Below, in pieces: positions 1 through 60,811 of a stretch of 60,811 nt of DNA. The notes under the pieces were generated by a model that searched no databases, was not told the origin of the DNA, and was given only the letters and a program-made list of their open reading frames with translations. Positions within the stretch are counted from its first letter, which is position 1. The number at the start of each line of letters is the position of its first letter. Source of the stretch: a virus. The stretch spans positions 1-60,811 of IMG/VR virus record IMGVR_UViG_3300009049_000004; one strand, given 5' to 3'. The translations under genes and the position numbers were made by a program.

Positions 1-3000
1 GGTACAGGTACTATCGAGTCAATCGGAATTGATGATTTCCCTAACAGACTAGTTGGTCGTGGCGGTGGTTGTCTACTCGCAGACAGAGCACAACTTGATA
101 CAGACTCACTATATACATACGTACTTTGTTTTGGTTTCACACCTCGTACTCAAAACGGTACAGGTTACGTTGCTAAAAACGGTGCTGGTGTTAACGGTAT
201 TGGTTCACTTTCAATCTTTACACGTCAGGCGTTCTTTGCTCTTGACGGTGGCCAAATGACATTGAACAACTCAGGTTCTCAGTTTGGTGACATATCAATG
301 AGAGCAAGAGGCAGTACGGTTATTATTAGACCTGCAGAAGCCACTGCAGCCAACTTAACAGCAAACTCTGCATTCGCTGACGTAATCGAAGAAAATAAAC
401 AAGAAATAGTAGATGATATGGTTTATCATCTTACAACTCCTGTTGCAAGCGGCGGTTTGGGTTATCAAGGTTATAACGCTGATAAATGCTTTAGAGATAC
501 TGGTATTATTGTTGATAATACAGGTTATGACATTGCAACAAACGGAAACTATTGGGGAAGATTAAACGGTATATCTTACCGTTCACCGATTTCATATCTT
601 GTTGTTGACGAACAATTAACAGAAACTACTGGTTCTATCGAACACCTTAAAGACTCAATGACTAGCTCAGATGGCGGCATCTTCGGATACGCAAGTTCTA
701 CAGTTAGAGCAAGAATTGATACTTCTTTAAATGAAACTCTTAATATTTTACAAAACGGAGAAGAAGCTGCTAATCCTATTATCTTCGCTGATACAGGAAA
801 ATCAGATCAAACAGCGGCTCGCGAAGTAGTACAAGTAAACAGAGATTTAATCATTAACGAATTCGTAGATTGGATCGACAACAACGACGAGTTTTATGCT
901 TATGACAGTGTAAAATGCGAACGCGATGTTCAAGAGTATATCTTACCAGCAGTAAAATATGATATGATGCTTGATACTAACTATAATGCTGTAACATCAG
1001 GTTTAGCTTATTATGTTAATACTGCAAGAACAAGTTTAGAAAATCAAAGAAATGAAACAGTTGCTTCATTTAAAAGATTACGTAAAACTACTGATGAATT
1101 AATTCAGGCCAATTCTGCTCCTGCTGCTCAAGATGCTTATGATGCATTCAGCGTAATCATTGACTCAATTTCTAATGTTGGTGATAAGTACACACCAACT
1201 AAGGCAACATACGATCCGACAACTGGTGCGATGGTTATCACTATTGGTACTCACGACTTAACAGTTGGACGTTACGTTAACCTTGCTGAAGAATCATTTA
1301 CGTTCACATGTTCAAGCGATAACTTTAAAACAAAAATTAGCCATCCACGTAAATCAGAAAAGGCTTACTTAGCTGCGCTTCCAATCGTTGCGGTATCAGC
1401 AAAAACTATTACGGTTAACCCTGGATTAACAGCTGCTAACTTCGAACACAGATTTGTTGAAGCATCTGATAACGCTGTATCAGTAATCGGCGAAGCTATT
1501 ACATTCAGTGATAACGCTGCAATCTCTGCAGATAAACGCAATGCTCGTAAACATCTTCAAGCTAATAAAGAATACGTACAAGATTATATGATGCAATGGG
1601 CTGACGATGAATTCTATTTCTATGATAGCAAAAAATGCCATAGAGATACAGAAGAATATATTTTACCAGCTGTTCAAAGAGATATGATCCTTGGTACAAA
1701 CTATAACGCAATCCAAACTGGTGCTGCATATCGTACTAAATCAGGCGAAGTTAGTGTTACAGATCAATTGGTAGAAACAGTAGGATCTATTGATTATTTA
1801 AAATCAAGAGCTGCTATGTTTATTGGTGATAACTCAATTGCTGTTGATAGATCTAATGACTCATTCGATGAAATGAAAAGATTACTTAATAACAATGGTA
1901 AGAAATACACACCAACTAATGCATCTTACGATCCTGCAACAGGTTCTATAGACTTAACTATTGGTTTACACGATTTTGATATCGGTGATGAAATTTATAT
2001 CGAACCACATAGTTTAGTGTTTACATGCGCACTCGATGGCAATGCAACTAAACATGCTTATCCTGCTACTCAGTTCTTAAACTTTACACCAACTGATGCA
2101 ACATACAATGTAGCTTCTGGAGAGTTTAGTGCAACTATTGGAACTCACACTCTTAAAGTTGGTGATAAAGTTGAATTTAAACCAAATTCTATTGTATTCA
2201 CTTGCGAGCTTGACAACGACATAACAAACCACCCTGCACCTGAATCACATCACCCGTTCTATAAGAAACAAATTACTATCACAAAAGTAGATGCTACTAA
2301 AATTTACATGAATGTTGGTGGAATTGTTGACGGTGGTGGTGTTCATACATTTGTATCTGCGGCAGATAACGCGATACAGGCCGAGAAAATACATCCTATA
2401 TACAAAAAGCCTGTTACGATTTCAGCAAGGACCGGTACAACGATTACTGTTAATGTTGGTGAGTCAAGTGATACATCAGTTCATACATTTGTATCTGCAA
2501 CAACTAATGCAATTCGTGAAGCAGGAATGTGGACAGGAACATTTACTCCACAAACAGCTACATATGATCCTATATCAGGTGATATGGAAATCACAATTGG
2601 TCAGCATGATTTACCAGTTGGTAAATGGATACAAATCGCACCTGAGTCAATGGTATTTAGTTGTGATGTTGGCGGTGTAACAGGAACAGATGCTGCTCCG
2701 TTATACGATCACCCAGCATATAAAGAACCAGTTAGAGTAAAAGATGTTACTGCTAATACTATTACAGTAAATGTAGGTAATGCAAACGGACATGCAAATA
2801 ACCACACATTTGTAAGCGCAACTGCAGACTGTATCGATGCTAACGCATTATACTTCTCAGATCCTGCTAAAGTATTAAAAGCCTATACTCCAACAACTGC
2901 TACATACGATCCAGTAACTGGAGAATTTGTAGTTACTCTTCCAGCACACGATCTTACTACTGATGATCATATCGAGCTACAACCACAAAGCTTCGTATTT

Positions 3001-6000
3001 AGTTGTGCTGCAAACGGTGGAGGTAATGATTATTCACCACGTATTGGAGACTTTGCATATAAGTTACCATTAAAAATTAGCGCAGTAACTACAAATACAG
3101 TAACGGTTAATGTTGGAAACGCTGGAACAAATACAGACGTGCATACATTTGTAAGCGCTGACGAAGGAGCAGTTATTAAAGTTGCAGGTTCTCAGCAAGG
3201 TGTATACGCATCTAGAAAATTACAGAAAAACAAAGCGTATTTACAAGCAGAAGTTGCTGCTTACTTGGATACAAACTATTTCATCTACGATAAAGATAAA
3301 TGTTCAAGAGATACAGGTTTAATTTTAGATGCAGTTGCTAGAGATATTCTAACAGACTCAACCGTTAACGCTTACTATGTAGGTAAAGGTTACACGATTG
3401 GTACAGTAGGTGCCAACGCAGTAATTAACGAACAATTAACTCAAACAGTTGGTGCTATCACTTGGCTAAAAGGTAAAATTGCAACTGAAGTATTAACAGA
3501 TGCGACAGCGATCACGAGATCGAATGCAGCGTTTGATACTGTTATTGATATTATGACAAACGGTATCGGTGGTGCTGCTTTACCAATATACGGTGACTTA
3601 ACAATTTCACCAGAACATCGTCAAGCAGGTAAAGCAATAATTACTAACAAAGCGTTTATCCAAAAAGAAATCATCGCGTTTATCACAGCTAACTATCCAA
3701 ACTTCGTATATAACACAGCTGCATGCGAAAGAGATATGGGTATCTTCGTTGACCTAACCGCATGGGATGTACAAAACGGTTCGAATGCTTTAAGTGCAAC
3801 TAACTCGAAACTATACTTTGAAAACGCTATCCCAGTATTAGACGATGAGGAAGTTGTTCCAACATCGGAAGCATTCTTCTTCGCATCAGATCTAGTTGGT
3901 CAAATTGTTAGAAACGAAGTTGTTACTCCACTTCAAGGTGTGGTAACTCAAACTATTGTTGAAACAACAACATATACTCCAACAACTGCAACATACGATC
4001 CTGCTAATGGCGACTTCGTAATGACTATGCCTGGACATACTGTTTCTCTTAACGACAGAGTTACACTAGAACCAAATAGCTTTACATTCACATGTGCAAT
4101 GGACGGTGACGATGCTGCTAAAACTTATCCTCGTGCAGGACTTGATCCATACGCGTTAAAAACATATTTAGTTAAAGAAGTAACATCAAGCACAGTTACA
4201 TTAGATGCTGCGGCTTCTGGTCCTAACAAATACTTTACACCAACAGCCGCTGTTTATGACGCGGCATCAGGCATAATGGAAGTTACAGTTGGACAACACG
4301 GCTTAAGAGTCGGTAACGGTGTTGTTCTAGAAAATAACTCTTTCACATTTACATGTGATCAAGATAGTAACGCAACACAACATACATATCCAAGAGTTGG
4401 TGATCCATTAACTGGTAAATCATTAACAATTACTGCGGTTGGTGAAACTCAACATACTCCAACAAATGCAGTTCATAGCCCATCAAGTGGTGATACAACA
4501 ATCACATTAGCTGGCCACGGATTTAGTAATGGTGATTATGTAATGATCGCAGATTACGGATTAGTATATACATGCGTACTTGACGGTTACACAGTTGAAA
4601 AAGGTTATCCAAGAGCTACTGATTTTGCATCTAACCGTTGGTTGGAAATTTCAGATGTTACAACTGATACATTCAAATTAAATGTTGGTCCATCTCCATA
4701 TAACGGTGCTCACACATTTGTATCAGCGACTTCCAACTCAATCAGACGCCAAACTGGTACAATGACATTTAATGTTGGTGACGCAGGATCAGCTTCTGGA
4801 TCAGTACATACATTCGTAAGTGCAACAGCCAACGCAATTAAACATGAGCCACAAACTGTACATACATTCGTATCGGTTACTGCTGATGCAGTTAAAGTAG
4901 CAAATATGGCAGAAGCTTATACACCAACAGATGTTGCATACGATCACATATCAGGTGTCATGACAATGACGTTGGGTACACACTCATTTACTGAAAAAGA
5001 CTACGTAATTTTTGCTGAAAACGCAATTACATTAAGTTGTGCAAGTAATGGTGGTGGTAACTTATCTCATCCACGTCCTTCAGATCCAATATTCAACAAA
5101 CCAGTTAGAATTGACTCCACTACTCCAACAACAATCACGTTGCAAGTTGGACCAGCTAATGTTAATGCCGCTCATACATTTGTAAGTGCATTAACCGACG
5201 GTGTAAGAAGATCAATTAAGCCTGAAGTTTCAGAATTAGCTGAGCAGTTATTCTATGATGTTGGCGCTGTTATTAGAGAGAACGATGGAACGATCCCTGC
5301 GATTGTTGAACCAGCATTTGATACTCATACCGCAAACTATACATTAGGTTCAGAGTTCGAGTCAATCAAAGGTCAATCAATCAAATATCAAACTGAAATC
5401 AATGAATATATTACAGAAACATATAACGGTTTAGCATACAATATCGCAAAATGTCCAAGAGATGTTGGTTATATTGTTGACGCTATTTCAGAAGATTTAG
5501 AATATGGCGGAGACTCTGCTACAATATTTAATGCAAGATACTATTTTGAAGGCGCTATAAACGTACTTCCAATGTATCAAAGAAAACCTACAAGATTAGC
5601 GTTCACTCACATTGCAAATGTAATAGAAAAAGTTATAACTAATACTGTTAATGAGCCAGTGTTTGGAACAAGATTTACACCAACAACCGCTACATACGAT
5701 CCAGCTACTGGTATCATGGAAGCCACGGTTGGTGCACACACATTAACAACTAGCGATCACGTTTGGTTCAAGCCAAATGCAATTACATTCTCTTGTGATA
5801 CTGGTTCAGGTCCAACTAACCACGCAAGCCCAGAAGCACATCATAGGTTCTTCAATAAAGCATGTCCAATCATCGGAGTAACAGCTACGACTATCACAAT
5901 GTGGGTTGGAAACGCTGGATCATATAGCGGAGCTCATACTTTTGTAAGTGCTTTAACTGATGCTATCTCTCAAATAAACGGCAACATCGTATATCAAGAA

Positions 6001-9000
6001 GTTGCAATGCAAGCTGCCGATGCCGCAACAGGTACTGAAGCTAAGAGACTTGCAAACATTATTTCAAATATTGTTGATGATAGATTAGTTATTCCTGATT
6101 ATCAAGGTTCATTAGATATAACACAACAAACACCAGAATCTCTTCCTACAGAGAACTTGTTGACTAAACCTAAAATGGATCCTGCTAGAACATTCGCACG
6201 TAAATCTCTACAATGGAACAGAACGTTTATTCAAGAAGAGATTATTCAATTCGTACGCGATAATAACTACACATTTGATGAAGCTAAATGCGCAAGAGAT
6301 GCAGGCTTTATCATTGATGCGGTTAGAAGAGATGTTCAAACAGGTTCAACTTATAATGGTAAGTACATTGGTAAATCTTACAGAATTGGTACTGTAGGAG
6401 CCGATAAGGTTATCCAAGACCAACTTGCCGAAACAATTGAAGGAATTCAATATGTACAAAAAGACATCGAAGCACAACTTTCCGGTGTAGCACTATCTAG
6501 AGCTCAGAATTCCTTCAGTAATATTATCAATGCGATGGTCAATGACTATACTCCAGACGGAACAAATTATAGTTACGGTGATGGTAAAGTTTCAGAAAAT
6601 CACGAGTTTGCTCGTACAGGTTTACAATTAAACAGAGCATTCTTACAAGCTGAAGCTACTGCTTGGGTTAATGTGAATTATCCTGGACTATCGTATGATG
6701 TTGCTAAATGCCAAAGAGATACTGGTATCATGGTTGATGCAGTATCTTATGACGTACAACATGAGTCAAACTCAGCAATGTTAGATGTTGCTAAACTATA
6801 CTTTGAAAACGGATTATCAACACTTTCCGCAGATCAACGTACACCTACAGCAGCATTATATACACACTTAAGTTCTGTTGCTTCGCAAATCGTTCTTAAA
6901 CAAACAGTTTCAAAATCTTCTGGAAACACCGAATTACAAAATACTTCTTTCGGAGTTGTAACTGCACCAGTAGCGCAACATATTACATCTCTATGGAATA
7001 TAGTTGGAGATTTAATTGCTGATGACTCATTAATCAATATGCCACAGCTTGTTGAAGCAAAAACAACAACTTCTGGTGCTGATGGTTACTTGTACGAAAC
7101 AGAAGCTGCGCTTGTAGGATCTCGTAAAGATAATCTGCAAGCTACAATCACAAACTACTTAAGAGAAAACTTCGGTTATCTCGAGTATGATGAAGATCGT
7201 TGTAGAAGAGATACTGGTTATATTGTTGATGCTATATCACACGATATCCAATACGGTGGTAACTCTGCAATGCATGGTACTGCTGAACTCTATTTCAAAA
7301 ATGCGGTTAATATTTTACCTGCTGATCAAAGAGATTCAACAAGAGAAGCATTTGAACATCTTGGTAAAGTAGTTCGTTGGGTAACACGTAATGAAATGAT
7401 ACCACGTAAAGAAGGACGTAAGTTTACACCTACTTCTGCAACCTATGATCCAGATACAGGTATCTTTACAGCTACTATGGCAAATCATAATCTTAAAGTT
7501 GGAGATTATGTAATGATTGCACCAAATAGTATTGTATTCACATGCGCATTAGACGGTGGTGTACATGAACATCCTGCTCCTGAAGCACATCATCCATACT
7601 ATAATGCACCAATGAAAATTACTGCAAGAACTGGAACAACTATTACTATGGATGTTGGTAAAGTTCCTTACGGTAAAGGTGGCGGTGCTCATACTTTTGT
7701 AAGAGCTACAATGAATGCGATTACTCACTTAACTGGTAATACTGTTAAGCAAGAAATGAGTAATATGACTGCAAGAAGATCTATCGCAAACGAAGCGATG
7801 GAATTAGCTACGATGTTGGCGAAAGTTGCAGACGATAATAGTCCTGCAAATATTCCATCAAGAATTGATCCTGATACAAGTTGGATTGAAACTAACTTGA
7901 TAACTGCTAAAGCTGCAATAGATAACAACTCTATTCAGATGGCTAAAGACTTGCAAGTTTATATTTCAGAAACATATAACGGTATTAGTTACTCTAAAGA
8001 AAAATGTCGCAGAGATGTTGGTGTGATGATAGACTCTATTTCACACGATGTTAACTATACAACTAACTATGCAATGTTGATGACAGCAGGCTTATACTTT
8101 GAAGGTGCTCACTCAATCTTACCTGCAGATCAAAGACAACAAACCGCTAAATTCTTTACTGAAATGGCAAGAGTTGTTGAAGCTATCGTACAAGGTCAGA
8201 CAGCATATCAAACAGGATTTACTGCCACAAACGCAACATACGATGCTGATACGGGTTACTTCACAGCTACACTTCCTGCAGATCACGGATTTAAGATTGG
8301 TGATTACGTATCATTCGATCCTGCAAGCTTCACATTCGCTTGTGATACTGGTTCTGGTGTAACTAACCATGCTGTACCTGAAGCACATCATCCATATTAC
8401 GATGTACCATGCCCAATCTTATATGTTGAAGGTAGTGTCATTACAATGTGGGTTGGAGCTGCAGCCACATACTCAGGTGTACATACATTCGTAAGTGCAA
8501 CTGAAGAAGGTCTTAAGAAAGCAGTAAGAACTTGGACTGCGCAAGATAAAACAAATACAAACGCTACCGCGGTTGAAGGTGAAGAAGTTGCAGATCTAGT
8601 AAGAATTGTTGAAGATGCAATTAGAAGAGATAATACTGATGGTCTACCTGATATTATCGAGCCTAACATAAGTTGGGTTAATGCTTCTAAAGTTGAAGCA
8701 GGTAAAATTATCGATGATAACCTCGATGAATTAGCTGATGATATTACTAAGTTCTTGAAAGATACATTTACAATTATCGATTATTCTAAAGCTAAGTGTC
8801 GTAGAGATGCTGGTTATATTGTAGATGCTATGAGTTGGGACCTTAACTATGGTGGTAACTTGGCAACAAGATGGAACGCTGATTTCTATTATTGGAATAA
8901 TGAATTACGTATTCCTGAAGACACAAGAGTGGCTACTGCTAAAGCTTATCGTCAACTTGGTAAAATAGTAAGTCAAGTAGTTATAGGAAAACTTGCTGGT

Positions 9001-10071
9001 CAAGCTGTTCGTTCAGAATTAGGTACAACTACACAAGAAGCTCAAGCAATTAAACTTGGTGATATATTACATAACGTAATGTTCTATGACACACCTCAAG
9101 CTCTTGGTCCTGTAACAGAACCTAACTTCGAATGGGAAACAAACAAAGAATACGGTTTCGCAAAACAAATTCTTGCTAATAATAAAGTTAAACTACAAAG
9201 AGAAGTACAAAGATTTATCACTTCAGAATATAAGTTTATTGACTTACCTAAAACTTATCGTGATGGTCTCAACTTCCTTAAAGTTCTACAAAACGACTTT
9301 AATGGCCGTGTAGCTGATCCAGATGTTGGTACAGTTGGTTCTGATAAAGCTGCAAGATCGTTTGTTGGCGCATTGTTTAATATCGATGCACAACACGTAT
9401 TCCCAGTGTTTAATCCACCTGCAGCATATACAAATTGGCGTAGATTGAGATTTAAAGGTACAGTCGATAATGTTCCTGCGTTAGCAACTTTGAACGCGAC
9501 TTCTAAGAAATGGGATGCTCGTATTGTTCCAACAGATCCAAATGCTAATCGTTATGTAGGTGCTATTTACGTATATAACGGTGCAGGTGCTTGGAACATT
9601 GTATCTGAAGGTAATAACAATACAGATTTATTACTTGCCTTCACTGAGGCGTGGTCACGCATGAAAACTTATATAAATACAAATATCGCTCCTGATGTAA
9701 CACACCAAACGACGGTAACAGAATTGATTGATAACGTAATTATAGACAGTGTTATTAGACCAGACTTCTTGACCTTTGGGTCGTTAGTTGAATCTATCGC
9801 GCACCAGTTTAACGGTGCTTCAGCTGGTGTTAACAGAAATGCGTTGCCGCTTAACTTCAGAAACGTTGGTGCTGCTATCGGTGCTAATGCTTCGGTATTA
9901 TCAGAAAATGGTGGTCGTATTAGATGGTCAGGATCAGACGAATTAAACAACCAGTACTTCGCAAGAGGTCTTAAGATTAATGGTAGAACAGGTCGAATTG
10001 AAGGTAGACCATTTACCTCATCTGTTAGAAAACTTGCCCGAAGGGCATCAAATAGTAGGGCAACTCTATAA
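1..10071 (+). CDS. Giant repeat-containing tail fibre/virion structural protein (5' end outside window)
   Basis: The reading frame is open from base 1, so the gene begins upstream of the window; the first in-frame ATG at 256 is internal, not the start. At least 3356 residues are encoded. The protein is built from two alternating modules. One is a beta-rich repeat opening with a (F/Y)TPTxATYDPxxG motif, continuing to FTC and closing with HTFVSA; I count twelve openings. The other is a helical-looking motif KCxRDxGxIVDA, present about eleven times. Such arrays are typical of long fibre or baseplate-attached structural proteins of marine T4-like phages. It overlaps the next gene by TAATG, so the two are probably translationally coupled. 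No enzyme domain is recognisable. The structural role is inferred from repeat style and neighbours. Confidence 0.8.
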   Translation, partial: GTGTIESIGIDDFPNRLVGRGGGCLLADRAQLDTDSLYTYVLCFGFTPRTQNGTGYVAKNGAGVNGIGSLSIFTRQAFFALDGGQMTLNNSGSQFGDISMRARGSTVIIRPAEATAANLTANSAFADVIEENKQEIVDDMVYHLTTPVASGGLGYQGYNADKCFRDTGIIVDNTGYDIATNGNYWGRLNGISYRSPISYLVVDEQLTETTGSIEHLKDSMTSSDGGIFGYASSTVRARIDTSLNETLNILQNGEEAANPIIFADTGKSDQTAAREVVQVNRDLIINEFVDWIDNNDEFYAYDSVKCERDVQEYILPAVKYDMMLDTNYNAVTSGLAYYVNTARTSLENQRNETVASFKRLRKTTDELIQANSAPAAQDAYDAFSVIIDSISNVGDKYTPTKATYDPTTGAMVITIGTHDLTVGRYVNLAEESFTFTCSSDNFKTKISHPRKSEKAYLAALPIVAVSAKTITVNPGLTAANFEHRFVEASDNAVSVIGEAITFSDNAAISADKRNARKHLQANKEYVQDYMMQWADDEFYFYDSKKCHRDTEEYILPAVQRDMILGTNYNAIQTGAAYRTKSGEVSVTDQLVETVGSIDYLKSRAAMFIGDNSIAVDRSNDSFDEMKRLLNNNGKKYTPTNASYDPATGSIDLTIGLHDFDIGDEIYIEPHSLVFTCALDGNATKHAYPATQFLNFTPTDATYNVASGEFSATIGTHTLKVGDKVEFKPNSIVFTCELDNDITNHPAPESHHPFYKKQITITKVDATKIYMNVGGIVDGGGVHTFVSAADNAIQAEKIHPIYKKPVTISARTGTTITVNVGESSDTSVHTFVSATTNAIREAGMWTGTFTPQTATYDPISGDMEITIGQHDLPVGKWIQIAPESMVFSCDVGGVTGTDAAPLYDHPAYKEPVRVKDVTANTITVNVGNANGHANNHTFVSATADCIDANALYFSDPAKVLKAYTPTTATYDPVTGEFVVTLPAHDLTTDDHIELQPQSFVFSCAANGGGNDYSPRIGDFAYKLPLKISAVTTNTVTVNVGNAGTNTDVHTFVSADEGAVIKVAGSQQGVYASRKLQKNKAYLQAEVAAYLDTNYFIYDKDKCSRDTGLILDAVARDILTDSTVNAYYVGKGYTIGTVGANAVINEQLTQTVGAITWLKGKIATEVLTDATAITRSNAAFDTVIDIMTNGIGGAALPIYGDLTISPEHRQAGKAIITNKAFIQKEIIAFITANYPNFVYNTAACERDMGIFVDLTAWDVQNGSNALSATNSKLYFENAIPVLDDEEVVPTSEAFFFASDLVGQIVRNEVVTPLQGVVTQTIVETTTYTPTTATYDPANGDFVMTMPGHTVSLNDRVTLEPNSFTFTCAMDGDDAAKTYPRAGLDPYALKTYLVKEVTSSTVTLDAAASGPNKYFTPTAAVYDAASGIMEVTVGQHGLRVGNGVVLENNSFTFTCDQDSNATQHTYPRVGDPLTGKSLTITAVGETQHTPTNAVHSPSSGDTTITLAGHGFSNGDYVMIADYGLVYTCVLDGYTVEKGYPRATDFASNRWLEISDVTTDTFKLNVGPSPYNGAHTFVSATSNSIRRQTGTMTFNVGDAGSASGSVHTFVSATANAIKHEPQTVHTFVSVTADAVKVANMAEAYTPTDVAYDHISGVMTMTLGTHSFTEKDYVIFAENAITLSCASNGGGNLSHPRPSDPIFNKPVRIDSTTPTTITLQVGPANVNAAHTFVSALTDGVRRSIKPEVSELAEQLFYDVGAVIRENDGTIPAIVEPAFDTHTANYTLGSEFESIKGQSIKYQTEINEYITETYNGLAYNIAKCPRDVGYIVDAISEDLEYGGDSATIFNARYYFEGAINVLPMYQRKPTRLAFTHIANVIEKVITNTVNEPVFGTRFTPTTATYDPATGIMEATVGAHTLTTSDHVWFKPNAITFSCDTGSGPTNHASPEAHHRFFNKACPIIGVTATTITMWVGNAGSYSGAHTFVSALTDAISQINGNIVYQEVAMQAADAATGTEAKRLANIISNIVDDRLVIPDYQGSLDITQQTPESLPTENLLTKPKMDPARTFARKSLQWNRTFIQEEIIQFVRDNNYTFDEAKCARDAGFIIDAVRRDVQTGSTYNGKYIGKSYRIGTVGADKVIQDQLAETIEGIQYVQKDIEAQLSGVALSRAQNSFSNIINAMVNDYTPDGTNYSYGDGKVSENHEFARTGLQLNRAFLQAEATAWVNVNYPGLSYDVAKCQRDTGIMVDAVSYDVQHESNSAMLDVAKLYFENGLSTLSADQRTPTAALYTHLSSVASQIVLKQTVSKSSGNTELQNTSFGVVTAPVAQHITSLWNIVGDLIADDSLINMPQLVEAKTTTSGADGYLYETEAALVGSRKDNLQATITNYLRENFGYLEYDEDRCRRDTGYIVDAISHDIQYGGNSAMHGTAELYFKNAVNILPADQRDSTREAFEHLGKVVRWVTRNEMIPRKEGRKFTPTSATYDPDTGIFTATMANHNLKVGDYVMIAPNSIVFTCALDGGVHEHPAPEAHHPYYNAPMKITARTGTTITMDVGKVPYGKGGGAHTFVRATMNAITHLTGNTVKQEMSNMTARRSIANEAMELATMLAKVADDNSPANIPSRIDPDTSWIETNLITAKAAIDNNSIQMAKDLQVYISETYNGISYSKEKCRRDVGVMIDSISHDVNYTTNYAMLMTAGLYFEGAHSILPADQRQQTAKFFTEMARVVEAIVQGQTAYQTGFTATNATYDADTGYFTATLPADHGFKIGDYVSFDPASFTFACDTGSGVTNHAVPEAHHPYYDVPCPILYVEGSVITMWVGAAATYSGVHTFVSATEEGLKKAVRTWTAQDKTNTNATAVEGEEVADLVRIVEDAIRRDNTDGLPDIIEPNISWVNASKVEAGKIIDDNLDELADDITKFLKDTFTIIDYSKAKCRRDAGYIVDAMSWDLNYGGNLATRWNADFYYWNNELRIPEDTRVATAKAYRQLGKIVSQVVIGKLAGQAVRSELGTTTQEAQAIKLGDILHNVMFYDTPQALGPVTEPNFEWETNKEYGFAKQILANNKVKLQREVQRFITSEYKFIDLPKTYRDGLNFLKVLQNDFNGRVADPDVGTVGSDKAARSFVGALFNIDAQHVFPVFNPPAAYTNWRRLRFKGTVDNVPALATLNATSKKWDARIVPTDPNANRYVGAIYVYNGAGAWNIVSEGNNNTDLLLAFTEAWSRMKTYINTNIAPDVTHQTTVTELIDNVIIDSVIRPDFLTFGSLVESIAHQFNGASAGVNRNALPLNFRNVGAAIGANASVLSENGGRIRWSGSDELNNQYFARGLKINGRTGRIEGRPFTSSVRKLARRASNSRATL
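1189..8530 (+). repeat. Protein-level repeat array (TPTxATYDP modules)
   Basis: Twelve diverged copies of a beta-module begin near 1189, 1906, 2082, 2539, 2883, 3971, 4232, 4455, 4917, 5677, 7423 and 8217. Between groups of copies lie copies of the KCxRDxG module. The repeats are conserved as protein and diverged as DNA, so this is an old modular array rather than a recent tandem duplication. Confidence 0.8.
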
Positions 10072-10493
10072 TGGCAATTTACACAATAGCAACATCACAG
10101 GCGCCTGATGCAAAACCGGTCGCCAAATCCTTTACATTGACTACCAACTGGTTGCCAATGATAGAAGTACCAAATTATGAAGTCCCAGAGCTAGTCTTTG
10201 GGGGTTCAACTACAACAGAACCTGGCGTTGGTGAAGTTATTTCACCACTCATTTTATGTAACATTACCGCAAACACGGTAGCGGTTGATGTAGAAGTACA
10301 TAGAGAAGCTGAGAATGCAGAATTTTATCTAGTTAGAAATTTACAAATTCCAGGTTATGAAACTATTCCATTACCTCTTAACGGGCAATTTTTTAAATCA
10401 GGTGATTTATTAAATCTGAAGGCTGATACAAACTTAGCAATTCATGCTACGTTATCGTTTACACTGGGCCAAGCCGAAGAGGATGACGTCTAA
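10071..10493 (+). CDS. Small virion-associated protein, function unknown
   Basis: This encodes 140 residues with alternating hydrophobic strands, suggesting a beta-sandwich, and an acidic C-terminus (AEEDDV). It has no signal peptide or membrane segment. Its ATG overlaps the upstream stop as TAATG, and its own stop overlaps the next ATG in the same way, so it is coupled to two fibre genes. That position suggests a fibre connector, collar or baseplate accessory protein. I do not recognise the family with certainty. The assignment as structural rests on context alone. Confidence 0.6.
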   Translation: MAIYTIATSQAPDAKPVAKSFTLTTNWLPMIEVPNYEVPELVFGGSTTTEPGVGEVISPLILCNITANTVAVDVEVHREAENAEFYLVRNLQIPGYETIPLPLNGQFFKSGDLLNLKADTNLAIHATLSFTLGQAEEDDV

Positions 10494-13400
10494 TGGCATT
10501 TAATTCAATAAGCGGAAGTAGAATAATTGGTAAGGGTACGCCACAAGCTGTACCCATCCAATTAGATCCTGCCCCGTATACTGGAGCCATTGCTTATGGT
10601 TCAGACGGTTTAATATATGTTTCTAACGGTACAGCTTGGAACGCAGTTGGTGCAGGAATTCAGGGTACAACTGGTCTTCAAGGTGATGATGGATTACAAG
10701 GTACACAGGGTACGTATGGTCCAGGATTTGATGTTATTGGTTCTGTTACAGATGTTGATACTGGCGGAGACCAACAGGCAACTCTTAATACTGCATTCCC
10801 ATCGGCTACAACTGGTCAAGGTGTTATCGATAATGCAGATGATGAACTTTGGGTTTATGACGGAGCAGTCTGGGTAAATGTTGGATCGTTTAGGGGTGTT
10901 CAAGGTTTTCAGGGTACGTTAGGTAACCAAGGTACACAGGGTACAATTGGTGAAGAAGGTATTCAAGGTTCTCGCGGTTATAGAGGATTTCAAGGAACGC
11001 AAGGTATACAAGGCGATACCGGTATTCAGGGTATGCAAGGTATTCAAGGAGACCAAGGGGTTCAAGGAATTCAAGGTGTCCAAGGAGATCAGGGTACGCA
11101 AGGTATTCAGGGCTTACTCGGTTTTCAGGGTATACAAGGACCGCAATCTATTCAGGGTACAACTGGTATACAGGGTGACCTAGGTTTCCAAGGTTTCTCA
11201 GGTGACGACTCAGGAATGGTTGTTCAATATAACGTAGGACACCAATTTGCAGAGCCAGGTCCAGCTACTTCTGGATTTATGATATTCAATTCGCCAGCAG
11301 CTGATACAGGTGCATTAACTGGCGCAACTAAACTTTGGATTGCTGATAGTGATACATTTAACATTGATTTAACAGCTTACTTCAATGCGTTAGGTACATC
11401 TAGCTCTACCAATAAAGGTTATATAAAAATCACATTGCGTGATAATCCTAGTACGTATGCCATATTCTCAATCCAAGGATTGGTTGATGATGGTAGTTAC
11501 TTTGATTTAGATGTTACTTATCTAAGTGGTAATGGTAATAAAGAAGATTTTGTTGCTGAGGATTTACCTTCTAATCCAGGAACATATATTTCATTACCAT
11601 GTATTGTTGCTTTAGATATATCAGGTGATAGAGGTTTTCAGGGAGTTCAAGGTTTTCAAGGAACGCAGGGACATCAAGGCGTACAAGGTTTACTCGGTAA
11701 TCAAGGTACTCAAGGTCCACAATCTATTCAGGGTATCCAAGGCCATCAAGGCATACAGGGTATTAAAGGTATTCAGGGAAATCAAGGAACGCAAGGAATT
11801 CAAGGAATTCAAGGTGTTCAATCTGTTCAAGGTGTGCAGGGCATACAAGGTGGAACAGGTACACAAGGAATACAGGGTTTACAAGGAGACCAAGGGGTTC
11901 AAGGAATTCAAGGTTTTCAAGGCTATCAGGGAACAACGGGTATCCAAGGTGATACCGGATTTCAGGGTACACTAGGTAATCAGGGTATTCAAGGAATTGG
12001 CGGTAATCACGGCGGATTAACATTCGAATGGAATTTTAACTCTAACGTTACTCCAACAACAGATCCTGGTACAAGCAATTGGAAAATTAATAACGCTGAC
12101 ATTACTTTAGCTACAAAATTAACTATTGACGATTTGCCGCTAGATAATTATTCTGCTGCAATAGATGATATTTTTGATTATTTAGACTCAAATCAATCAG
12201 CGGTTAAAGGTCAAATCTTTATCGAAAGTGAACACGACGATAATGGACCTCCAGGACATCACTTCGTTGTTTACGAATTTACTAATTGGACTTGGGATTC
12301 TTCAGGCTCAAAACTATGGGGTGAATTTGACGTTACCCACGTAGAGTCTTCTTCTGTTGCAAGCAATGATTGGAATAACGTAGTAAATGATCACGGTTCT
12401 AAAGCTATTATCAACTTTATTCCAGCAGGTATACGAGGAACGCAGGGTGTTCAAGGACATCAAGGCGTTCAAGGAGTTCAGGGCGTTCAAGGAACACAAG
12501 GACCACAATCTATTCAAGGTACTACCGGTATTCAGGGCATGCAAGGTATGCAAGGTATCGAAGGTGCAAGAACATTTACCGTAACTAGCTCTGGAAGTAC
12601 AGACTATATAGTAGATACTGTTGCAGATCCAGTCTTACATTTAATTAGAGGATTTACCTACTTATTTGATGTAGATGCGCCTGGTCACCCATTTGATATT
12701 AGAGTTTCAAACGGTGGAGCTCAGTATAATGACGGCGTTACAAATAACGGGGCAGCATCTGGAATTATTACATTCAGAGTTCCTTTTGACGCGCCAGCAT
12801 CTTTATATTATCAATGCCAATTACATGCTGGTATGGGTAATACTATTGTTACTTCAGATCTTGGTCCTCAGGGTACTCAGGGTGTTCAAGCTCTACAAGG
12901 TATTCAAGGATTTATAGGTTTACAAGGCGATACAGGTGCAGGTAATCAGGGTATTCAAGGCACAATTGGTATTCAAGGCGATACAGGCTTTCAAGGAGTT
13001 CAAGGTTTCCCTGGTCCGATCGGTCCACAAGGTACACAAGGAACATTTGGTTTACAAGGTGGACCGGGTCAGCAAGGTACAACTGGTTCGTTTGGTGGTG
13101 TTACTTTTGATTACACATTCAGCACAGATACTACTACATCAGACCCAGGTGTTGGTACACTTAAGTTTAGCAATACGAGCATTAACTCTGCAGGTAATCT
13201 GTATATGGACGATAGAGATGATAACTTTACGGACATTCAACCGTTCCTTAGAACTATTGATGACTCAACAAGCCCTATCAAAGGTCACTTTAAAGTATCT
13301 GAAAATGGTTCACCTGAGAATTTTGCAGTATTCACTATAACTAGTGTCCAAGAACTTTCAGGTTATTTTAACATAATCTCTTCATATGTAAACGGTTCAG

Positions 13401-15187
13401 TCACTAGTTTCACAGATGGTGAAGATGTTGTTATCACGTTTGCAAGAACCGGTGATATCGGTGCAACTGGTTCTCAAGGTACGACCGGTATTCAGGGTGA
13501 TGTCGGTTCACAAGGTACAGCAGGATTTATCGGTGGCGTAGGCTCGCAAGGTGTGCAAGGTTTTCAGGGTACACAAGGTTTTCAGGGTTTTCAGGGAAAT
13601 GAAGGAATTGGTACGCAAGGTGCTACCGGTATTCAAGGTCCTGAAGGACAACAAGGTGACGAAGGTGAAGTCGGTGGAGACGGGCCACAGGGTGTACAAG
13701 GCTCGTTGGGTTTCCAAGGTGCAGATGGTTTCCAAGGCATGCAAGGTATGCAAGGTACGCAAGGCGTAGGAGCGCCTGGTGCTTCTGGTATTCAGGGTAA
13801 TGATGGTTTCCAAGGTATACAAGGTATGCAAGCTGCCCAAGGTATTCAGGGTAATGTTGGACCAATTGGATTTGGTACGCAAGGTGTACAAGGCTTACAA
13901 GGTTTCCAAGGAGAAAGCGGTTTCCAGGGTGCTGGAGGTTTCCAAGGTATATCTGGTTCGGGTAACCAAGGTGTTCAAGGTTTTAACGGCTTCCAAGGTT
14001 TCCAAGGTGATAACGGTTTCCAGGGACCATCTGGTGCTGGTAACCAAGGTGTTCAAGGTTTCCAGGGTGCAATTGGTATCGGTGATGTAGGTTTCCAAGG
14101 TACTCAGGGATTATTAGGCCCGCAAGGTATTAGTGGTGAAGAGGGAACTGGCGGTGTACAAGGTTTACAAGGTTACTTCGGTTTCCAGGGTATGCAAGGT
14201 ATTAGTGGTGCTTTAGGTAATACTGGTTTACAAGGCTTCCAGGGTATATCCGGTACGGGAATTCAAGGTGTACAGGGTAGAACTGGACAAGGCGTACAAG
14301 GTATGCAAGGCTTCCAGGGTTTACAAGGTTTCCTCGGGTTTCAAGGTGCTATCGGTGGCGGTGTACAAGGTTTCCAAGGTACAGCAGGTTTCCAAGGGGA
14401 TTACGGTTTCCAAGGTACTCAGGGTGTTCAGGGTCCAGGTAATGAAGGTGGTGTTGGTAACTTACAAAACGTTCACACATCTGGATTGCAAGAAACTCCA
14501 CTCTTTATTCCAATGTTTGAAGCTGGTGCAGATCAAAGACAGTTACTTGCTACGACTGGTCCAAATCCAAACGGAGAAAGTAACTTCTTCTATACTTCTA
14601 ATATTGACGAACTTAGTGTTGAAAACATCAACCTTGGCGGTAATATTGATATAGGCGGTTCATTAACAGCAGGAGCTTTAACTGGTCTTACTTCAGATCT
14701 TAACTTACCAAATAACGTTTATATGGGCTTTGGTACTAACCAAGCTGCTAAACTAGGATTTGATAGTACTGGTTCTGGAACATTGAACATTGATGTCGAC
14801 ACAACTAATGTAAATGCGGTATTAATTGAAAAAAGATCAGATGGATCTGCGTTGTTTACATTCGATACGGCAACTGGTTCGTTTACAGCATCTGGTGATG
14901 TAGTAACAAACTCAGATGAAAGACTTAAAACGAATATTAAAACTATTTCTGAAGCATTACCTAAAGTAATGGAATTAAGAGGCGTATCGTTTAATATGAA
15001 AGATAATCTTGATTTGAATAAGATCGGACTTATCGCTCAAGAAGTTGAAAAGGTAATACCTGAAGTAGTTCTTACTGATAAATCATCACAACAAATTAAG
15101 TCAGTAGCTTACAGTTCGCTAGTTGGTCTCTTGGTTGAAGCCATTAAAGATTTAAAAACTGAGGTCGACGAAATAAAAGTGCAATAA
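10493..15187 (+). CDS. Collagen-like tail fibre with S74-type intramolecular chaperone
   Basis: The 1564-residue protein contains long Gly-X-Gln/Gly-X-X tracts (GIQGxQG style), expected to form a collagen-like triple helix. The tracts are broken by three related globular domains (about 11200-11620, 12003-12430 and 13087-13450). A fourth inserted domain at about 12570-12870 resembles a cupredoxin: His732 followed by Cys775, His778 and Met781. The last ~100 residues hold SDERLKTNI, then GLIAQEVEKVIPE and a final helical heptad region. This is the hallmark of the peptidase S74/endosialidase intramolecular chaperone, which trimerises fibres and then cleaves itself off. In that family the Ser of SDERLK is the nucleophile, and it is present. 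The gene ends just before a strong terminator. Host-recognition fibre is the likely role. Confidence 0.88.
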   Translation: MAFNSISGSRIIGKGTPQAVPIQLDPAPYTGAIAYGSDGLIYVSNGTAWNAVGAGIQGTTGLQGDDGLQGTQGTYGPGFDVIGSVTDVDTGGDQQATLNTAFPSATTGQGVIDNADDELWVYDGAVWVNVGSFRGVQGFQGTLGNQGTQGTIGEEGIQGSRGYRGFQGTQGIQGDTGIQGMQGIQGDQGVQGIQGVQGDQGTQGIQGLLGFQGIQGPQSIQGTTGIQGDLGFQGFSGDDSGMVVQYNVGHQFAEPGPATSGFMIFNSPAADTGALTGATKLWIADSDTFNIDLTAYFNALGTSSSTNKGYIKITLRDNPSTYAIFSIQGLVDDGSYFDLDVTYLSGNGNKEDFVAEDLPSNPGTYISLPCIVALDISGDRGFQGVQGFQGTQGHQGVQGLLGNQGTQGPQSIQGIQGHQGIQGIKGIQGNQGTQGIQGIQGVQSVQGVQGIQGGTGTQGIQGLQGDQGVQGIQGFQGYQGTTGIQGDTGFQGTLGNQGIQGIGGNHGGLTFEWNFNSNVTPTTDPGTSNWKINNADITLATKLTIDDLPLDNYSAAIDDIFDYLDSNQSAVKGQIFIESEHDDNGPPGHHFVVYEFTNWTWDSSGSKLWGEFDVTHVESSSVASNDWNNVVNDHGSKAIINFIPAGIRGTQGVQGHQGVQGVQGVQGTQGPQSIQGTTGIQGMQGMQGIEGARTFTVTSSGSTDYIVDTVADPVLHLIRGFTYLFDVDAPGHPFDIRVSNGGAQYNDGVTNNGAASGIITFRVPFDAPASLYYQCQLHAGMGNTIVTSDLGPQGTQGVQALQGIQGFIGLQGDTGAGNQGIQGTIGIQGDTGFQGVQGFPGPIGPQGTQGTFGLQGGPGQQGTTGSFGGVTFDYTFSTDTTTSDPGVGTLKFSNTSINSAGNLYMDDRDDNFTDIQPFLRTIDDSTSPIKGHFKVSENGSPENFAVFTITSVQELSGYFNIISSYVNGSVTSFTDGEDVVITFARTGDIGATGSQGTTGIQGDVGSQGTAGFIGGVGSQGVQGFQGTQGFQGFQGNEGIGTQGATGIQGPEGQQGDEGEVGGDGPQGVQGSLGFQGADGFQGMQGMQGTQGVGAPGASGIQGNDGFQGIQGMQAAQGIQGNVGPIGFGTQGVQGLQGFQGESGFQGAGGFQGISGSGNQGVQGFNGFQGFQGDNGFQGPSGAGNQGVQGFQGAIGIGDVGFQGTQGLLGPQGISGEEGTGGVQGLQGYFGFQGMQGISGALGNTGLQGFQGISGTGIQGVQGRTGQGVQGMQGFQGLQGFLGFQGAIGGGVQGFQGTAGFQGDYGFQGTQGVQGPGNEGGVGNLQNVHTSGLQETPLFIPMFEAGADQRQLLATTGPNPNGESNFFYTSNIDELSVENINLGGNIDIGGSLTAGALTGLTSDLNLPNNVYMGFGTNQAAKLGFDSTGSGTLNIDVDTTNVNAVLIEKRSDGSALFTFDTATGSFTASGDVVTNSDERLKTNIKTISEALPKVMELRGVSFNMKDNLDLNKIGLIAQEVEKVIPEVVLTDKSSQQIKSVAYSSLVGLLVEAIKDLKTEVDEIKVQ
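10655..14460 (+). repeat. Collagen-like Gly-X-X tracts (discontinuous)
   Basis: Runs of GGN-NNN-CAA/CAG codons encode Gly-X-Gln triplets, interrupted by four globular inserts. Gln replaces the prolines of animal collagen, which is usual for phage collagen-like fibres. The codon periodicity also creates spurious long open frames on both strands in this region. Confidence 0.85.
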
Positions 15188-15215
15188 GATTTTGTAGACA
15201 CTATGGTTTAAATCG

Positions 15216-15249
15216 AGGGGGTCTATTCGTAGTACCCCCTTATTTTTTA
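15216..15249 (+). terminator. Rho-independent terminator after the collagen-like fibre gene
   Basis: The arms AGGGGGT (15216-15222) and ACCCCCT (15234-15240) pair. An inner CTA/TAG stem (one bulged T at 15233) closes a TTCG tetraloop, and a T-rich tract follows. It lies 29 bases after the stop at 15187. Confidence 0.85.
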
Positions 15250-15255
15250 TAAATA
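15248..15255 (+). promoter_or_regulatory. T4-type late promoter
   Basis: Exact TATAAATA 27 bases before the ATG at 15282, directly after the terminator. It restarts transcription for the next fibre genes. In T4 this motif is read by the gp55/gp33 late sigma system. Confidence 0.8.
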
Positions 15256-15281
15256 GAATAAACGAATAAAGAGATGAAGAC

Positions 15282-15608
15282 ATGGGATCCAAAGCAAATA
15301 TCTATATAGATCAAGGTACTGATTTTCGCATCACGTTGGAAATGTTCGACGGGGATGATGATGATTTGGTGATCGGCACTTTTAGTTTCTTCGCAGATTT
15401 AAGAAAAATGTACTCTTCAAAAAGAGCTGCAGAGTTTGTTGTAGAAAAGAACGAAAACGACATAACACTAGTTTTAGAAGCCGATGTTACGGCCAATCTA
15501 AAACCTGGGAAATATGAATATGATGTTTTAATGAGAAAATCCAGCGGTGAGATGTCCAAGATAGTTGAAGGACTAGCTATTGTTATTCCTACTATCACGG
15601 AGGTATAA
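15282..15608 (+). CDS. Small Ig-like/BppU-N-like virion protein
   Basis: This encodes 108 residues, all predicted beta with an acidic loop (GDDDDL). The pattern of an N-terminal strand, a central charged segment and a final LxPGKYEYDV strand pair resembles the small immunoglobulin-like domain at the N-terminus of phage baseplate or receptor-binding proteins (BppU-N type). It is the first gene after a late promoter and lies three bases before a large fibre gene. It may attach or cap that fibre. The fold assignment is by pattern only, and a distinct beta-sandwich is possible. Confidence 0.6.
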   Translation: MGSKANIYIDQGTDFRITLEMFDGDDDDLVIGTFSFFADLRKMYSSKRAAEFVVEKNENDITLVLEADVTANLKPGKYEYDVLMRKSSGEMSKIVEGLAIVIPTITEV

Positions 15609-15611
15609 CTG

Positions 15612-18600
15612 GTGAGCATTAAAGTTAAAGTAGGTCAATCCCAGAAGATAAGGATTGTCGCTTCTGCAGAAAAGAAACCGTTAATTACGCCTGATTCGAT
15701 AACTTTAGGAATCGATACGGTAGGTCAGTATGTAGCTAAAATTGACGCAGGTTCTGGTATTATAGTTACACCAGAACTTAACGTTGAAAACGCAAACCTA
15801 GTAATATCTCATGCCGCAACTTCTACAGAATTAAGTTCTAATAATGCTGGTTTAGAATTTGCTGGTAATATTGATATTGATCAATACGGTCACATTACTC
15901 AATTTACTAATCGTTCTTTTTCTAATACAAATTTCTCATACGCAAACACCGTTATTAGTACTAATGATATAACTCTTGGTACTACGGCTTTAACATTAGG
16001 CGAAACATCGAATAACATAATCGGTCTTACAACTTTTGAAGCAGGTGGTGTTGAACTATTCGATAGAACATTTACAGCAAACGGTAATATTAGTTTTGAG
16101 CCTGGCAGTAACAATGTTATTGATATGGGTTTCTCAAGAATTACTGGTCTTGCAACTCCTATTGACGGATTTGATGCCGTTAATAAAACTTGGCTTGAAT
16201 TTGAATTAGATAGAGTTGAAACTTCTATTAAAGTTTTTGACGATCCTATTCTTCCTTCAGATGCTACTAATAAAAGATATGTTGATAACTTAGTTACTGG
16301 TTTTGTTGTTAGACCGCAAGCTTTAGCCGCAACAACAGCAGATCTTGGCGCTACTTTTGAAGAAGGTAATACAAGTGTAAGAGATACGCTTACTATTCCG
16401 CCAGTTAACTTTTTATATATCGATGATGTTACTACTTGGACATTAGGCGCGAACCTTCTTGTTAAAGACCAGACAGATGCTTCTGAAAACGGCTCGTATA
16501 ATGTTAAGCAAATTGGTAGTGCCAATACAGCTTGGATTTTTGAAAGAGCTGATTTCTCTACAAACACTGAACTTCCTGGTTCTTATGAATTTGTTACTGA
16601 CGGTACAATTAACGGCGGCACAGGTTGGGTTGCAACAGTTCTAGACGCTTCTAACTTTAACCTTAATACTGATCCTATTGAATGGGCTCAGTTCCAAGGT
16701 GAAGGTACATTTACTGCAGGCTCAGGTTTAAATCTTAACGGAACTCAATTCAGTGTTTCTCAAACTCTGTCATTGGATCAAATCAATCCAGTTGGTGACG
16801 ATTTAATTGTTGGCGGAACTTCAGCACTTAGACTTCCTAAAGGTACAGTCGCTGAAAGGCCAAATGCACAAGCAGGTCAGATACGATTTAATTCGCAAGA
16901 CAATCAATTCGAAGGTTATGATGGAGTAGCATGGGCAGGATTAGGTGGTACTGTTGATGTTGACCAAGATACAAAAGTTGTAGCAGAAAATTCACCTGGA
17001 TCTGACGACGATCAATTACAATTCTTTACTGGCGGCACTTTAGCTGCTATGATGAATGCAAATAATGTTGCAACCTTTTATGGTGACGTAAATATTAATG
17101 CTCTTGGTTCTACTCTTAGTCCTAAAACTCCAGGTGCAATAAACTTAGGTGCTTCTAACTTTAACTATGATAAAGTATTTACAAGTAAAATTGGTTCAGA
17201 CGATCAATTAGTTAGAATTGATACTACTGGCGCATTGGTTATGCCAAAAGGTACGACTCTTGAAAGACCGGTTGGTATCGTTGGTGGATTACGTTATAAT
17301 ATTGATGACGCAAGATTTGAAGGTTATGACGGTACAGCTTGGGCAGGTCTTGCTGGATCTGTTATGGATCTCGATAGAAATACGTATATTATTGCAGAAA
17401 CTTCTGCAGGTGTAGATAACAATGATTTAGATTTCTATACTGCGAATACTCATAGAATGCAAATTGATCAAGACGGTAATTTAAACTTTGGTCAAAGTCT
17501 TAATAAGATTATACTTAACTATAGCACAGGCAATTTAATTGTCAATAGTGAAATTGGTTCTGCAAGTGATTTAGTTTTAAATCCTACAGGTAATATCGAT
17601 GCAGCGAATAATACAATCACTAATGTTGCTGACCCTGTTAATCTTAGTGATGTAGTTACACTCAACTATCTTGGCGGATCATTTTCATCTAAGCTAGAAA
17701 TACAAGATAATGCTAATAATTATTTAACAGATATAGATTTACTTCAAGATCCTAAACTAAAAATAGGTAGAGGTCTTGAACTTCAAAGTATTGATAGTGC
17801 AAACAATGAATTTGAAATAGGTATTGATGTATCTGGTGTTCAACCTGGGATGTACGGTGTAGATAACTTTACTCCTAGAATTAGAATTAACGAAGAAGGT
17901 CGTATTGATTTTGCTACAGACATTCCGTTAGAATTACAAGCCAACGCGATTCCAAACTTTACTGAAACATCACGTGATATCATTGGTCTAATGTTTACAG
18001 ACGGTAATGCAAATAACGAAGGTATTATTGCAGTAAACGACGATGCTAACGATGTAATGAATTTAAAAGCTGCTAACTTTAACATATCTTTAGCAGGAGA
18101 TTTATTTGGTCAAGCTCAAGTAACAAGGCTTTCAAATACACAAATTGATGCAACTATTACAGCAGATTACATTAGAGATATTGTTCCTTCTGGTCCAAAC
18201 TCTGGTATTACGGTTTCTGGAGCAAATGGCGCAAGCGCTAATGCTTCAATAGAAATTGATTATAATCATCTTGATACAGTATATGCTGAGTTAGATGGAG
18301 CTACATTTAGTGGTAACGTATTCGCACCAAGATATTACGATAGTGATAATAACAATTACTTCGGTGATTTTGGAGGAGAAACAAGATTAAACCAGTTAAG
18401 AGTTGGTTTTGGATTAACTACATCTCAAATTAGTTTTGCTGACGGTGTAGGAAGTCAATCGACATTATATGCTGGTAATGGTAGAATTGGTTTCTTAAAC
18501 AATACTTTTAACTTTGCTGCTTATTCTGAAAAAACGACAAGCAACTGGGTTGTAGAAAACGGTGATGTATTAGCTGAAAGATTTGTTGACGCAGACTCTA

Positions 18601-19463
18601 CATCTTTCTTTATCCATCCAGGTGGTACAGATTCATACATTAAAGCTTTAGATGTTCAAGATAACTTTAGAGCAGGTGATGTCTTAGTTAATTCAAGAAC
18701 TATTTCAACTGCTGTTGGAACTGGCGACTTAATACTTAATGCAGATTCTAATGAGATTTCAGTAGCTTCAAATAAGATTACTAATCTAGCAGATCCTACA
18801 AGTACACAAGATGCAGCTACTAAAGCGTATGTTGATAGTGTTGCACAAGGTTTAAGAGTTATTCCAGCAGCGAAAGCCTCGACAACAGCAGATCTTGGAG
18901 CTACTTACGCATTTAATGCTGGAGCAAGCACATTATCTATTAACGCTGGAGCAATACTAGATATTGACGGAGTATTAACTTGGTCTTTAGGTGATAGAGT
19001 TCTTGTAAAAGATCAAACAAATGCTGATGAAAATGGTTCTTATGAACTTACATCACTTGGCGATATATCTAATCCTTTTGTATTAACAAGAGGAGAATAT
19101 TTTAATGAAACTTCAGAAATACCTGGCTCATTCCAATTTATAACTGATGGTAGTGTAAACGCAAGTTCAGGTTATGTAGCAACTGTATTAGATGCAGAAA
19201 CATTTGTTCTTGGTACAGACGATATCGTATTTTACCAATTCTCAGGTGCTGGCACTTATACTGCTGGAAATCAATTAACATTAACTGGTAACGAATTTTC
19301 TGTTACTAATCCTCAAATCACTATTATTGGTGAAGTTGGAGCAAATCAAGATATATTATTAGGTGGAACACTTGAATTTGAAGGTACCGATGGCGTAAAT
19401 ACGACCATCTCTGCTGGAAAAGTTTCCATTGCTGTTGATGAAATAGATGGCGGAAGTTTTTAA
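15612..19463 (+). CDS. Tail fibre protein with duplicated domain
   Basis: The 1283-residue protein starts at a GTG three bases after the preceding stop. Features of phage fibres are clear. There is an ATKAYVDS motif (T4 gp34/gp12-like trimer segment) and a repeated ~145-residue domain at about 16300-16725 and again at 18830-19290, each running from TTADLGAT through VKDQTxAxENGSY to TAGxxL. APRYYDSDNNNYFGDF-type repeat units are shared with the giant fibre at 21961. A second short motif, EGYDGxAWAGL, occurs twice. No enzymatic domain is seen. It is probably a proximal or middle fibre segment working with the next two genes. Confidence 0.8.
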   Translation: MSIKVKVGQSQKIRIVASAEKKPLITPDSITLGIDTVGQYVAKIDAGSGIIVTPELNVENANLVISHAATSTELSSNNAGLEFAGNIDIDQYGHITQFTNRSFSNTNFSYANTVISTNDITLGTTALTLGETSNNIIGLTTFEAGGVELFDRTFTANGNISFEPGSNNVIDMGFSRITGLATPIDGFDAVNKTWLEFELDRVETSIKVFDDPILPSDATNKRYVDNLVTGFVVRPQALAATTADLGATFEEGNTSVRDTLTIPPVNFLYIDDVTTWTLGANLLVKDQTDASENGSYNVKQIGSANTAWIFERADFSTNTELPGSYEFVTDGTINGGTGWVATVLDASNFNLNTDPIEWAQFQGEGTFTAGSGLNLNGTQFSVSQTLSLDQINPVGDDLIVGGTSALRLPKGTVAERPNAQAGQIRFNSQDNQFEGYDGVAWAGLGGTVDVDQDTKVVAENSPGSDDDQLQFFTGGTLAAMMNANNVATFYGDVNINALGSTLSPKTPGAINLGASNFNYDKVFTSKIGSDDQLVRIDTTGALVMPKGTTLERPVGIVGGLRYNIDDARFEGYDGTAWAGLAGSVMDLDRNTYIIAETSAGVDNNDLDFYTANTHRMQIDQDGNLNFGQSLNKIILNYSTGNLIVNSEIGSASDLVLNPTGNIDAANNTITNVADPVNLSDVVTLNYLGGSFSSKLEIQDNANNYLTDIDLLQDPKLKIGRGLELQSIDSANNEFEIGIDVSGVQPGMYGVDNFTPRIRINEEGRIDFATDIPLELQANAIPNFTETSRDIIGLMFTDGNANNEGIIAVNDDANDVMNLKAANFNISLAGDLFGQAQVTRLSNTQIDATITADYIRDIVPSGPNSGITVSGANGASANASIEIDYNHLDTVYAELDGATFSGNVFAPRYYDSDNNNYFGDFGGETRLNQLRVGFGLTTSQISFADGVGSQSTLYAGNGRIGFLNNTFNFAAYSEKTTSNWVVENGDVLAERFVDADSTSFFIHPGGTDSYIKALDVQDNFRAGDVLVNSRTISTAVGTGDLILNADSNEISVASNKITNLADPTSTQDAATKAYVDSVAQGLRVIPAAKASTTADLGATYAFNAGASTLSINAGAILDIDGVLTWSLGDRVLVKDQTNADENGSYELTSLGDISNPFVLTRGEYFNETSEIPGSFQFITDGSVNASSGYVATVLDAETFVLGTDDIVFYQFSGAGTYTAGNQLTLTGNEFSVTNPQITIIGEVGANQDILLGGTLEFEGTDGVNTTISAGKVSIAVDEIDGGSF

Positions 19464-19520
19464 CTAAGCCATATTATTATCTTATAGGCTATATAGCTAT
19501 TATACAGAAGGGGCATAAAT

Positions 19521-21908
19521 ATGTCAACAATTAAATTACGCCGAAGTGCCGTAGCCGGTAGAATACCTACTATTGCACAATTAGATTTAGGCGAATTAGC
19601 CATCAACACGAATGATGGTAAACTTTATTTTAAAAGACTTGATGTTGCTGCAAATACAGAAACTATTGTTGATGTTTCTGCCGATTTAGATGCTAACGCT
19701 ATTCTCACATTACTTAAAACAGTTGATGGCTCAGGCTCTGGCCTTGATGCTGACCTGTTAGATGGACAGTCTGGAGATTATTATCTAGACTATACTAACT
19801 TTACAAACGTTCCGCCTGCAACTTTAGATTTAACTTTAAGCGGAAAAGTAACTGGTAACGCTTTTTCAAATACTGGCGTAATGACTCTTGTTACAGAGTT
19901 AGCCAATACCGCAGTTACAGCTGGTTCTTACGGTTCTGCCTCACAAATTCCGGTATTTACTGTTGATGAAGATGGTCGATTAACAGCAGCAAGTACAACA
20001 GCAGTTGCGGGTGTTGATGATTTTGTTTGGAATACAGCCAATAATACTTTGCAAATTGATACGGGAGATGGCTCCTCATTCTTTGCAGATATATCAGATT
20101 TTGGCGATCCAGTAAATATTAATACTACTTCTACCGTTTATTCAGATTCGTTTGATTTATTATCTAATAACCCTCTTACTTTTGGTTACAATTCTGGCGC
20201 TTTACCTCAATCTGTTTTAGGACCGACAAGAGATGACACTGCAGGTAACTCAGCTTTAGGAATTAGATTATATAATTATGGAACAGAATCTACCGGAGAT
20301 TTCGCAATTATCGGTAAATCAAACGCGTCTGGATCTGCAGAGCAATTATTTAGAGTTAATTGGGATGGATCTTCTGTAGACTTAGCTGCACCTAAATTAA
20401 AATTAGGTGATACATCAAACAACTCTGTATCTTCAACCATCGAAAGTTCTGGTGTGCTAGTATTAGATCCAGCACCGACCGGTGGAAATGTTGCTGGTGC
20501 TGTAAGAGTTAAAGGTGATCTACATGTTGATGGAAACTTTATACAAGATTTAACTGTTACCTTGACAGGAGACGTTACTGGTACTGTAACTTCTAACAAT
20601 ACCATTATGTCTCTAGTCACTGATATATCTTCGAGTGGTGTTACTGCAGGACAATATGGTTCTGCTACGGCAATCCCGGTTATTACTGTTGCGGATGATG
20701 GACGTATTACTCTTGCTTCTACAACTTCAGTTGCAGGCGTTGATGACTTTACTTATGATTCAGCAAATAATAGTTTAGTTCTTCAAACTGGAGACGGATC
20801 ATTCTATATAGCTCCTATTACAACGTTTGGATTAAATACAGATTTTAGCGCAGGTATAGATGTTACAGGTAATATCACTGTTACTGGAACTGTTGATGGT
20901 AGAGATGTTTCCACAGACGGGGCTAAACTCGATTTAATCGAAAATAATGCTACCGCAGATCAAACAGCTTCAGAAATATTAACCGCGATTAAAACAGTAG
21001 ATGGATCAGGAACAGGACTTGATGCAGATTTATTAGATGGTTTACACGCTTCTGATATTCTTTCTCAAGCCGCTAATACAGCTTCGCAGTCAGTAGGTAA
21101 CGGAGAAGTTGCTATTACTGCGAATACAGGATTAACCGGTTCAGGAACATTTAACCTTAATGATTCAACTGATCTTGCTATTAATATTCAGCACGCCGAC
21201 ACATCAAGCGTTGTCGATGTTTCTTTAGCATCAGGCCGAGCACTTACTGGCTTAACATTTGATACATTCGGTCATGTACAAACACATTCAAATACAGACT
21301 TTGACGATCGTTACTATACAGAAACAGAATTAGACGCAGGGCAATTAGATAATCGTTATTATACTGAAAGCGAAATAGATGGTGGTCTATTAGACAGCAG
21401 ATATTATACTGAAACAGAATTAGACGCTGGTCAATTAGATAATCGTTATTATACAGAAACAGAATTAGACGCTGGTCAACTTGATAACAGATATTATACT
21501 GAAACTGAAGCAGATGCAAGATTTGTTAATGTTACAGGCGATACAATTACTGGAAACTTAGATGTTCAAGGTAACTTAGGATTAAATTACTCTACATTTG
21601 TATCAGCTCAAGTAACTACGACGACTACGGCAGCTACAACTCTATACGCGTTTCCTACTGCAAACTTTGGGTCTGCTGAACTTGTAGTATCTGCCACATC
21701 TGGCGGTAATAGACATACTACAAAATTATTGATAACTCATGATGGGTCAACTGCAATTGCTACAGAATACGCTACGATATTTACAAATGCAGAGATTGGA
21801 ACTTACGATGTAACTGTAACAGGCGGAACTTTAGTTACGGTACAAGTAACTTCTGCAAATGCTAACTCTACGACATATACAGTAGCTGGACAGCTTTTGA
21901 AAGTCTAG
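19521..21908 (+). CDS. Tail fibre protein with tandem YYTETELDAGQLDN repeats
   Basis: The 795-residue protein begins with an N-terminus typical of T4-like marine fibre proteins (IKLRRSAVAGRIPTIAQLDL), followed by ELAINTNDGKLYFK. LDADLLDG motifs near residues 75 and 505 are common fibre units. Two copies of a ~190-residue unit (LTGDVTG...VAGVDDF) occupy the N-terminal two thirds. Residues ~597-671 are five tandem 15-residue repeats. The C-terminal ~120 residues form a beta-rich domain. A 57-base gap precedes the gene and no exact late promoter is visible there, so it may be read through from 15248. Likely role: fibre shaft or connector. Confidence 0.78.
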   Translation: MSTIKLRRSAVAGRIPTIAQLDLGELAINTNDGKLYFKRLDVAANTETIVDVSADLDANAILTLLKTVDGSGSGLDADLLDGQSGDYYLDYTNFTNVPPATLDLTLSGKVTGNAFSNTGVMTLVTELANTAVTAGSYGSASQIPVFTVDEDGRLTAASTTAVAGVDDFVWNTANNTLQIDTGDGSSFFADISDFGDPVNINTTSTVYSDSFDLLSNNPLTFGYNSGALPQSVLGPTRDDTAGNSALGIRLYNYGTESTGDFAIIGKSNASGSAEQLFRVNWDGSSVDLAAPKLKLGDTSNNSVSSTIESSGVLVLDPAPTGGNVAGAVRVKGDLHVDGNFIQDLTVTLTGDVTGTVTSNNTIMSLVTDISSSGVTAGQYGSATAIPVITVADDGRITLASTTSVAGVDDFTYDSANNSLVLQTGDGSFYIAPITTFGLNTDFSAGIDVTGNITVTGTVDGRDVSTDGAKLDLIENNATADQTASEILTAIKTVDGSGTGLDADLLDGLHASDILSQAANTASQSVGNGEVAITANTGLTGSGTFNLNDSTDLAINIQHADTSSVVDVSLASGRALTGLTFDTFGHVQTHSNTDFDDRYYTETELDAGQLDNRYYTESEIDGGLLDSRYYTETELDAGQLDNRYYTETELDAGQLDNRYYTETEADARFVNVTGDTITGNLDVQGNLGLNYSTFVSAQVTTTTTAATTLYAFPTANFGSAELVVSATSGGNRHTTKLLITHDGSTAIATEYATIFTNAEIGTYDVTVTGGTLVTVQVTSANANSTTYTVAGQLLKV
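21309..21533 (+). repeat. Five tandem 45-base in-frame repeats
   Basis: Units start at 21309, 21354, 21399, 21444 and 21489. They encode RYYTETELDAGQLDN and variants. Units 1, 3 and 4 are identical as protein, and the fifth diverges into the next domain. The similarity at DNA level suggests recent expansion. Confidence 0.85.
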
Positions 21909-21914
21909 TTTCAT

Positions 21915-21922
21915 TATAAATA
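21915..21922 (+). promoter_or_regulatory. T4-type late promoter
   Basis: Exact TATAAATA lies 39 bases before the ATG at 21961. It is the only such motif I see between here and 38835 with proper spacing, so it probably drives the giant fibre, the CHxS proteins and the plus-strand radical SAM genes as one unit. Confidence 0.8.
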
Positions 21923-21960
21923 AAAGAAAAATAGAAGCCTAACTGGGGAGAGTGAACCGA

Positions 21961-24900
21961 ATGGCAAATGATAAAAAATTCATAGTAAAGAACGGACTTC
22001 AATCTGAGAATAACGTTCTTGTCGGTACTACAACAGATGACGGCGTAAATAAATTACAAGTATCAGGTACAACTAAGCTTATAAACTCAGGCTCATCGGT
22101 TCCAATTACTATTGAGAACACGGGCGGTATTAATACTCCTTTAATAAATTTTGAAGGTGGTGTAGGCGCGCTACAAGTTAAAAACACGGGTAGCGGAGAC
22201 TATAGTATTCTCAATACCTCAGGCGCTAACGAAATAAAATTTAATGATAATACTGCAAATGGTTTGGTATTCATTGCTGGCAATACAGATCAGCTTAAAA
22301 TCAATACTACTGTAGCAGATTTCACTAATGTTCCTTCTATTAATGGTGTACCAGTTTGGTATAGCGGTAACGATGGAGCAGGATCTGGTCTTGATGCCGA
22401 CTTATTAGACGGTCTTAATTCAATACAATTCCTGCGTAGCGATGAAAACGATACTTTTGACGGTGACTTAGTTATAACTGGTGATCTTACTGTACAAGGT
22501 ACTCGTACTGAAATAATTTCAGAAACAGTTTTAATTGCTGATAATATCATTACACTTAATAGTAATTTCACAGCATCTAATCCTACAGAAAATGCAGGTA
22601 TAGAAGTAGAACGTGGTACTTTAACTAATTCAATTTTTCAATGGAACGAAACTATGGACTGGTGGGAACTTAATTCTGCTGGTACAAGTTTAGGACGTAT
22701 TATTACAACAGCCGATGAAGGTTCAGGCAACGGGTTTGATGCGGATACAGTTGATGGTTTACAAGCTTCACAATTTATTCGTTCTGATGTTAATGACGTC
22801 GCAACTGGTAATTTAGAATTTGAAGGCACAGTTGCTATTGGTAACGAGGCTGGTTCCGCATTACTCACAATGCGAGGTGCTGGTACTAACAGAGTTCTTT
22901 CTTCTGATAACGGAAAGATAGGTTTCTTAGATACAGGCTTTGCTTATAATACATATTCTGATGCTAACTACAATTGGCATGTAGGGAACGATGTTATTGC
23001 TAAAAGATTACTTGATGCAGATGATAACAGCTATCTAGTCGATCCTGCGGGAGAGTCTCAACTAAATGATGTCGTATTAGTAGGTGAACTTTACGGCCAT
23101 GATGGTACTGCAAAAGATGGTAGCACATATATCGATCTTCAAAACAACGGTACAACTGGATTAATTTATTTTAACGTTGATGGCGCTGGGTTACACACCA
23201 CTTTATCAAAAGATCAGATGTTTGTAAACAAAAAAGTTGTTGCACCAAGATTTGAAGATAGCAACGATAACGGATATTATGTAGTACCTAGTAGTGTATC
23301 AAGACTTAGCCAAATTCAAATAGATGATTATATCATACACAAAGGTGATACAAATACTTACTTTGGTTTTGACACAGATGATAGTTATAAATTGTACATT
23401 AACGGTGTTCAACAACTCGCAATGTCAGCAAGCTCTGCCGTATTTACTAATGATGTTGAAGCGGCTAGATTTGTAGATTCAGATAACAATAGCTATTTTC
23501 TTGATCCAGCTAGTGCCTCTACTTTAAATACAATTGGTATTGACTCAGATCTTTTCCATAACGGTGATACCGATACTAAACTTTCATTCGGTACAAATCA
23601 AATTGATTTCAATACTGGCGGTACACAAAGACTTTCTATAGCAAACGCAGCATCAACCTTCAGTCACAGTGTAATTGCTCCCAACGTTTACATAGACGAT
23701 TACATATATCATACAGGAGACACGCCTGCAAATACAACTTATTTTGGTTTTTCTGCAGATGATAATTTTGGCGTAGTATTAGGAGGTAATGGTGCACTTT
23801 TACTTACGCCTACCGCTACAACTTCTATTGCTTACATATATGCGCCTCGCTTTGTTGACACAGATAATAGTGCTAGATATTTAGATCCTAGTGCTACTTC
23901 ACCTTTGAATAACATTTCTTTAGATGGTGTTTTACAAAACTTAAACGATCCAGATACATATTTAACATTTGCTTCGGATGCGGTTCAGTTTTATACTGGT
24001 AATACATTAAGAGCTTTTATTAATAATTCTTATCTTGAAACTACGGTTTCTGTAAGATCTCCAGTATATTATGGCACAAGCCAAATAGTTGATTTCTTAG
24101 ATCTCGATGCAGGAGCTGGTTCTGACGCTTTAAGAGTTAGAGGTAGACTTAACATCGGTGGCGGTACTGATGTTGAAAGATTTAACGATACTACAGGAAA
24201 TGGTGGTATTACTATTTCTGGTTATGCAGGTATGGGTGGAACAACTAATCCATCAATTCAAGTATCTGGTGCAAACGGCGCAAGATCTCTTTTATCTCTT
24301 AACAAGATTGATATTGGTGGAAACCCCTATTCTTCTAAAAATAACTACTTTGCAGAATTCTTAACTGATGGTGCAGCAGCTTTCTCAATCAGAGGCGACA
24401 ATTCTAAAAACGCTTATTTTATTGCAGACGCAGATCAAAAAATGGTGTTTATGGATAGTGGAGCCAATACAAGATTGGCTATGGATGAGTTAGGCAACAC
24501 TATTATCGGTAACGACTCTATAAGTTTTACTCAAGGATCACATACACCAGTACTTGCTTCTGGAGCAAAAACAGATGGTAAACTACACGTTGACGGTTCC
24601 ATTCATATAAACGGTGCAGACGATGCGTTGGTTATTGGTGGTACTACATCTACTTTCTTAAGAGATGACGAACTAGGATTTGGTTCAGGCGGTGGTTTCT
24701 ATATGAACGATACTACCAATCTTAGAGTTAGAAATAATAAGTTACTAACATCAACGGGTAATGCTTCATTCGCTCAATATCTAGATGCTAATGATGTTTT
24801 ATTCTATGGTGACTTTGCTAGTACATCACGAATGAATAACATAAGCCTTGTCGGTGAAGTTATACACGACGGAGATACTAATACTAAAATTGGTTTTGGC

Positions 24901-27900
24901 ACAGATCAAATTATTTTTACTGCCGGTGGAACTGCACAGCTTAATGTATATACAACATATGCGCAAGCTACTACAGATATGAGATCTCCAATATTCTCTG
25001 ATGCTGGTGGAACTTTTAAATTTGAGCCTAACACGAGCTCAGCTCACAGATTTACAACTCCTACCGGTTGGTTAGAAATCGGTTCTAAAGTTGCAGGTTC
25101 AACCGCATTCGATACAGATAGAGCTTTATTCACTTTCAATAAACGAGTAAATTTTGACGGCGGAATTTCTGCGGCTGACACAAACGATGACGCGTATTTT
25201 AATCGCTATTACGATTATGGAGATAATAACTATTATATAGATGCGGCTGGAGATTCACAATTAAATACTATTGACATTGACGACTTTATCAGACATCGTG
25301 GAGATACAGGAACTTATATGGGTTTCTCTGCTGCAGCAACTTATAAAGTAGTCATAGTAGGTACTGAAAGATTAAATATTGACGGAAACTCTGCTGATTT
25401 TAATGTTGATGTTTATGCTCCTCGTTATTATGATTCTAATAATACAAACTATTACGTAGATCCTGGATCTACATCTATTGTTAATAATCTTAGAACAAAT
25501 CAAATCCAAATGGATGGTTCTTCTCTAATTATCGACTCACCATCTGGTCCTAAAGGTACCATAATGGTTACGGGTGAAAGAGATAGTTACGCTGGTTATA
25601 TGATTGATAACGACTGGGGCTTTATATCTAGTGGTGCTACAGAAATGGGTCTGTATAACGAGACAGATAACGAATGGTCATTACTCGCCAATAGAAATAA
25701 CTTCACAAGATTATATTCTAACAACATCCATCAAATTGGTGCAGAAAATGGTTACGGTTACGCTCCTAACAGAATGAGAGCGCCAATATTTGAAGACTCA
25801 AACGACACGGCATTCTATGCCGATCTGGCTGGTCAATCACGATTAAAATCTGTTAAGGCTGGCGATAGTGCAATCTATAATAATACAACTTATCCATTAG
25901 AAGTTAAGTCTTCACAAGAACGCATGATCGTTATGCAAAATACATCTGCTGACACTAACTTTCCATCAATTTTACATAATACTAGAAACTCTCGCGCTAC
26001 TATGGCGTTATCATTTAACAACATTGGTGAGCGTTTTTGGTTTGAAGAAAATGGTAATATACAAGCATACGGCGCAGGTATCTTTGGATCTCTTGCACTT
26101 AACGGCGGTAATGAAGATCTTGGTCTTCTGAAAACTTATGGATCAGGACTTGCCGATCTTAAAATGTTTGATGCTTCAGACTATTGGGATAAGCGAGTTA
26201 TTCAGCCGATGCAAGGTTCTGAAAACAGTGCTACATCTAGTACAGGCGAATATGTTAAAAACGGAAATGGTCCATTTGCATCAAGTTATGCTCTAAGAAC
26301 TGCGGGTTACAGAGATTTCGACTCTGATTATATTCCAGTTCAACCTGGAGAAACAATCTACGTTGAACAAGCTGTAAGAAATATTAGTGGTTCTGGCGGT
26401 TTATTTTATCTTGGTGTTAGAAGATACGATAAAGACAAAAACCCGATTGCGTCTAACGATGGTATTGTATACTTCGGAGCAAGCGCTATTAATAATACTT
26501 CTACTTCTTGGACGGAATACAAAGGTACTCATACTCTTCCAACATCTCATACACCGTATAACGGTTCTGACGGAGAAGGTGTTCGCTATGTAAGAGTTAT
26601 TTCTCTTATGAATTATAGCGCAGGTGGTGCTACACGCGAATTTGGTCCTCCAATTTTAAAACGTACTAACGTACAATCTGATTTAGTTACCCCAAATCTT
26701 ACAGTTGAAGTCGATTTAACGGTAGGTGGAAACGCAACAATTACCGGTGATTTAACAGTTGATGATATTACAGCAGATGTTATTACCGCAAATAGATTTG
26801 CAGATCGTGGTAATACTGCTTATTATGTTGAGCCATTAACTGGCGCTAAAGTTGCTGGTTCTTGGGATTGGACAAACGGTTCTATCAACAATCTAAACAA
26901 CTTAACATTTAACGATCCAGGTCCTAATGAAGGTATTAAATGGAACGGTGGTAATCTATGGCAGATTTATGAGTCACCAAATGACTTAGCAACTAATACA
27001 GGTGGTAATTTACAATTTACTTCTGGTGCAAATCAAGGCTCGATGAGACTTAGAGTTGATACTTCTGGTGATGTATACGCTGGACGTTATCATAGAGCAC
27101 AACGTTTTTATGATACTAACAATGCTGCTTACTACGCAGATCCTGCTTCAACATCTGTACTTAATCAAGTATATATTAATGAATATCTCCGCCACAGTGG
27201 TGATACAGATACTTATTTAAGATTTATAGGTGCAGACGATATGCAGCTTGTTGCTGGTGGTCGTCAAATGCTTCGTATGGGTGAAGGTACAGATCCTGAT
27301 AGATTACGATTTGTTACAGATAGTAACTGGACAGACTCTAACGGTGACTGGGCAATGTCTCGTAATGTTGTTGTACAAGGTACACATACCGCTGTAAACA
27401 GTTCATACGCGCCAATATTCTACGATTATGATGATAATGCCTATTATGGTAATTTTGCTGGCACATCTTTAATGAATATTGTTAGGGCAAATCGGTTTGA
27501 AGTAGATGGTTCTACAAGATATATCGACGGCATATCAGGTCAATACGGTACTATTAGAGTAACAGGTAACACAAACGGTTATGCTGGTTACGCGATTAAC
27601 GATGACTGGGTGTTCATGTCAAGTGGCGCTGGAATGTCAGGCATTTATAACGATACGAATAACGAATGGTCTGCTCAATTCCTACAGAATAGTGATGTTA
27701 AACTTTATCATAACGGTGGAGAGAAATTCAGCACGAACTCTGGTGGCGCTACAATTTATGGCAGACTAATAGCTGATTACATGGCAGATAGAAATAATAC
27801 AGCGTATACTGTTAACCCTGCTGGCACATCAAGGTTCTTAGATTTAGACGTTGATAACCCTATCGGTGGAAATATCGCTGGGTATTCTGAGAACTTATTA

Positions 27901-30531
27901 AGAGTTGATAACAGAGATATTGAGCCAAATGATCATACTGCAGGCAGATTAACGTTTGGTTTCACATCTTGGAATAATAACAACACATCACCTTGGGCTG
28001 ATTATTTACACTTAAGATCTTATACAGATGCATCAGGTGGATCAGATAACCTTCTTATGTTTAAGAAGTCTGGTCGTGGAATGCGTTTATGGCAACAAAC
28101 TTTTAACAGTGGTACAGCGTATTCCGCGTATTCTGATGTTGCGATATATAACGCAAACCCTGGTAATACGCCTTTCTATGCATCAAGATACTATGATTCA
28201 AATAATACTGCATACTACGGTGATTTTGCATCAACATCCATTGTTAATATAATTAGGTATGCGTCTGGTGGTTATGCAGAGTTCCAAACAGCAGCCGGTA
28301 ATATTCGCGGATATATGCAAGCAACTGACGACAACGATGCGCACCTTAAAATTGCTACATCGGGCGGTGAAGATATTAGATTTACGGACGGCGGCCTATC
28401 CGGTGATTGGAATGTGATTATCAGAGGTGATGGTCAAACATTAATTCGAAGCAGATTAGACACTCCTATCATGTACGATAGAGATGATACTGGTTATTAT
28501 AGTAATCCAGCAGGAGCCTCCAACTTTAATACAAGTATTCGCGCAAACGAGGTTTATGCACGTAACTGGTTCAGAAATGATAACTCTGGCGAGGGTATGT
28601 ATAACCAAGCAACGGGTATGCATTGGTATTCAACAAATAATACCACTTGGAGAGCATACGGCGGACAGACTACTGTAAAAATAGAAATGAACACAGCTAG
28701 TAATACTTTAAGAGGTTCATTCTACGCAAACAATAGTGATGAAGTAGGTATCTTATCTCAAGATAATGGTTGGGCTTTACAAGCTACTAACTCTAAAGTA
28801 GATGCGCACCATAATTTCTATGCTCCTATCTTTTATGATAGAGACGATTCAAATTATTATGTAAATCCAGCCGGCGATGCAAGAATTTCTGGTACTGTTC
28901 AAGCAAACCGTTTTACACATAGAGATGCAGTATCACAAAACGATACTTTTGGACTATATTTTGCTGATAACGCATCTACTGCATACGCGATTTATCGTGA
29001 AAGCGGTGGTTGGAGCAGCCCATATCCAGATTTAAGAATTGCTTTCCATACTGGTATTAAGTTTGGTGCAAACTCTGGTTACCAAGGTATGCGTTTCTAT
29101 AATGACTATAACATGGTTACTCAGGTTATGTCAATCAATAATGGTAGTGACCCATTAGGTGCTAACGATGTTTATGTAAATAACTCATTGCAATCAGGCA
29201 ATTCATTAAGATCGCCTATTTTTTATGACTCGAACGATACAGCTCGTTACACGAACCCTGCAAGTACATCTGAAATGGGCACTATACGAGCCGATCGTTT
29301 TGATATGCGTGATCGTGGAGATTGGATTACCTTCTATGGTGATGATAGTACAAACCATGGTATTGCATCTCGTGGTTCTACAGGAACCGCAACTGACGAT
29401 ATTCGTATTAACACCTATGGTTCTCTTTTTATTAACCTAGACTCAAACAACAATAATACATCTGGAGCTGACTTCTATATTGGTCGCCATGGTAGTGCTA
29501 CTGGTACTATTGCTAATAGTGACTTGTTTAGAGTATACGGTGATGATAACTATGCTTACTCAGCATACAGTTTCAGAGCGCCTATCTTCTATGACTCAAA
29601 CGACACTGGTTATTATTGTAATCCGAACAGTTCATCTAATTTTGCTACATCTGTTCGTGCAAATGAATTCTATGCTCGTAACTGGTTCCGTAATGATAAT
29701 GGCGCAGAAGGTTTATATAACCAAAATAACGGTTGTCACTTCTATGCGAGATCGTCTCAATACTGGCACGCGACTGGTAATAATAACGCCAGTGCTATTA
29801 ATATGCAATTAAGATCAACATATGACGGCAATATTAGGATGTGGTTACACGGTGACTCATCAAGTTGGTGTGGATACTTAAATGATGGCGGTCAATGGAT
29901 GATTAGAACTAGAATGACAGATGGTTCGTCTCCAAACCACTGGTATTATGAGGATTCAAACACAACTTGGACCGGTAACCCTGGGAATGATAAAGGTAAA
30001 ATTGAATATCACTCAGATAGATTTTATATCGCTGCTGGTGGTAACTCAAATAGAATTTGTCAATTCCGTAGAGATGGTACTGATAAAGCTTATGTTAATA
30101 ACGATGGCGTTTATGTCGGTACAGCTACGTCAGCACAATGGGCTGACCTTGCAGAAAGATATAGCGCTGACGAAGTTTATGAGAATGGTACATTACTAGG
30201 TATGAACCTAGACGGTGAATCTGAAGGTACTCTTTATCAACCAGGAATGCCTATCTTAGGAGTTATTTCTACATCGCCTGGTGTTAAAATGAACGACATG
30301 GAAATCGAAGATGATAACTCTCTTGAAGGTAAAATGAACCCTTATATTGCTCTTAAAGGACGTATACCGTGTAAAGTAAATGGAGACGTTAAAAAGGGTC
30401 AATGGTTAATACCTGATATTGACGGTAAATGTAAAGGAATAGATTATGGTACTTCTGGTATAAATAGTCATGAAATTATAGGAATTGCGCTTAGCGACTC
30501 CGAAAATGGTGAAGTAGAGGTGAAAGTATAA
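21961..30531 (+). CDS. Giant distal-type tail fibre with C-terminal maturation domain
   Basis: This is about 2856 residues from the ATG at 21961. An upstream in-frame GTG at 21952 sits too close to the GGGGAG ribosome site at about 21943. At least seventeen copies of a unit of the form APxFYDSNDTxYYxxPxxxS, each followed by ~60-100 beta-rich residues, run along the protein. LDADLLDG motifs occur near the N-terminus. The C-terminus (WADLAERYSADEVYENGT, then GVISTSPG and ALKGRIPCKVNGDVKKG) resembles the C-terminal self-processing/chaperone domains of phage appendages (peptidase G2-type). I infer this from pattern and have not aligned it. The stop is one base before the next start, so it is coupled to the CHxS genes. 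Likely role: host-contact fibre. Confidence 0.82.
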   Translation: MANDKKFIVKNGLQSENNVLVGTTTDDGVNKLQVSGTTKLINSGSSVPITIENTGGINTPLINFEGGVGALQVKNTGSGDYSILNTSGANEIKFNDNTANGLVFIAGNTDQLKINTTVADFTNVPSINGVPVWYSGNDGAGSGLDADLLDGLNSIQFLRSDENDTFDGDLVITGDLTVQGTRTEIISETVLIADNIITLNSNFTASNPTENAGIEVERGTLTNSIFQWNETMDWWELNSAGTSLGRIITTADEGSGNGFDADTVDGLQASQFIRSDVNDVATGNLEFEGTVAIGNEAGSALLTMRGAGTNRVLSSDNGKIGFLDTGFAYNTYSDANYNWHVGNDVIAKRLLDADDNSYLVDPAGESQLNDVVLVGELYGHDGTAKDGSTYIDLQNNGTTGLIYFNVDGAGLHTTLSKDQMFVNKKVVAPRFEDSNDNGYYVVPSSVSRLSQIQIDDYIIHKGDTNTYFGFDTDDSYKLYINGVQQLAMSASSAVFTNDVEAARFVDSDNNSYFLDPASASTLNTIGIDSDLFHNGDTDTKLSFGTNQIDFNTGGTQRLSIANAASTFSHSVIAPNVYIDDYIYHTGDTPANTTYFGFSADDNFGVVLGGNGALLLTPTATTSIAYIYAPRFVDTDNSARYLDPSATSPLNNISLDGVLQNLNDPDTYLTFASDAVQFYTGNTLRAFINNSYLETTVSVRSPVYYGTSQIVDFLDLDAGAGSDALRVRGRLNIGGGTDVERFNDTTGNGGITISGYAGMGGTTNPSIQVSGANGARSLLSLNKIDIGGNPYSSKNNYFAEFLTDGAAAFSIRGDNSKNAYFIADADQKMVFMDSGANTRLAMDELGNTIIGNDSISFTQGSHTPVLASGAKTDGKLHVDGSIHINGADDALVIGGTTSTFLRDDELGFGSGGGFYMNDTTNLRVRNNKLLTSTGNASFAQYLDANDVLFYGDFASTSRMNNISLVGEVIHDGDTNTKIGFGTDQIIFTAGGTAQLNVYTTYAQATTDMRSPIFSDAGGTFKFEPNTSSAHRFTTPTGWLEIGSKVAGSTAFDTDRALFTFNKRVNFDGGISAADTNDDAYFNRYYDYGDNNYYIDAAGDSQLNTIDIDDFIRHRGDTGTYMGFSAAATYKVVIVGTERLNIDGNSADFNVDVYAPRYYDSNNTNYYVDPGSTSIVNNLRTNQIQMDGSSLIIDSPSGPKGTIMVTGERDSYAGYMIDNDWGFISSGATEMGLYNETDNEWSLLANRNNFTRLYSNNIHQIGAENGYGYAPNRMRAPIFEDSNDTAFYADLAGQSRLKSVKAGDSAIYNNTTYPLEVKSSQERMIVMQNTSADTNFPSILHNTRNSRATMALSFNNIGERFWFEENGNIQAYGAGIFGSLALNGGNEDLGLLKTYGSGLADLKMFDASDYWDKRVIQPMQGSENSATSSTGEYVKNGNGPFASSYALRTAGYRDFDSDYIPVQPGETIYVEQAVRNISGSGGLFYLGVRRYDKDKNPIASNDGIVYFGASAINNTSTSWTEYKGTHTLPTSHTPYNGSDGEGVRYVRVISLMNYSAGGATREFGPPILKRTNVQSDLVTPNLTVEVDLTVGGNATITGDLTVDDITADVITANRFADRGNTAYYVEPLTGAKVAGSWDWTNGSINNLNNLTFNDPGPNEGIKWNGGNLWQIYESPNDLATNTGGNLQFTSGANQGSMRLRVDTSGDVYAGRYHRAQRFYDTNNAAYYADPASTSVLNQVYINEYLRHSGDTDTYLRFIGADDMQLVAGGRQMLRMGEGTDPDRLRFVTDSNWTDSNGDWAMSRNVVVQGTHTAVNSSYAPIFYDYDDNAYYGNFAGTSLMNIVRANRFEVDGSTRYIDGISGQYGTIRVTGNTNGYAGYAINDDWVFMSSGAGMSGIYNDTNNEWSAQFLQNSDVKLYHNGGEKFSTNSGGATIYGRLIADYMADRNNTAYTVNPAGTSRFLDLDVDNPIGGNIAGYSENLLRVDNRDIEPNDHTAGRLTFGFTSWNNNNTSPWADYLHLRSYTDASGGSDNLLMFKKSGRGMRLWQQTFNSGTAYSAYSDVAIYNANPGNTPFYASRYYDSNNTAYYGDFASTSIVNIIRYASGGYAEFQTAAGNIRGYMQATDDNDAHLKIATSGGEDIRFTDGGLSGDWNVIIRGDGQTLIRSRLDTPIMYDRDDTGYYSNPAGASNFNTSIRANEVYARNWFRNDNSGEGMYNQATGMHWYSTNNTTWRAYGGQTTVKIEMNTASNTLRGSFYANNSDEVGILSQDNGWALQATNSKVDAHHNFYAPIFYDRDDSNYYVNPAGDARISGTVQANRFTHRDAVSQNDTFGLYFADNASTAYAIYRESGGWSSPYPDLRIAFHTGIKFGANSGYQGMRFYNDYNMVTQVMSINNGSDPLGANDVYVNNSLQSGNSLRSPIFYDSNDTARYTNPASTSEMGTIRADRFDMRDRGDWITFYGDDSTNHGIASRGSTGTATDDIRINTYGSLFINLDSNNNNTSGADFYIGRHGSATGTIANSDLFRVYGDDNYAYSAYSFRAPIFYDSNDTGYYCNPNSSSNFATSVRANEFYARNWFRNDNGAEGLYNQNNGCHFYARSSQYWHATGNNNASAINMQLRSTYDGNIRMWLHGDSSSWCGYLNDGGQWMIRTRMTDGSSPNHWYYEDSNTTWTGNPGNDKGKIEYHSDRFYIAAGGNSNRICQFRRDGTDKAYVNNDGVYVGTATSAQWADLAERYSADEVYENGTLLGMNLDGESEGTLYQPGMPILGVISTSPGVKMNDMEIEDDNSLEGKMNPYIALKGRIPCKVNGDVKKGQWLIPDIDGKCKGIDYGTSGINSHEIIGIALSDSENGEVEVKV

Positions 30532-30532
30532 T

Positions 30533-30946
30533 ATGCCATCATATGCAGATTTAAACACTAGCATGCAAGAAAAAGCTGGGGCACAGCTACGCACGTTTGA
30601 TAAAGGAATTACTATTACAATACAATCGTGGGTTCGTATTTGGGGGTTTGATAGCTCTTACGGATCATGGATGATTGTTAACGGCTATGGTTGGTATGGT
30701 AATAGTGCTCATTACCACAGATTTGAATATGTTAACGCAAATAACACATTGTTTGAAAACTATCTTGATGGCGGAATATATACCGGTGGTATTATCCGTT
30801 CACAAGATGTTATTGATTCAATTACTGATGTTGTTCGAAGAGCTGTTGATTTGGTCGAAGGCAGACTAACTAACAGAAGTATGACTGCACGTCCTTGTCA
30901 CCAAAGCTGTCATAGTAGTTGTCATACATCTAGAGGAAGAAGATAA
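30533..30946 (+). CDS. Fibre-associated protein with C-terminal CHxS triplet (paralogue A)
   Basis: This encodes 137 residues. The first ~115 form a conserved domain (QLRTFDK near residue 19, FDSSYG, GGI, then an amphipathic helix VVRRAVDLVEGR). The tail is three tandem CHxS tetrapeptides (CHQS, CHSS, CHTS) ending in RGRR. The neighbouring gene encodes a paralogue with the same tail. It starts one base after the giant fibre stop and overlaps the next ATG (TAATG). The Cys/His repeat could be a metal-binding tip, as in the HxH iron sites of T4 gp37, or a substrate for the radical SAM proteins that follow. The second is inference from gene order. No leader cleavage site is evident. Confidence 0.8.
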   Translation: MPSYADLNTSMQEKAGAQLRTFDKGITITIQSWVRIWGFDSSYGSWMIVNGYGWYGNSAHYHRFEYVNANNTLFENYLDGGIYTGGIIRSQDVIDSITDVVRRAVDLVEGRLTNRSMTARPCHQSCHSSCHTSRGRR

Positions 30947-31368
30947 TGGCTGCATCAGTATCTGACATTAACTCATATGTACAAACATATTCTGGCTCAC
31001 AACTAAGAACTTTTGATAAAACCGTCACATATACCGTAAATACGTATGTTCGGTATTATCGATTTGATAGCGCATATGGCGGTGCGTTGAGGCTTGACGG
31101 TGCTCAATATACTACAAACTCAACCTTTACTAGAAGATATCTTCATTACTCCTGGACCGGGCGCGATGCACTCTTTGACGGCTATTATGACTCTGGAATT
31201 ACTGCAGGTGGACTTATGTATGCTCAAGATATTGTAGATACTGTAGAAGATGCTGTAAGAAGAGCTGTTGATCTAATGGAGGAAAGAATCGTAAATACAG
31301 TCAAGACAATTAACGCGTGCCATGCTAGTTGCCATAGTAGTTGTCACACATCGAGAGGAAGACGCTAA
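30946..31368 (+). CDS. Fibre-associated protein with C-terminal CHxS triplet (paralogue B)
   Basis: This 140-residue paralogue shares with the upstream gene QLRTFDK, FDSxYG, the C-terminal helix (AVRRAVDLMEER) and the tail CHAS-CHSS-CHTS-RGRR. The middle of the domain is diverged. The tail is the best conserved part, with the last 12 residues identical in both proteins. That is the pattern expected of a functional peptide segment under strong selection. It overlaps both neighbours by TAATG, and the following gene is the first radical SAM protein. The same two alternatives apply as for paralogue A: a metal-coordinating fibre tip or a post-translationally modified tail. Confidence 0.8.
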   Translation: MAASVSDINSYVQTYSGSQLRTFDKTVTYTVNTYVRYYRFDSAYGGALRLDGAQYTTNSTFTRRYLHYSWTGRDALFDGYYDSGITAGGLMYAQDIVDTVEDAVRRAVDLMEERIVNTVKTINACHASCHSSCHTSRGRR

Positions 31369-32543
31369 TGTCTATGCAAAAATCATATTGTAAACAAATG
31401 AGATATTCTGGACCAGAAAGTCTAACACCATCTGATGCATCTAAATTCGATGTTCTTATTCAAATGGAAGTTTTAGCTGGGTGCGATCACGGTTGCTTAG
31501 GTTGTTTCGTAGATAAAAACATTAATCCTGATATGAACCAACAAATTATTGATAGAGCAAAGGAACTCGCTGATGGTGTAAAAAGAACTGGGCTTAATCT
31601 TAGAGAATTTGTCATAGGTCCAACAGATTTCTTTTCTGCAACTAACACGGAGTCAGTTTTAAATAACTCAGTAGTCCAAGAGATTATGAGAGAACACGTT
31701 GGCGCTCGGATTGCAGCACCTGCAAAATTTGATATCGCTACAATGGAAAGAGTAAAAGAAATCTATGCAATTCTTGATGACGAAGATAAGTATCGCCGTG
31801 ATATGATCATTGAGTTTATTATGCCAATCGGTAAAGTAGATCAGATGTTAAATGATGAAGAATACTTTAATAATGTTATGGAAAAAGTAGAATTCTTTAA
31901 AAATAATACACCAAAACAAATGGATTGGTCTTGGACACTACAGGCTTCTAACGTTGTTGGTAAGAAGATTGATAAAGAAACATATAACAAGATTGTTCAA
32001 AAATCAGTAAACGAATACAAGACTATTGTAGAAATGAACCCTGCTTTCTCAAGAGCGAGATCCCAATTGGTACAGCGTAGAAACCTGTTTGGATGGAACG
32101 ATTTCCTTGGTAGAGTTATTGATAAAGATAACGCACAAGAGACAGTTATGTCAATGGCTAATCTTTATTGTAACTCAATTAACTTTATTGGACTTACAAT
32201 CGTACCAGGAGAACACGGACCTACTACACATTTAAATGTAATGCTACACGAACAAGCATTCTTCCTTAATAATAAAAACTTAGACGTTACAGGTCTTACC
32301 TTCGAAGAAATATTAGATCGTAAAAACGAGCTAGTAACCAAGGGCATAAATAGATCAAGCAAAGTATCTGATTGCAACGGATGCCAATTTGCCGTAGCTT
32401 GTGCAAGTAGACTAATTTTTGAAGCTCAAGAAACTTTAAACGTCGATGGATGTGTTTTAAACAAAGATGTCCTTGCAGAATATAACCCATACGATTGGAC
32501 TTGGAACGACGATGCGATGGAAAAACTAGGAGTAACATCATGA
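31368..32543 (+). CDS. Radical SAM protein with C-terminal auxiliary Cys cluster (family 1)
   Basis: This is 391 residues from the ATG that overlaps the upstream stop (TAATG); an in-frame TTG at 31341 would lie inside the previous gene. The radical SAM cluster motif CxxxCxxC is at C39, C43 and C46 (GCDHGCLGCF). IGPTDFF follows ~40 residues later, where other radical SAM enzymes carry GGEP. The C-terminus has CNGCQFAVAC and a later Cys (VDGCVLNK), a four-Cys set fitting a SPASM/twitch auxiliary 4Fe-4S cluster as in peptide-modifying enzymes. Its place right behind the CHxS genes makes those tails the obvious candidate substrate, though this is not shown by sequence. The stop overlaps the next start (ATGA). 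Confidence 0.85.
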   Translation: MSMQKSYCKQMRYSGPESLTPSDASKFDVLIQMEVLAGCDHGCLGCFVDKNINPDMNQQIIDRAKELADGVKRTGLNLREFVIGPTDFFSATNTESVLNNSVVQEIMREHVGARIAAPAKFDIATMERVKEIYAILDDEDKYRRDMIIEFIMPIGKVDQMLNDEEYFNNVMEKVEFFKNNTPKQMDWSWTLQASNVVGKKIDKETYNKIVQKSVNEYKTIVEMNPAFSRARSQLVQRRNLFGWNDFLGRVIDKDNAQETVMSMANLYCNSINFIGLTIVPGEHGPTTHLNVMLHEQAFFLNNKNLDVTGLTFEEILDRKNELVTKGINRSSKVSDCNGCQFAVACASRLIFEAQETLNVDGCVLNKDVLAEYNPYDWTWNDDAMEKLGVTS

Positions 32544-33622
32544 TAGGTCAACACCTTTATTTTTTAAATAACAAAAAATATATTACAAACTCGACTAATC
32601 TCGAAACTGTATTTTTCGAGATGAACTCGTTTTATCACACGAAAACACCTAGAACAGTTTGTATGATTGAATCATCAATGCCAGACAGCCAAATCGTCCA
32701 GTATGATGTAAGAGTACGTGCTGATTCTATTCGCGCTAATGCCGGTGCTGATATTATTTTTAAACCTTGGGAAGAAGTTTGTACTAGTGAGTTTATCCAA
32801 AATAGCGAAAAATATATTCTTGTAGCTTGGGAAGAAGAAGATCAAATTCACATTCACGCAAGATATGCCGCTGGCTTATTAGCCGCTGCTGGTTTCTATG
32901 CAGATACTGATCACGACGTAAACACTATTGTTGGTGAATTTATGGAAAAAATCTTTGATTGTGATAGTATGTTCACGTATATGTCAGCGGCTCCTGCCGT
33001 TCAAGATATATCAAACACAGTTGAAACTATTTTGAATAATCCAGAAACTCCACCTTTTGATGTTATATATCAAAACGGTAAAAACTTTAGCTATGACTTT
33101 TTATTCTTTTTAAACGAATTCTATCCCTGCGCAGAAGTACAAGCTCTGTTAATCGAGAAGTTTACAATTCATAGCGCTGATATGGCACAAGATGTTATGG
33201 AACACTTTACGTCACGGCGCCACTACTTGGCATATATTCTTTCTGTAATTGATTGGATGAACAATAACGGTTTACCAGTAGATAAACAACAATTTGTAAA
33301 CGATGTTTATATGAAAGCTGCTAATAAAGGTAATTATCAAATTGCGTTTTATCAATTGGAAGAGTTATGGAATAGGGTAAAAGATAACGAAGCTTTCATT
33401 CTTGCACATACTGATAAAAGAGATAACACAAGAGATGGTTGGGAATTTTGGGATATGTATACCGAAATAAGCAACGTGTTCCCTATTGTTAAAAAAGTGC
33501 TTGAGCGTAGTTTTGATATGGATAATCTAACAGAAGACTTGAGGTTGATTAACACTGATGTTCAGTTCTTCTCTAAAAGACAAAATAGAATTCCATATTT
33601 GATACACAAATACACATTATAG
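32540..33622 (+). CDS. Unknown protein inside the radical SAM operon
   Basis: This is 360 residues from the ATG overlapping the upstream stop (ATGA); the longer TTG-started frame at 32495 lies within the previous gene. The N-terminal ~115 residues look mixed alpha/beta. The rest is largely helical with an acidic, aromatic-rich composition. There are a few scattered cysteines but no CxxxCxxC, no signal peptide and no membrane segment. I do not recognise a family. Being sandwiched between radical SAM genes in an overlapping run, it may be a partner, substrate-binding or scaffold protein for them. That is inference from context. Confidence 0.7.
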   Translation: MIGQHLYFLNNKKYITNSTNLETVFFEMNSFYHTKTPRTVCMIESSMPDSQIVQYDVRVRADSIRANAGADIIFKPWEEVCTSEFIQNSEKYILVAWEEEDQIHIHARYAAGLLAAAGFYADTDHDVNTIVGEFMEKIFDCDSMFTYMSAAPAVQDISNTVETILNNPETPPFDVIYQNGKNFSYDFLFFLNEFYPCAEVQALLIEKFTIHSADMAQDVMEHFTSRRHYLAYILSVIDWMNNNGLPVDKQQFVNDVYMKAANKGNYQIAFYQLEELWNRVKDNEAFILAHTDKRDNTRDGWEFWDMYTEISNVFPIVKKVLERSFDMDNLTEDLRLINTDVQFFSKRQNRIPYLIHKYTL

Positions 33623-33632
33623 GATGTAATAA

Positions 33633-34538
33633 ATGAATGATAATGATACAAACAACTTGAATCCAGACAGAGAATTCGAAGATCACAAACTTTCAGAGCG
33701 TGAGAAGAATTTTAAAGCTTATACTTTACCTCTTGCTCCTCAAGATTTAGTTGCGATATATAAACAAAAAGAAGAAGATAAAGACTTTATTCTCTATGTA
33801 GACTACTATCAAACTAAACAGAAATTAAGCCCTAAGCATATTATTATATATTTGGCAAACACCAACTTTAAGGCTGGCTTTACTTTCTTAGATGAAGAAT
33901 TAATTACAGAATATATTAAATCAGATTTTATGATTGATTGTCCAATTCTTGTGCGTATGGTTTCTATTATAGTCAGAATGAGATTGCATTATGATATCAA
34001 TGGTGCTGAAAAGAAATTAACTATTTTATTCCCAGAAGAAAAAATACATCAATTTATTGAACAGAACATTGAATTAGTCGATGAACTAATCGAAACTATT
34101 AGAGATTCTGTGCCGTGGGCTATGGTTAATTTGCATGAAAACTTGACTGACGAAGCCAAAAAAGAAGAGAAAGAACTTACAAATTTTATCGATAATATTG
34201 AGGTTTATGATAAACCATCGAATTGCGGACCTAACGTTGCACGATTTATTACAGAAGCTTGGGACGGGTTTTTATGTATTATTCATAATAAGGGTGTAAG
34301 CTCGACTTATAATAAAACAGTTTATAATGAACAACCAAAGTACTTCGGTAAAGATTTATACTACATTATGAACGAAACTAGGGTTATAGATCAGATTATG
34401 GCATTGTTCCCATCATGGTTTTGGGCTAAAATCGAAACAGTAGATATAAACGCGCTATTAGAAGAAACTGAGGGCGAACATATCGATAAATTTGTCGACG
34501 GTCTTGAAGATAAGTTCAATGATAGTCCATCTAAATAA
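33633..34538 (+). CDS. Unknown protein inside the radical SAM operon
   Basis: This encodes 301 residues starting at an ATG preceded by AGGATG. The sequence is mainly helical and acidic, with a hydrophobic patch near residues 105-120 (ILVRMVSIIVRMRLHYDI) that is too charged for a clear membrane helix. The C-terminus is very acidic. Only two cysteines are present and no known motif. It overlaps the next radical SAM start by 20 bases. Function unknown. Co-transcription suggests it serves the same process as its radical SAM neighbours. Confidence 0.7.
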   Translation: MNDNDTNNLNPDREFEDHKLSEREKNFKAYTLPLAPQDLVAIYKQKEEDKDFILYVDYYQTKQKLSPKHIIIYLANTNFKAGFTFLDEELITEYIKSDFMIDCPILVRMVSIIVRMRLHYDINGAEKKLTILFPEEKIHQFIEQNIELVDELIETIRDSVPWAMVNLHENLTDEAKKEEKELTNFIDNIEVYDKPSNCGPNVARFITEAWDGFLCIIHNKGVSSTYNKTVYNEQPKYFGKDLYYIMNETRVIDQIMALFPSWFWAKIETVDINALLEETEGEHIDKFVDGLEDKFNDSPSK

Positions 34539-35541
34539 TTCTTATGCTGGCTATTATACATATGATGAAGATAAAAGTCCAACAAATATTGATTTTCTCA
34601 GAACAGAAATAAATTTAGATATCTTACACGGATGTTCTCAACAATGTCCTGGATGCTTTATACCAAGAAAAAACTTAACAAAAGCAGATAACCTAGAAAC
34701 CTTATATAATCTTCTTATAGAAGGCGCGTATTATCCTGACGAAATAACAATCGGCCCAACTGATATATTCGATGCTGAAAATTTCAATGAAATCATGAAT
34801 CATCCTTATATGGAAAAAATATACGGAATATCTGCAGTAGGATTTACATCCACTTTAACTCAACCTTATCAATTAATAAGAGATAAACTTGATAAGATAT
34901 GGAGTTTATATAACAATATAGCGAGAATACCGGATATTGATTTTAAAATTGTTTTAGATATAAACAAATATTTAGATGGAGAATTAGATGATTGGTATCG
35001 TAAACTTGCGATGTTTAAACATGGTTCTGTGCAATTTAGAGTTAACTATCATAAAGATATATTCAAACGCATTTCATACAATGAATTAGCTCAAAAAGTA
35101 TTCGATGACTTTAACGCGCCAGTTATAATCACGCCTTCTTTCTTAACTGATAGAAATGCAAGAGGTAAAGTAGAACAACACCTTGCAAACTTTAGACGTG
35201 AAATGGTTGAACAAAACATAGATAAAAAATGGCTAAACTTATATACATTTTTTGATGCGAAGTTTAACGGTTATGGTTGTCAAAATTATAGTTTTTATAA
35301 TAACAAACTCTATATTAATCCATTCTTATATGATGTGATTATTCAACGTACACCTCAGTTTGAAACAAATATGGATGCTAATACTTTATACGACAACATA
35401 GAATATGCACAACAAGTTGATGACTGTAATGGATGTGAATATATGATGAGTTGTGCAGAACGCAACGTTCATTTGTATATGGAGTCGAGAGGATTAGACA
35501 CTTGCGTCGCATTGAAAGAATACATGTATGCCTCTAATTAA
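34519..35541 (+). CDS. Radical SAM protein (family 1, paralogue 2)
   Basis: This is 340 residues from ATG 34519; a TTG at 34492 is in frame but lies deeper in the upstream gene. The cluster motif is at C39, C43 and C46 (GCSQQCPGCF), followed by IGPTDIF. The C-terminal auxiliary set is CNGCEYMMSC and a later Cys (LDTCVALK). The order and spacing match the 31368 gene, so these are paralogues. It belongs to the overlapping operon and the next start lies within its last 14 bases. The likely chemistry is SAM-dependent radical modification of a peptide or protein. The substrate is unknown. Confidence 0.85.
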   Translation: MIVHLNNSYAGYYTYDEDKSPTNIDFLRTEINLDILHGCSQQCPGCFIPRKNLTKADNLETLYNLLIEGAYYPDEITIGPTDIFDAENFNEIMNHPYMEKIYGISAVGFTSTLTQPYQLIRDKLDKIWSLYNNIARIPDIDFKIVLDINKYLDGELDDWYRKLAMFKHGSVQFRVNYHKDIFKRISYNELAQKVFDDFNAPVIITPSFLTDRNARGKVEQHLANFRREMVEQNIDKKWLNLYTFFDAKFNGYGCQNYSFYNNKLYINPFLYDVIIQRTPQFETNMDANTLYDNIEYAQQVDDCNGCEYMMSCAERNVHLYMESRGLDTCVALKEYMYASN

Positions 35542-36685
35542 GAATAATCTATACTATGAGATGACCACAGAGACTCAGACAAAGCCTGTATCAGCGGTTA
35601 AGATACAGCTAGACGTTTTAGACGGATGCCACCATAAGTGTCCTGGATGCTTTGTACACAGACGTGGTAACTCAAGTGATAAAAATCAGTTAGAGAATGC
35701 AAAGCAATTTATCAGAAGTATTACAGATCAAGGCATACTTGTTGATGAAATATTAATTGGTCCTACTGACTTTTTAGCATCAGAGAATTTCTTTGATGTC
35801 ATGCCTGATTTATTAGATATTATAAATGAGAACTCTCCTATATTAGCGTTTGTTTCTACATTAATTGATGGAGACATAGAAGGATTTTGCGAGTTTATTA
35901 CAGACTATGTAAATTTAGATACTGAGATAGAAATAGGTATTGCGTCAAATCCTTATAAGTTTTTCGATAAAGACTATTTACAACACATCTCTGATATGTT
36001 ATATTATATAGATCAAAATCTAGAACATGAAGTAACTTATACTTTTGTTGTTAATATAAGAGATTACGATCTAGATTATTCTGAACTTCACAGATACGCG
36101 GTAGAAAAGTTTGATACAATCCTAGATTTTATTCCAAGCGTATCGCGTTCTCATAAAGCAAAAATCATTTTAGAAACTCTTGATAAGTTTAATGATTACT
36201 TTAATGTCTTAGCCAAAGATACTAATCTTAATAACATTATGGTTGATCATTCTCATGCTGGAATTAATTATACTGTTTTAAACTATAAAAGAGGAGAGTG
36301 GTATCTTAGTCCGTTTATGTATGAAAATATGGCAATATACCATGAAATGTTTAAGATAGATTCTTTTGAAGATGTCGTACCAATGGTAGAAGACCAGATA
36401 CGTAGAGCAAAAGGAACTGAATGTGAAAATTGCGAGTTGTTTTTTTCTTGTTATAATAGAAAAATTATCTTATTAAGAGATTATTTAGGAGTCGATAGAT
36501 GCATTGCTCCTAAAAAGAATATGTTGAACAATATACACAATTATAATGGCCCTGCACAAGAAATGTATAAATGGGAAGGATATTCTGTAGAGAATGACAA
36601 AAAAGGTTATCGCAAAAAGTTTTTAGTCACCACAGATGATGATCCAGAATTAGAAAGAATTAAGGATATATCTTATGTTAAATAA
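35528..36685 (+). CDS. Radical SAM protein (family 1, paralogue 3)
   Basis: This encodes 385 residues with the cluster motif at C34, C38 and C41 (GCHHKCPGCF), then RRGN and IGPTDFL. The C-terminal auxiliary cysteines are CENCELFFSC plus DRCIAPKK. Compared with the other paralogues it has an extra ~45-residue charged tail. The start is the ATG within the previous gene's end; an alternative ATG at 35561 is possible, but no better ribosome site is seen there. It overlaps the next gene by 11 bases. It is closest in style to the next gene, with which it shares the RRGN segment after the cluster motif. Confidence 0.83.
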   Translation: MPLIKNNLYYEMTTETQTKPVSAVKIQLDVLDGCHHKCPGCFVHRRGNSSDKNQLENAKQFIRSITDQGILVDEILIGPTDFLASENFFDVMPDLLDIINENSPILAFVSTLIDGDIEGFCEFITDYVNLDTEIEIGIASNPYKFFDKDYLQHISDMLYYIDQNLEHEVTYTFVVNIRDYDLDYSELHRYAVEKFDTILDFIPSVSRSHKAKIILETLDKFNDYFNVLAKDTNLNNIMVDHSHAGINYTVLNYKRGEWYLSPFMYENMAIYHEMFKIDSFEDVVPMVEDQIRRAKGTECENCELFFSCYNRKIILLRDYLGVDRCIAPKKNMLNNIHNYNGPAQEMYKWEGYSVENDKKGYRKKFLVTTDDDPELERIKDISYVK

Positions 36686-37832
36686 TGATTGGAAAGATAT
36701 AGTAAGTGGAGGCGGAATGGGTGAAGAGTTCGCTTCTATTGATAGTATGAAACAATATAAAATTCAAGTTAACCTAGAAATATTAGAAGGTTGCTCTTAT
36801 ATGTGTCCTGGTTGTTTTGTGAAACGTCGCGGAAACTGGCATCCAAAATCAATAACAATGTTTCATTCTTTGGCTTACGAATTAAAAGATAGAACAGACA
36901 TCGTATTAGATGATATTGTGATAGGACCTACTGATTTCTACGGAGCTGAAAACTTAGATGAGATTATCAATAATTTAAAATTATCTGACGCCATTAAGAT
37001 GATGCCAAAAGATAATAGAAACATTCAACACAATTGTTCTATACTTGGTTCGTTATCTGAGAAAGATATTGAAGGAAAGATAAGAGATATTGAGAAATCG
37101 CCTTTAGGAGAAGCAGTAGAAGCCTGGGATGTTCAGATCGCTTTGGATTTAAATCGATTAATGAATGACCAAGAATATATCGATGCGCTTGATGAAAGGA
37201 TAGAGACATTTAAAAACAGCTCTTTAAACTTCGAAATATCAATGGCTACTAATATCGTTCAAGGTGTAGAAGAAATACTATACCCAGCTATTGATTTTGT
37301 TCGTTCGAAATACGAAACTGTTATCGAAGTATTACCTTCTGTAGTTAGATCATTTAACCATAGTGCAAAGCACGGTGATAAACTATTTGAATGGAATGAT
37401 ATGTTAACTCGATTGGCATTAGATACGCATCGTTTTAAAAATAAGTTTCACTTCTTACAGGGAGATGTATCGCATAAAGCATTTAATTATTCAGTTATAA
37501 GTATTCACAAAGGAAACATGTATTTGTCTCCTTTCATATACGAAAATGCTCAGATACACACAGAAGATTTTCTAGTATCTGATGGTTGGATGTGGTTACC
37601 AGATGCTGATATATCTGATTTCATACTAGATAGAAAGAATGAAATTGTCAATAGTCAAATTGAAAATAGTCTTGAAAAAGAATGTGGAACATGCAAATAT
37701 CTTAACATATGCGCGAACAGAATGGTGCCATTAATAATGGATACAGTATTTAATGGAAGAAAGGAATGCATTCTTAATAAAGATGTTATTGCTTTATTTG
37801 ATGATGAGGTTTATCATGGGAATAGTTACTAA
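36675..37832 (+). CDS. Radical SAM protein (family 1, paralogue 4)
   Basis: This encodes 385 residues. The cluster motif is at C40, C44 and C47 (GCSYMCPGCF), then KRRGN and IGPTDFY. C-terminal auxiliary cysteines are CGTCKYLNIC and KECILNKD. The N-terminus carries a short Gly-rich segment (SGGGMG) absent from the other members. Overlaps on both sides (11 and 17 bases) show tight coupling. The RRGN and auxiliary-cluster spacing suggest a recent common origin with the upstream gene. Each copy may act on a different residue or substrate. The reaction cannot be named from sequence. Confidence 0.83.
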   Translation: MLNNDWKDIVSGGGMGEEFASIDSMKQYKIQVNLEILEGCSYMCPGCFVKRRGNWHPKSITMFHSLAYELKDRTDIVLDDIVIGPTDFYGAENLDEIINNLKLSDAIKMMPKDNRNIQHNCSILGSLSEKDIEGKIRDIEKSPLGEAVEAWDVQIALDLNRLMNDQEYIDALDERIETFKNSSLNFEISMATNIVQGVEEILYPAIDFVRSKYETVIEVLPSVVRSFNHSAKHGDKLFEWNDMLTRLALDTHRFKNKFHFLQGDVSHKAFNYSVISIHKGNMYLSPFIYENAQIHTEDFLVSDGWMWLPDADISDFILDRKNEIVNSQIENSLEKECGTCKYLNICANRMVPLIMDTVFNGRKECILNKDVIALFDDEVYHGNSY

Positions 37833-38835
37833 TAACCTAAGAGCTGCTAAAGCTGATAAAGATTTTGATCTATCATTCTCTGAAGGACATGAAATTAAAG
37901 TACAGTTTAATTGCGAAGTATTATCGGGGTGTGAGTTTAAATGTAAAGGTTGTTTTGTAAACAAACTTGGTTCCAACATGGGATCTTATGATAGACTTAA
38001 TAACGCTATAGATTTATTTAATGCAAACGGTTACAGAGTGTCAACCATTAATATTGGGCCTACTGATTTATTTGGTAATAATAATGTTATCGAGTTATTA
38101 AAAGACGAAACATTTCGAGAGTGTTTAAGCAAGGTTTCTACTATACAATTCGTAACAACCCTAACAAGCATTTCGCAAGAAGTTATTGAACTACTTAACA
38201 GCATCCCTAAAATAGATGGATTTTTATATGATTGTAATATAGCTTTACAACCTCCTGTAAATTGGGATTGGGTAGAAGAGCGATTAGACCTTCTGAATGG
38301 ATTTACGGATGATCTAAATTATTATATGGTTTATAACATGGGTAATGATGACGAGTACAATTCTAAAGTGCTTGAAATGTCAGAACTTGTTGAGGATAGG
38401 TTTGACTCAATCCTTACATTAAACCCGTCATTCTTTAGAGCACCAAAATCTAAGGTTCAAAAACATCTTATTGAGAAATGGAAGAACTATGACTTCTCAG
38501 ATAATCTTATGCCTAAAACATTTATTGACCAAGCGCAAGGTGGTTCTTTAGAGTTAAACTATACTTACTGCAACGAACGTTTCTTTTGGACGCCATTCGT
38601 ATATGACATCGCTTTAATAGGTACTGATGAATTCCAAGTTAAAGATGAGAACGATATTGAATCATGGACTCAAGTAAAAGAAAATAAGTTTATGTCACAG
38701 TTGTCTTATTCAAGTAAAACTGATAACTGCGCCTCTTGTAAAAACCTAATGACATGTATTGATAAAGGCGTATTAAGTTATATGGAACATCATTCACTTA
38801 CGGGCTGTACGTTTCCTGGAGTAATAACGACCTAA
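37816..38835 (+). CDS. Radical SAM protein (family 1, paralogue 5)
   Basis: This is 339 residues from ATG 37816, which has an AGG-containing ribosome site just upstream. The frame extends to 37753 but that lies inside the previous gene. The cluster motif is at C39, C43 and C46 (GCEFKCKGCF), then IGPTDLF. The C-terminal auxiliary set is CASCKNLMTC and TGCTFPG, ending soon after. It is the last gene of the plus-strand operon. Its 3' end overlaps by 42 bases the 3' end of the minus-strand operon, with no room for a separate terminator. Confidence 0.83.
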   Translation: MGIVTNNLRAAKADKDFDLSFSEGHEIKVQFNCEVLSGCEFKCKGCFVNKLGSNMGSYDRLNNAIDLFNANGYRVSTINIGPTDLFGNNNVIELLKDETFRECLSKVSTIQFVTTLTSISQEVIELLNSIPKIDGFLYDCNIALQPPVNWDWVEERLDLLNGFTDDLNYYMVYNMGNDDEYNSKVLEMSELVEDRFDSILTLNPSFFRAPKSKVQKHLIEKWKNYDFSDNLMPKTFIDQAQGGSLELNYTYCNERFFWTPFVYDIALIGTDEFQVKDENDIESWTQVKENKFMSQLSYSSKTDNCASCKNLMTCIDKGVLSYMEHHSLTGCTFPGVITT

Positions 38836-39507
38836 GAATGTTCTTGGAAACGAATCATTAATCTTACCCCATTGTTCCATGCTATCTACAAATATATTTT
38901 TAAAAGTAACATCGATATCTTCCATTGGATAAATCGCCATCAGATCGTTACCGTAATTTAATCTAACTTCGTATGTTTCGTCTTTTAAAGGAAACAATAA
39001 GAATACATTAATCGCATGTTGATCATAGAAATTAAGAACGCCTGGTGCTACAAGTATCCCATGCTTGCGTAAATCTTCACTGTAATGAAATTCACAATTC
39101 ATAAAATCTACTGGCTTCTTAGCTTTTAAATACCAAGGAGCTTCTAATTTCACGACAGCATATCCCTTATAAAAATCATCGCCATACTGTCTTTGTTCAT
39201 GCACACCAGTACTGACTTGATGAGAATGCAACGGACTTGCAGACGAAACCTTTCCGTTTGGTTCAACTCTAAAAATCATATCGGACCACAATCTCATTAT
39301 AATAGCTTTTTGCATATATTGTGTAATTCCAGGACAAGCCTTTACAGTTGGGGTTGGAACCATAATGCCTGACTTTGAATTATAAACAGTGTACATTGTC
39401 GACAATTTTTTCCACCATGAAGGCTTTCTAATTTTAGATGTCCATTTAAAATTTTCGAAAACGCTTTTATCGTAAGTGTAAGCTTCAATCTCTAGTTTTT
39501 TTCTCAT
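38794..39507 (-). CDS. Conserved phage protein of unknown function, last in minus-strand operon
   Basis: This is 237 residues from ATG 39507; the frame extends six bases to a TTG. The N-terminus is basic. The middle contains CPGITQYMQKAIIMRLW, then a polar stretch with several His (PLHSHQVSTGVHEQRQ) and LVAPGVLNFYDQHAINVFLLF, suggesting a beta-barrel core. It resembles conserved hypothetical proteins of marine phages in overall style, but I cannot name a family. It overlaps the upstream radical SAM gene by 23 bases. Clustered His residues could bind metal. This is only a suggestion. Confidence 0.7.
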   Translation of the reverse strand: MRKKLEIEAYTYDKSVFENFKWTSKIRKPSWWKKLSTMYTVYNSKSGIMVPTPTVKACPGITQYMQKAIIMRLWSDMIFRVEPNGKVSSASPLHSHQVSTGVHEQRQYGDDFYKGYAVVKLEAPWYLKAKKPVDFMNCEFHYSEDLRKHGILVAPGVLNFYDQHAINVFLLFPLKDETYEVRLNYGNDLMAIYPMEDIDVTFKNIFVDSMEQWGKINDSFPRTFLGRYYSRKRTARK

Positions 39508-40621
39508 AATCAAATCCTGTAATTAAGTTCTGTCCAGTTTTTTCCATATAGTTAAACCACATTCTCATGATGCAGTCAGGTAAGTCTCGTTCTCTATTCT
39601 TCCAATCCCATTGGGTATAACATCTAAATCCACATTTGTTCCACCACTTACAAGATAAACAACCATTCTCGTCCATATATGCTTGCATCATACCAGCATT
39701 ATCTTTGGGTTTATATTCTGTATTAAAATCTCTCTGATCATATCTATCCCATCTACAATTAGATGTAGAATTATCGGGGAATATCGTAACCTTATTTAAA
39801 GCCAAGCAATGCATATGGTTACTATCATTATATATAAGATCTTTTATAGGATTAATATCGGGATAGTTATGATATACAAATTTAAGAAATTCTAAGTATT
39901 CACTATCAGATGGAATCATATAATCATAACCACGATCTGGAATGTAATCATCAAAGTAAAAGTTATCAAACTTTTCATATAGATAGTGAAAATACTCATC
40001 ATCGTCTGCCATAAACTTTTTTATTGATAAAGTAGTAGCAACCATATTAATTGATACGATATAGTCGGCAAAGTATTCTATATTTTTAGCATATGGACCT
40101 TTTGTTGGTCGCCCATCAAAGTCATATGAACATATAATATGTGAAGGAATTGCTTCAGCGTTTAGGTCGTCGAGCAGTCGCTGAACTCTGTCTCGTTTAC
40201 TAAATTGAAACGATGTTACCCACACAACTTTAATTTTTTGTTTATGTTCGTCAAATATCTTTTTAATTGCTACAAGGAAATCAAAGTAAACAGGGTAAGC
40301 CCATTCTGATATTCTATCTTGGAATAACTCACCGCCAACCATATTGATTTGGATTATATCAACTCTGCCTTTCATCTTAATGACATGTTGTTCAACTAAA
40401 TCCAATTTAGAGAATATCTCTTCCCTACTCAATCCTACGGTAGATTTTTTATCATGATGGCAGAACGAACAATTGAGGTGACAGTTTTCAAATAAAGTCA
40501 ACTCAATCTCAGCGATATCAGGTCGTTTAGTTTCTAATAATGTTTTTGTTATTTCAAAGTCCAAATAACATTTCCTCTTTATAGTATTCGTAGATATCGG
40601 GAACCATACCAAGTTTTTCAT
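39485..40621 (-). CDS. Radical SAM protein with SPASM-like C-terminus (minus cluster, fourth radical SAM)
   Basis: This is 378 residues if started at ATG 40621. A TTG at 40564 with a well-placed AGAGGAAA ribosome site and only 11 bases of overlap is a good alternative start. The cluster motif is C47, C51 and C54 (CHLNCSFC), with MVGGELF as the GGE-type motif. Later cysteines (CLALNK, NCRWD, CLSCKWWNKCGFRC and DCIM) fit a SPASM-type domain with auxiliary clusters. It differs from the plus-strand family, which has GPTD. The target is unknown. It lies in an operon with three other radical SAM genes. Confidence 0.83.
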   Translation of the reverse strand: MKNLVWFPISTNTIKRKCYLDFEITKTLLETKRPDIAEIELTLFENCHLNCSFCHHDKKSTVGLSREEIFSKLDLVEQHVIKMKGRVDIIQINMVGGELFQDRISEWAYPVYFDFLVAIKKIFDEHKQKIKVVWVTSFQFSKRDRVQRLLDDLNAEAIPSHIICSYDFDGRPTKGPYAKNIEYFADYIVSINMVATTLSIKKFMADDDEYFHYLYEKFDNFYFDDYIPDRGYDYMIPSDSEYLEFLKFVYHNYPDINPIKDLIYNDSNHMHCLALNKVTIFPDNSTSNCRWDRYDQRDFNTEYKPKDNAGMMQAYMDENGCLSCKWWNKCGFRCYTQWDWKNRERDLPDCIMRMWFNYMEKTGQNLITGFDYEKKTRD

Positions 40622-40979
40622 TAAACTCTAGTTGGAATAGTATCTCGTCGTAAGTTTCTTTGTCTTGCCAATATGGAACAAAGTGCGGATCATTATTAAA
40701 TAGTAACTCAGGATCGTTAAGTGCATCGAAAAACGGTTCGTTAAAATCCCTGTTTAACCAATGAGCATAACATATAGCAACTACATATGATTTAGCTGGG
40801 TAAATCCATTCGTCTACATACTCTCTGAAGTGTGTTAGAGCAAACTCAACCGTAAGGTCAGGTTGCCAATTAATCTCCACGTCAGTCAGATCATCTTTGA
40901 ATAAAGATGCTGTCAAATGATATGCGCTTTGTCTAGCTTTCCATTCTTTCATAATATTCCAACAATCCTTTATATCCAT
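40554..40979 (-). CDS. Small acidic protein between radical SAM genes, unknown
   Basis: This encodes 141 residues, rich in Trp, Tyr and acidic residues, mostly helical by composition. It has only two Cys and no motif I recognise. It overlaps the upstream radical SAM gene by 47 bases and the downstream one by up to 68, so it is firmly part of the operon. Small proteins in such positions can be substrate-recognition partners of radical SAM enzymes, but I see no RRE-like winged-helix signature. Function unknown. Confidence 0.65.
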   Translation of the reverse strand: MDIKDCWNIMKEWKARQSAYHLTASLFKDDLTDVEINWQPDLTVEFALTHFREYVDEWIYPAKSYVVAICYAHWLNRDFNEPFFDALNDPELLFNNDPHFVPYWQDKETYDEILFQLEFNEKLGMVPDIYEYYKEEMLFGL

Positions 40980-41847
40980 TACAACTATTAGTCAAATCTT
41001 TAACATATCGGTAATGTTCTGTTAAACAATTACCATAATATTTACACGTCTTACATATTTCGCTTAGATTGTTCTCAGGTTCTTCCCTTGCCCACTTCTT
41101 GTACTCATAATATGTTTTATATTCTTTGAAGTATTCCCTATCATATTTATCGAACTCCAATACCCCAAACTTACCAGATGGAGTAATATACACATGATCA
41201 TTACTAAAAGCATCATACTCTTTATCTATGCTTCTCCATATATTATCCATATTCTGAAAATTAAACTTTTTCTCTGTTTTTGCTTCGTCAAACTTAATAA
41301 CAAAATCTTCAAAGTCTTTGTGTGTAACAGGATGTGCATTTGCTTGGTTTATTGAGTAAGGTTTAATTTCTACAGACTTAATATTAGATACCATATTAAG
41401 AGTGAAGATCATAAACTCTACATCCATCTCTAATACTTTTGGAGAGGCCAATATTAATACAGATAAATCCTTATTGGCGTTCATCATATTATTTAAAACA
41501 TGCTGTTCTTTTTCTCTGGCATGGAAATCATATGATACAGATAATGTTACATCCTCATCTCGAAAGAAGTCTGGGAACGCAGACAAATTAGTATTGATAT
41601 TGATAGGACCTTTGTAATAATTACGTATTACTTTCTTTAATGAATAATAATATTCTGGTGATAGTAAACCAATCTCACCGCCGTATAGATCTACGTGCCC
41701 TATTTGATCATCTACTTGACTTAAAGAATGATCTAACCATAAAGGCGTTATCTTATGTCTATCGTTTAATTGTGCTGGCGTTAAATAACAAAAATCACAA
41801 CTGAAGTTACAATAGTAGGTGGGATTAATTGATAGATTCATCAACAT
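40933..41847 (-). CDS. Radical SAM protein, compact (minus cluster, third)
   Basis: This is 304 residues from ATG 41847; a second ATG at 41841 is equally possible. The cluster motif is C13, C17 and C20 (CNFSCDFC), close to the N-terminus, followed by LYGGEIGLL. The C-terminus has CKTCKYYGNC and a later NSCNGYKG, suggesting one auxiliary 4Fe-4S cluster. This resembles twitch/SPASM radical SAM enzymes acting on peptides. The start overlaps the previous gene's stop by 23 bases. A residue stretch resembling SPASM loops (ITPSGKFGVLEFD) precedes the last cysteines. Confidence 0.82.
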   Translation of the reverse strand: MLMNLSINPTYYCNFSCDFCYLTPAQLNDRHKITPLWLDHSLSQVDDQIGHVDLYGGEIGLLSPEYYYSLKKVIRNYYKGPININTNLSAFPDFFRDEDVTLSVSYDFHAREKEQHVLNNMMNANKDLSVLILASPKVLEMDVEFMIFTLNMVSNIKSVEIKPYSINQANAHPVTHKDFEDFVIKFDEAKTEKKFNFQNMDNIWRSIDKEYDAFSNDHVYITPSGKFGVLEFDKYDREYFKEYKTYYEYKKWAREEPENNLSEICKTCKYYGNCLTEHYRYVKDLTNSCNGYKGLLEYYERMES

Positions 41848-42862
41848 AAGGCGTCACCATATCTGGGCTCATTCCATTCGTAGCAAGTATTCTTGGAGCG
41901 AGCGTTTTCATTTGTTTGCAATGTGCTTCATTTGTCCCTTCTCTTTTCATATCACGTACTGTCTTTTTACAACCATTACATATTTCGAACATTGGACACG
42001 TATAGCAAGCCATCTTCATTGTTTGGATATGAGGATCGTTAGCCAATGGAGTCTGCATTTCGCCATTCATTTCTTCCTCAAAATCAATAGGATAATCCAT
42101 ATCATCAGCAAACGAACCGCAAGAATAGTAATCACCGCCAGGGTTAAAAGCTCGAATGCCACTATCACATTGTCTATTTTGTGGACAAGATGTTGAAAAA
42201 CCTTTGAGGCGTTTCATCATTTGCTTTGTATTATATTCGTATTCTGCTAATCCACGATCGTATATCTCAAGATATGTTTCGTAAATCTTACTTAACTGAT
42301 ATGTACTGCCTTGAACACCAGAAGCCATAGCATAATTTAGTTTGCATTCTACACCCATTTCTTTAGCAAGTTCAACGTTCTTAATAGCAAGATGTTCGTT
42401 CTCATCTGTTATGACGGCAATAAAGTCTGGTCTTTCTCCAGTGTGTTTCAACATAGCGTTTGATACCATCCAAAAATCTTTCTCAGTAAATTCGGAATAA
42501 TCACCTTTTAATCTACCACCACCATATTGAAATGATGTTGCACAACCAAACCTATCATTCTTAAAGATAGGAAGCCACTTCTCGGGACGCATTAAAAAAG
42601 GCCACAGATTAGATGTAAAACTAATTGATGCGGGATAATCATGTTCATTAAGATGATCTATTAGTTCCTGATAATATTCTGGCTTTACCATAAGAGGGTC
42701 ACCACCATTAACGATAATAGTATTAGTATCGGGATATCGCTTAAGAAATTTGTATATGTATTCCAAGTCTAATAAGCCAACTTCGTTAGGATCGATGTCG
42801 GTAGAAGAACAAAATGTACATTTAAAATTACAAGCTTCAGTGGGTTTAATAATTAAATCCAT
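41825..42862 (-). CDS. Radical SAM/SPASM protein (minus cluster, second)
   Basis: This encodes 345 residues. The cluster motif is C11, C15 and C18 (CNFKCTFC), with VNGGDPLM as the GG(E/D)P motif. The C-terminal half has a SPASM-like cysteine series: CPQNRQC, YYSCGSF, CYTCPMFEICNGCKK and HCKQM. This set fits two auxiliary clusters, as in peptide-modifying SPASM enzymes such as anaerobic sulfatase maturases. It overlaps the upstream gene by 10 bases. The match to SPASM spacing is better here than in the plus-strand family. The substrate is unknown. Confidence 0.85.
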   Translation of the reverse strand: MDLIIKPTEACNFKCTFCSSTDIDPNEVGLLDLEYIYKFLKRYPDTNTIIVNGGDPLMVKPEYYQELIDHLNEHDYPASISFTSNLWPFLMRPEKWLPIFKNDRFGCATSFQYGGGRLKGDYSEFTEKDFWMVSNAMLKHTGERPDFIAVITDENEHLAIKNVELAKEMGVECKLNYAMASGVQGSTYQLSKIYETYLEIYDRGLAEYEYNTKQMMKRLKGFSTSCPQNRQCDSGIRAFNPGGDYYSCGSFADDMDYPIDFEEEMNGEMQTPLANDPHIQTMKMACYTCPMFEICNGCKKTVRDMKREGTNEAHCKQMKTLAPRILATNGMSPDMVTPYVDESIN

Positions 42863-43881
42863 CCCTTATCTCCTGCTAGTTTTAGCATTAGAGTTTTAGG
42901 CGCTGGACAAACGTCTTCCATCCATTGAAGTTGGTGACAATCAGAATGGCAATAGATAAAGACTGGGCAATCATAACATCTTGGATCACGATCATGAGTT
43001 TCACACGAAATGATTTCCATTCGTTTCGGGCTTAATCTTACTTCTTTTGCTGGCATACTAATATCACCATACCATTGAGTAGGCGCAGTATTAGGACAAC
43101 CTGCTACAGTTCCATCAGCATTGATTGTGTGTATCTTTTGTTCACAATCCCTACAGAACGTACCATTAAAGAATTGACCTTTACTAAACTTATCATAAAC
43201 TGAGTTAAGAAAGTTGTTTTCAATAGGGTGATCTTTAGTTGTCTCATGCATTTTCATCCAAAAAGCATCGAGCTCAGAATTATGAGGGAAGATTTCTGTG
43301 TTTATCGTTGCGTTACCATCATGAGTAAGTCTTTCATAACTAATAGTACCAATACCTAATGAATACATATAATCAGCAATTTCAAGAGGATCCATTGCAA
43401 CAACATCTTTAGACACTGAAATAAAGCATTGGATATAACATCCCTCAGCTACCAAAAGCTTTACATTATCTTCCCATAACTTGCGCTGCTTTTCATTTGC
43501 AAATCTAATATTTGGGTCCCAAGATGTACCGATAGAACCAGAGTCTAATATTTTGAGAAACTCGATACGTTCATCTGTAAGTTTATAAGTTAGATTTGTT
43601 GTAATACCATGTGTGCATTTATCACCCCAATGATCTTTCGTAACATTGTAGAAATGCCACAGATCTTTCATAGGCGCTAGCAAAGGTTCTCCACCATGAT
43701 ATTCGAAGTGAATACGGTTTGAACCATCGTCTAGTTCGTTACACCACTTTGCAGTTTTATCTGCATCAAAATAAATTTTACGACCATTGATACCAGAGGT
43801 AAAACAATGTGCACAATTTAAATTACAAGTTTCTGTAGTCTTAACGTATACGATTAAGTGTTTCTGAGTCGTGAATGCCAT
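42853..43881 (-). CDS. Radical SAM/SPASM protein (minus cluster, first)
   Basis: This encodes 342 residues with a classical radical SAM N-terminus: C19, C23 and C26 (CNLNCAHC), then YHGGEPLL. The C-terminal SPASM region reads CRDCEQ, INADGTVAGCPN, then CYDCPVFIYCHSDC and VCPAPK. This is the standard SPASM order, in which the GTVxxC segment precedes the CxxCxxxxxCxxxC block. Of all nine radical SAM genes here it is the one most like known protein- and peptide-maturing SPASM enzymes (sulfatase maturase style). Its start overlaps the cupin gene by 41 bases. It is probably co-transcribed from the promoter at 44322. Confidence 0.88.
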   Translation of the reverse strand: MAFTTQKHLIVYVKTTETCNLNCAHCFTSGINGRKIYFDADKTAKWCNELDDGSNRIHFEYHGGEPLLAPMKDLWHFYNVTKDHWGDKCTHGITTNLTYKLTDERIEFLKILDSGSIGTSWDPNIRFANEKQRKLWEDNVKLLVAEGCYIQCFISVSKDVVAMDPLEIADYMYSLGIGTISYERLTHDGNATINTEIFPHNSELDAFWMKMHETTKDHPIENNFLNSVYDKFSKGQFFNGTFCRDCEQKIHTINADGTVAGCPNTAPTQWYGDISMPAKEVRLSPKRMEIISCETHDRDPRCYDCPVFIYCHSDCHQLQWMEDVCPAPKTLMLKLAGDKGWI

Positions 43882-44296
43882 GTGATAACATTAGTGCCTT
43901 TTCATAATTTAACGCTCTGTGCGGTGTTCCTGCTTCTATGAACAGAGTTTCATTTTTAGATAAAGAAATCTCTTTACCTTCAACTTCCATGATCTTAGTT
44001 CCTTCGACGCATTCTATAATAACATCAATTGGATCAGTATGTACATCAAAAGATGCACCGTTTTCCTGATTATAAAAAACATGAACAGTTCCGTTATTAA
44101 TGCCTAAAGGTTTTTCAAACTGTTCTACTTTAATGGTAGCTTTATTTGCTAATAAAACCGTAGTTTCTCCAAGATAAGCAATGTATTCTGATTGTTTTAT
44201 GTAATGCTGATTTCCATTTTCATCTATATGAGATACGTCGTGGTTATTAAAGCATTCTTCTGTTAATAAGAAATTTTCAAATTGGTCAAATGTCAC
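43841..44296 (-). CDS. Cupin-like protein, first gene of minus-strand operon
   Basis: This is 151 residues from a GTG start (44296) preceded by GGAG at about seven bases. The C-terminal ~80 residues have a cupin look: FDVHTDPIDVIIECVEG, then a second motif SLSKNETLFIEAGTPHRALN, ending with a strand. The HTD in the first motif and H in TPHR could bind a metal. It is the first gene after a minus-strand late promoter and overlaps the first SPASM gene. Cupins beside radical SAM genes may be oxygenases, sugar-binding proteins or regulators. The role here is unknown. Confidence 0.75.
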   Translation of the reverse strand: MTFDQFENFLLTEECFNNHDVSHIDENGNQHYIKQSEYIAYLGETTVLLANKATIKVEQFEKPLGINNGTVHVFYNQENGASFDVHTDPIDVIIECVEGTKIMEVEGKEISLSKNETLFIEAGTPHRALNYEKALMLSHGIHDSETLNRIR

Positions 44297-44321
44297 TACT
44301 ATTCTCCATGTCGTATATATC

Positions 44322-44329
44322 TATTTATA
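44322..44329 (-). promoter_or_regulatory. T4-type late promoter for the minus-strand operon
   Basis: TATTTATA on the plus strand reads TATAAATA on the minus strand, 26 bases upstream of the GTG at 44296. It forms a divergent pair with the promoter at 44357. Confidence 0.75.
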
Positions 44330-44356
44330 CCATAATTTTAGAGCTTTGTAAACCGT

Positions 44357-44364
44357 TATAAATA
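44357..44364 (+). promoter_or_regulatory. T4-type late promoter for the 2OG oxygenase gene
   Basis: Exact TATAAATA lies 28 bases upstream of the ATG at 44392, only 27 bases from the divergent minus-strand motif. Confidence 0.78.
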
Positions 44365-44391
44365 ATTGTATATATTATGAGGAGATTGATT

Positions 44392-44961
44392 ATGGAAATG
44401 ACTCCAAGATGGCCTACTATGTTTGGTCAAGGGAAATTTGAAGTTGAAGGGTTATTTGAGTACCTATTTGCAAACTACGACCTAAACGATCCAGGCGGTG
44501 ATGTAGATGGCGCAAATATTTTTACAGATAATTCTGAAATGATGAATAAGTTTAAGTCCGTTGTTCATGGTAAATTCAACGAATATCTTACAAACACAAT
44601 CAGTAAGACTATAGAAGACTTTGGCGATCACGAAATTAAAGCTTGGATTACAGGTCATGGTAAAGGTTATAGCATGACAACCCATAACCATTCTGGTGCA
44701 CACATATCAGCTGTGTTTTACGTTTTAGCTGAAGATAAGTATTCTGGTGGGTCAATTGTATTCATTGATCCAAGAAGTAATGCAAATCGTGGATACGATA
44801 GTTCGTTTGATGATTTATTTGCGCATCATGCATTCGTCCCAGAAACTGGTGATTATGTAATCTTTCCTTCTTTTAATTACCATCACGTAAAACCTTACTA
44901 CTCTGAATTTAGAATATGTATACCAGTTGATTTGTATTTGTATAGTAACAAAGATGTATAA
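44392..44961 (+). CDS. 2-oxoglutarate/Fe(II)-dependent oxygenase
   Basis: This is 189 residues from ATG 44392, which has AGGAG seven bases upstream; the ATG at 44377 overlaps that ribosome site and is rejected. The double-stranded beta-helix pattern is clear. There is HNH at residues 98-100, then HISAVFYVLAE and GGSIVFIDPR, and near the C-terminus DYVIFPSFNYHHVKP with His164/165 and Arg174 in EFRICI. This matches the small phage-type 2OG-Fe(II) oxygenases (putative 2OG-FeII_Oxy_5), with the distal His binding iron and the Arg binding 2-oxoglutarate. Such genes are common in marine T4-like phages. The substrate is unknown; protein or nucleic-acid hydroxylation are the usual ideas. Confidence 0.85.
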   Translation: MEMTPRWPTMFGQGKFEVEGLFEYLFANYDLNDPGGDVDGANIFTDNSEMMNKFKSVVHGKFNEYLTNTISKTIEDFGDHEIKAWITGHGKGYSMTTHNHSGAHISAVFYVLAEDKYSGGSIVFIDPRSNANRGYDSSFDDLFAHHAFVPETGDYVIFPSFNYHHVKPYYSEFRICIPVDLYLYSNKDV

Positions 44962-44964
44962 ATA
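44957..44964 (+). promoter_or_regulatory. T4-type late promoter
   Basis: Exact TATAAATA overlaps the stop codon of the oxygenase gene, 59 bases before the ATG at 45024. Confidence 0.72.
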
Positions 44965-45023
44965 GCTATATAATTTAACGTGTTCACATAGAACACTGAA
45001 CGATAAACAAACGGAGATTTAAA

Positions 45024-45413
45024 ATGGCACTTTCATATACTTACAAAGTCCGCAATCTGAAGGTAAAAGATGAAGTTAACAGCGAAGGCGCTACATTGCA
45101 AAACGCTGTTGTTCAAACTTATTGGACTATCATCGGTACTGACGAGAACGGAAACTCTGGCGAATGGTCAGGGGCAACACCATTTACTGCAGCAAGTGTT
45201 CCTGCCGGTTCATTCACACCTTTCGAAACCTTAGAAGAAGCTGATGTTATTGGTTGGATTCAAAACGTTGTTAATAATGATGCCCAATATAAAGCACATA
45301 TTGATGAGCAACTTACAAAAGAAATCAGTAGAAATGTAGAAACAGAAGTTGCTGGAGAAGATTTGCCTTGGGGTGTAGCGGCAGCAGCGCCTGATGCAAG
45401 CGAAGGCGAATAA
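45024..45413 (+). CDS. Small phage protein, paralogue 1 of a tandem pair
   Basis: This encodes 129 residues starting after an ACGGAG ribosome site. The N-terminal strands (SYTYKVRNLKVKD), VVQTYWTIIGTDENGNSG, then a helix with WIQNVVNN, match the next gene in order, so the two are tandem paralogues. The C-terminus is acidic and Ala-rich. Such small proteins are frequent in marine myophages and are usually annotated as hypothetical or structural. High expression is suggested by its own late promoter and strong ribosome site. Function unknown. Confidence 0.72.
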   Translation: MALSYTYKVRNLKVKDEVNSEGATLQNAVVQTYWTIIGTDENGNSGEWSGATPFTAASVPAGSFTPFETLEEADVIGWIQNVVNNDAQYKAHIDEQLTKEISRNVETEVAGEDLPWGVAAAAPDASEGE

Positions 45414-45416
45414 AAA

Positions 45417-45746
45417 ATGACATATACTTGGGAAATTATAAAGCTTGGGCATGCAGATGTAACTAACGCTGGTGGTGAAAGTTTAACTAATGCAATTATC
45501 CAAGTTCAATGGAGAAAGAAAGCCACAGACAGTGACGGCAATTCTTCAGTATATTTGGGAAAAACTAATCTTGATGTTTCAACTACTAGCGCGGCAGATT
45601 TTGTAGCTTTAGATGATGTAACAAAAGAAAACGTTATCGCTTGGGTAGAAGAAAGCTTAAGTGCTTCCGAAGTAACGATGATAAATAATATTTTACAGAA
45701 AAAAGTTCAAGAAACTGCTATGACTGAGATCGCACCTTCTTGGTAA
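45417..45746 (+). CDS. Small phage protein, paralogue 2 of a tandem pair
   Basis: This encodes 109 residues, three bases after the previous stop. It shares with the upstream protein the opening YTW/YTY strand, the central IVQVQWRKKATDSDGNSS block (VVQTYWTIIGTDENGNSG in the other), and a helix with VIAWVEESL (VIGWIQNVV). The C-termini differ. The pair arose by duplication. No enzyme or membrane feature is seen. A minor structural role is plausible, but only from context. Confidence 0.72.
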   Translation: MTYTWEIIKLGHADVTNAGGESLTNAIIQVQWRKKATDSDGNSSVYLGKTNLDVSTTSAADFVALDDVTKENVIAWVEESLSASEVTMINNILQKKVQETAMTEIAPSW

Positions 45747-45788
45747 GATCGCCTATACTTTGTTATAGTTTTATATTATGGAGACAAA

Positions 45789-46823
45789 ATGCACGATTTG
45801 CACACAGGTGGATTAGCTAATTACGCCTTAAAAAGAGGCGGTTCACTGCACCCAATTTGTATACCAACAGAAGTGCTTGGTAACGAAACAGGGATTATGA
45901 ACCCCTCTATTTTTCTTCACAAAGGAAAAATACTCGTTAACGTAAGACACGTTAACTATATCTTATATCACTCAGAAGGTAAACAGTTTCCTCATCAGTG
46001 GGGTCCTTTGGTATACGTACATCCCGAAACAGATGTTACTTTGAGAACGCATAACGTAATATGCGAGCTTGATAAGAATATGAATCTGGCCAATGCTCAA
46101 AGAATTAATATGGTTTTAGATACAGAACCTACTTGGAATTTTATTGGATTAGAAGATGCGCGCTTGTTTAGTTGGGATGATAAACTATTCTTATGTGGTG
46201 TAAGAAGAGATTGTTATGATAATAAGGGTAAAGGGCGCATGGAAATGTGTCATATAGATTTCGTAGATGGTGAATGGAAAGAATTGTCGCGTCATCCAAT
46301 TCCTGCGCCTGGTGATGACGGATCTTATTGTGAAAAAAATTGGATGCCTATTCTTGATATGCCTTATCACTTTGTAAAATGGACAAATCCTACTCAGGTG
46401 ATTAAATTCGATATAGATGAAGGAACAACGGTAGATGCGGTATATGACGCGTCAAAATTTGTTAACGCGAATAAAGATTTTAGAGGTGGATCTCAAGTAC
46501 TTCGCATTAATGAAAATCAAAGAATGGCTTTTATTCACGAAACAAACCTATTAAGAGATCCTTTTGGCAGAAAAGATGGTAACTATGCGCACAGAGTAAT
46601 CGTATGGGATAACGATTGGAATATAGTTCATAAATCTAAAGAATTCCATTTTATGGGAACTTATTATGATCATGTTAAAGCACAAGATTATAATATAGAA
46701 TTTGTAACAGGCGCTGCAATGTTGGGTAACGATATTCTTATTTCTTATGGATGGCAAGATAATGCCTCGTATGTGTTACGCATGCCTCAAAATGTGTTTG
46801 CAAATTTTCTTTATGGAGAGTAG
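45789..46823 (+). CDS. GH130-like five-bladed beta-propeller (glycan-active) protein
   Basis: This encodes 344 residues. The sequence has the repeated strand pattern of a five-bladed propeller, and motifs resembling the GH130 mannoside phosphorylases and related glycosyltransferases: MNPSIF near residue 37, FIGLEDARLF near 117, CGVRRD, EKNWMPI near 181 and a late GAAML. In GH130 an Asp in the GxEDxR region is the catalytic residue, and it is present. The next two genes encode a methyltransferase-like and a nucleotidyltransferase-like protein, so a small glycan-modification set is plausible. It could act on virion or host surface sugars. The family call is moderate, since I have not aligned it. 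Confidence 0.6.
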   Translation: MHDLHTGGLANYALKRGGSLHPICIPTEVLGNETGIMNPSIFLHKGKILVNVRHVNYILYHSEGKQFPHQWGPLVYVHPETDVTLRTHNVICELDKNMNLANAQRINMVLDTEPTWNFIGLEDARLFSWDDKLFLCGVRRDCYDNKGKGRMEMCHIDFVDGEWKELSRHPIPAPGDDGSYCEKNWMPILDMPYHFVKWTNPTQVIKFDIDEGTTVDAVYDASKFVNANKDFRGGSQVLRINENQRMAFIHETNLLRDPFGRKDGNYAHRVIVWDNDWNIVHKSKEFHFMGTYYDHVKAQDYNIEFVTGAAMLGNDILISYGWQDNASYVLRMPQNVFANFLYGE

Positions 46824-46826
46824 ATT

Positions 46827-48065
46827 ATGAAATTTAAAAATATGCAAGTTTTAAACGATGTTGTGTTAGATTATTCTAATCCGTTTAAGATGTATAAGTT
46901 AGCTTTAGAATACGATTCTCTTAAACAAGGAGCTGCAGCATTCGGTTGGTATCTTAGAGCTGCTGATTTTGTGACTGGAAATTCAGACGAAGAACTAGAA
47001 TTACAATATAAGTGTTTAATAAAAGGTGCAATGATTTTTGCAAGATCTGAAGCACGTAATGAAACTTCAAAAGGTCTAATTAAATTAGCGATGTCTATTT
47101 TGCCGAATAGGCCAGAAGCGTATTATTTTGCTTCTAGATGGGCTATAGACCAAAGCAAATTCAGAAATGCTTTAATGTATGCGAAAATAGCTTTATCACA
47201 AAATGAAGAGCATGAACCCATTGAAGATTTAAAAGATTACCCAGGAAAAGTCGGATTAAAATATTGTTATGCAGTTTCTAAATGGAAATCTGACGGAAGA
47301 GATGACTCTAGAAACTTGCTCTTTGATTTGAAATACAAAGAAAAACTAAATATGACTAAAGAGATAAGTGATAGTGTTAATGGATGGTTAGGATCTGTCG
47401 GTTATCCAAGTACAATACCTTATACTAAAGAAGAAAAATCTAAATACAGATTTCCCTTTGAAGGCATGGATAAAATCGATAAAAATTATTCCCGCCATTT
47501 CCAAGATATGTTTGTGTTGTCATTATTAGATGGTAAAACAGACGGTTCCTTTATAGAAATAGGATCAGGCCATCCTACGCTATTCAATAATACATTTCTA
47601 TTAGAAGATAAATTTAATTGGAAAGGTATATCTTTAGATTACTCAGAAAGAATGTGTTCTAAGTTTAGTAGAGAAAGAAAGACAAATATAATTTTTGCTG
47701 ACGCTTCAAACATAGATTACTCACAACTTTTTAAGCAAAACTGTATAGAGCAACGTGTAGATTATCTAAGAATAAACGCAGACTCAGCTTCTTATAAAGT
47801 ACTAGAATCTATACCATATCATAAGCATGAATTTTCTACAATTCAGTTTCAACATAATGCTTGTTGGTGGGGAGAGGAAATGAGAGACGCTAGCAGAGAA
47901 TTCCTTAAGAATGTAGGCTATATTTTATGCGTTTCAGATGTAGCTATTGATGAAGAGCATGCTTATGAAGATTGGTGGATTCATCCAGCCTTAATAAATA
48001 ATCGTATGCAATCCAATAAAAGTATTAATTTCGCTTGGCAATATATGATGAAGGAAAGAAAATGA
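46827..48065 (+). CDS. TPR-like domain fused to FkbM-type methyltransferase
   Basis: This encodes 412 residues. Residues 1 to ~180 are helical and TPR-like (ASRWAIDQSKFRNALMYAKI). The C-terminal ~220 residues resemble FkbM/methyltransferase_21 proteins: FQDMFVLSLLDG, then FIEIGSGHPTLFNNTFLLE as the SAM-binding loop, WKGISLDYSE, and DYLRINAD where FkbM proteins have DFLSID. The loop has GSGHP rather than the usual GANDG. FkbM proteins methylate sugars or small molecules. It starts three bases after the GH130-like gene and overlaps the next as ATGA, so the three act together. Function in glycan decoration is inferred. Confidence 0.7.
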   Translation: MKFKNMQVLNDVVLDYSNPFKMYKLALEYDSLKQGAAAFGWYLRAADFVTGNSDEELELQYKCLIKGAMIFARSEARNETSKGLIKLAMSILPNRPEAYYFASRWAIDQSKFRNALMYAKIALSQNEEHEPIEDLKDYPGKVGLKYCYAVSKWKSDGRDDSRNLLFDLKYKEKLNMTKEISDSVNGWLGSVGYPSTIPYTKEEKSKYRFPFEGMDKIDKNYSRHFQDMFVLSLLDGKTDGSFIEIGSGHPTLFNNTFLLEDKFNWKGISLDYSERMCSKFSRERKTNIIFADASNIDYSQLFKQNCIEQRVDYLRINADSASYKVLESIPYHKHEFSTIQFQHNACWWGEEMRDASREFLKNVGYILCVSDVAIDEEHAYEDWWIHPALINNRMQSNKSINFAWQYMMKERK

Positions 48066-48814
48066 AACCAGTAATCGTAACAGGAGGGTTTGACCCTTTA
48101 CATTCAGGACATATCGCGTATTTTAAAGCTGCTAAGGAATTAGGTTCTATTCTATTTGTTGGTGTTAATAGTGATGAGTGGTTAACACGAAAAAAGGGAA
48201 GACCTTTTATGCCAGTTGAAGAACGTATTGCAATCATTAAAGAAATAGGTTGTGTAGGACATGTATTCGCATTTAATGATGACGATGATACAGCAATTAA
48301 CGCTATTGAATATGTAAAGAAACAAGCACCAGGAAATTCTAGCATAGTCTTCGCGAATGGTGGAGATCGTACTAAAGATAATATCCCAGAAATGGTATTC
48401 GATGATGTAGAATTTTTATTTGGTGTTGGTGGAGAAGATAAGAAAAATAGTTCATCTTGGATTTTAAAAGAATGGGATAAACCTACAACAAAAAGATTGT
48501 GGGGTAAATACAGAGAATTAGATCAAAATGGTCATTGGAAAGTTAAAGAACTGTCTATAGATGTTGGTAAATCATTATCTGATCAAAGACATTTTATACG
48601 TTCTGAGCATTGGCATGTTGTTGATGGAGATCTTAAAATGAATCTAGACTTCCAAAATGGATATAGTACATCTAAAATCTATAAAACCGGAGACAGCATT
48701 GACATTCCAAGACGGACATGGCATCACGCAACGAATGTCGGTGATAAACCAGTAAAGGTAATTGAGGTTTGGATGGGAGATACTCTCTCAGAAGAAGATA
48801 TAGAAAGAAGATAA
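48062..48814 (+). CDS. Cytidylyltransferase-like domain fused to a cupin
   Basis: This is 250 residues from the ATG overlapping the upstream stop (ATGA). Residues 1 to ~135 are a nucleotidyltransferase of the cytidylyltransferase fold: GGFDPLHSGHIAYFKAA with the HxGH motif at 14-17, VGVNSDEWLTRKKGRP and a later VFANGGDR. The family includes glycerol-3-phosphate cytidylyltransferase and heptose-1-phosphate adenylyltransferase. Residues ~160-250 form a cupin with EHWHVVDG and DIPRRTWHHATN, much like the C-terminal isomerase domain of bifunctional mannose-1-phosphate guanylyltransferases. The fusion suggests sugar-nucleotide synthesis. Together with the two upstream genes it points to glycan modification. 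Confidence 0.75.
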   Translation: MKPVIVTGGFDPLHSGHIAYFKAAKELGSILFVGVNSDEWLTRKKGRPFMPVEERIAIIKEIGCVGHVFAFNDDDDTAINAIEYVKKQAPGNSSIVFANGGDRTKDNIPEMVFDDVEFLFGVGGEDKKNSSSWILKEWDKPTTKRLWGKYRELDQNGHWKVKELSIDVGKSLSDQRHFIRSEHWHVVDGDLKMNLDFQNGYSTSKIYKTGDSIDIPRRTWHHATNVGDKPVKVIEVWMGDTLSEEDIERR

Positions 48815-48877
48815 CTTTATTTTGTAGTAGATAATACTATTCTACCGTGTCTCCTAAAAAGTGTCAACCTATATTTT

Positions 48878-48885
48878 TATAAATA
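48878..48885 (+). promoter_or_regulatory. T4-type late promoter
   Basis: Exact TATAAATA 33 bases before the ATG at 48918, in the ~100-base gap after the glycan genes. It probably starts the unit leading into gp13-gp17. Confidence 0.8.
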
Positions 48886-48917
48886 GTAGAAATAAGTTTG
48901 AAACAAAGGAGAAAGAC

Positions 48918-49325
48918 ATGGCCTTTCAGTTATCGCCTGGCGCCAGAAATGGTACGCTCCAGTCACTAGAGACTACAATCGGTGCAAATCCGATCTTAAC
49001 AATAGCAACAGGTGCATCACCCACAGAGTGTGCGAGTGCAAATACTGGTAATATTGTTGCTACTATGGTATTACCTTCAGATTGGCTTGCAACTCCTTCT
49101 GGCGGAGTAATTCAATTATCAGGTAGTTGGCAAGATTTATCAGCAGATGCATCAGGCACGGCAGGGTATTTTAGAATTCACCAAAACGATGGAACAGTTT
49201 GTCATATGCAAGGTACTATTTCTGCATCTGGCGCAGGTGGAGATATGCAGTTAGACAATACTAACATCGCTATTGGTCAACAAATTACAATCACTACATT
49301 TACAATTACTGCTGGTGGCGCATAA
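48918..49325 (+). CDS. Small virion structural protein, unknown
   Basis: This is 135 residues from the ATG at 48918, with AAGGAGA upstream; the frame reaches back to 48861 but would include the promoter. The sequence is beta-rich with many Gly, Ala and Thr (SPGARNGT, GYFRIHQNDGTVCHMQG, ending ITITTFTITAGGA). This style is common in minor virion proteins of marine T4-like phages. It stands before gp13 and is co-oriented with the head-tail genes. No catalytic motif is seen. Role inferred from position. Confidence 0.68.
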   Translation: MAFQLSPGARNGTLQSLETTIGANPILTIATGASPTECASANTGNIVATMVLPSDWLATPSGGVIQLSGSWQDLSADASGTAGYFRIHQNDGTVCHMQGTISASGAGGDMQLDNTNIAIGQQITITTFTITAGGA

Positions 49326-49337
49326 AGGACTGTCTAA

Positions 49338-49919
49338 ATGTCCGCAAATGGCGTATTTACATCAACATTAGATATTAGTTTCTTCGGTGGCGGTTTTTCA
49401 ACCATCGAAGGACAAGCTTCTGGTGTCTTCGATCTAAGTTTTACATCCGATGTTTTTAATCCAGTTCTTGCTGAATTAAATCAAACATTGACATTTGATG
49501 TTGAAGCTGGTATTGTGACACCTACTATCTATGGTGAATTTTCAGGAGCAATAGATTTTACGCTTGACCAATCTGGTCGTATAGAATTCGGTATTCAAAG
49601 CTACTTAACTTCAGCAAATAACGAACTAGACTTTACTGCGATATCATACGGTAAAGTTCCAGTAGCTGCTACCGCAAATCCAACCTTTGAAATATTGTTC
49701 TCAGGAACCATGGCTCAATTCTCTGAGATAGAAGGTGCTACTGCATTCGATTTCTCTTTGTATGGATACGGCGAAAACTATACTCTTCTTAGTAAAACAA
49801 GATTTGGTAAAAACGATGCAGAGTTAACAAGACTTGCATCAAATGAAGCAGTAATTAAACAAGAGCCTAACGACGTTAAGATAAGAAATTCTGGCATAAC
49901 ATACGCAGAAGTACGATGA
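49338..49919 (+). CDS. Small virion structural protein, unknown
   Basis: This encodes 193 residues, mostly beta with repeated strand pairs of the form SGxxDF(T/S)L (ASGVFDLSF, FSGAIDFTL), suggesting internal repeats of ~45 residues. The C-terminal ~45 residues are polar and helical (LTRLASNEAVIKQEPNDVK), perhaps an attachment segment. It starts 12 bases after the preceding stop. I do not recognise a family. Its place upstream of the neck genes suggests a minor structural protein. Confidence 0.65.
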   Translation: MSANGVFTSTLDISFFGGGFSTIEGQASGVFDLSFTSDVFNPVLAELNQTLTFDVEAGIVTPTIYGEFSGAIDFTLDQSGRIEFGIQSYLTSANNELDFTAISYGKVPVAATANPTFEILFSGTMAQFSEIEGATAFDFSLYGYGENYTLLSKTRFGKNDAELTRLASNEAVIKQEPNDVKIRNSGITYAEVR

Positions 49920-49926
49920 CAGTTTT

Positions 49927-49934
49927 AATAAATA
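49927..49934 (+). promoter_or_regulatory. Possible weak late promoter (AATAAATA)
   Basis: Seven of eight bases match TATAAATA, 25 bases before the ATG at 49959, which is the spacing seen at exact late promoters here. Confidence 0.35.
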
Positions 49935-49958
49935 AGAGTAAATACTTGGAGAAAACAA

Positions 49959-50291
49959 ATGGCAGCTAACTTTTATATAAAACAAAATGATACTGCGCCA
50001 GCAATTGAAGCGGTTCTTACTGATTCTTCAGGACGAGCAAAATCATTAGCCGCGGCTTCATTAATAAGATTTAATATGTCTACAGATTCTGGCACTAATG
50101 TTATCAATCTGGGAACAGGCGCAATCGTAAATCCGGCAAAAGGTATAGTATCATATACTTGGCAAGCTGGTGATACATCTAACACCGGTATTCATAACGC
50201 AGAATTCCAGGTTACATACAATAACGGTCAGATCGAGAGTTTTCCAAACTCAGGTTACATTAAAGTAATCATCAAAGAAGAACTGGCGTAA
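49959..50291 (+). CDS. Small Ig-like (BppU-N-like) virion protein
   Basis: This encodes 110 residues. The pattern FYIKQNDTAPAIEAVLTDSSG, then IRFNMS, GIVSYTWQAGDT and a final AEFQVTYNNG with IKVIIKEE is typical of the small immunoglobulin-like domain found in BppU-N and related phage baseplate or fibre-attachment proteins. The gene is followed by gp13 after 10 bases and has a GGAG ribosome site pattern. It is similar in design, not in sequence, to the protein at 15282. It may decorate the neck or tail. Confidence 0.65.
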   Translation: MAANFYIKQNDTAPAIEAVLTDSSGRAKSLAAASLIRFNMSTDSGTNVINLGTGAIVNPAKGIVSYTWQAGDTSNTGIHNAEFQVTYNNGQIESFPNSGYIKVIIKEELA

Positions 50292-50301
50292 GGAGAAAAC
50301 A

Positions 50302-51045
50302 ATGGCGCAACCACAGTCAAGAGAAGAATTTCAAGATTACGTCTTAAGAAAAATCGGTGCACCTGTTATTCAAATTAACGTGTCAGAAGAACAGATTGAA
50401 GACCGAGTAGACGAAGCAGTTTCTTTTTGGAGAGATTACCATTATAACGGATCACAAATGGTATATCTTAAACACCAGATAACTGAAGAAGATAAAGAAA
50501 GAGGTTGGGTTCCTTTACCTCCTAAACTTTTAGGTATATCAAAAATATTCTCTTTCGATACATCTATCTCAACAGGTACTGGTATGTTTAACGTAACATA
50601 TCAATTTGTTTTAAATAATATTCAGGATATGACAAGCTATAGTATGCAGAACTATTATATGACTATGCAACATATCGAGTTCCTTCAAGAAATTCTTGTT
50701 GGTAAACCGATGGTTCGTTATAATAGACATGTTAATAAATTGCATGTTGATACAGATAGAAAGGGTTGGGTAGTAGGTAACTATATTATTATAGAAGCTT
50801 ATGATATTATTGACCCTGACGAATATGCTGATGTTTGGACAGATCGTTGGTTACAGAACTATGCTGCTGTTTTGGTAAGAGAACAATGGGGACTAAACTT
50901 AACTAAATTTACCAATATGCAATTAGTAGGTGGTGTATCTTTTAACGGTGAACAAATCTTATCAGAAGCAAGAGCTGAGCGGCAACAAATAGAAGAAGAC
51001 GCAATACGTTCATTGCAACCACTTACATATAACTTCATTGGATAA
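50302..51045 (+). CDS. 13: Neck protein gp13 (T4-like)
   Basis: This encodes 247 residues (T4 gp13 is 309). The start follows AAGGAGAAAACA. Family traits are visible: EEFQDYVLRKIGAPVIQINVS at the N-terminus, DEAVSFWRDYHYNGS, and WGLNLTKFTNMQLVGGVSFNG towards the C-terminus. gp13 with gp14 forms the neck that seals the filled head and joins it to the tail. The order 13-14-15-16-17-18-19-20 downstream is the T4 order, which supports the call. Confidence 0.9.
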   Translation: MAQPQSREEFQDYVLRKIGAPVIQINVSEEQIEDRVDEAVSFWRDYHYNGSQMVYLKHQITEEDKERGWVPLPPKLLGISKIFSFDTSISTGTGMFNVTYQFVLNNIQDMTSYSMQNYYMTMQHIEFLQEILVGKPMVRYNRHVNKLHVDTDRKGWVVGNYIIIEAYDIIDPDEYADVWTDRWLQNYAAVLVREQWGLNLTKFTNMQLVGGVSFNGEQILSEARAERQQIEEDAIRSLQPLTYNFIG

Positions 51046-51048
51046 ATC

Positions 51049-51729
51049 ATGGCAACTAATGCATTCTTTAGAAACATTGATAACACAAACGAACAGAACT
51101 TAATTGATGACTTAGTAATTGAATCAATTCAGATCTATGGTCTCGACGTTAAGTTCGTTACGAGATTGCATTCTAATGTCGATAAGATTTTAAATGAGGA
51201 TGATTTACCTACATTTGATAACTATTACGATTTTGAAGTTTATATTAAAAACGTTGACGGTTTTGAAGGTGAAGGAGATTTCTTAAGTAAGTTTGGTCTT
51301 CAAATCAGAGACTCAATTACATTTACTGTAGCAATAAGAACATTCGAACGGTTTGTAACAAGAGAAAAAGACACTAGAAAAAGACCGTTGGAAGGAGAAA
51401 TGATATTCCTCCCTCTTAACGGTAAAATGTACAAAATTCAGCATGTTGAGCACGAAAGTATATTCTATCAATCTGGTTCTCTTCAAGTGTATGATATGCG
51501 TTGTGAACTCGCAGAATATTCTGGTGAAACATTCGATACTGGTTATTATGAGATTGATAATTATTTTGAAGATATTGATACTTCTGCTAATACCGTTACT
51601 ACACTTACGAATTTAGCAAACACAGATCCTATTTCCCAAAACGTATTCTTCGAGTCGCAGGCTGATGATATCATAGATTTCTCTGAGATGGATCCATTCA
51701 GCGAAAATATTTCAATACAGGACTCATAA
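51049..51729 (+). CDS. 14: Neck protein gp14 (T4-like)
   Basis: This encodes 226 residues (T4 gp14 is 256), three bases after gp13. The N-terminus (FFRNIDNTNEQNLIDDLVIE, then IQIYGLDV) and the middle GLQIRDSITFTVAIRTFE with a FLPLNGKMYKI strand are typical of gp14. The last ~50 residues are acidic and low in complexity. It partners gp13 in the head-tail neck. Confidence 0.9.
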   Translation: MATNAFFRNIDNTNEQNLIDDLVIESIQIYGLDVKFVTRLHSNVDKILNEDDLPTFDNYYDFEVYIKNVDGFEGEGDFLSKFGLQIRDSITFTVAIRTFERFVTREKDTRKRPLEGEMIFLPLNGKMYKIQHVEHESIFYQSGSLQVYDMRCELAEYSGETFDTGYYEIDNYFEDIDTSANTVTTLTNLANTDPISQNVFFESQADDIIDFSEMDPFSENISIQDS

Positions 51730-51730
51730 T

Positions 51731-53839
51731 ATGGCAATTGCAAATTACTTTTATAACTCAACGACAAGAAAATATGTTGCACTGTTTGGGACTCTGTTTA
51801 ATCAATTAAAAATTCAGAGACAAGATAACGCAGGCGTTACTAAAAAAGATATGATTGTGCCGTTATCTTACGCACCATTTCAAAAAATATTAGCACGAGC
51901 AACTCAAGATCCTGATCTTATTAACAGCCGTCGTCCCGCTATGACTCTGCCTAGAATGTCTTTTGAGATGACTAGTCTTGCTTATGATGCTACGCGAAAA
52001 ATTGGTTCTACTCAAAAACTTATAAAAAGAAATAAAGATGAAACTGATGATGGACGAGATTTTATCTATTCTCCAGTTCCTTATAACTTAGAGTTTTCTC
52101 TTTACATTATGACTAAGTACGCAGAAGATGCTACAAAAATTATGGAACAAATACTTCCGTTCTTTACACCAGATTTTACTGTGTCTGCTCAAATGATACC
52201 TGATATAGACCCAATAGATATTCCAATTATTATGACAAGTGTTACAACTGAAGACCTTTATGAAGGTACTTTCGAAGAAAGAAGAGCTATATTATATACT
52301 CTTACATTTACTTTAAAGGGTTGGTTCTTTGGACCAGAAAAGAGAAAACAAGTAATTAAATTTGTAGACGTTGATATGTTTAACGGAACAGCAACAGATT
52401 CTCCATTCATAGAAGGTTTAGATATTAGACCTGGACTTAGCGCAAACGGTGAACCTATTACTATAGATGGAGAACAGGCACAAGCTATTGCTAGTTTGGT
52501 TAACGGTACAGTGAGCTCTATTACTGTTACTAATTCTGGTGAACAGTATAATGCGAATACGACTGTAACAATATCTGCACCAGATGTAGCTAACGCGAGT
52601 TTAATCCCTACTTTAACTAGTGGATCAATCACTAATATATCAGTAGCTGAACCTGGAGGATACTTTAGTACAACTCCGACTATTTCTATATCATTACCAG
52701 ACGCGACTCCTACCACTGCTACAGCTACTGCAAGTACCGCAAATGGAGTAATCGATGCAATCACAGTTACAAATGGTGGTAATTTCTATAGTAATCCTAC
52801 TTTTACAATAAGTCCTCCACCTTCTAAATCACCAGAATTTAAATTTGGAGATGATGCTTTGCATCACGACCATGAAGATGATGTTACTGAATTACATACT
52901 TCTGCTGGATTTTTTAATACGGCAACTGGTTATAAAATACAATTGTGGGTTTATCCAACATCATTTCCTGGAGGTAATCCATTCTCTTTAATATTTTCTA
53001 ACTTCTGGAAATTGCTTTATAACTCAGATGATGGTCAAGTAAAATTCCAATACGGAGGTGGAGCAAGTGTAAACTCTGATAGTAATTTGATTTTAAATCA
53101 ATGGAACCACGTTGAAGTCGAACAAGAAGGCACAGATATAAGAGTTAACTTAAACGGAACAAAGGGTACTTCCGTTGCTAAAGGTAGCGGTAATATATTA
53201 TTCCCTGGCCACATAATTAGAGCTGGTGATGCCCAAGGTAACGAGTCTGTGTTTGATGGAGCAAACAGAAGTTTTATCGGATACGTTGATAATATTACAT
53301 GGGATGCTCAAGCTTCTATGTCTGGAGCAGATGGTTCATCTTATACAGTACCAACAACAGCACAAAACGGCAGCGTGTTTGAAAGTAACTTTGATAAATC
53401 ATTGCCTTCTGCTAATTTAGTTGTAACTGACGGTGTAGTTTCTGCTATAAATGTAGTTGAAGGTGGTGCTGAATATGGTAATACAGTTCCTATAGTTACT
53501 ATTCAAGATCCAGATGATACGGCAGCTTCGTTTGCGGCAACAGCTACGCCTAATCTTGTTAACGGTGGCATAGATAGTGTAGCGATTACAAATAACGGAA
53601 AATTTTACGCAAATACACCAACTGTAAATGTTTCTGCGCCTACTGCTACCACGGCTACAGCAATTCCTAATATTCTTCCAAGCGGAGATGTATCTTCAAT
53701 TACTGTAACGAATGCTGGTCTTGGTTATAGAACAGTTCCTACAATCTTTATTACTTCGCCTGATTTCGGTTCAGTACCATATACTGATATAGAATTCGAC
53801 GATAATTGGGGTATAATTAAAACAATAGTGAGTGAATAA
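51731..53839 (+). CDS. 15: Tail completion/sheath stabiliser gp15 with large lectin-like insertion
   Basis: This encodes 702 residues, against 272 in T4. Residues 1 to ~225 look like gp15 (RKYVALFGTLFNQLKIQR, PLSYAPFQKILAR, ILYTLTFTLKGWFFGP). From ~245 there are beta repeats of the form (S/D)SxxITNxGxxYxxxPTVxISxP at ~252-365 and ~580-680. Between the repeat sets lies a LamG/concanavalin-like domain (FKFGDDALHH, YKIQLWVYP, NQWNHVEVEQEG, SFIGYVDNITWD). The last ~20 residues (YTDIEFDDNWGIIKTI) look like a normal gp15 end, so the lectin-repeat segment seems inserted rather than appended. gp15 caps the tail and binds the neck. The insertion would be exposed at the collar. Confidence 0.88.
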   Translation: MAIANYFYNSTTRKYVALFGTLFNQLKIQRQDNAGVTKKDMIVPLSYAPFQKILARATQDPDLINSRRPAMTLPRMSFEMTSLAYDATRKIGSTQKLIKRNKDETDDGRDFIYSPVPYNLEFSLYIMTKYAEDATKIMEQILPFFTPDFTVSAQMIPDIDPIDIPIIMTSVTTEDLYEGTFEERRAILYTLTFTLKGWFFGPEKRKQVIKFVDVDMFNGTATDSPFIEGLDIRPGLSANGEPITIDGEQAQAIASLVNGTVSSITVTNSGEQYNANTTVTISAPDVANASLIPTLTSGSITNISVAEPGGYFSTTPTISISLPDATPTTATATASTANGVIDAITVTNGGNFYSNPTFTISPPPSKSPEFKFGDDALHHDHEDDVTELHTSAGFFNTATGYKIQLWVYPTSFPGGNPFSLIFSNFWKLLYNSDDGQVKFQYGGGASVNSDSNLILNQWNHVEVEQEGTDIRVNLNGTKGTSVAKGSGNILFPGHIIRAGDAQGNESVFDGANRSFIGYVDNITWDAQASMSGADGSSYTVPTTAQNGSVFESNFDKSLPSANLVVTDGVVSAINVVEGGAEYGNTVPIVTIQDPDDTAASFAATATPNLVNGGIDSVAITNNGKFYANTPTVNVSAPTATTATAIPNILPSGDVSSITVTNAGLGYRTVPTIFITSPDFGSVPYTDIEFDDNWGIIKTIVSE

Positions 53840-54286
53840 ATGAATAATGATAAAATAGCTGAAAATCTGGGCATGCGGCCTCTTTCAGAAGTGAGAGAAG
53901 AAGCCACAGAAGATTTACCCATTGAAGTTGTAGAAGAAAATCTGCCTGCTGAAATCGTAGAATTTGATGATGAAAATCTAAATGATTTAGAAAAAGTAAG
54001 ATCAAACATTCAGGATGTAATGAATACTGGACAAGAAGCAGTAAGAGAAATGCTCGAGATTGCAAAGCAGTCTGAACAACCTAGAGCATTTGAAGTTGTA
54101 TCTACTCTTATGAAAACATTGTTAGACGCAAATAAAGATTTTGCTGAGGTATCTACTAAGAAAAAGTTTGCAAAAGAAGAGCTCAACGGGCCAAAAGAAG
54201 CTGCACAAAGTAATGTTACAAACAATAATCTTATTGTATCAACTGCTGATTTGTTAAAAATGTTAAAAGAGAATACAAATGAGTGA
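53840..54286 (+). CDS. 16: Small terminase subunit gp16 (T4-like)
   Basis: This encodes 148 residues (T4 gp16 is 164), immediately after the gp15 stop. It is acidic and helical, with a central coiled-coil-like helix pair (NIQDVMNTGQEAVREMLEIA and EVVSTLMKTLLDANKDF) as in the oligomerising core of gp16. It overlaps gp17 by eight bases. It regulates DNA recognition and packaging initiation together with gp17. The assignment rests on length, helical core and position, since the sequence itself is poorly conserved in this family. Confidence 0.85.
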   Translation: MNNDKIAENLGMRPLSEVREEATEDLPIEVVEENLPAEIVEFDDENLNDLEKVRSNIQDVMNTGQEAVREMLEIAKQSEQPRAFEVVSTLMKTLLDANKDFAEVSTKKKFAKEELNGPKEAAQSNVTNNNLIVSTADLLKMLKENTNE

Positions 54287-55868
54287 AGGTTATTTAGGCA
54301 ATGTTAATCTTAAAAATAGCGGACAAGAAATTGAATGGACTCCTGAACTATTAAAAGAATATATGAAATGCGCAAAGGATCCGATATATTTTGCTAAGAC
54401 ATATATTAAGATTGTTCATGTTGACAAAGGTCTTGTACCTTTTGAAATGTATCCATATCAAGAAAATATTACAAGAAAGATTACAGATAACCGTAGAGTT
54501 GCAGTATTAACTGCACGTCAGTCCGGTAAAACAACTACTGCTATGGCGATTATTTTACACTATGTTTTATTTAACGAATTTAAAACCGTTGCTATATTAG
54601 CTAACAAAGGTGATGCCGCTCGAGAAGTTATGGCGAGAGTTAAGCTTGCATTTGAAGCATTACCTAAATGGTTGCAACAAGGGGTTGAAGAATGGAACAA
54701 AGGAAACATTGCACTTGAGAATGGTTGTCAAGTTTTGGCAGGTACTACCTCTTCAAGCGCAATTCGTGGTAAATCAGTTAATTTTCTATATCTTGATGAG
54801 GTTGCATTCATCGAAGGATATGACGAATTTTTCGCATCTGTTTATCCTACTATCTCGTCTGGCGAGTCAACAAAACTTTTAATGACTTCTACACCAAACG
54901 GTTTAAACCATTTTTGGAAAACCTGTAAAGGTGCAAAAGAACAGACTAACGGTTATGAATACGAAGAAGTAATGTGGAATGATGTTCCTGGCAGAGACGA
55001 AAAGTGGCGCCAAGAAACAATCGAAGCATTAGACCATGACTCTGAAAAATTTGCCCAAGAATATGAATGCCAATTTTTAGGTAGTTCTGGTACTCTGATA
55101 TCAGGAGCTAAACTAAAAACGTTAGCTGCTTCTATACCAATTCACAAAGGTGAAGGTTTTACTCAGTACGAAGCACCTATTAAGGACAGACAATACGCAA
55201 TGACAGTTGATGTCGCACGTGGTAAAGGTTTAGACTATTCTTGTTTTTCAGTACTAGATATTTCTGAAATGCCATATAAACAAGTTGGTGTTTACAGAGA
55301 TAATTTAATTGGTCCCATAGATTTTGCTTCAGTTGTATTTAGAATAGGTAAATTATATAACGAAGCAGGCGTATTAATAGAAATTAATGACATAGGAGAA
55401 CAAGTAAGTGACGTTCTTTTGATGGATTATGGTTATGATAATCTTCTTTATACATCTAATAATGGAAGAAGCGGTAAGATATTAACTGGCGGTTTTGGTA
55501 AAAGAGTTGATAATGGTATAAGAACAACAAAACTTGTTAAAGGTACTGGGTGTTCTATGCTTAAAATGCTTATAGAACAAGATCAGCTAATAATTCAAGA
55601 TCAAGACACAATAGAAGAATTAAGTAGATTTTCTAAGAAAAAGAATTCATTTGAAGCAGAACAAGGATTTCATGACGATTTAGTTATGAACTTAGTGCTA
55701 TTTGCTTGGATGACCGAACAACCTTATTTCAAAGATATGACAGACATAAATACATTAGTTAAGCTCAGAGAAAAGACAGAGGAGCAAATTGAGGAAGAGC
55801 TATTACCATTCGGTTTTGTCGACGTGGGTGACGAATTTTATTATGAAGACGACGGACTAAGGCTGTGA
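54279..55868 (+). CDS. 17: Large terminase subunit gp17 (ATPase-nuclease)
   Basis: This encodes 529 residues (T4 gp17 is 610; the N-terminus is shorter). Walker A is TARQSGKTTTA with Lys84. Walker B is FLYLDEVAF with Asp173 and Glu174. A coupling motif TSTPNG follows at ~203. The RNase H-like nuclease has Asp311 in TVDVARG, Glu368 in LIEIND, and Asp466/Asp467 in FHDDLVM. All the residues needed for ATP-driven packaging and headful cutting are present. It is the motor docked on the portal (gp20, further downstream). Confidence 0.96.
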   Translation: MSEGYLGNVNLKNSGQEIEWTPELLKEYMKCAKDPIYFAKTYIKIVHVDKGLVPFEMYPYQENITRKITDNRRVAVLTARQSGKTTTAMAIILHYVLFNEFKTVAILANKGDAAREVMARVKLAFEALPKWLQQGVEEWNKGNIALENGCQVLAGTTSSSAIRGKSVNFLYLDEVAFIEGYDEFFASVYPTISSGESTKLLMTSTPNGLNHFWKTCKGAKEQTNGYEYEEVMWNDVPGRDEKWRQETIEALDHDSEKFAQEYECQFLGSSGTLISGAKLKTLAASIPIHKGEGFTQYEAPIKDRQYAMTVDVARGKGLDYSCFSVLDISEMPYKQVGVYRDNLIGPIDFASVVFRIGKLYNEAGVLIEINDIGEQVSDVLLMDYGYDNLLYTSNNGRSGKILTGGFGKRVDNGIRTTKLVKGTGCSMLKMLIEQDQLIIQDQDTIEELSRFSKKKNSFEAEQGFHDDLVMNLVLFAWMTEQPYFKDMTDINTLVKLREKTEEQIEEELLPFGFVDVGDEFYYEDDGLRL

Positions 55869-55888
55869 TATAATAGAATTGAAAAATT

Positions 55889-55896
55889 TATAAATA
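55889..55896 (+). promoter_or_regulatory. T4-type late promoter upstream of gp18
   Basis: Exact TATAAATA 61 bases before the gp18 ATG, in an 88-base gap after gp17. A strong ribosome site (AAAGGAGAAAAAT) precedes the start, as expected for an abundant sheath protein. Confidence 0.8.
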
Positions 55897-55956
55897 GAAA
55901 CAGTAAGAATAGATAAAACAAGATTAACGCGTTTTCAATACACAAAGGAGAAAAAT

Positions 55957-57891
55957 ATGGCTTTTTCCGTAAGTCCTTCTGTTATCGTTCGAGAAGTGGA
56001 CGCCTCACAGGCAGTGCCAGCCATTGCGAATCCACCTGCTGCTATAGCAGGTGTATTTAGATGGGGTCCAACAAACGAACCGATACTTATATCATCGGAA
56101 AACCAACTCGTAGATCGATTTGGTGCACCAAATAATAACAATTACGAAACATTTTTTGTAGCTTCAGATTTTCTGTCATACTCGAACGCGTTATACGTTG
56201 TTCGTGCTGATGATGGATCAGTAACTGCTAACTCAACAACAATAGTAAGAGATGGTAATAACGACATTATTCCTGAATCTTCTACATTCGGAGCTTTTGA
56301 AGCTAAATATCCTGGAGAATTAGGTAACTCGTTAGAAGTTACTTGGGTATCTTCTACTGGTTTTGAAAATGACTGGAGAGAAGTAGGGGAAATTCAGCAA
56401 AACAAAGTTTCAAACTCAGCAATCGCGCAAACAATTTCATTTAACAGCAATGCCATGACTTTAGAAACAGGCAACACTGATCAATTGACTGCACTTACAG
56501 CGGGCGATGTCTTAGTCGTAGGTAACGATTCAATCGGTTATCAAGAATTAAGAGTGGCAAGTTTCACAGAAACTGCGGTTTCTGCTGAATCAGTACCTGG
56601 AGATGCTAACACAGCATTCATAGCGCTATATCAATACGACGTTTCGTTTTCAAACAAATACACTTTAGCTGAAACTAGTTTAAATAAGCTTGAGCTTACT
56701 AGAAAATGGCAACATGGTTCTAATTTCTCTAGAAAGCCAGACGCTAATCACATTCACGTAGCGGTTATTGACGCAGGTGGAGCAATTTCTGGTACTAAAG
56801 GATTTATGCTAGAGAAATTTGAAAATATTTCAACAACCGTAGGTGCAGTTTCACCGCAAGGTTTAACTAACTACTACAATACAGTAATTGACAACTTCTC
56901 TGAATGGGTAAAACTTGCAAACACTAGTGTTATCGGTACTGCTGCTACTGCTCTTTCAAAATATGAAGTAATGGCCGATGGTACAGATGCAACAACCGAA
57001 ACTACTGCAACTCTTGCACATCTTGGTTTAGCATTAGATACTCTTAAAAGCGCTAACGAAATTGATATCTCGTTTGTTCTTCAAGGTAAAGGCGATGATG
57101 CAGCAACAAGAGCAAATTATATTGTTTCTAACATTTGCGAAACAAGAAAAGATTGCGTAGCTTTCATCTCACCATCTAAAGAAGCAGTTGTTGACGAGTT
57201 AAAAACAAATGCTAAGCTAACAAAGGCAATTGCATATCGTAACAAAGTTCAAAATTCATCTTATATGTTCGTTGATAGCGGTTACAAATATCGTTACGAC
57301 AAATATAATGACATGTATCGTTGGACGCCGTTAAACGGTGATATGGCTGGTCTTGCTGCTAGAGTAGAAGCATGGGAATCACCTGCTGGATTTAGAAAAG
57401 GCGTAATTAAGAACGTAGTTAAACTAGCATTTAACCCAAATAAAACAATGAGAGATGCGCTATACGGTGCAGATATTAACCCCGTAATGTCGCAAGTAGG
57501 TCAAGGAATTGTACTATTTGGAGATAAAACTGGTTTAGGTCTAGCATCTGCTTTCGATCGTTTAAATGTTCGCAGATTGTTTATTGCAGTAGAAAAATCT
57601 ATCGCAACAGCAGCTCAAAGCTTCTTGTTTGAACTGAATGATGAATTCACTCAAACACAGTTTAAAAACATTGTTGATCCGTTCTTACGTGATATCCAGG
57701 GAAGAAGGGGTATTATTGATTACCGAGTAATCAGTGACTCAACTGTTAACACTCCTGAGGTAATTGACCAAAATAAATTCCGCGCAAGCATATTCATCAA
57801 ACCAGCTCGTTCTATTAACGTTATCGAATTAACATTCGTTGCAACTAGAACCGGTATTGAATTTGATGAAATTGTTGGTCAGTTAACGTAA
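55957..57891 (+). CDS. 18: Tail sheath protein gp18
   Basis: This encodes 644 residues (T4 gp18 is 659). The N-terminus (VSPSVIVREVDAS, then AIAGVFRWGPTNEP) and the C-terminus (RSINVIELTFVATRTGIEFD) are diagnostic of T4-like sheath proteins. Middle segments include GVIKNVVKLAFNPNKTMRDA and GLGLASAFDRLNVRRLFI. Many copies form the contractile sheath around the gp19 tube. The gene follows a late promoter and strong ribosome site. Confidence 0.96.
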   Translation: MAFSVSPSVIVREVDASQAVPAIANPPAAIAGVFRWGPTNEPILISSENQLVDRFGAPNNNNYETFFVASDFLSYSNALYVVRADDGSVTANSTTIVRDGNNDIIPESSTFGAFEAKYPGELGNSLEVTWVSSTGFENDWREVGEIQQNKVSNSAIAQTISFNSNAMTLETGNTDQLTALTAGDVLVVGNDSIGYQELRVASFTETAVSAESVPGDANTAFIALYQYDVSFSNKYTLAETSLNKLELTRKWQHGSNFSRKPDANHIHVAVIDAGGAISGTKGFMLEKFENISTTVGAVSPQGLTNYYNTVIDNFSEWVKLANTSVIGTAATALSKYEVMADGTDATTETTATLAHLGLALDTLKSANEIDISFVLQGKGDDAATRANYIVSNICETRKDCVAFISPSKEAVVDELKTNAKLTKAIAYRNKVQNSSYMFVDSGYKYRYDKYNDMYRWTPLNGDMAGLAARVEAWESPAGFRKGVIKNVVKLAFNPNKTMRDALYGADINPVMSQVGQGIVLFGDKTGLGLASAFDRLNVRRLFIAVEKSIATAAQSFLFELNDEFTQTQFKNIVDPFLRDIQGRRGIIDYRVISDSTVNTPEVIDQNKFRASIFIKPARSINVIELTFVATRTGIEFDEIVGQLT

Positions 57892-57897
57892 TAAATA
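57890..57897 (+). promoter_or_regulatory. Possible weak late promoter before gp19 (AATAAATA)
   Basis: A seven-of-eight match to TATAAATA overlaps the gp18 stop, 24 bases before the gp19 ATG. Spacing fits the exact late promoters of the window. Confidence 0.35.
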
Positions 57898-57920
57898 GAA
57901 TAAGATAAAGGAGAAACAAC

Positions 57921-58454
57921 ATGGCATTCAATATCAACCAGTTCAAGTCAGAACTCGTCGGTGGCGGTGCACGTCCAACGCTCTTCCAATGTCAAATCAC
58001 AAACCCAATTGCTCCAGAAGCCGATATTAAAGTACCATTTATGATACGAGCGGCAGGAATTCCAGAATCAGTTCTGGGGCAATTTACGGTTCCATACTTT
58101 GGCCGTCAGGTCAAATATGCAGGTGATAGGGTGTTCGCAGATTGGAACGTGACTGTTATCAATGACGAAGACTTTGCTATTCGTAACGCGATGGAAGCAT
58201 GGTCTAACGCAATAAACTCGCATGACTCTAATACTAGAGCCTTGCCACAAACTTATAAGTCAACTGGACAAATTACTCAGTTCAGTAAAGATGGTTCAAT
58301 TCTTAGAACGTACATTTTCGAAGGCATGTATCCAATCAATATCGATGGTATTGCAATGGATTGGTCACAAAGTGATACAATCGAAGAATTTGGAATGACC
58401 TTCCAATACGACTTATGGCGCGTTGAGGGTAACACCGGCGTTCCAACTACATAA
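57921..58454 (+). CDS. 19: Tail tube protein gp19
   Basis: This encodes 177 residues (T4 gp19 is 163), after an AAAGGAGAAACAAC ribosome site. Typical motifs are NINQFKSELVGGGARPTLFQ at the N-terminus, FMIRAAGIPESVLGQFTVPY with FGRQVKYAGDR, VINDEDFAIRNAMEAWSNAI and DIDGIAMDWSQ-like near the end. It stacks as hexamers to form the inner tail tube. Confidence 0.96.
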   Translation: MAFNINQFKSELVGGGARPTLFQCQITNPIAPEADIKVPFMIRAAGIPESVLGQFTVPYFGRQVKYAGDRVFADWNVTVINDEDFAIRNAMEAWSNAINSHDSNTRALPQTYKSTGQITQFSKDGSILRTYIFEGMYPINIDGIAMDWSQSDTIEEFGMTFQYDLWRVEGNTGVPTT

Positions 58455-58477
58455 TTATATAATTAGAAAGTGATAAA

Positions 58478-60001
58478 ATGAAAATTTTTGGTTTTGATAT
58501 CAAGAGAGACGGCGAAGAGAAGGAGCAATTTGTTCCTTCTTCTTTCGCTGAACCTCAAAACGACGATGGAGCTATCACTGTTGGTAATGCAATGGGTGGC
58601 TTCTATAGTACGTTGTTGGACATGGAAGGTTCGGCTAAGACTGAATCTGAATTAGTGACTAAATACAGAGGATTAGCGCACCAACCAGAAATTGCACAAG
58701 CTGTTGATGAAATCGTCAATGAAGCGATTAGTGTTGATACAGATGAAAAAGTAGTAGAGATTATTCTCGACGATACCGATCTTCCAGATAAAATTAAAAA
58801 ACGAATTAGCGAAGTGTTTGATGAGGTTCTTTCTCTATTAGACTTTAGTAACACAGCTTATGATACGTTTTCAAAATTTTATGTAGACGGCAGAATCAAT
58901 TATCACATTATTATTGACAACGAAAAAATCGAAGAAGGTATTAAAGAATTACGTTACGTAGATCCTCGTAAATTAAAACTTATTCGTGAAGTCGATAAGA
59001 GAGAAAAAGATCCGCACTCTGGTATTCCAGTCAAAAAAGTTAAAAGCGAATACTATATGTATTCAGAAAACGGATTTGGTTCTGATAAGAGTGGAGCACA
59101 AGGCGGAACACAAGGATATAGAATTTCAAAAGATTCTGTAGCAAGAATTACTTCAGGTCAAATGAATGAAAACAATTCTTTAGTCTTATCATACTTACAT
59201 CCTTCAATTAAACCACTTAATCAGTTAAGGATGTTAGAAGATGCAACAGTCATTTATACTCTTACTAGAGCTCCTGAGAGAAGAATCTTCTATATTGATG
59301 TCGGTAACTTACCTAAGTCGAAAGCTGAACAATATCTAAGAGATATGATGGTTCGTCATAAAAACAAGCTACAATATAATTCATCTACAGGTGAAATTAC
59401 AGACGCTCGTAAAATGATGACAATGACTGAAGATTTTTGGTTCCCACGTCGTGGTGGTGAACGTTCAACTGAAGTTGATACATTAGCAGGTGGTACATCT
59501 CAAGCTTTAAGTTCTGATGAGAATATGCAGTACTTTCAACGTAAACTATATAAATCGTTAAAAGTTCCTATCTCAAGACTTGAACCTGAGTCAATGGCTA
59601 CATTCGGCAGATCTTCTGAAATTACAAGAGATGAGTTAAAATTTAGTAAATTTGTACAAAGATTGAGAGCAAGATTTTCTCAACTGTTTACGAATATATT
59701 AGAAAAGCAATTAATTCTTACAGGCATGCTAACTCCTGAAGAATTTGCTGAAATTAAAAATCTAATTCGTTACGACTTCGTTGTAGATAACTATTTTACT
59801 GAGCTAAAAGAAGCTGAGATAACTAGAGAAAGACTTACAACACTGCGTGAAGTTGAAGAACATGTAGGCACATACTACTCAAGAGAGTGGGTGCTTAAAA
59901 ATGTACTCCGCATGTCAGAAGAAGAAATGGATGATATGAAAGAACAAATAGAAGCTGAACTCAAGGAAAATCCTCCTGAGGAAGCTCCTGAAGAAGAATA
60001 A
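58478..60001 (+). CDS. 20: Portal vertex protein gp20
   Basis: This encodes 507 residues (T4 gp20 is 524). Diagnostic segments are ELVTKYRGLAHQPEIAQAVD, EIVNEAISVD, LEDATVIYTLTRAPERRIFY, IDVGNLPKSKAEQYL, FWFPRRGGERSTEVDTLAGG and FVQRLRARFSQLFT. The C-terminus is acidic. It forms the dodecameric portal through which gp17 packages DNA. It follows gp19 by 23 bases. Confidence 0.96.
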   Translation: MKIFGFDIKRDGEEKEQFVPSSFAEPQNDDGAITVGNAMGGFYSTLLDMEGSAKTESELVTKYRGLAHQPEIAQAVDEIVNEAISVDTDEKVVEIILDDTDLPDKIKKRISEVFDEVLSLLDFSNTAYDTFSKFYVDGRINYHIIIDNEKIEEGIKELRYVDPRKLKLIREVDKREKDPHSGIPVKKVKSEYYMYSENGFGSDKSGAQGGTQGYRISKDSVARITSGQMNENNSLVLSYLHPSIKPLNQLRMLEDATVIYTLTRAPERRIFYIDVGNLPKSKAEQYLRDMMVRHKNKLQYNSSTGEITDARKMMTMTEDFWFPRRGGERSTEVDTLAGGTSQALSSDENMQYFQRKLYKSLKVPISRLEPESMATFGRSSEITRDELKFSKFVQRLRARFSQLFTNILEKQLILTGMLTPEEFAEIKNLIRYDFVVDNYFTELKEAEITRERLTTLREVEEHVGTYYSREWVLKNVLRMSEEEMDDMKEQIEAELKENPPEEAPEEE

Positions 60002-60023
60002 ACAAGAACAAACTATAATATTG

Positions 60024-60031
60024 TATAAATA
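60024..60031 (+). promoter_or_regulatory. T4-type late promoter after gp20
   Basis: Exact TATAAATA 25 bases before the ATG at 60056. Confidence 0.78.
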
Positions 60032-60055
60032 TAGAAAAGATTAACCGGGAGAAAA

Positions 60056-60811
60056 ATGATGAAATCATTTAGAGCTATAGTGTCAGAGGTTGCGCAACCT
60101 CGAGGACCAGAAGAAAAGAAGTTTAAGGATATGCATTCTTATGAAACTAAGTCTCATCCTGTTGCGCCCGACGCTGTATTTACCGGTGCCATTGGCGCTG
60201 ATGATTTACCTAAAGTAAAAGCAAAACGCAAAGCTGACCAAGAAGGTGATGTAAACTACGACAAGCAATTCAAAGAATCATATGGATCAACTATGGTTTG
60301 TAAAGATTGCGGCGATGAATTTGGTAAACCAACACCAGGCAATGGCTGTACTAATGATTGTAACGATAAAAATGAAAATTGTTGGATGCCAAAAGAACAA
60401 TATCTTGCTGCTCAGACGACTAAAGAAGAAGCTGAAGTTAACGAATTGTCTAAAAAAGCTCTAGGTAACTATATTAAAACAGCATCTAATGACGCCGCTG
60501 ACCACGCTCAAGATACAGGCAAACATTATGGCAACAAAGCGAACTATAAAGCCTTTTTGAGTTCTTGGGAGAGAGAAAAACGCCGTAAGGGTGTGAATAT
60601 GGCCGTCAACAAATTGGCTAAAGAAGAATTAGAGTTAGAAATTAACGAAGATTTAACAATGGTTTCTCGTCAACCACACCCAAAAGGTGGTCACATTGTA
60701 ACTTTAATCGATAAGAACGGTAAGAAAGTTGTTCGTCACCTTAACAACGGTAAAGTTAAAGACATAAAAAATGTTAAAGATATGAAATCAGAAGAAACTC
60801 AACTTGACGAA
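60056..60811 (+). CDS. Probable prohead-core/capsid-assembly protein with zinc-ribbon-like Cys motif (3' end outside window)
   Basis: The frame is open from the ATG at 60056 (or the adjacent 60059) to the end of the window, so at least 252 residues are encoded. The ribosome site is GGGAGAA. The start MMKSFRAIVSE resembles the N-termini of scaffold or core proteins that sit between gp20 and gp21 in T4-like phages. Residues ~85-112 contain a CKDCG knuckle and more Cys (GCTNDC, NCW) that could bind zinc. ELSKKALGNYIK at ~137 is a motif seen in several marine T4-like phage proteins. A later strand pair is HPKGGHIVTLIDKNGKKVVR. The role is inferred mainly from position. Confidence 0.65.
   Translation, partial: MMKSFRAIVSEVAQPRGPEEKKFKDMHSYETKSHPVAPDAVFTGAIGADDLPKVKAKRKADQEGDVNYDKQFKESYGSTMVCKDCGDEFGKPTPGNGCTNDCNDKNENCWMPKEQYLAAQTTKEEAEVNELSKKALGNYIKTASNDAADHAQDTGKHYGNKANYKAFLSSWEREKRRKGVNMAVNKLAKEELELEINEDLTMVSRQPHPKGGHIVTLIDKNGKKVVRHLNNGKVKDIKNVKDMKSEETQLDE

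Follow-up and report, generated by a model that had tools for sequence, protein, structure and literature searches.

The window, by which we mean the whole stretch of 60,811 nucleotides analysed here (IMG/VR record IMGVR_UViG_3300009049_000004), comes from a virus with T4-like structural genes (portal, sheath, tube, and terminase). Directly downstream of the gene for a giant fibre-like protein lie two small genes, encoding tail proteins 1 and 2, which are followed by a long series of enzyme genes (Table 1). Both small proteins end with the same kind of 16-residue tag, CHxSCHxSCHxSRGRR. An earlier reading of this DNA, made from the sequence only, had noticed an identical 12-residue C-terminus; indeed, 15 of the 16 tag residues are the same in the two proteins, including the last 12. 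The same reading described TAATG overlaps coupling the small genes to the fibre on one side and to a radical SAM (rSAM) gene on the other. Such overlaps do join tail protein 1 to tail protein 2 (30944-30948) and tail protein 2 to the rSAM gene (31366-31370), but not the fibre to tail protein 1, as the fibre stop codon (30529-30531) and the ATG at 30533 are separated by a 1-nt gap. Tail protein 2 is predicted to fold as a helix-hairpin-helix (pLDDT 71), with the tag disordered in the monomer, and a search of the PDB and BFVD with this weak model found no match for the fold of the tail body. Elsewhere in the window, positions 10493-15187 encode a 1564-aa collagen-like tail fibre (Collagen, E 2e-79) with an S74 endosialidase-type chaperone at its end.

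Table 1. Genes of the tail proteins and of the adjoining enzyme cluster in the window
Feature	Position	Strand	Remarks
Giant fibre-like protein, 2859 aa	21952..30531	+	C-terminus ...IIGIALSDSENGEVEVKV; directly 5' of tail protein 1
Tail protein 1, 137 aa	30533..30946	+	Tag CHQSCHSSCHTSRGRR at 30896-30943
Tail protein 2, 140 aa	30946..31368	+	Tag CHASCHSSCHTSRGRR at 31318-31365
rSAM A1 (GPTD family)	31368..32543	+	CxxxCxxC; C-terminal CX2CX5CX16C auxiliary motif
M1, 360 aa	32540..33622	+	Found in 42 loci; no Pfam match
M2, 301 aa	33633..34538	+	Near-universal partner: 96 loci and all six isolates
rSAM A2 (GPTD)	34519..35541	+	
rSAM A3 (GPTD)	35561..36685	+	
rSAM A4 (GPTD)	36675..37832	+	
rSAM A5 (GPTD)	about 37822..38835	+	
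C1, 239 aa	38794..39513	-	7 loci, near relatives only
rSAM B1, SPASM-like	39485..40621	-	Weak PF04055 match, E 0.007
D, 141 aa	40554..40979	-	Homologues in DT01, FLC6, and Phosso clusters
rSAM B2	40933..41847	-	
rSAM B3, B2-type by profile	41825..42862	-	Weak DynA (peptide maturase) similarity, E 1e-14, far below cut-off
rSAM B4, SPASM pattern	42853..43881	-	Adjoins tail gene in type-2 systems; 38-44% identity in isolates
Cupin	43841..44296	-	Cupin_2, E 4e-6
2OG-Fe(II) oxygenase	44377..44961	+	PF13759, E 9e-14

The five GPTD rSAM families of the earlier reading are all real paralogues, among which GPTD, CxxxCxxC, and the four C-terminal cysteines are invariant. Beyond what had been recognized before, the cluster also contains genes for a cupin and a 2OG-Fe(II) oxygenase and, at 39485-43881, four minus-strand rSAM genes. 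The CxxxCxxC motif is found in 183 of 184 A-type and 206 of 214 B-type rSAMs, and a C-terminal CX2CX5C...C in 176 and 213 of these, respectively, so that both types carry SPASM/twitch-like auxiliary-cluster motifs. The structure of M2, modelled from viral-contig sequences only, is predicted to be mostly helical (pLDDT 87) and found no fold match in the PDB; M2 looks unlike an RRE, an identity that we considered and rejected. Among the cluster proteins scanned with profiles, none matched an RRE or PqqD-like domain, although an RRE may be too divergent for such scans, and no protease or exporter gene was recognized in the cluster, several proteins of which have no assigned function.

We scanned 2.9 million viral contigs of IMG/VR with the pattern CHxS-CHxS-RGR (two repeats plus RGR), which returned 107 stretches. 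As the final two CH units and the greater part of RGR are prescribed by this pattern, the unbiased parts are the leading CH, the final R, the stop, the loci reached via rSAM genes, and the isolates. A leading third CH unit and a stop exactly after RGRR, neither of them demanded by the pattern, are present in 140 of the 143 matches that have sufficient flanking sequence. Bacterial and archaeal genomes (257 Gb) gave ten matching stretches, only four of which hold true tails (L168, L170, L172, and L173). Together, these two results exclude a chance origin of the tag. The 116 distinct proteins collected all have exactly three repeats plus RGRR at their very C-terminus. Position x is free; Ser can give way to Q at position 4, to N at position 8, and to A at position 12, and G14 to S. 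The six Cys/His residues and R13, R15, and R16 are invariant. Tags of tandem paralogues differ by 192 silent versus 1 replacement differences in 403 codons at 13 fixed positions, which implies very strong selection on the protein sequence of the tag; recent duplication is excluded as an explanation, since silent differences affect about half of the codons compared, and a replacement just one. The tag is borne by five body groups, none of which are joined by blastp. We also tried to derive the two main body families from a common origin, but without the tag their profile comparison is not significant (hhalign probability 11%). Matches to phrog_35144, mostly via the tail, were obtained for the window proteins and for 25 of the 27 type-2 proteins; this family includes FLC6 gp72-like proteins (186 aa) and is listed without function, with no description as a tag and no tie to rSAM genes. 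A deviant system was observed on a Bacteriovoracaceae MAG contig (L172, CALHBL010000375.1), where the gene of a 205-aa tail protein with CHGSCHGSCHGSRGRR adjoins distant A-type and B2-type rSAMs.

The tag and the enzymes occur together whichever of the two is taken as the starting point. Calling rSAM presence by profile in the flank or by PF04055 over the whole record, we found rSAM genes, usually 4-6, on each of the 101 testable tail-bearing contigs, a tally that leaves out L050 and L077 (the tail of the latter runs to the locus edge). The three rSAM-negative records are exactly the three spurious pattern matches. Conversely, 48 of the 59 loci detected with the GPTD profile have a tail and the other 11 start inside the cluster, downstream of the expected tail site, so that the tail is present in 48/48 GPTD-rSAM loci long enough to include its position. 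Co-occurrence was the check that the sequence-only reading had itself proposed, with tails in phages lacking rSAM genes as the outcome that would speak against it; run both ways, the association is essentially perfect, and no such phage was found. Among 35 terminase-related records, rSAM genes accompany 11 of 11 tail-positive versus 8 of 24 tail-negative ones (Fisher p 2e-4); in seven of these eight, the rSAM genes lie at the contig edge, and the eighth (G078) carries a pair that is unrelated. Two arrangements can be distinguished: type 1, with two tails, GPTD rSAMs, M1, and M2, and type 2, with the order cupin-B4-TAIL-M2-B1...-2OG. The order cupin-B4-TAIL-M2-rSAMs-2OG is kept from marine T4-like to jumbo phages. 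The GPTD enzymes are only one branch; SPASM-type rSAMs (B4/B2 types) and M2 are the more general partners of the tag, in most cases along with a cupin and 2OG oxygenases. One phage (IMGVR_UViG_3300025138_000014, 151 kb; loci L029/L040) encodes two systems, one of type 1 (two tails and GPTD rSAMs) and one of type 2, whose bodies differ and whose tag is the same.

The tail-rSAM-M2 cluster is also present in six cultured jumbo phages, where the tail proteins are annotated as "hypothetical protein". These are the Pseudomonas phage pPa_SNUABM_DT01 (PA10_00065, ending in ...CHTSCHTSCHSARGRR), the Burkholderia phages FLC6, FLC8, and SURPRISE13 (FLC6 gp72, ...CHSSCHTSCHGSRGRR), the Agrobacterium phage Atu_ph07 (gp170, ...CHSSCHASCHNSRSRR), and the Sinorhizobium phage Phosso (XYS97446.1, ...CHTSCHASCHSSRSRR). 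Searching the isolates by tblastn with the short window protein or the tag alone gave no match; they were reached instead with representatives of other body families and with rSAM and M2 queries. A separate tblastn of 50,697 isolate records with B4, B2, and M2 retrieved the same six phages, all of them tail-bearing, and no others.

Since the same tail is always accompanied by a cluster of rSAM and iron/2-oxoglutarate enzymes, these phages most likely alter a part of their own virion by chemical means. In our opinion, it is likely that a phage-encoded peptide-modification pathway acts on a virion protein and that the tail is its substrate. The system would be a portable phage maturation module, in which several SPASM/twitch-like rSAMs, aided by the cupin, the 2OG-Fe(II) oxygenase(s), and M1/M2, would modify the three Cys-His dyads in the C-terminal CHxSCHxSCHxSRGRR of a small virion protein made beside the fibres. 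Most likely, Cys and/or His would become covalently crosslinked, either within a chain or between chains; the -2 Da thioethers proposed before are one of several possible modifications. The invariant arginines of RGRR would probably serve in enzyme recognition or be part of the finished tip, and the freely changing body may dock on the fibre or baseplate of each phage. The finished tip could then do the same job in phages that infect Pseudomonas, Burkholderia, Agrobacterium, Sinorhizobium, or marine bacteria. Given that the tag is the same across these very different hosts while the bodies diverge, a structural or penetrative job, as a crosslinked or metal-loaded tip, appears likelier than a receptor-specific one. 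As Cys, His, and Arg are invariant whereas Ser can be Q, N, or A, the serines need not react, and a chemistry of the Cys-His dyads is likelier than His-to-Ser links. A point against such a pathway is that rSAM chemistry, being sensitive to oxygen, is less common where the host is aerobic.

We infer that the tag is the substrate, as we do the bond type, the enzyme order, and the role of the product. Apart from the enzymes and M2, no sequence but the tag is common to all systems; moreover, the tag is rich in residues on which rSAM/SPASM enzymes act, and its length and position are fixed. The rigidity of the motif, its invariable C-terminal position, and the fact that several enzymes have one tag in common would also suit a docking tag that is not itself modified but recruits the enzymes, whose target would then be the neighbouring fibre, other parts of the tail protein, or a small molecule. 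Such a role seems unlikely to us, because bodies and fibres differ completely between clades, leaving only the tag, the enzymes, and M2 common to all, and because the reactive Cys/His content of the tag is typical of substrates.

Several observations suggest that the tail protein belongs to the particle. In all 32 type-1 loci for which upstream sequence is available, the gene located -1 to +12 nt before tail 1 ends in a fibre-like manner, with a shared C-terminus (...IG.A...VEVKV/IEVKI) like that of the giant fibre of the window. In most type-2 loci reaching far enough, the gene preceding the cupin resembles a fibre or tail protein. For Atu_ph07, most virion proteins identified by MS are reported to be encoded in CDS 31-76, 170-215, and 284-329 (PMC6102473). 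The numbering of that paper agrees with RefSeq (gp215 capsid, gp140 sheath, gp141 lysozyme, and gp198 portal), so that the virion cluster CDS 170-215 begins at the tail protein gp170, which we regard as good, albeit indirect, evidence. Fibre adjacency and this CDS range suggest that the tail protein is probably virion-borne, which agrees with the fibre-linked virion protein envisaged in the first reading. Bodies and fibres differ by clade, with NNPH-repeat proteins in DT01 and long VEVKV-ended fibres in T4-like phages.

A histidine-rich motif at the end of a tail appendage has a precedent in the fibre tip of T4, gp37, which has HxH iron sites but is not known to have Cys pairs, enzymes, or a conserved C-terminal tag. 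By analogy, the three Cys-His pairs of each chain might, in a trimer, bind Fe or Zn without any modification, the rSAM genes being mere neighbours. The adjacency of the tail gene to fibres, the predicted disorder of the tag in the monomer, and the contrast between invariant Cys/His and a Ser swapped for Q, N, or A in some phages are all in keeping with metal ligands. However, this would leave unexplained both the invariant arginines and the conservation of rSAM genes (usually at least four, in the same order, in unrelated phages). We therefore regard an unmodified metal-binding tip as improbable. Metal binding after modification is compatible with the peptide-modification pathway too. Tentatively, we also raise the possibility that, in many lytic phages, 4-9 rSAMs, a 2OG oxygenase, and a cupin make a multi-crosslinked, perhaps metal-bearing virion tip required for entry.

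Among the rSAM peptide-modification systems, the tag system most resembles the His-Xaa-Ser system (HxsA, HxsB/HxsC; TIGR03977, TIGR03978), which likewise ties C-terminal His-x-Ser repeats to rSAM/SPASM enzymes. The phage tails usually have three H-x-S repeats, each preceded by an invariant Cys and with a Ser that is at times Q, N, or A. In contrast with Hxs, the phage repeats are CHxS units followed by RGRR, their Cys being invariant and their Ser variable, and the system is phage-borne and comprises 4-9 rSAMs, a cupin, a 2OG oxygenase, and M2. Membership in the Hxs family is ruled out by the NCBIfam scan, in which neither the two window proteins nor 27 type-2 proteins matched the HxsA model, and by scores of the window rSAMs B4/B3 far below the cut-offs (HxsB, 33 bits versus 370; HxsC, 24.5 versus 268). 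The modification of a full-length functional protein, instead of a released peptide, is known from QhpD, an rSAM that crosslinks quinohemoprotein amine dehydrogenase. QhpD differs in its substrate and in being a single enzyme, and its family (TIGR03906) is matched here only weakly (24 bits versus 453).

With the rSAM RiPPs (ranthipeptides, sactipeptides, triceptides, and darobactin/dynobactin), the phage systems have in common SPASM-type rSAMs by a repeated, Cys-containing C-terminus. The resemblance of the rSAM, 2OG oxygenase, and cupin genes to RiPP or cofactor clusters, together with the distant similarity of B3/B4 to DynA, DarE, PapB, and HxsB, might suggest that the C-terminus is cut off and matured, in the manner of a RiPP or of PQQ, to give a free-standing small molecule or cofactor that acts on the infected host, with the body as a large leader. 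Nevertheless, one of the virion clusters defined by MS in Atu_ph07 begins with a homologue (PMC6102473), the bodies are large, diverse, and fibre-adjacent, and the cluster has no recognized protease or exporter gene, all of which makes a precursor peptide highly improbable. The phage systems further differ from rSAM RiPPs in that no RRE was found, in having several rSAM paralogues per tag, and in that the substrate would be a fibre-linked, probably virion-borne protein.

We know of no earlier part of a viral particle matured by rSAM chemistry, so that, if true, this would be the first. In the open-licence literature, we found no paper in which the tag or the cluster is connected with the maturation of virions, and literature searches on the tag motif yielded nothing relevant. 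Marine virome papers have listed rSAM genes as Fe-S genes, with 12 reported in one T4-like genome (PMC5332604), or as auxiliary metabolic genes (PMC7150976). In jumbo phages, rSAM, cupin, and 2OG genes have been noted separately and left without explanation (PMC8066314, PMC11898562), and Ralstonia phage RSF1 is said to have cupin, rSAM, and 2OG genes in common (PMC8066314). Our proposal offers a concrete function both for the rSAM genes filed as Fe-S or auxiliary metabolic genes (PMC5332604, PMC7150976) and for those that jumbo phages carry, without explanation so far, along with cupin and 2OG genes (PMC8066314, PMC11898562), as well as for these cupin and 2OG genes themselves. Because the predicted post-translational modification concerns cultured, purifiable phages, it is directly testable, and a tag of 16 residues that is portable and comes with maturases of its own is a possible source of new peptide chemistry.

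The clusters also have other genes in or near them. Beside the 2OG oxygenase of the window, the region 45024-48814 encodes two DUF7936 proteins and a fusion of a cytidylyltransferase with a mannose-6-phosphate-isomerase-like cupin, together with two proteins that have no Pfam match; genes like these flank further copies of the cluster (L016, L168, L227, and L235). Close to the cluster of DT01, the region L174:3073-3810 encodes a peptide ligase of the R2K-clade ATP-grasp type (E 5e-31). In FLC6, two adjacent genes annotated as dihydrofolate reductase (gp77 and gp78; L175:12137-13350) lie inside the rSAM cluster, and we could confirm gp77 as DHFR_1 (E 2e-47).

What the first reader, a model, noticed from the sequence alone, without database searches (positions are those of the whole stretch)
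31368..38835. Five paralogous radical SAM genes with GPTD in place of the GGEP motif
All five share CxxxCPGCF-like cluster motifs, IGPTD(F/I/L) about 40 residues on, and a CxxCx5C plus one Cys auxiliary set at the C-terminus. Most SPASM-type enzymes carry GGE(P) after strand two; the uniform GPTD suggests a distinct subfamily with altered SAM contact. Five diverged copies in one phage operon suggest sequential or combinatorial modification, for example one enzyme per residue.
Basis: partly seen in the sequence, partly recalled or inferred. Interest (0 to 1): 0.8.

Follow-up and report, generated by a model that had tools for sequence, protein, structure and literature searches.

The report
Phage radical-SAM cassette with tagged protein
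The five odd enzymes are real and belong to a larger gene cassette, found in many phages and some relatives of predatory bacteria, that travels with a small protein ending in a nearly fixed tail (usually Cys-His-x-Ser three times, then Arg-Gly-Arg-Arg), which is most likely the part the enzymes chemically modify.

Summary
Observation confirmed: five intact paralogous radical SAM genes (31368-38835, + strand) with CX3CX2C, GPTD and CX2CX5C...C. An AlphaFold2 model of one puts GPTD right after strand 2, where GGE normally sits, on a SPASM-maturase fold (closest solved: anSMEcpe). In 84 aligned relatives the three cluster Cys and the Asp are invariant.

The five belong to a cassette with four ordinary GGE/GGD radical SAM genes (39485-43881), a cupin, a 2OG oxygenase and, between tail fibre and enzymes, two proteins (30533-31368) ending CHxSCHxSCHTSRGRR. 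In loci found only through enzyme S3, 83 of 87 slots encode the strict tail and the other 4 a variant. GPTD enzymes are accessory: none seen in 61 of 121 complete cassettes, five in 13. The cassette occurs in jumbo phages (Atu_ph07, FLC8, DT01) and, patchily, in Bacteriovorax-like chromosomes, beside pilin/tail-fibre-chaperone chimeras in 9 of 11 longer loci.

Best reading: a RiPP-like, multi-radical-SAM maturation system acting on a fibre-associated surface protein, with the GPTD clade as ancient specialised tailoring enzymes. Substrate and chemistry are inferred, not shown. Nearest named system by motif: His-Xaa-Ser (Hxs); membership not met.

The parts
21952..30531 (+). giant tail-fibre-like protein just upstream (fib)
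   Evidence: C-terminal part matches PHROG tail fiber 19602, E 3e-7; gap to A1 1 nt
30533..30946 (+). A1, 137 aa tailed protein, proposed substrate
   Evidence: ends CHQSCHSSCHTSRGRR then stop; phrog_35144 match of residues 64-137; AF2 pLDDT 81, pTM 0.63, no convincing solved fold match
30896..30943 (+). 16-residue tail of A1
30946..31368 (+). A2, 140 aa tailed protein, paralogue of A1 (46%)
   Evidence: ends CHASCHSSCHTSRGRR; identity; overlaps A1 and R1 by 1 nt
31318..31365 (+). 16-residue tail of A2
31368..32543 (+). R1, GPTD radical SAM (GPTD 31617-31628)
32540..33622 (+). X1, unknown; in 19 of 121 cassettes, all 19 with 2 or more R genes
   Evidence: no Pfam hit
33633..34538 (+). X2, unknown; in 120 of 121 complete cassettes
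34519..35541 (+). R2, GPTD radical SAM (GPTD 34753-34764)
35528..36685 (+). R3, GPTD radical SAM (GPTD 35759-35770); modelled
36675..37832 (+). R4, GPTD radical SAM (GPTD 36924-36935)
37816..38835 (+). R5, GPTD radical SAM (GPTD 38056-38067)
39485..40621 (-). S1, GGE radical SAM; family has CX2CX5CX3C
   Evidence: phrog_1802; motifs
40554..40979 (-). m2, small conserved protein (110 of 121 cassettes)
   Evidence: phrog_20737
40933..41847 (-). S2, GGE radical SAM; family has CX2CX5C without the X3C
41825..42862 (-). S3, GGD radical SAM; highest identity of S1-S4 in FLC8 and DT01 (57% and 55%)
   Evidence: Pfam Radical_SAM 36.8 bits, above cut-off
42853..43881 (-). S4, GGE radical SAM; family has CX2CX5CX3C
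43841..44296 (-). cupin (99 of 121 cassettes)
   Evidence: Cupin_2 27.0 bits, just under its cut-off 27.2
44377..44961 (+). 2OG-Fe(II) oxygenase (family in 99 of 121 cassettes)
   Evidence: PF13759 E 9e-14, above cut-off

Best explanation
The five genes encode SPASM-like, peptide- or protein-modifying radical SAM enzymes with P-T-D in place of G-G-E (Asp keeping the acidic side chain) and, by their Cys set, only one auxiliary cluster. They are accessory tailoring enzymes of a conserved phage cassette (A, X2, S1-S4, m2, cupin, oxygenase). Steps SHOWN: the motifs, the model fold, the near-fixed tail of A, the genomic coupling of tail and enzymes, the old split of R1-R5, the chromosomal occurrence, often beside pilin/S74 chimeras. 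Steps INFERRED: the cassette's substrate is A; S1-S4 act on the C-terminal CHxS repeats (cross-linking or oxidising Cys/His/Ser) with RGRR as recognition end; the GPTD enzymes add lineage-specific changes on the tail or the body of A; A is a fibre-associated surface protein of the virion (or of a pilus-like fibre in bacteria), so the product is a chemically built tip for host or prey contact.
For: Tail-enzyme coupling without the tail in the query: of 87 distinct S4-to-X2/S1 slots in loci found by S3, 83 carry the strict tail and 4 variants. Of 59 R-found loci, all 48 that reach the slot upstream of the enzymes carry an A gene; the other 11 begin downstream of it. 13 of 129 genomes of the Bacteriovorax order hold S3; 12 of them have an A ending RGRR, seven in forms that the tail query could not find; in two (G006, G009) A and S3 lie on different contigs. 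In 101 distinct A genes the Cys and His codons are freely synonymous (TGT/TGC 59/42, CAT/CAC 52/49 at the first pair), so the peptide is what is kept. Among 6,766 ORFs of S3-found loci, 146 have CHxxCH in the last 40 residues; those read are A or S4 proteins. Fold: R3 pLDDT 88, pTM 0.86; top solved matches anSMEcpe Z 15.9 (295 aligned, 4.5 A), ChlB 14.9, the sactipeptide maturase 5why (CteB, name recalled) 14.3, TigE 13.4, SuiB 13.1. Fibre link: A1 starts 1 nt after the fibre gene; S74-domain protein beside 9 of 11 bacterial loci of 14 kb or more. Virion hint: a virion-protein cluster of Atu_ph07 is given as CDS 170-215 (PMC6102473, passages) and gp170 is its A.
Against: No modification has been seen; no enzyme assayed. 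The protein table of the Atu_ph07 paper could not be read, so detection of gp170 is inferred from a cluster edge. A's model has no convincing solved match. A fibre-domain protein of the window's type lies within 6 kb upstream in only 27 of 59 cassettes with enough sequence. The bacterial occurrence is patchy (13 of 129); one of the 13, G075, shows no A on its 27.9 kb contig, where S3 sits at the very end; no pilin/S74 homologue was found in L220 and only a doubtful one in L221. Profile R vs S3 and R vs S4 is weak. That GPTD enzymes act on A at all rests on adjacency only, and half the cassettes show none.
Confidence: 0.6

Rival explanations
1. The tail is an unmodified metal-binding or oligomer-capping motif of a virion protein, and the radical SAM enzymes act on something else carried by the same host-recognition island (surface sugar, fibre protein, nucleotide or cofactor).
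For: CH repeats suit metal binding (general knowledge); glycan-type genes, named by eye, lie nearby at 45789-48814; pelagimyophage host-recognition clusters hold LPS genes (PMC7029224, passages).
Against: Tail and enzymes stay coupled across jumbo phages, marine T4-like phages and bacterial chromosomes whose other neighbours differ; the nearest folds are largely peptide or protein maturases. His-Ser variants with one or two Cys still carry the enzymes.
Confidence: 0.22
2. A is a RiPP precursor: the N-terminal part is a leader that is cut off and the modified tail is released as a small active molecule (toxin, signal or antibiotic).
For: Short core at the C-terminus and adjacent radical SAM enzymes are the RiPP layout; weak match of one variant to HxsA (E 0.009).
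Against: No protease or exporter family was recognised among the cassette proteins scanned; bodies of roughly 100 to 350 residues differ between lineages; in the window A sits with the tail fibre.
Confidence: 0.12
3. The GPTD proteins are degenerate, non-catalytic scaffolds that help the GGE enzymes.
For: Loss of GGE and of part of the auxiliary Cys set: 0 of 272 have CX2CX5CX3C.
Against: Three cluster Cys and Asp invariant in 84 rows and four auxiliary Cys nearly so; five separate clades kept across phages.
Confidence: 0.05

Closest known systems
His-Xaa-Ser (Hxs) system, HxsA/B/C (NCBIfam TIGR03979, TIGR03978, TIGR03977)
   Same: Radical SAM maturases with a His-x-Ser repeat protein (from the model names); a Bacteriovorax-order variant tail CHSSHSSHSSHSSRGRR weakly matches HxsA (E 0.009); S4 weakly matches HxsB, S2 and S3 weakly match HxsC.
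   Different: All matches far below cut-offs; tail is usually Cys-His-x-Ser ending RGRR; four to nine radical SAM genes; phage tail-fibre or pilin-chimera context.
SPASM radical SAM maturases with solved structures: anSMEcpe, 5why (CteB, recalled), SuiB, ChlB, TigE
   Same: Fold of R3 (Z 13-16) and a Cys-rich C-terminal domain.
   Different: P-T-D for G-G-E; only the CX2CX5C...C part of the SPASM Cys set; 9-14% identity.
Radical SAM genes of pelagimyophage host-recognition clusters (PMC7029224) and a T4-like marine virus with 12 radical SAM genes (PMC5332604)
   Same: Probably the same genes in the same place beside tail fibres; their sequences were not compared here.
   Different: Passages read give presence only; no substrate, tail, GPTD clade or cassette is named in them.
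MAT fibres of Bdellovibrio bacteriovorus (PMC10769870)
   Same: Predator fibres with phage-type S74 chaperone domains.
   Different: Pilin-type N-terminus here, and a radical SAM cassette beside it; 'radical' does not occur in that main text.

Membership tests
Radical SAM superfamily (R1-R5) | CX3CX2C cluster motif | tested here: met
   all five; invariant in 84 rows
Radical SAM superfamily (R1-R5) | partial (beta/alpha)6 barrel | tested here: met
   R3 model only, DSSP and fold matches
Radical SAM superfamily (R1-R5) | Pfam gathering score | tested here: not met
   best of the five 20.1 vs 29.5 bits, R3; a sensitivity limit of the model rather than a trait
Radical SAM superfamily (R1-R5) | reductive SAM cleavage | not testable with these tools
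   -
SPASM subfamily (TIGR04085) | CX2CX5C part of the auxiliary Cys set | tested here: met
   266 of 272; comparison with SPASM cluster ligands is recalled
SPASM subfamily (TIGR04085) | full CX2CX5CX3C | tested here: not met
   0 of 272 R
SPASM subfamily (TIGR04085) | NCBIfam domain cut-off | tested here: not met
   of the five only R4 listed, 14.1 vs 27 bits
RiPP biosynthetic cluster | ribosomal precursor with conserved C-terminal core beside the enzymes | tested here: met
RiPP biosynthetic cluster | leader-binding domain, leader protease or exporter | tested here: inconclusive
   none recognised in cassette proteins scanned; X1, X2, m2 unknown
RiPP biosynthetic cluster | modified core peptide | not testable with these tools
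   -
His-Xaa-Ser (Hxs) system | HxsA model match | tested here: not met
   no hit for A1, A2 and five of six other A proteins; one variant 16.0 vs 121.65 bits
His-Xaa-Ser (Hxs) system | HxsB and HxsC model match | tested here: not met
   S4 33.2 vs 370 and S3 24.5 vs 267.9 bits
Defence-type viperin | pVip models | tested here: inconclusive
   S1-S4 weak partial matches at the radical SAM core, R1-R5 none

The most novel reading that the evidence does not exclude
A so far unrecognised class of surface-tip maturation: batteries of four to nine radical SAM enzymes build a fixed, RGRR-ended Cys-His-x-Ser structure (cross-linked or oxidised, perhaps metal-holding or reactive) on the C-terminus of fibre-associated proteins, used alike by tailed phages for host contact and by Bacteriovorax-like bacteria on pilin/tail-fibre chimeras, with the GPTD clade as swappable tailoring enzymes.
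Probability: 0.4. Interest if true: 0.93.

Novelty: new variant of a known kind. Interest (0 to 1): 0.8.

Why it matters
In the passages I read, phage radical SAM clusters appear as listed extras without a function. A candidate substrate with a nearly fixed 16-residue tail makes their purpose directly testable in cultured phages (Atu_ph07, FLC6/FLC8, DT01, Phosso). If right, virions carry radical-chemistry modifications on host-contact proteins, a kind of phage biology for which my ten literature searches found no description, and the same device is shared with bacteria related to predators. The GPTD enzymes would be a new SPASM-like clade in which the SAM-contact motif can be studied by nature's own substitution.

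Tried and rejected
NrdG/activase reading: best NCBIfam hit for R1 and R3 by name, but about 20 bits against a cut-off of 126; rejected. PDB sequence search with the R profile: a DUF262 protein (two entries, E 0.002, over a stretch outside the cluster) and GDGT-MAS (E 0.18); led nowhere. BLAST of A2 against phages: no match, probably because the tail is low-complexity and the body varies. PADLOC: for R1-R5 only a Cas4-like Cys stretch in R4; viperin models match S1-S4 at the core. Fold of A: no convincing match (Foldseek best E 0.47; VIA-align best Z 3.7, 7.5 A over 81); this does not show a new fold. Idea that the number of GPTD enzymes follows the tail: x positions lean to Thr/Tyr in cassettes with 3 or more (position -6 Thr in 17 of 30 A proteins, not among the five commonest of 60 without R), but the cassettes are related, so not used. 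The resemblance of CxxxR at the third Cys to the sulfatase site is recalled and untested. Literature: ten searches listed no title or abstract start naming the tail or the GPTD clade; the library lacks most subscription journals and all bioRxiv preprints. RP31 virion LC-MS/MS exists (PMC5468394, passages) but its table and genome were not on hand. Author names of papers are left out where only recalled.

Cassettes were counted once per distinct S3 set, earlier once per distinct A set (49 cassettes, R 0 in 20, five in 13). Of 125 tail loci with 1.5 kb or more on one side, 103 show an S gene (viral 91 of 110, genome 12 of 15); of the other 22, 18 show R genes, 1 X2 only, 3 neither. Of the 11 bacterial loci of 14 kb or more, L220 has no pilin/S74 homologue and L221 a doubtful one; the shorter L208 has one.
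Full report
1. What is there. The window is a 60,811-base IMG/VR virus record with T4-like sheath, tube, portal and terminase genes; nearest by DNA are marine T4-like phages such as Pelagibacter phage Mosig and Prochlorococcus phage P-TIM68 at about 67% over a third of the query, nearest terminases are those of Sinorhizobium phages phiN3 and phiM12 at 57%. The five GPTD radical SAM genes are real, intact and in one tightly packed operon: gaps between fib, A1, A2, R1, X1, X2, R2, R3, R4, R5 are +1, -1, -1, -4, +10, -38, -14, -11, -8 nt, with R2 taken from 34501 and R5 from 37825; likelier ATG starts are 34519 and 37816.

2. Directly between the giant tail-fibre gene and R1 lie two small paralogous proteins, A1 and A2, that end CHQSCHSSCHTSRGRR and CHASCHSSCHTSRGRR. 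On the minus strand next door are four more radical SAM genes, S1-S4, with the ordinary GGE (S1, S2, S4) or GGD (S3) motif, a cupin, a small protein m2 and, divergently, a 2OG-Fe(II) oxygenase.

3. The cassette is conserved. A scan with the R profile gave 59 viral loci; 48 reach the slot upstream of the enzymes and all 48 have A there. Named phages with the cassette: Burkholderia phages FLC6, FLC8 and SURPRISE13, Pseudomonas phage pPa_SNUABM_DT01, Agrobacterium phage Atu_ph07, Sinorhizobium phage Phosso.

4. Non-circular test of the tail. Because a tail query must return tails, I searched with S3 only (236 partly overlapping loci). In 87 distinct slots between S4 and X2 or S1, 83 encode the strict tail; the other four end in CHSSCHYSCHSSCHGDGPGNGGGV, CHSSCHGSCHGSRARR, CHSNCHINRSRR and CHTSCHSNCNCNRGRR. 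Serine at the last place of each repeat was not imposed and is 95, 67 and 83 of 101. In the Bacteriovorax order S3 finds 13 of 129 genomes; 12 hold an A protein ending RGRR. Five carry the strict tail (in G006 and G009 on another contig than S3). Seven carry forms that the tail query could not find: CHSSHSSHSSHSSRGRR (G018) and CHSNHCSHSNHGSRGRR (G089), CHGNFPPPCHGSRGRR (G116, G117, G121, G122) and CHTNVPTPPPCHASRGRR (G136). G075 has S3 at the end of a 27.9 kb contig and no such ORF on it. In these bacterial forms a first C-H and the closing S-R-G-R-R are always there.

5. GPTD enzymes are accessory and old. In 121 distinct complete cassettes (A and S1-S4 present) the number of R genes is 0 in 61, 1 in 11, 2 in 30, 3 in 5, 4 in 1 and 5 in 13; X2 is in 120, m2 in 110, cupin in 99, oxygenase in 99, X1 in 19, always with two or more R genes. 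Stretch ends may cut some genes off, so low counts are lower bounds; Atu_ph07 and Phosso, with long flanks, have none. A FastTree of 84 R proteins puts R1-R5 of the marine phages in five separate clades (support 1, 1, 1, 0.64, 1), with Bacteriovorax-type and other phage copies branching between them. So the five look like old specialists, not fresh duplicates. The tail looks much the same at R 0, 1-2 and 3+, which speaks against one R enzyme per tail residue.

6. What the GPTD enzymes are. The R3 model (pLDDT 88, pTM 0.86) has strand 2 at 59-66 and P-T-D at 67-69. VIA-align ranks anSMEcpe first (Z 15.9, 295 aligned, 4.5 A), then ChlB, 5why, TigE and SuiB; Foldseek also puts anSMEcpe first. R has CX2CX5C in 266 of 272 and CX2CX5CX3C in 0 of 272; S1 has the full form in 173 of 177 and S4 in 194 of 194; S2 and S3 have it in none. 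By recall of anSMEcpe, that leaves R the ligands of the outer auxiliary cluster only. Profile comparison puts D of PTD on E of GGE for R vs S1 (hhalign probability 93) but is shifted by gaps for S2 and S4 and fails for S3. The positional claim therefore rests on the model and the spacing, with one of three readable profile alignments agreeing exactly.

7. Where A may act. In the window A1 starts 1 nt after the fibre gene. In Atu_ph07 A is gp170, and the authors give CDS 170-215 as one of three large clusters that encode most virion proteins found by MS (PMC6102473, passages); numbering agrees for the tail sheath gp140. The protein table was not readable, so this is a hint only. In Bacteriovorax-like genomes the cassette is chromosomal: G136 contig 1 is 4,153,408 bases, and L214-L219 are flanked by housekeeping-type genes, read by eye. 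Of 11 bacterial loci of 14 kb or more, nine (L215, L216, L218, L466, L475-L479) adjoin a protein with an S74 tail-fibre chaperone domain above cut-off; six of the nine also pass the prepilin N_methyl cut-off. L220 has no homologue and L221 a doubtful one; the shorter L208 has one. Bdellovibrio uses S74 fibres for prey contact (PMC10769870, passages). Hence the inference that A serves host or prey contact. Against: in phages only 27 of 59 cassettes with 4 kb upstream have the window-type fibre domain within 6 kb, and the bacterial distribution is patchy.

8. What is known. Radical SAM genes in pelagimyophage host-recognition clusters and a T4-like virus with 12 of them were noted (PMC7029224, PMC5332604; passages), and the FLC6 and S13 papers list the cupin, radical SAM and oxygenase genes without a function for them (PMC8066314, PMC11898562; passages). 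None of the passages names the tail, the substrate or the GPTD clade. The nearest named system by motif is Hxs, tested and not met. I therefore call the whole a new variant of a known kind: it works like a RiPP maturation system but is not filed as one.

9. Verdict. Interest 0.8.

Noticed in passing
L466 (G089) 9061-9669 and L467 (G018) 4310-4918: A-protein tails built on His-Ser repeats with one or two Cys (CHSSHSSHSSHSSRGRR, CHSNHCSHSNHGSRGRR), a possible bridge to the His-Xaa-Ser family.
   Followed up: partly
window 42853-43881 (S4): The marine S4 carries CHSDCHQ inside its own auxiliary Cys motif, resembling the tail it may act on; in Atu_ph07 S4 this reads CNGDCQQ.
   Followed up: no
L466, L475-L479, L215, L216, L218, beside the pilin/S74 gene: A protein of about 185-210 aa, in several loci ending HWVKIK or similar, accompanies the pilin/S74 chimera; no Pfam match for the five tested.
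   Followed up: partly
L195, L199, L207 (Rhodobacteraceae Water_Bin34): Three contigs of one bin hold marine-type cassettes, one with R1 99% identical to the window: probably binned phage, a weak hint at a Rhodobacteraceae host.
   Followed up: no
window 10493-15187: Collagen-like GxQGxQG repeats ending in a stretch that looks like an S74 chaperone domain (read by eye).
   Followed up: no
window 45789-48814: Glycan- or nucleotide-sugar-looking genes (FkbM-like methyltransferase, cytidylyltransferase; named by eye) lie between the cassette and the structural genes.
   Followed up: no
L077 and L101: Two viral loci with four R enzymes each, of different clades, and tails CHSSCHSSCHASRGRR and CHTNCHNNCHSSRGRR.
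   Followed up: partly
L213 12855-14032 (SURPRISE13 gp77-78): Two genes inside the cassette are annotated dihydrofolate reductase in that record.
   Followed up: no
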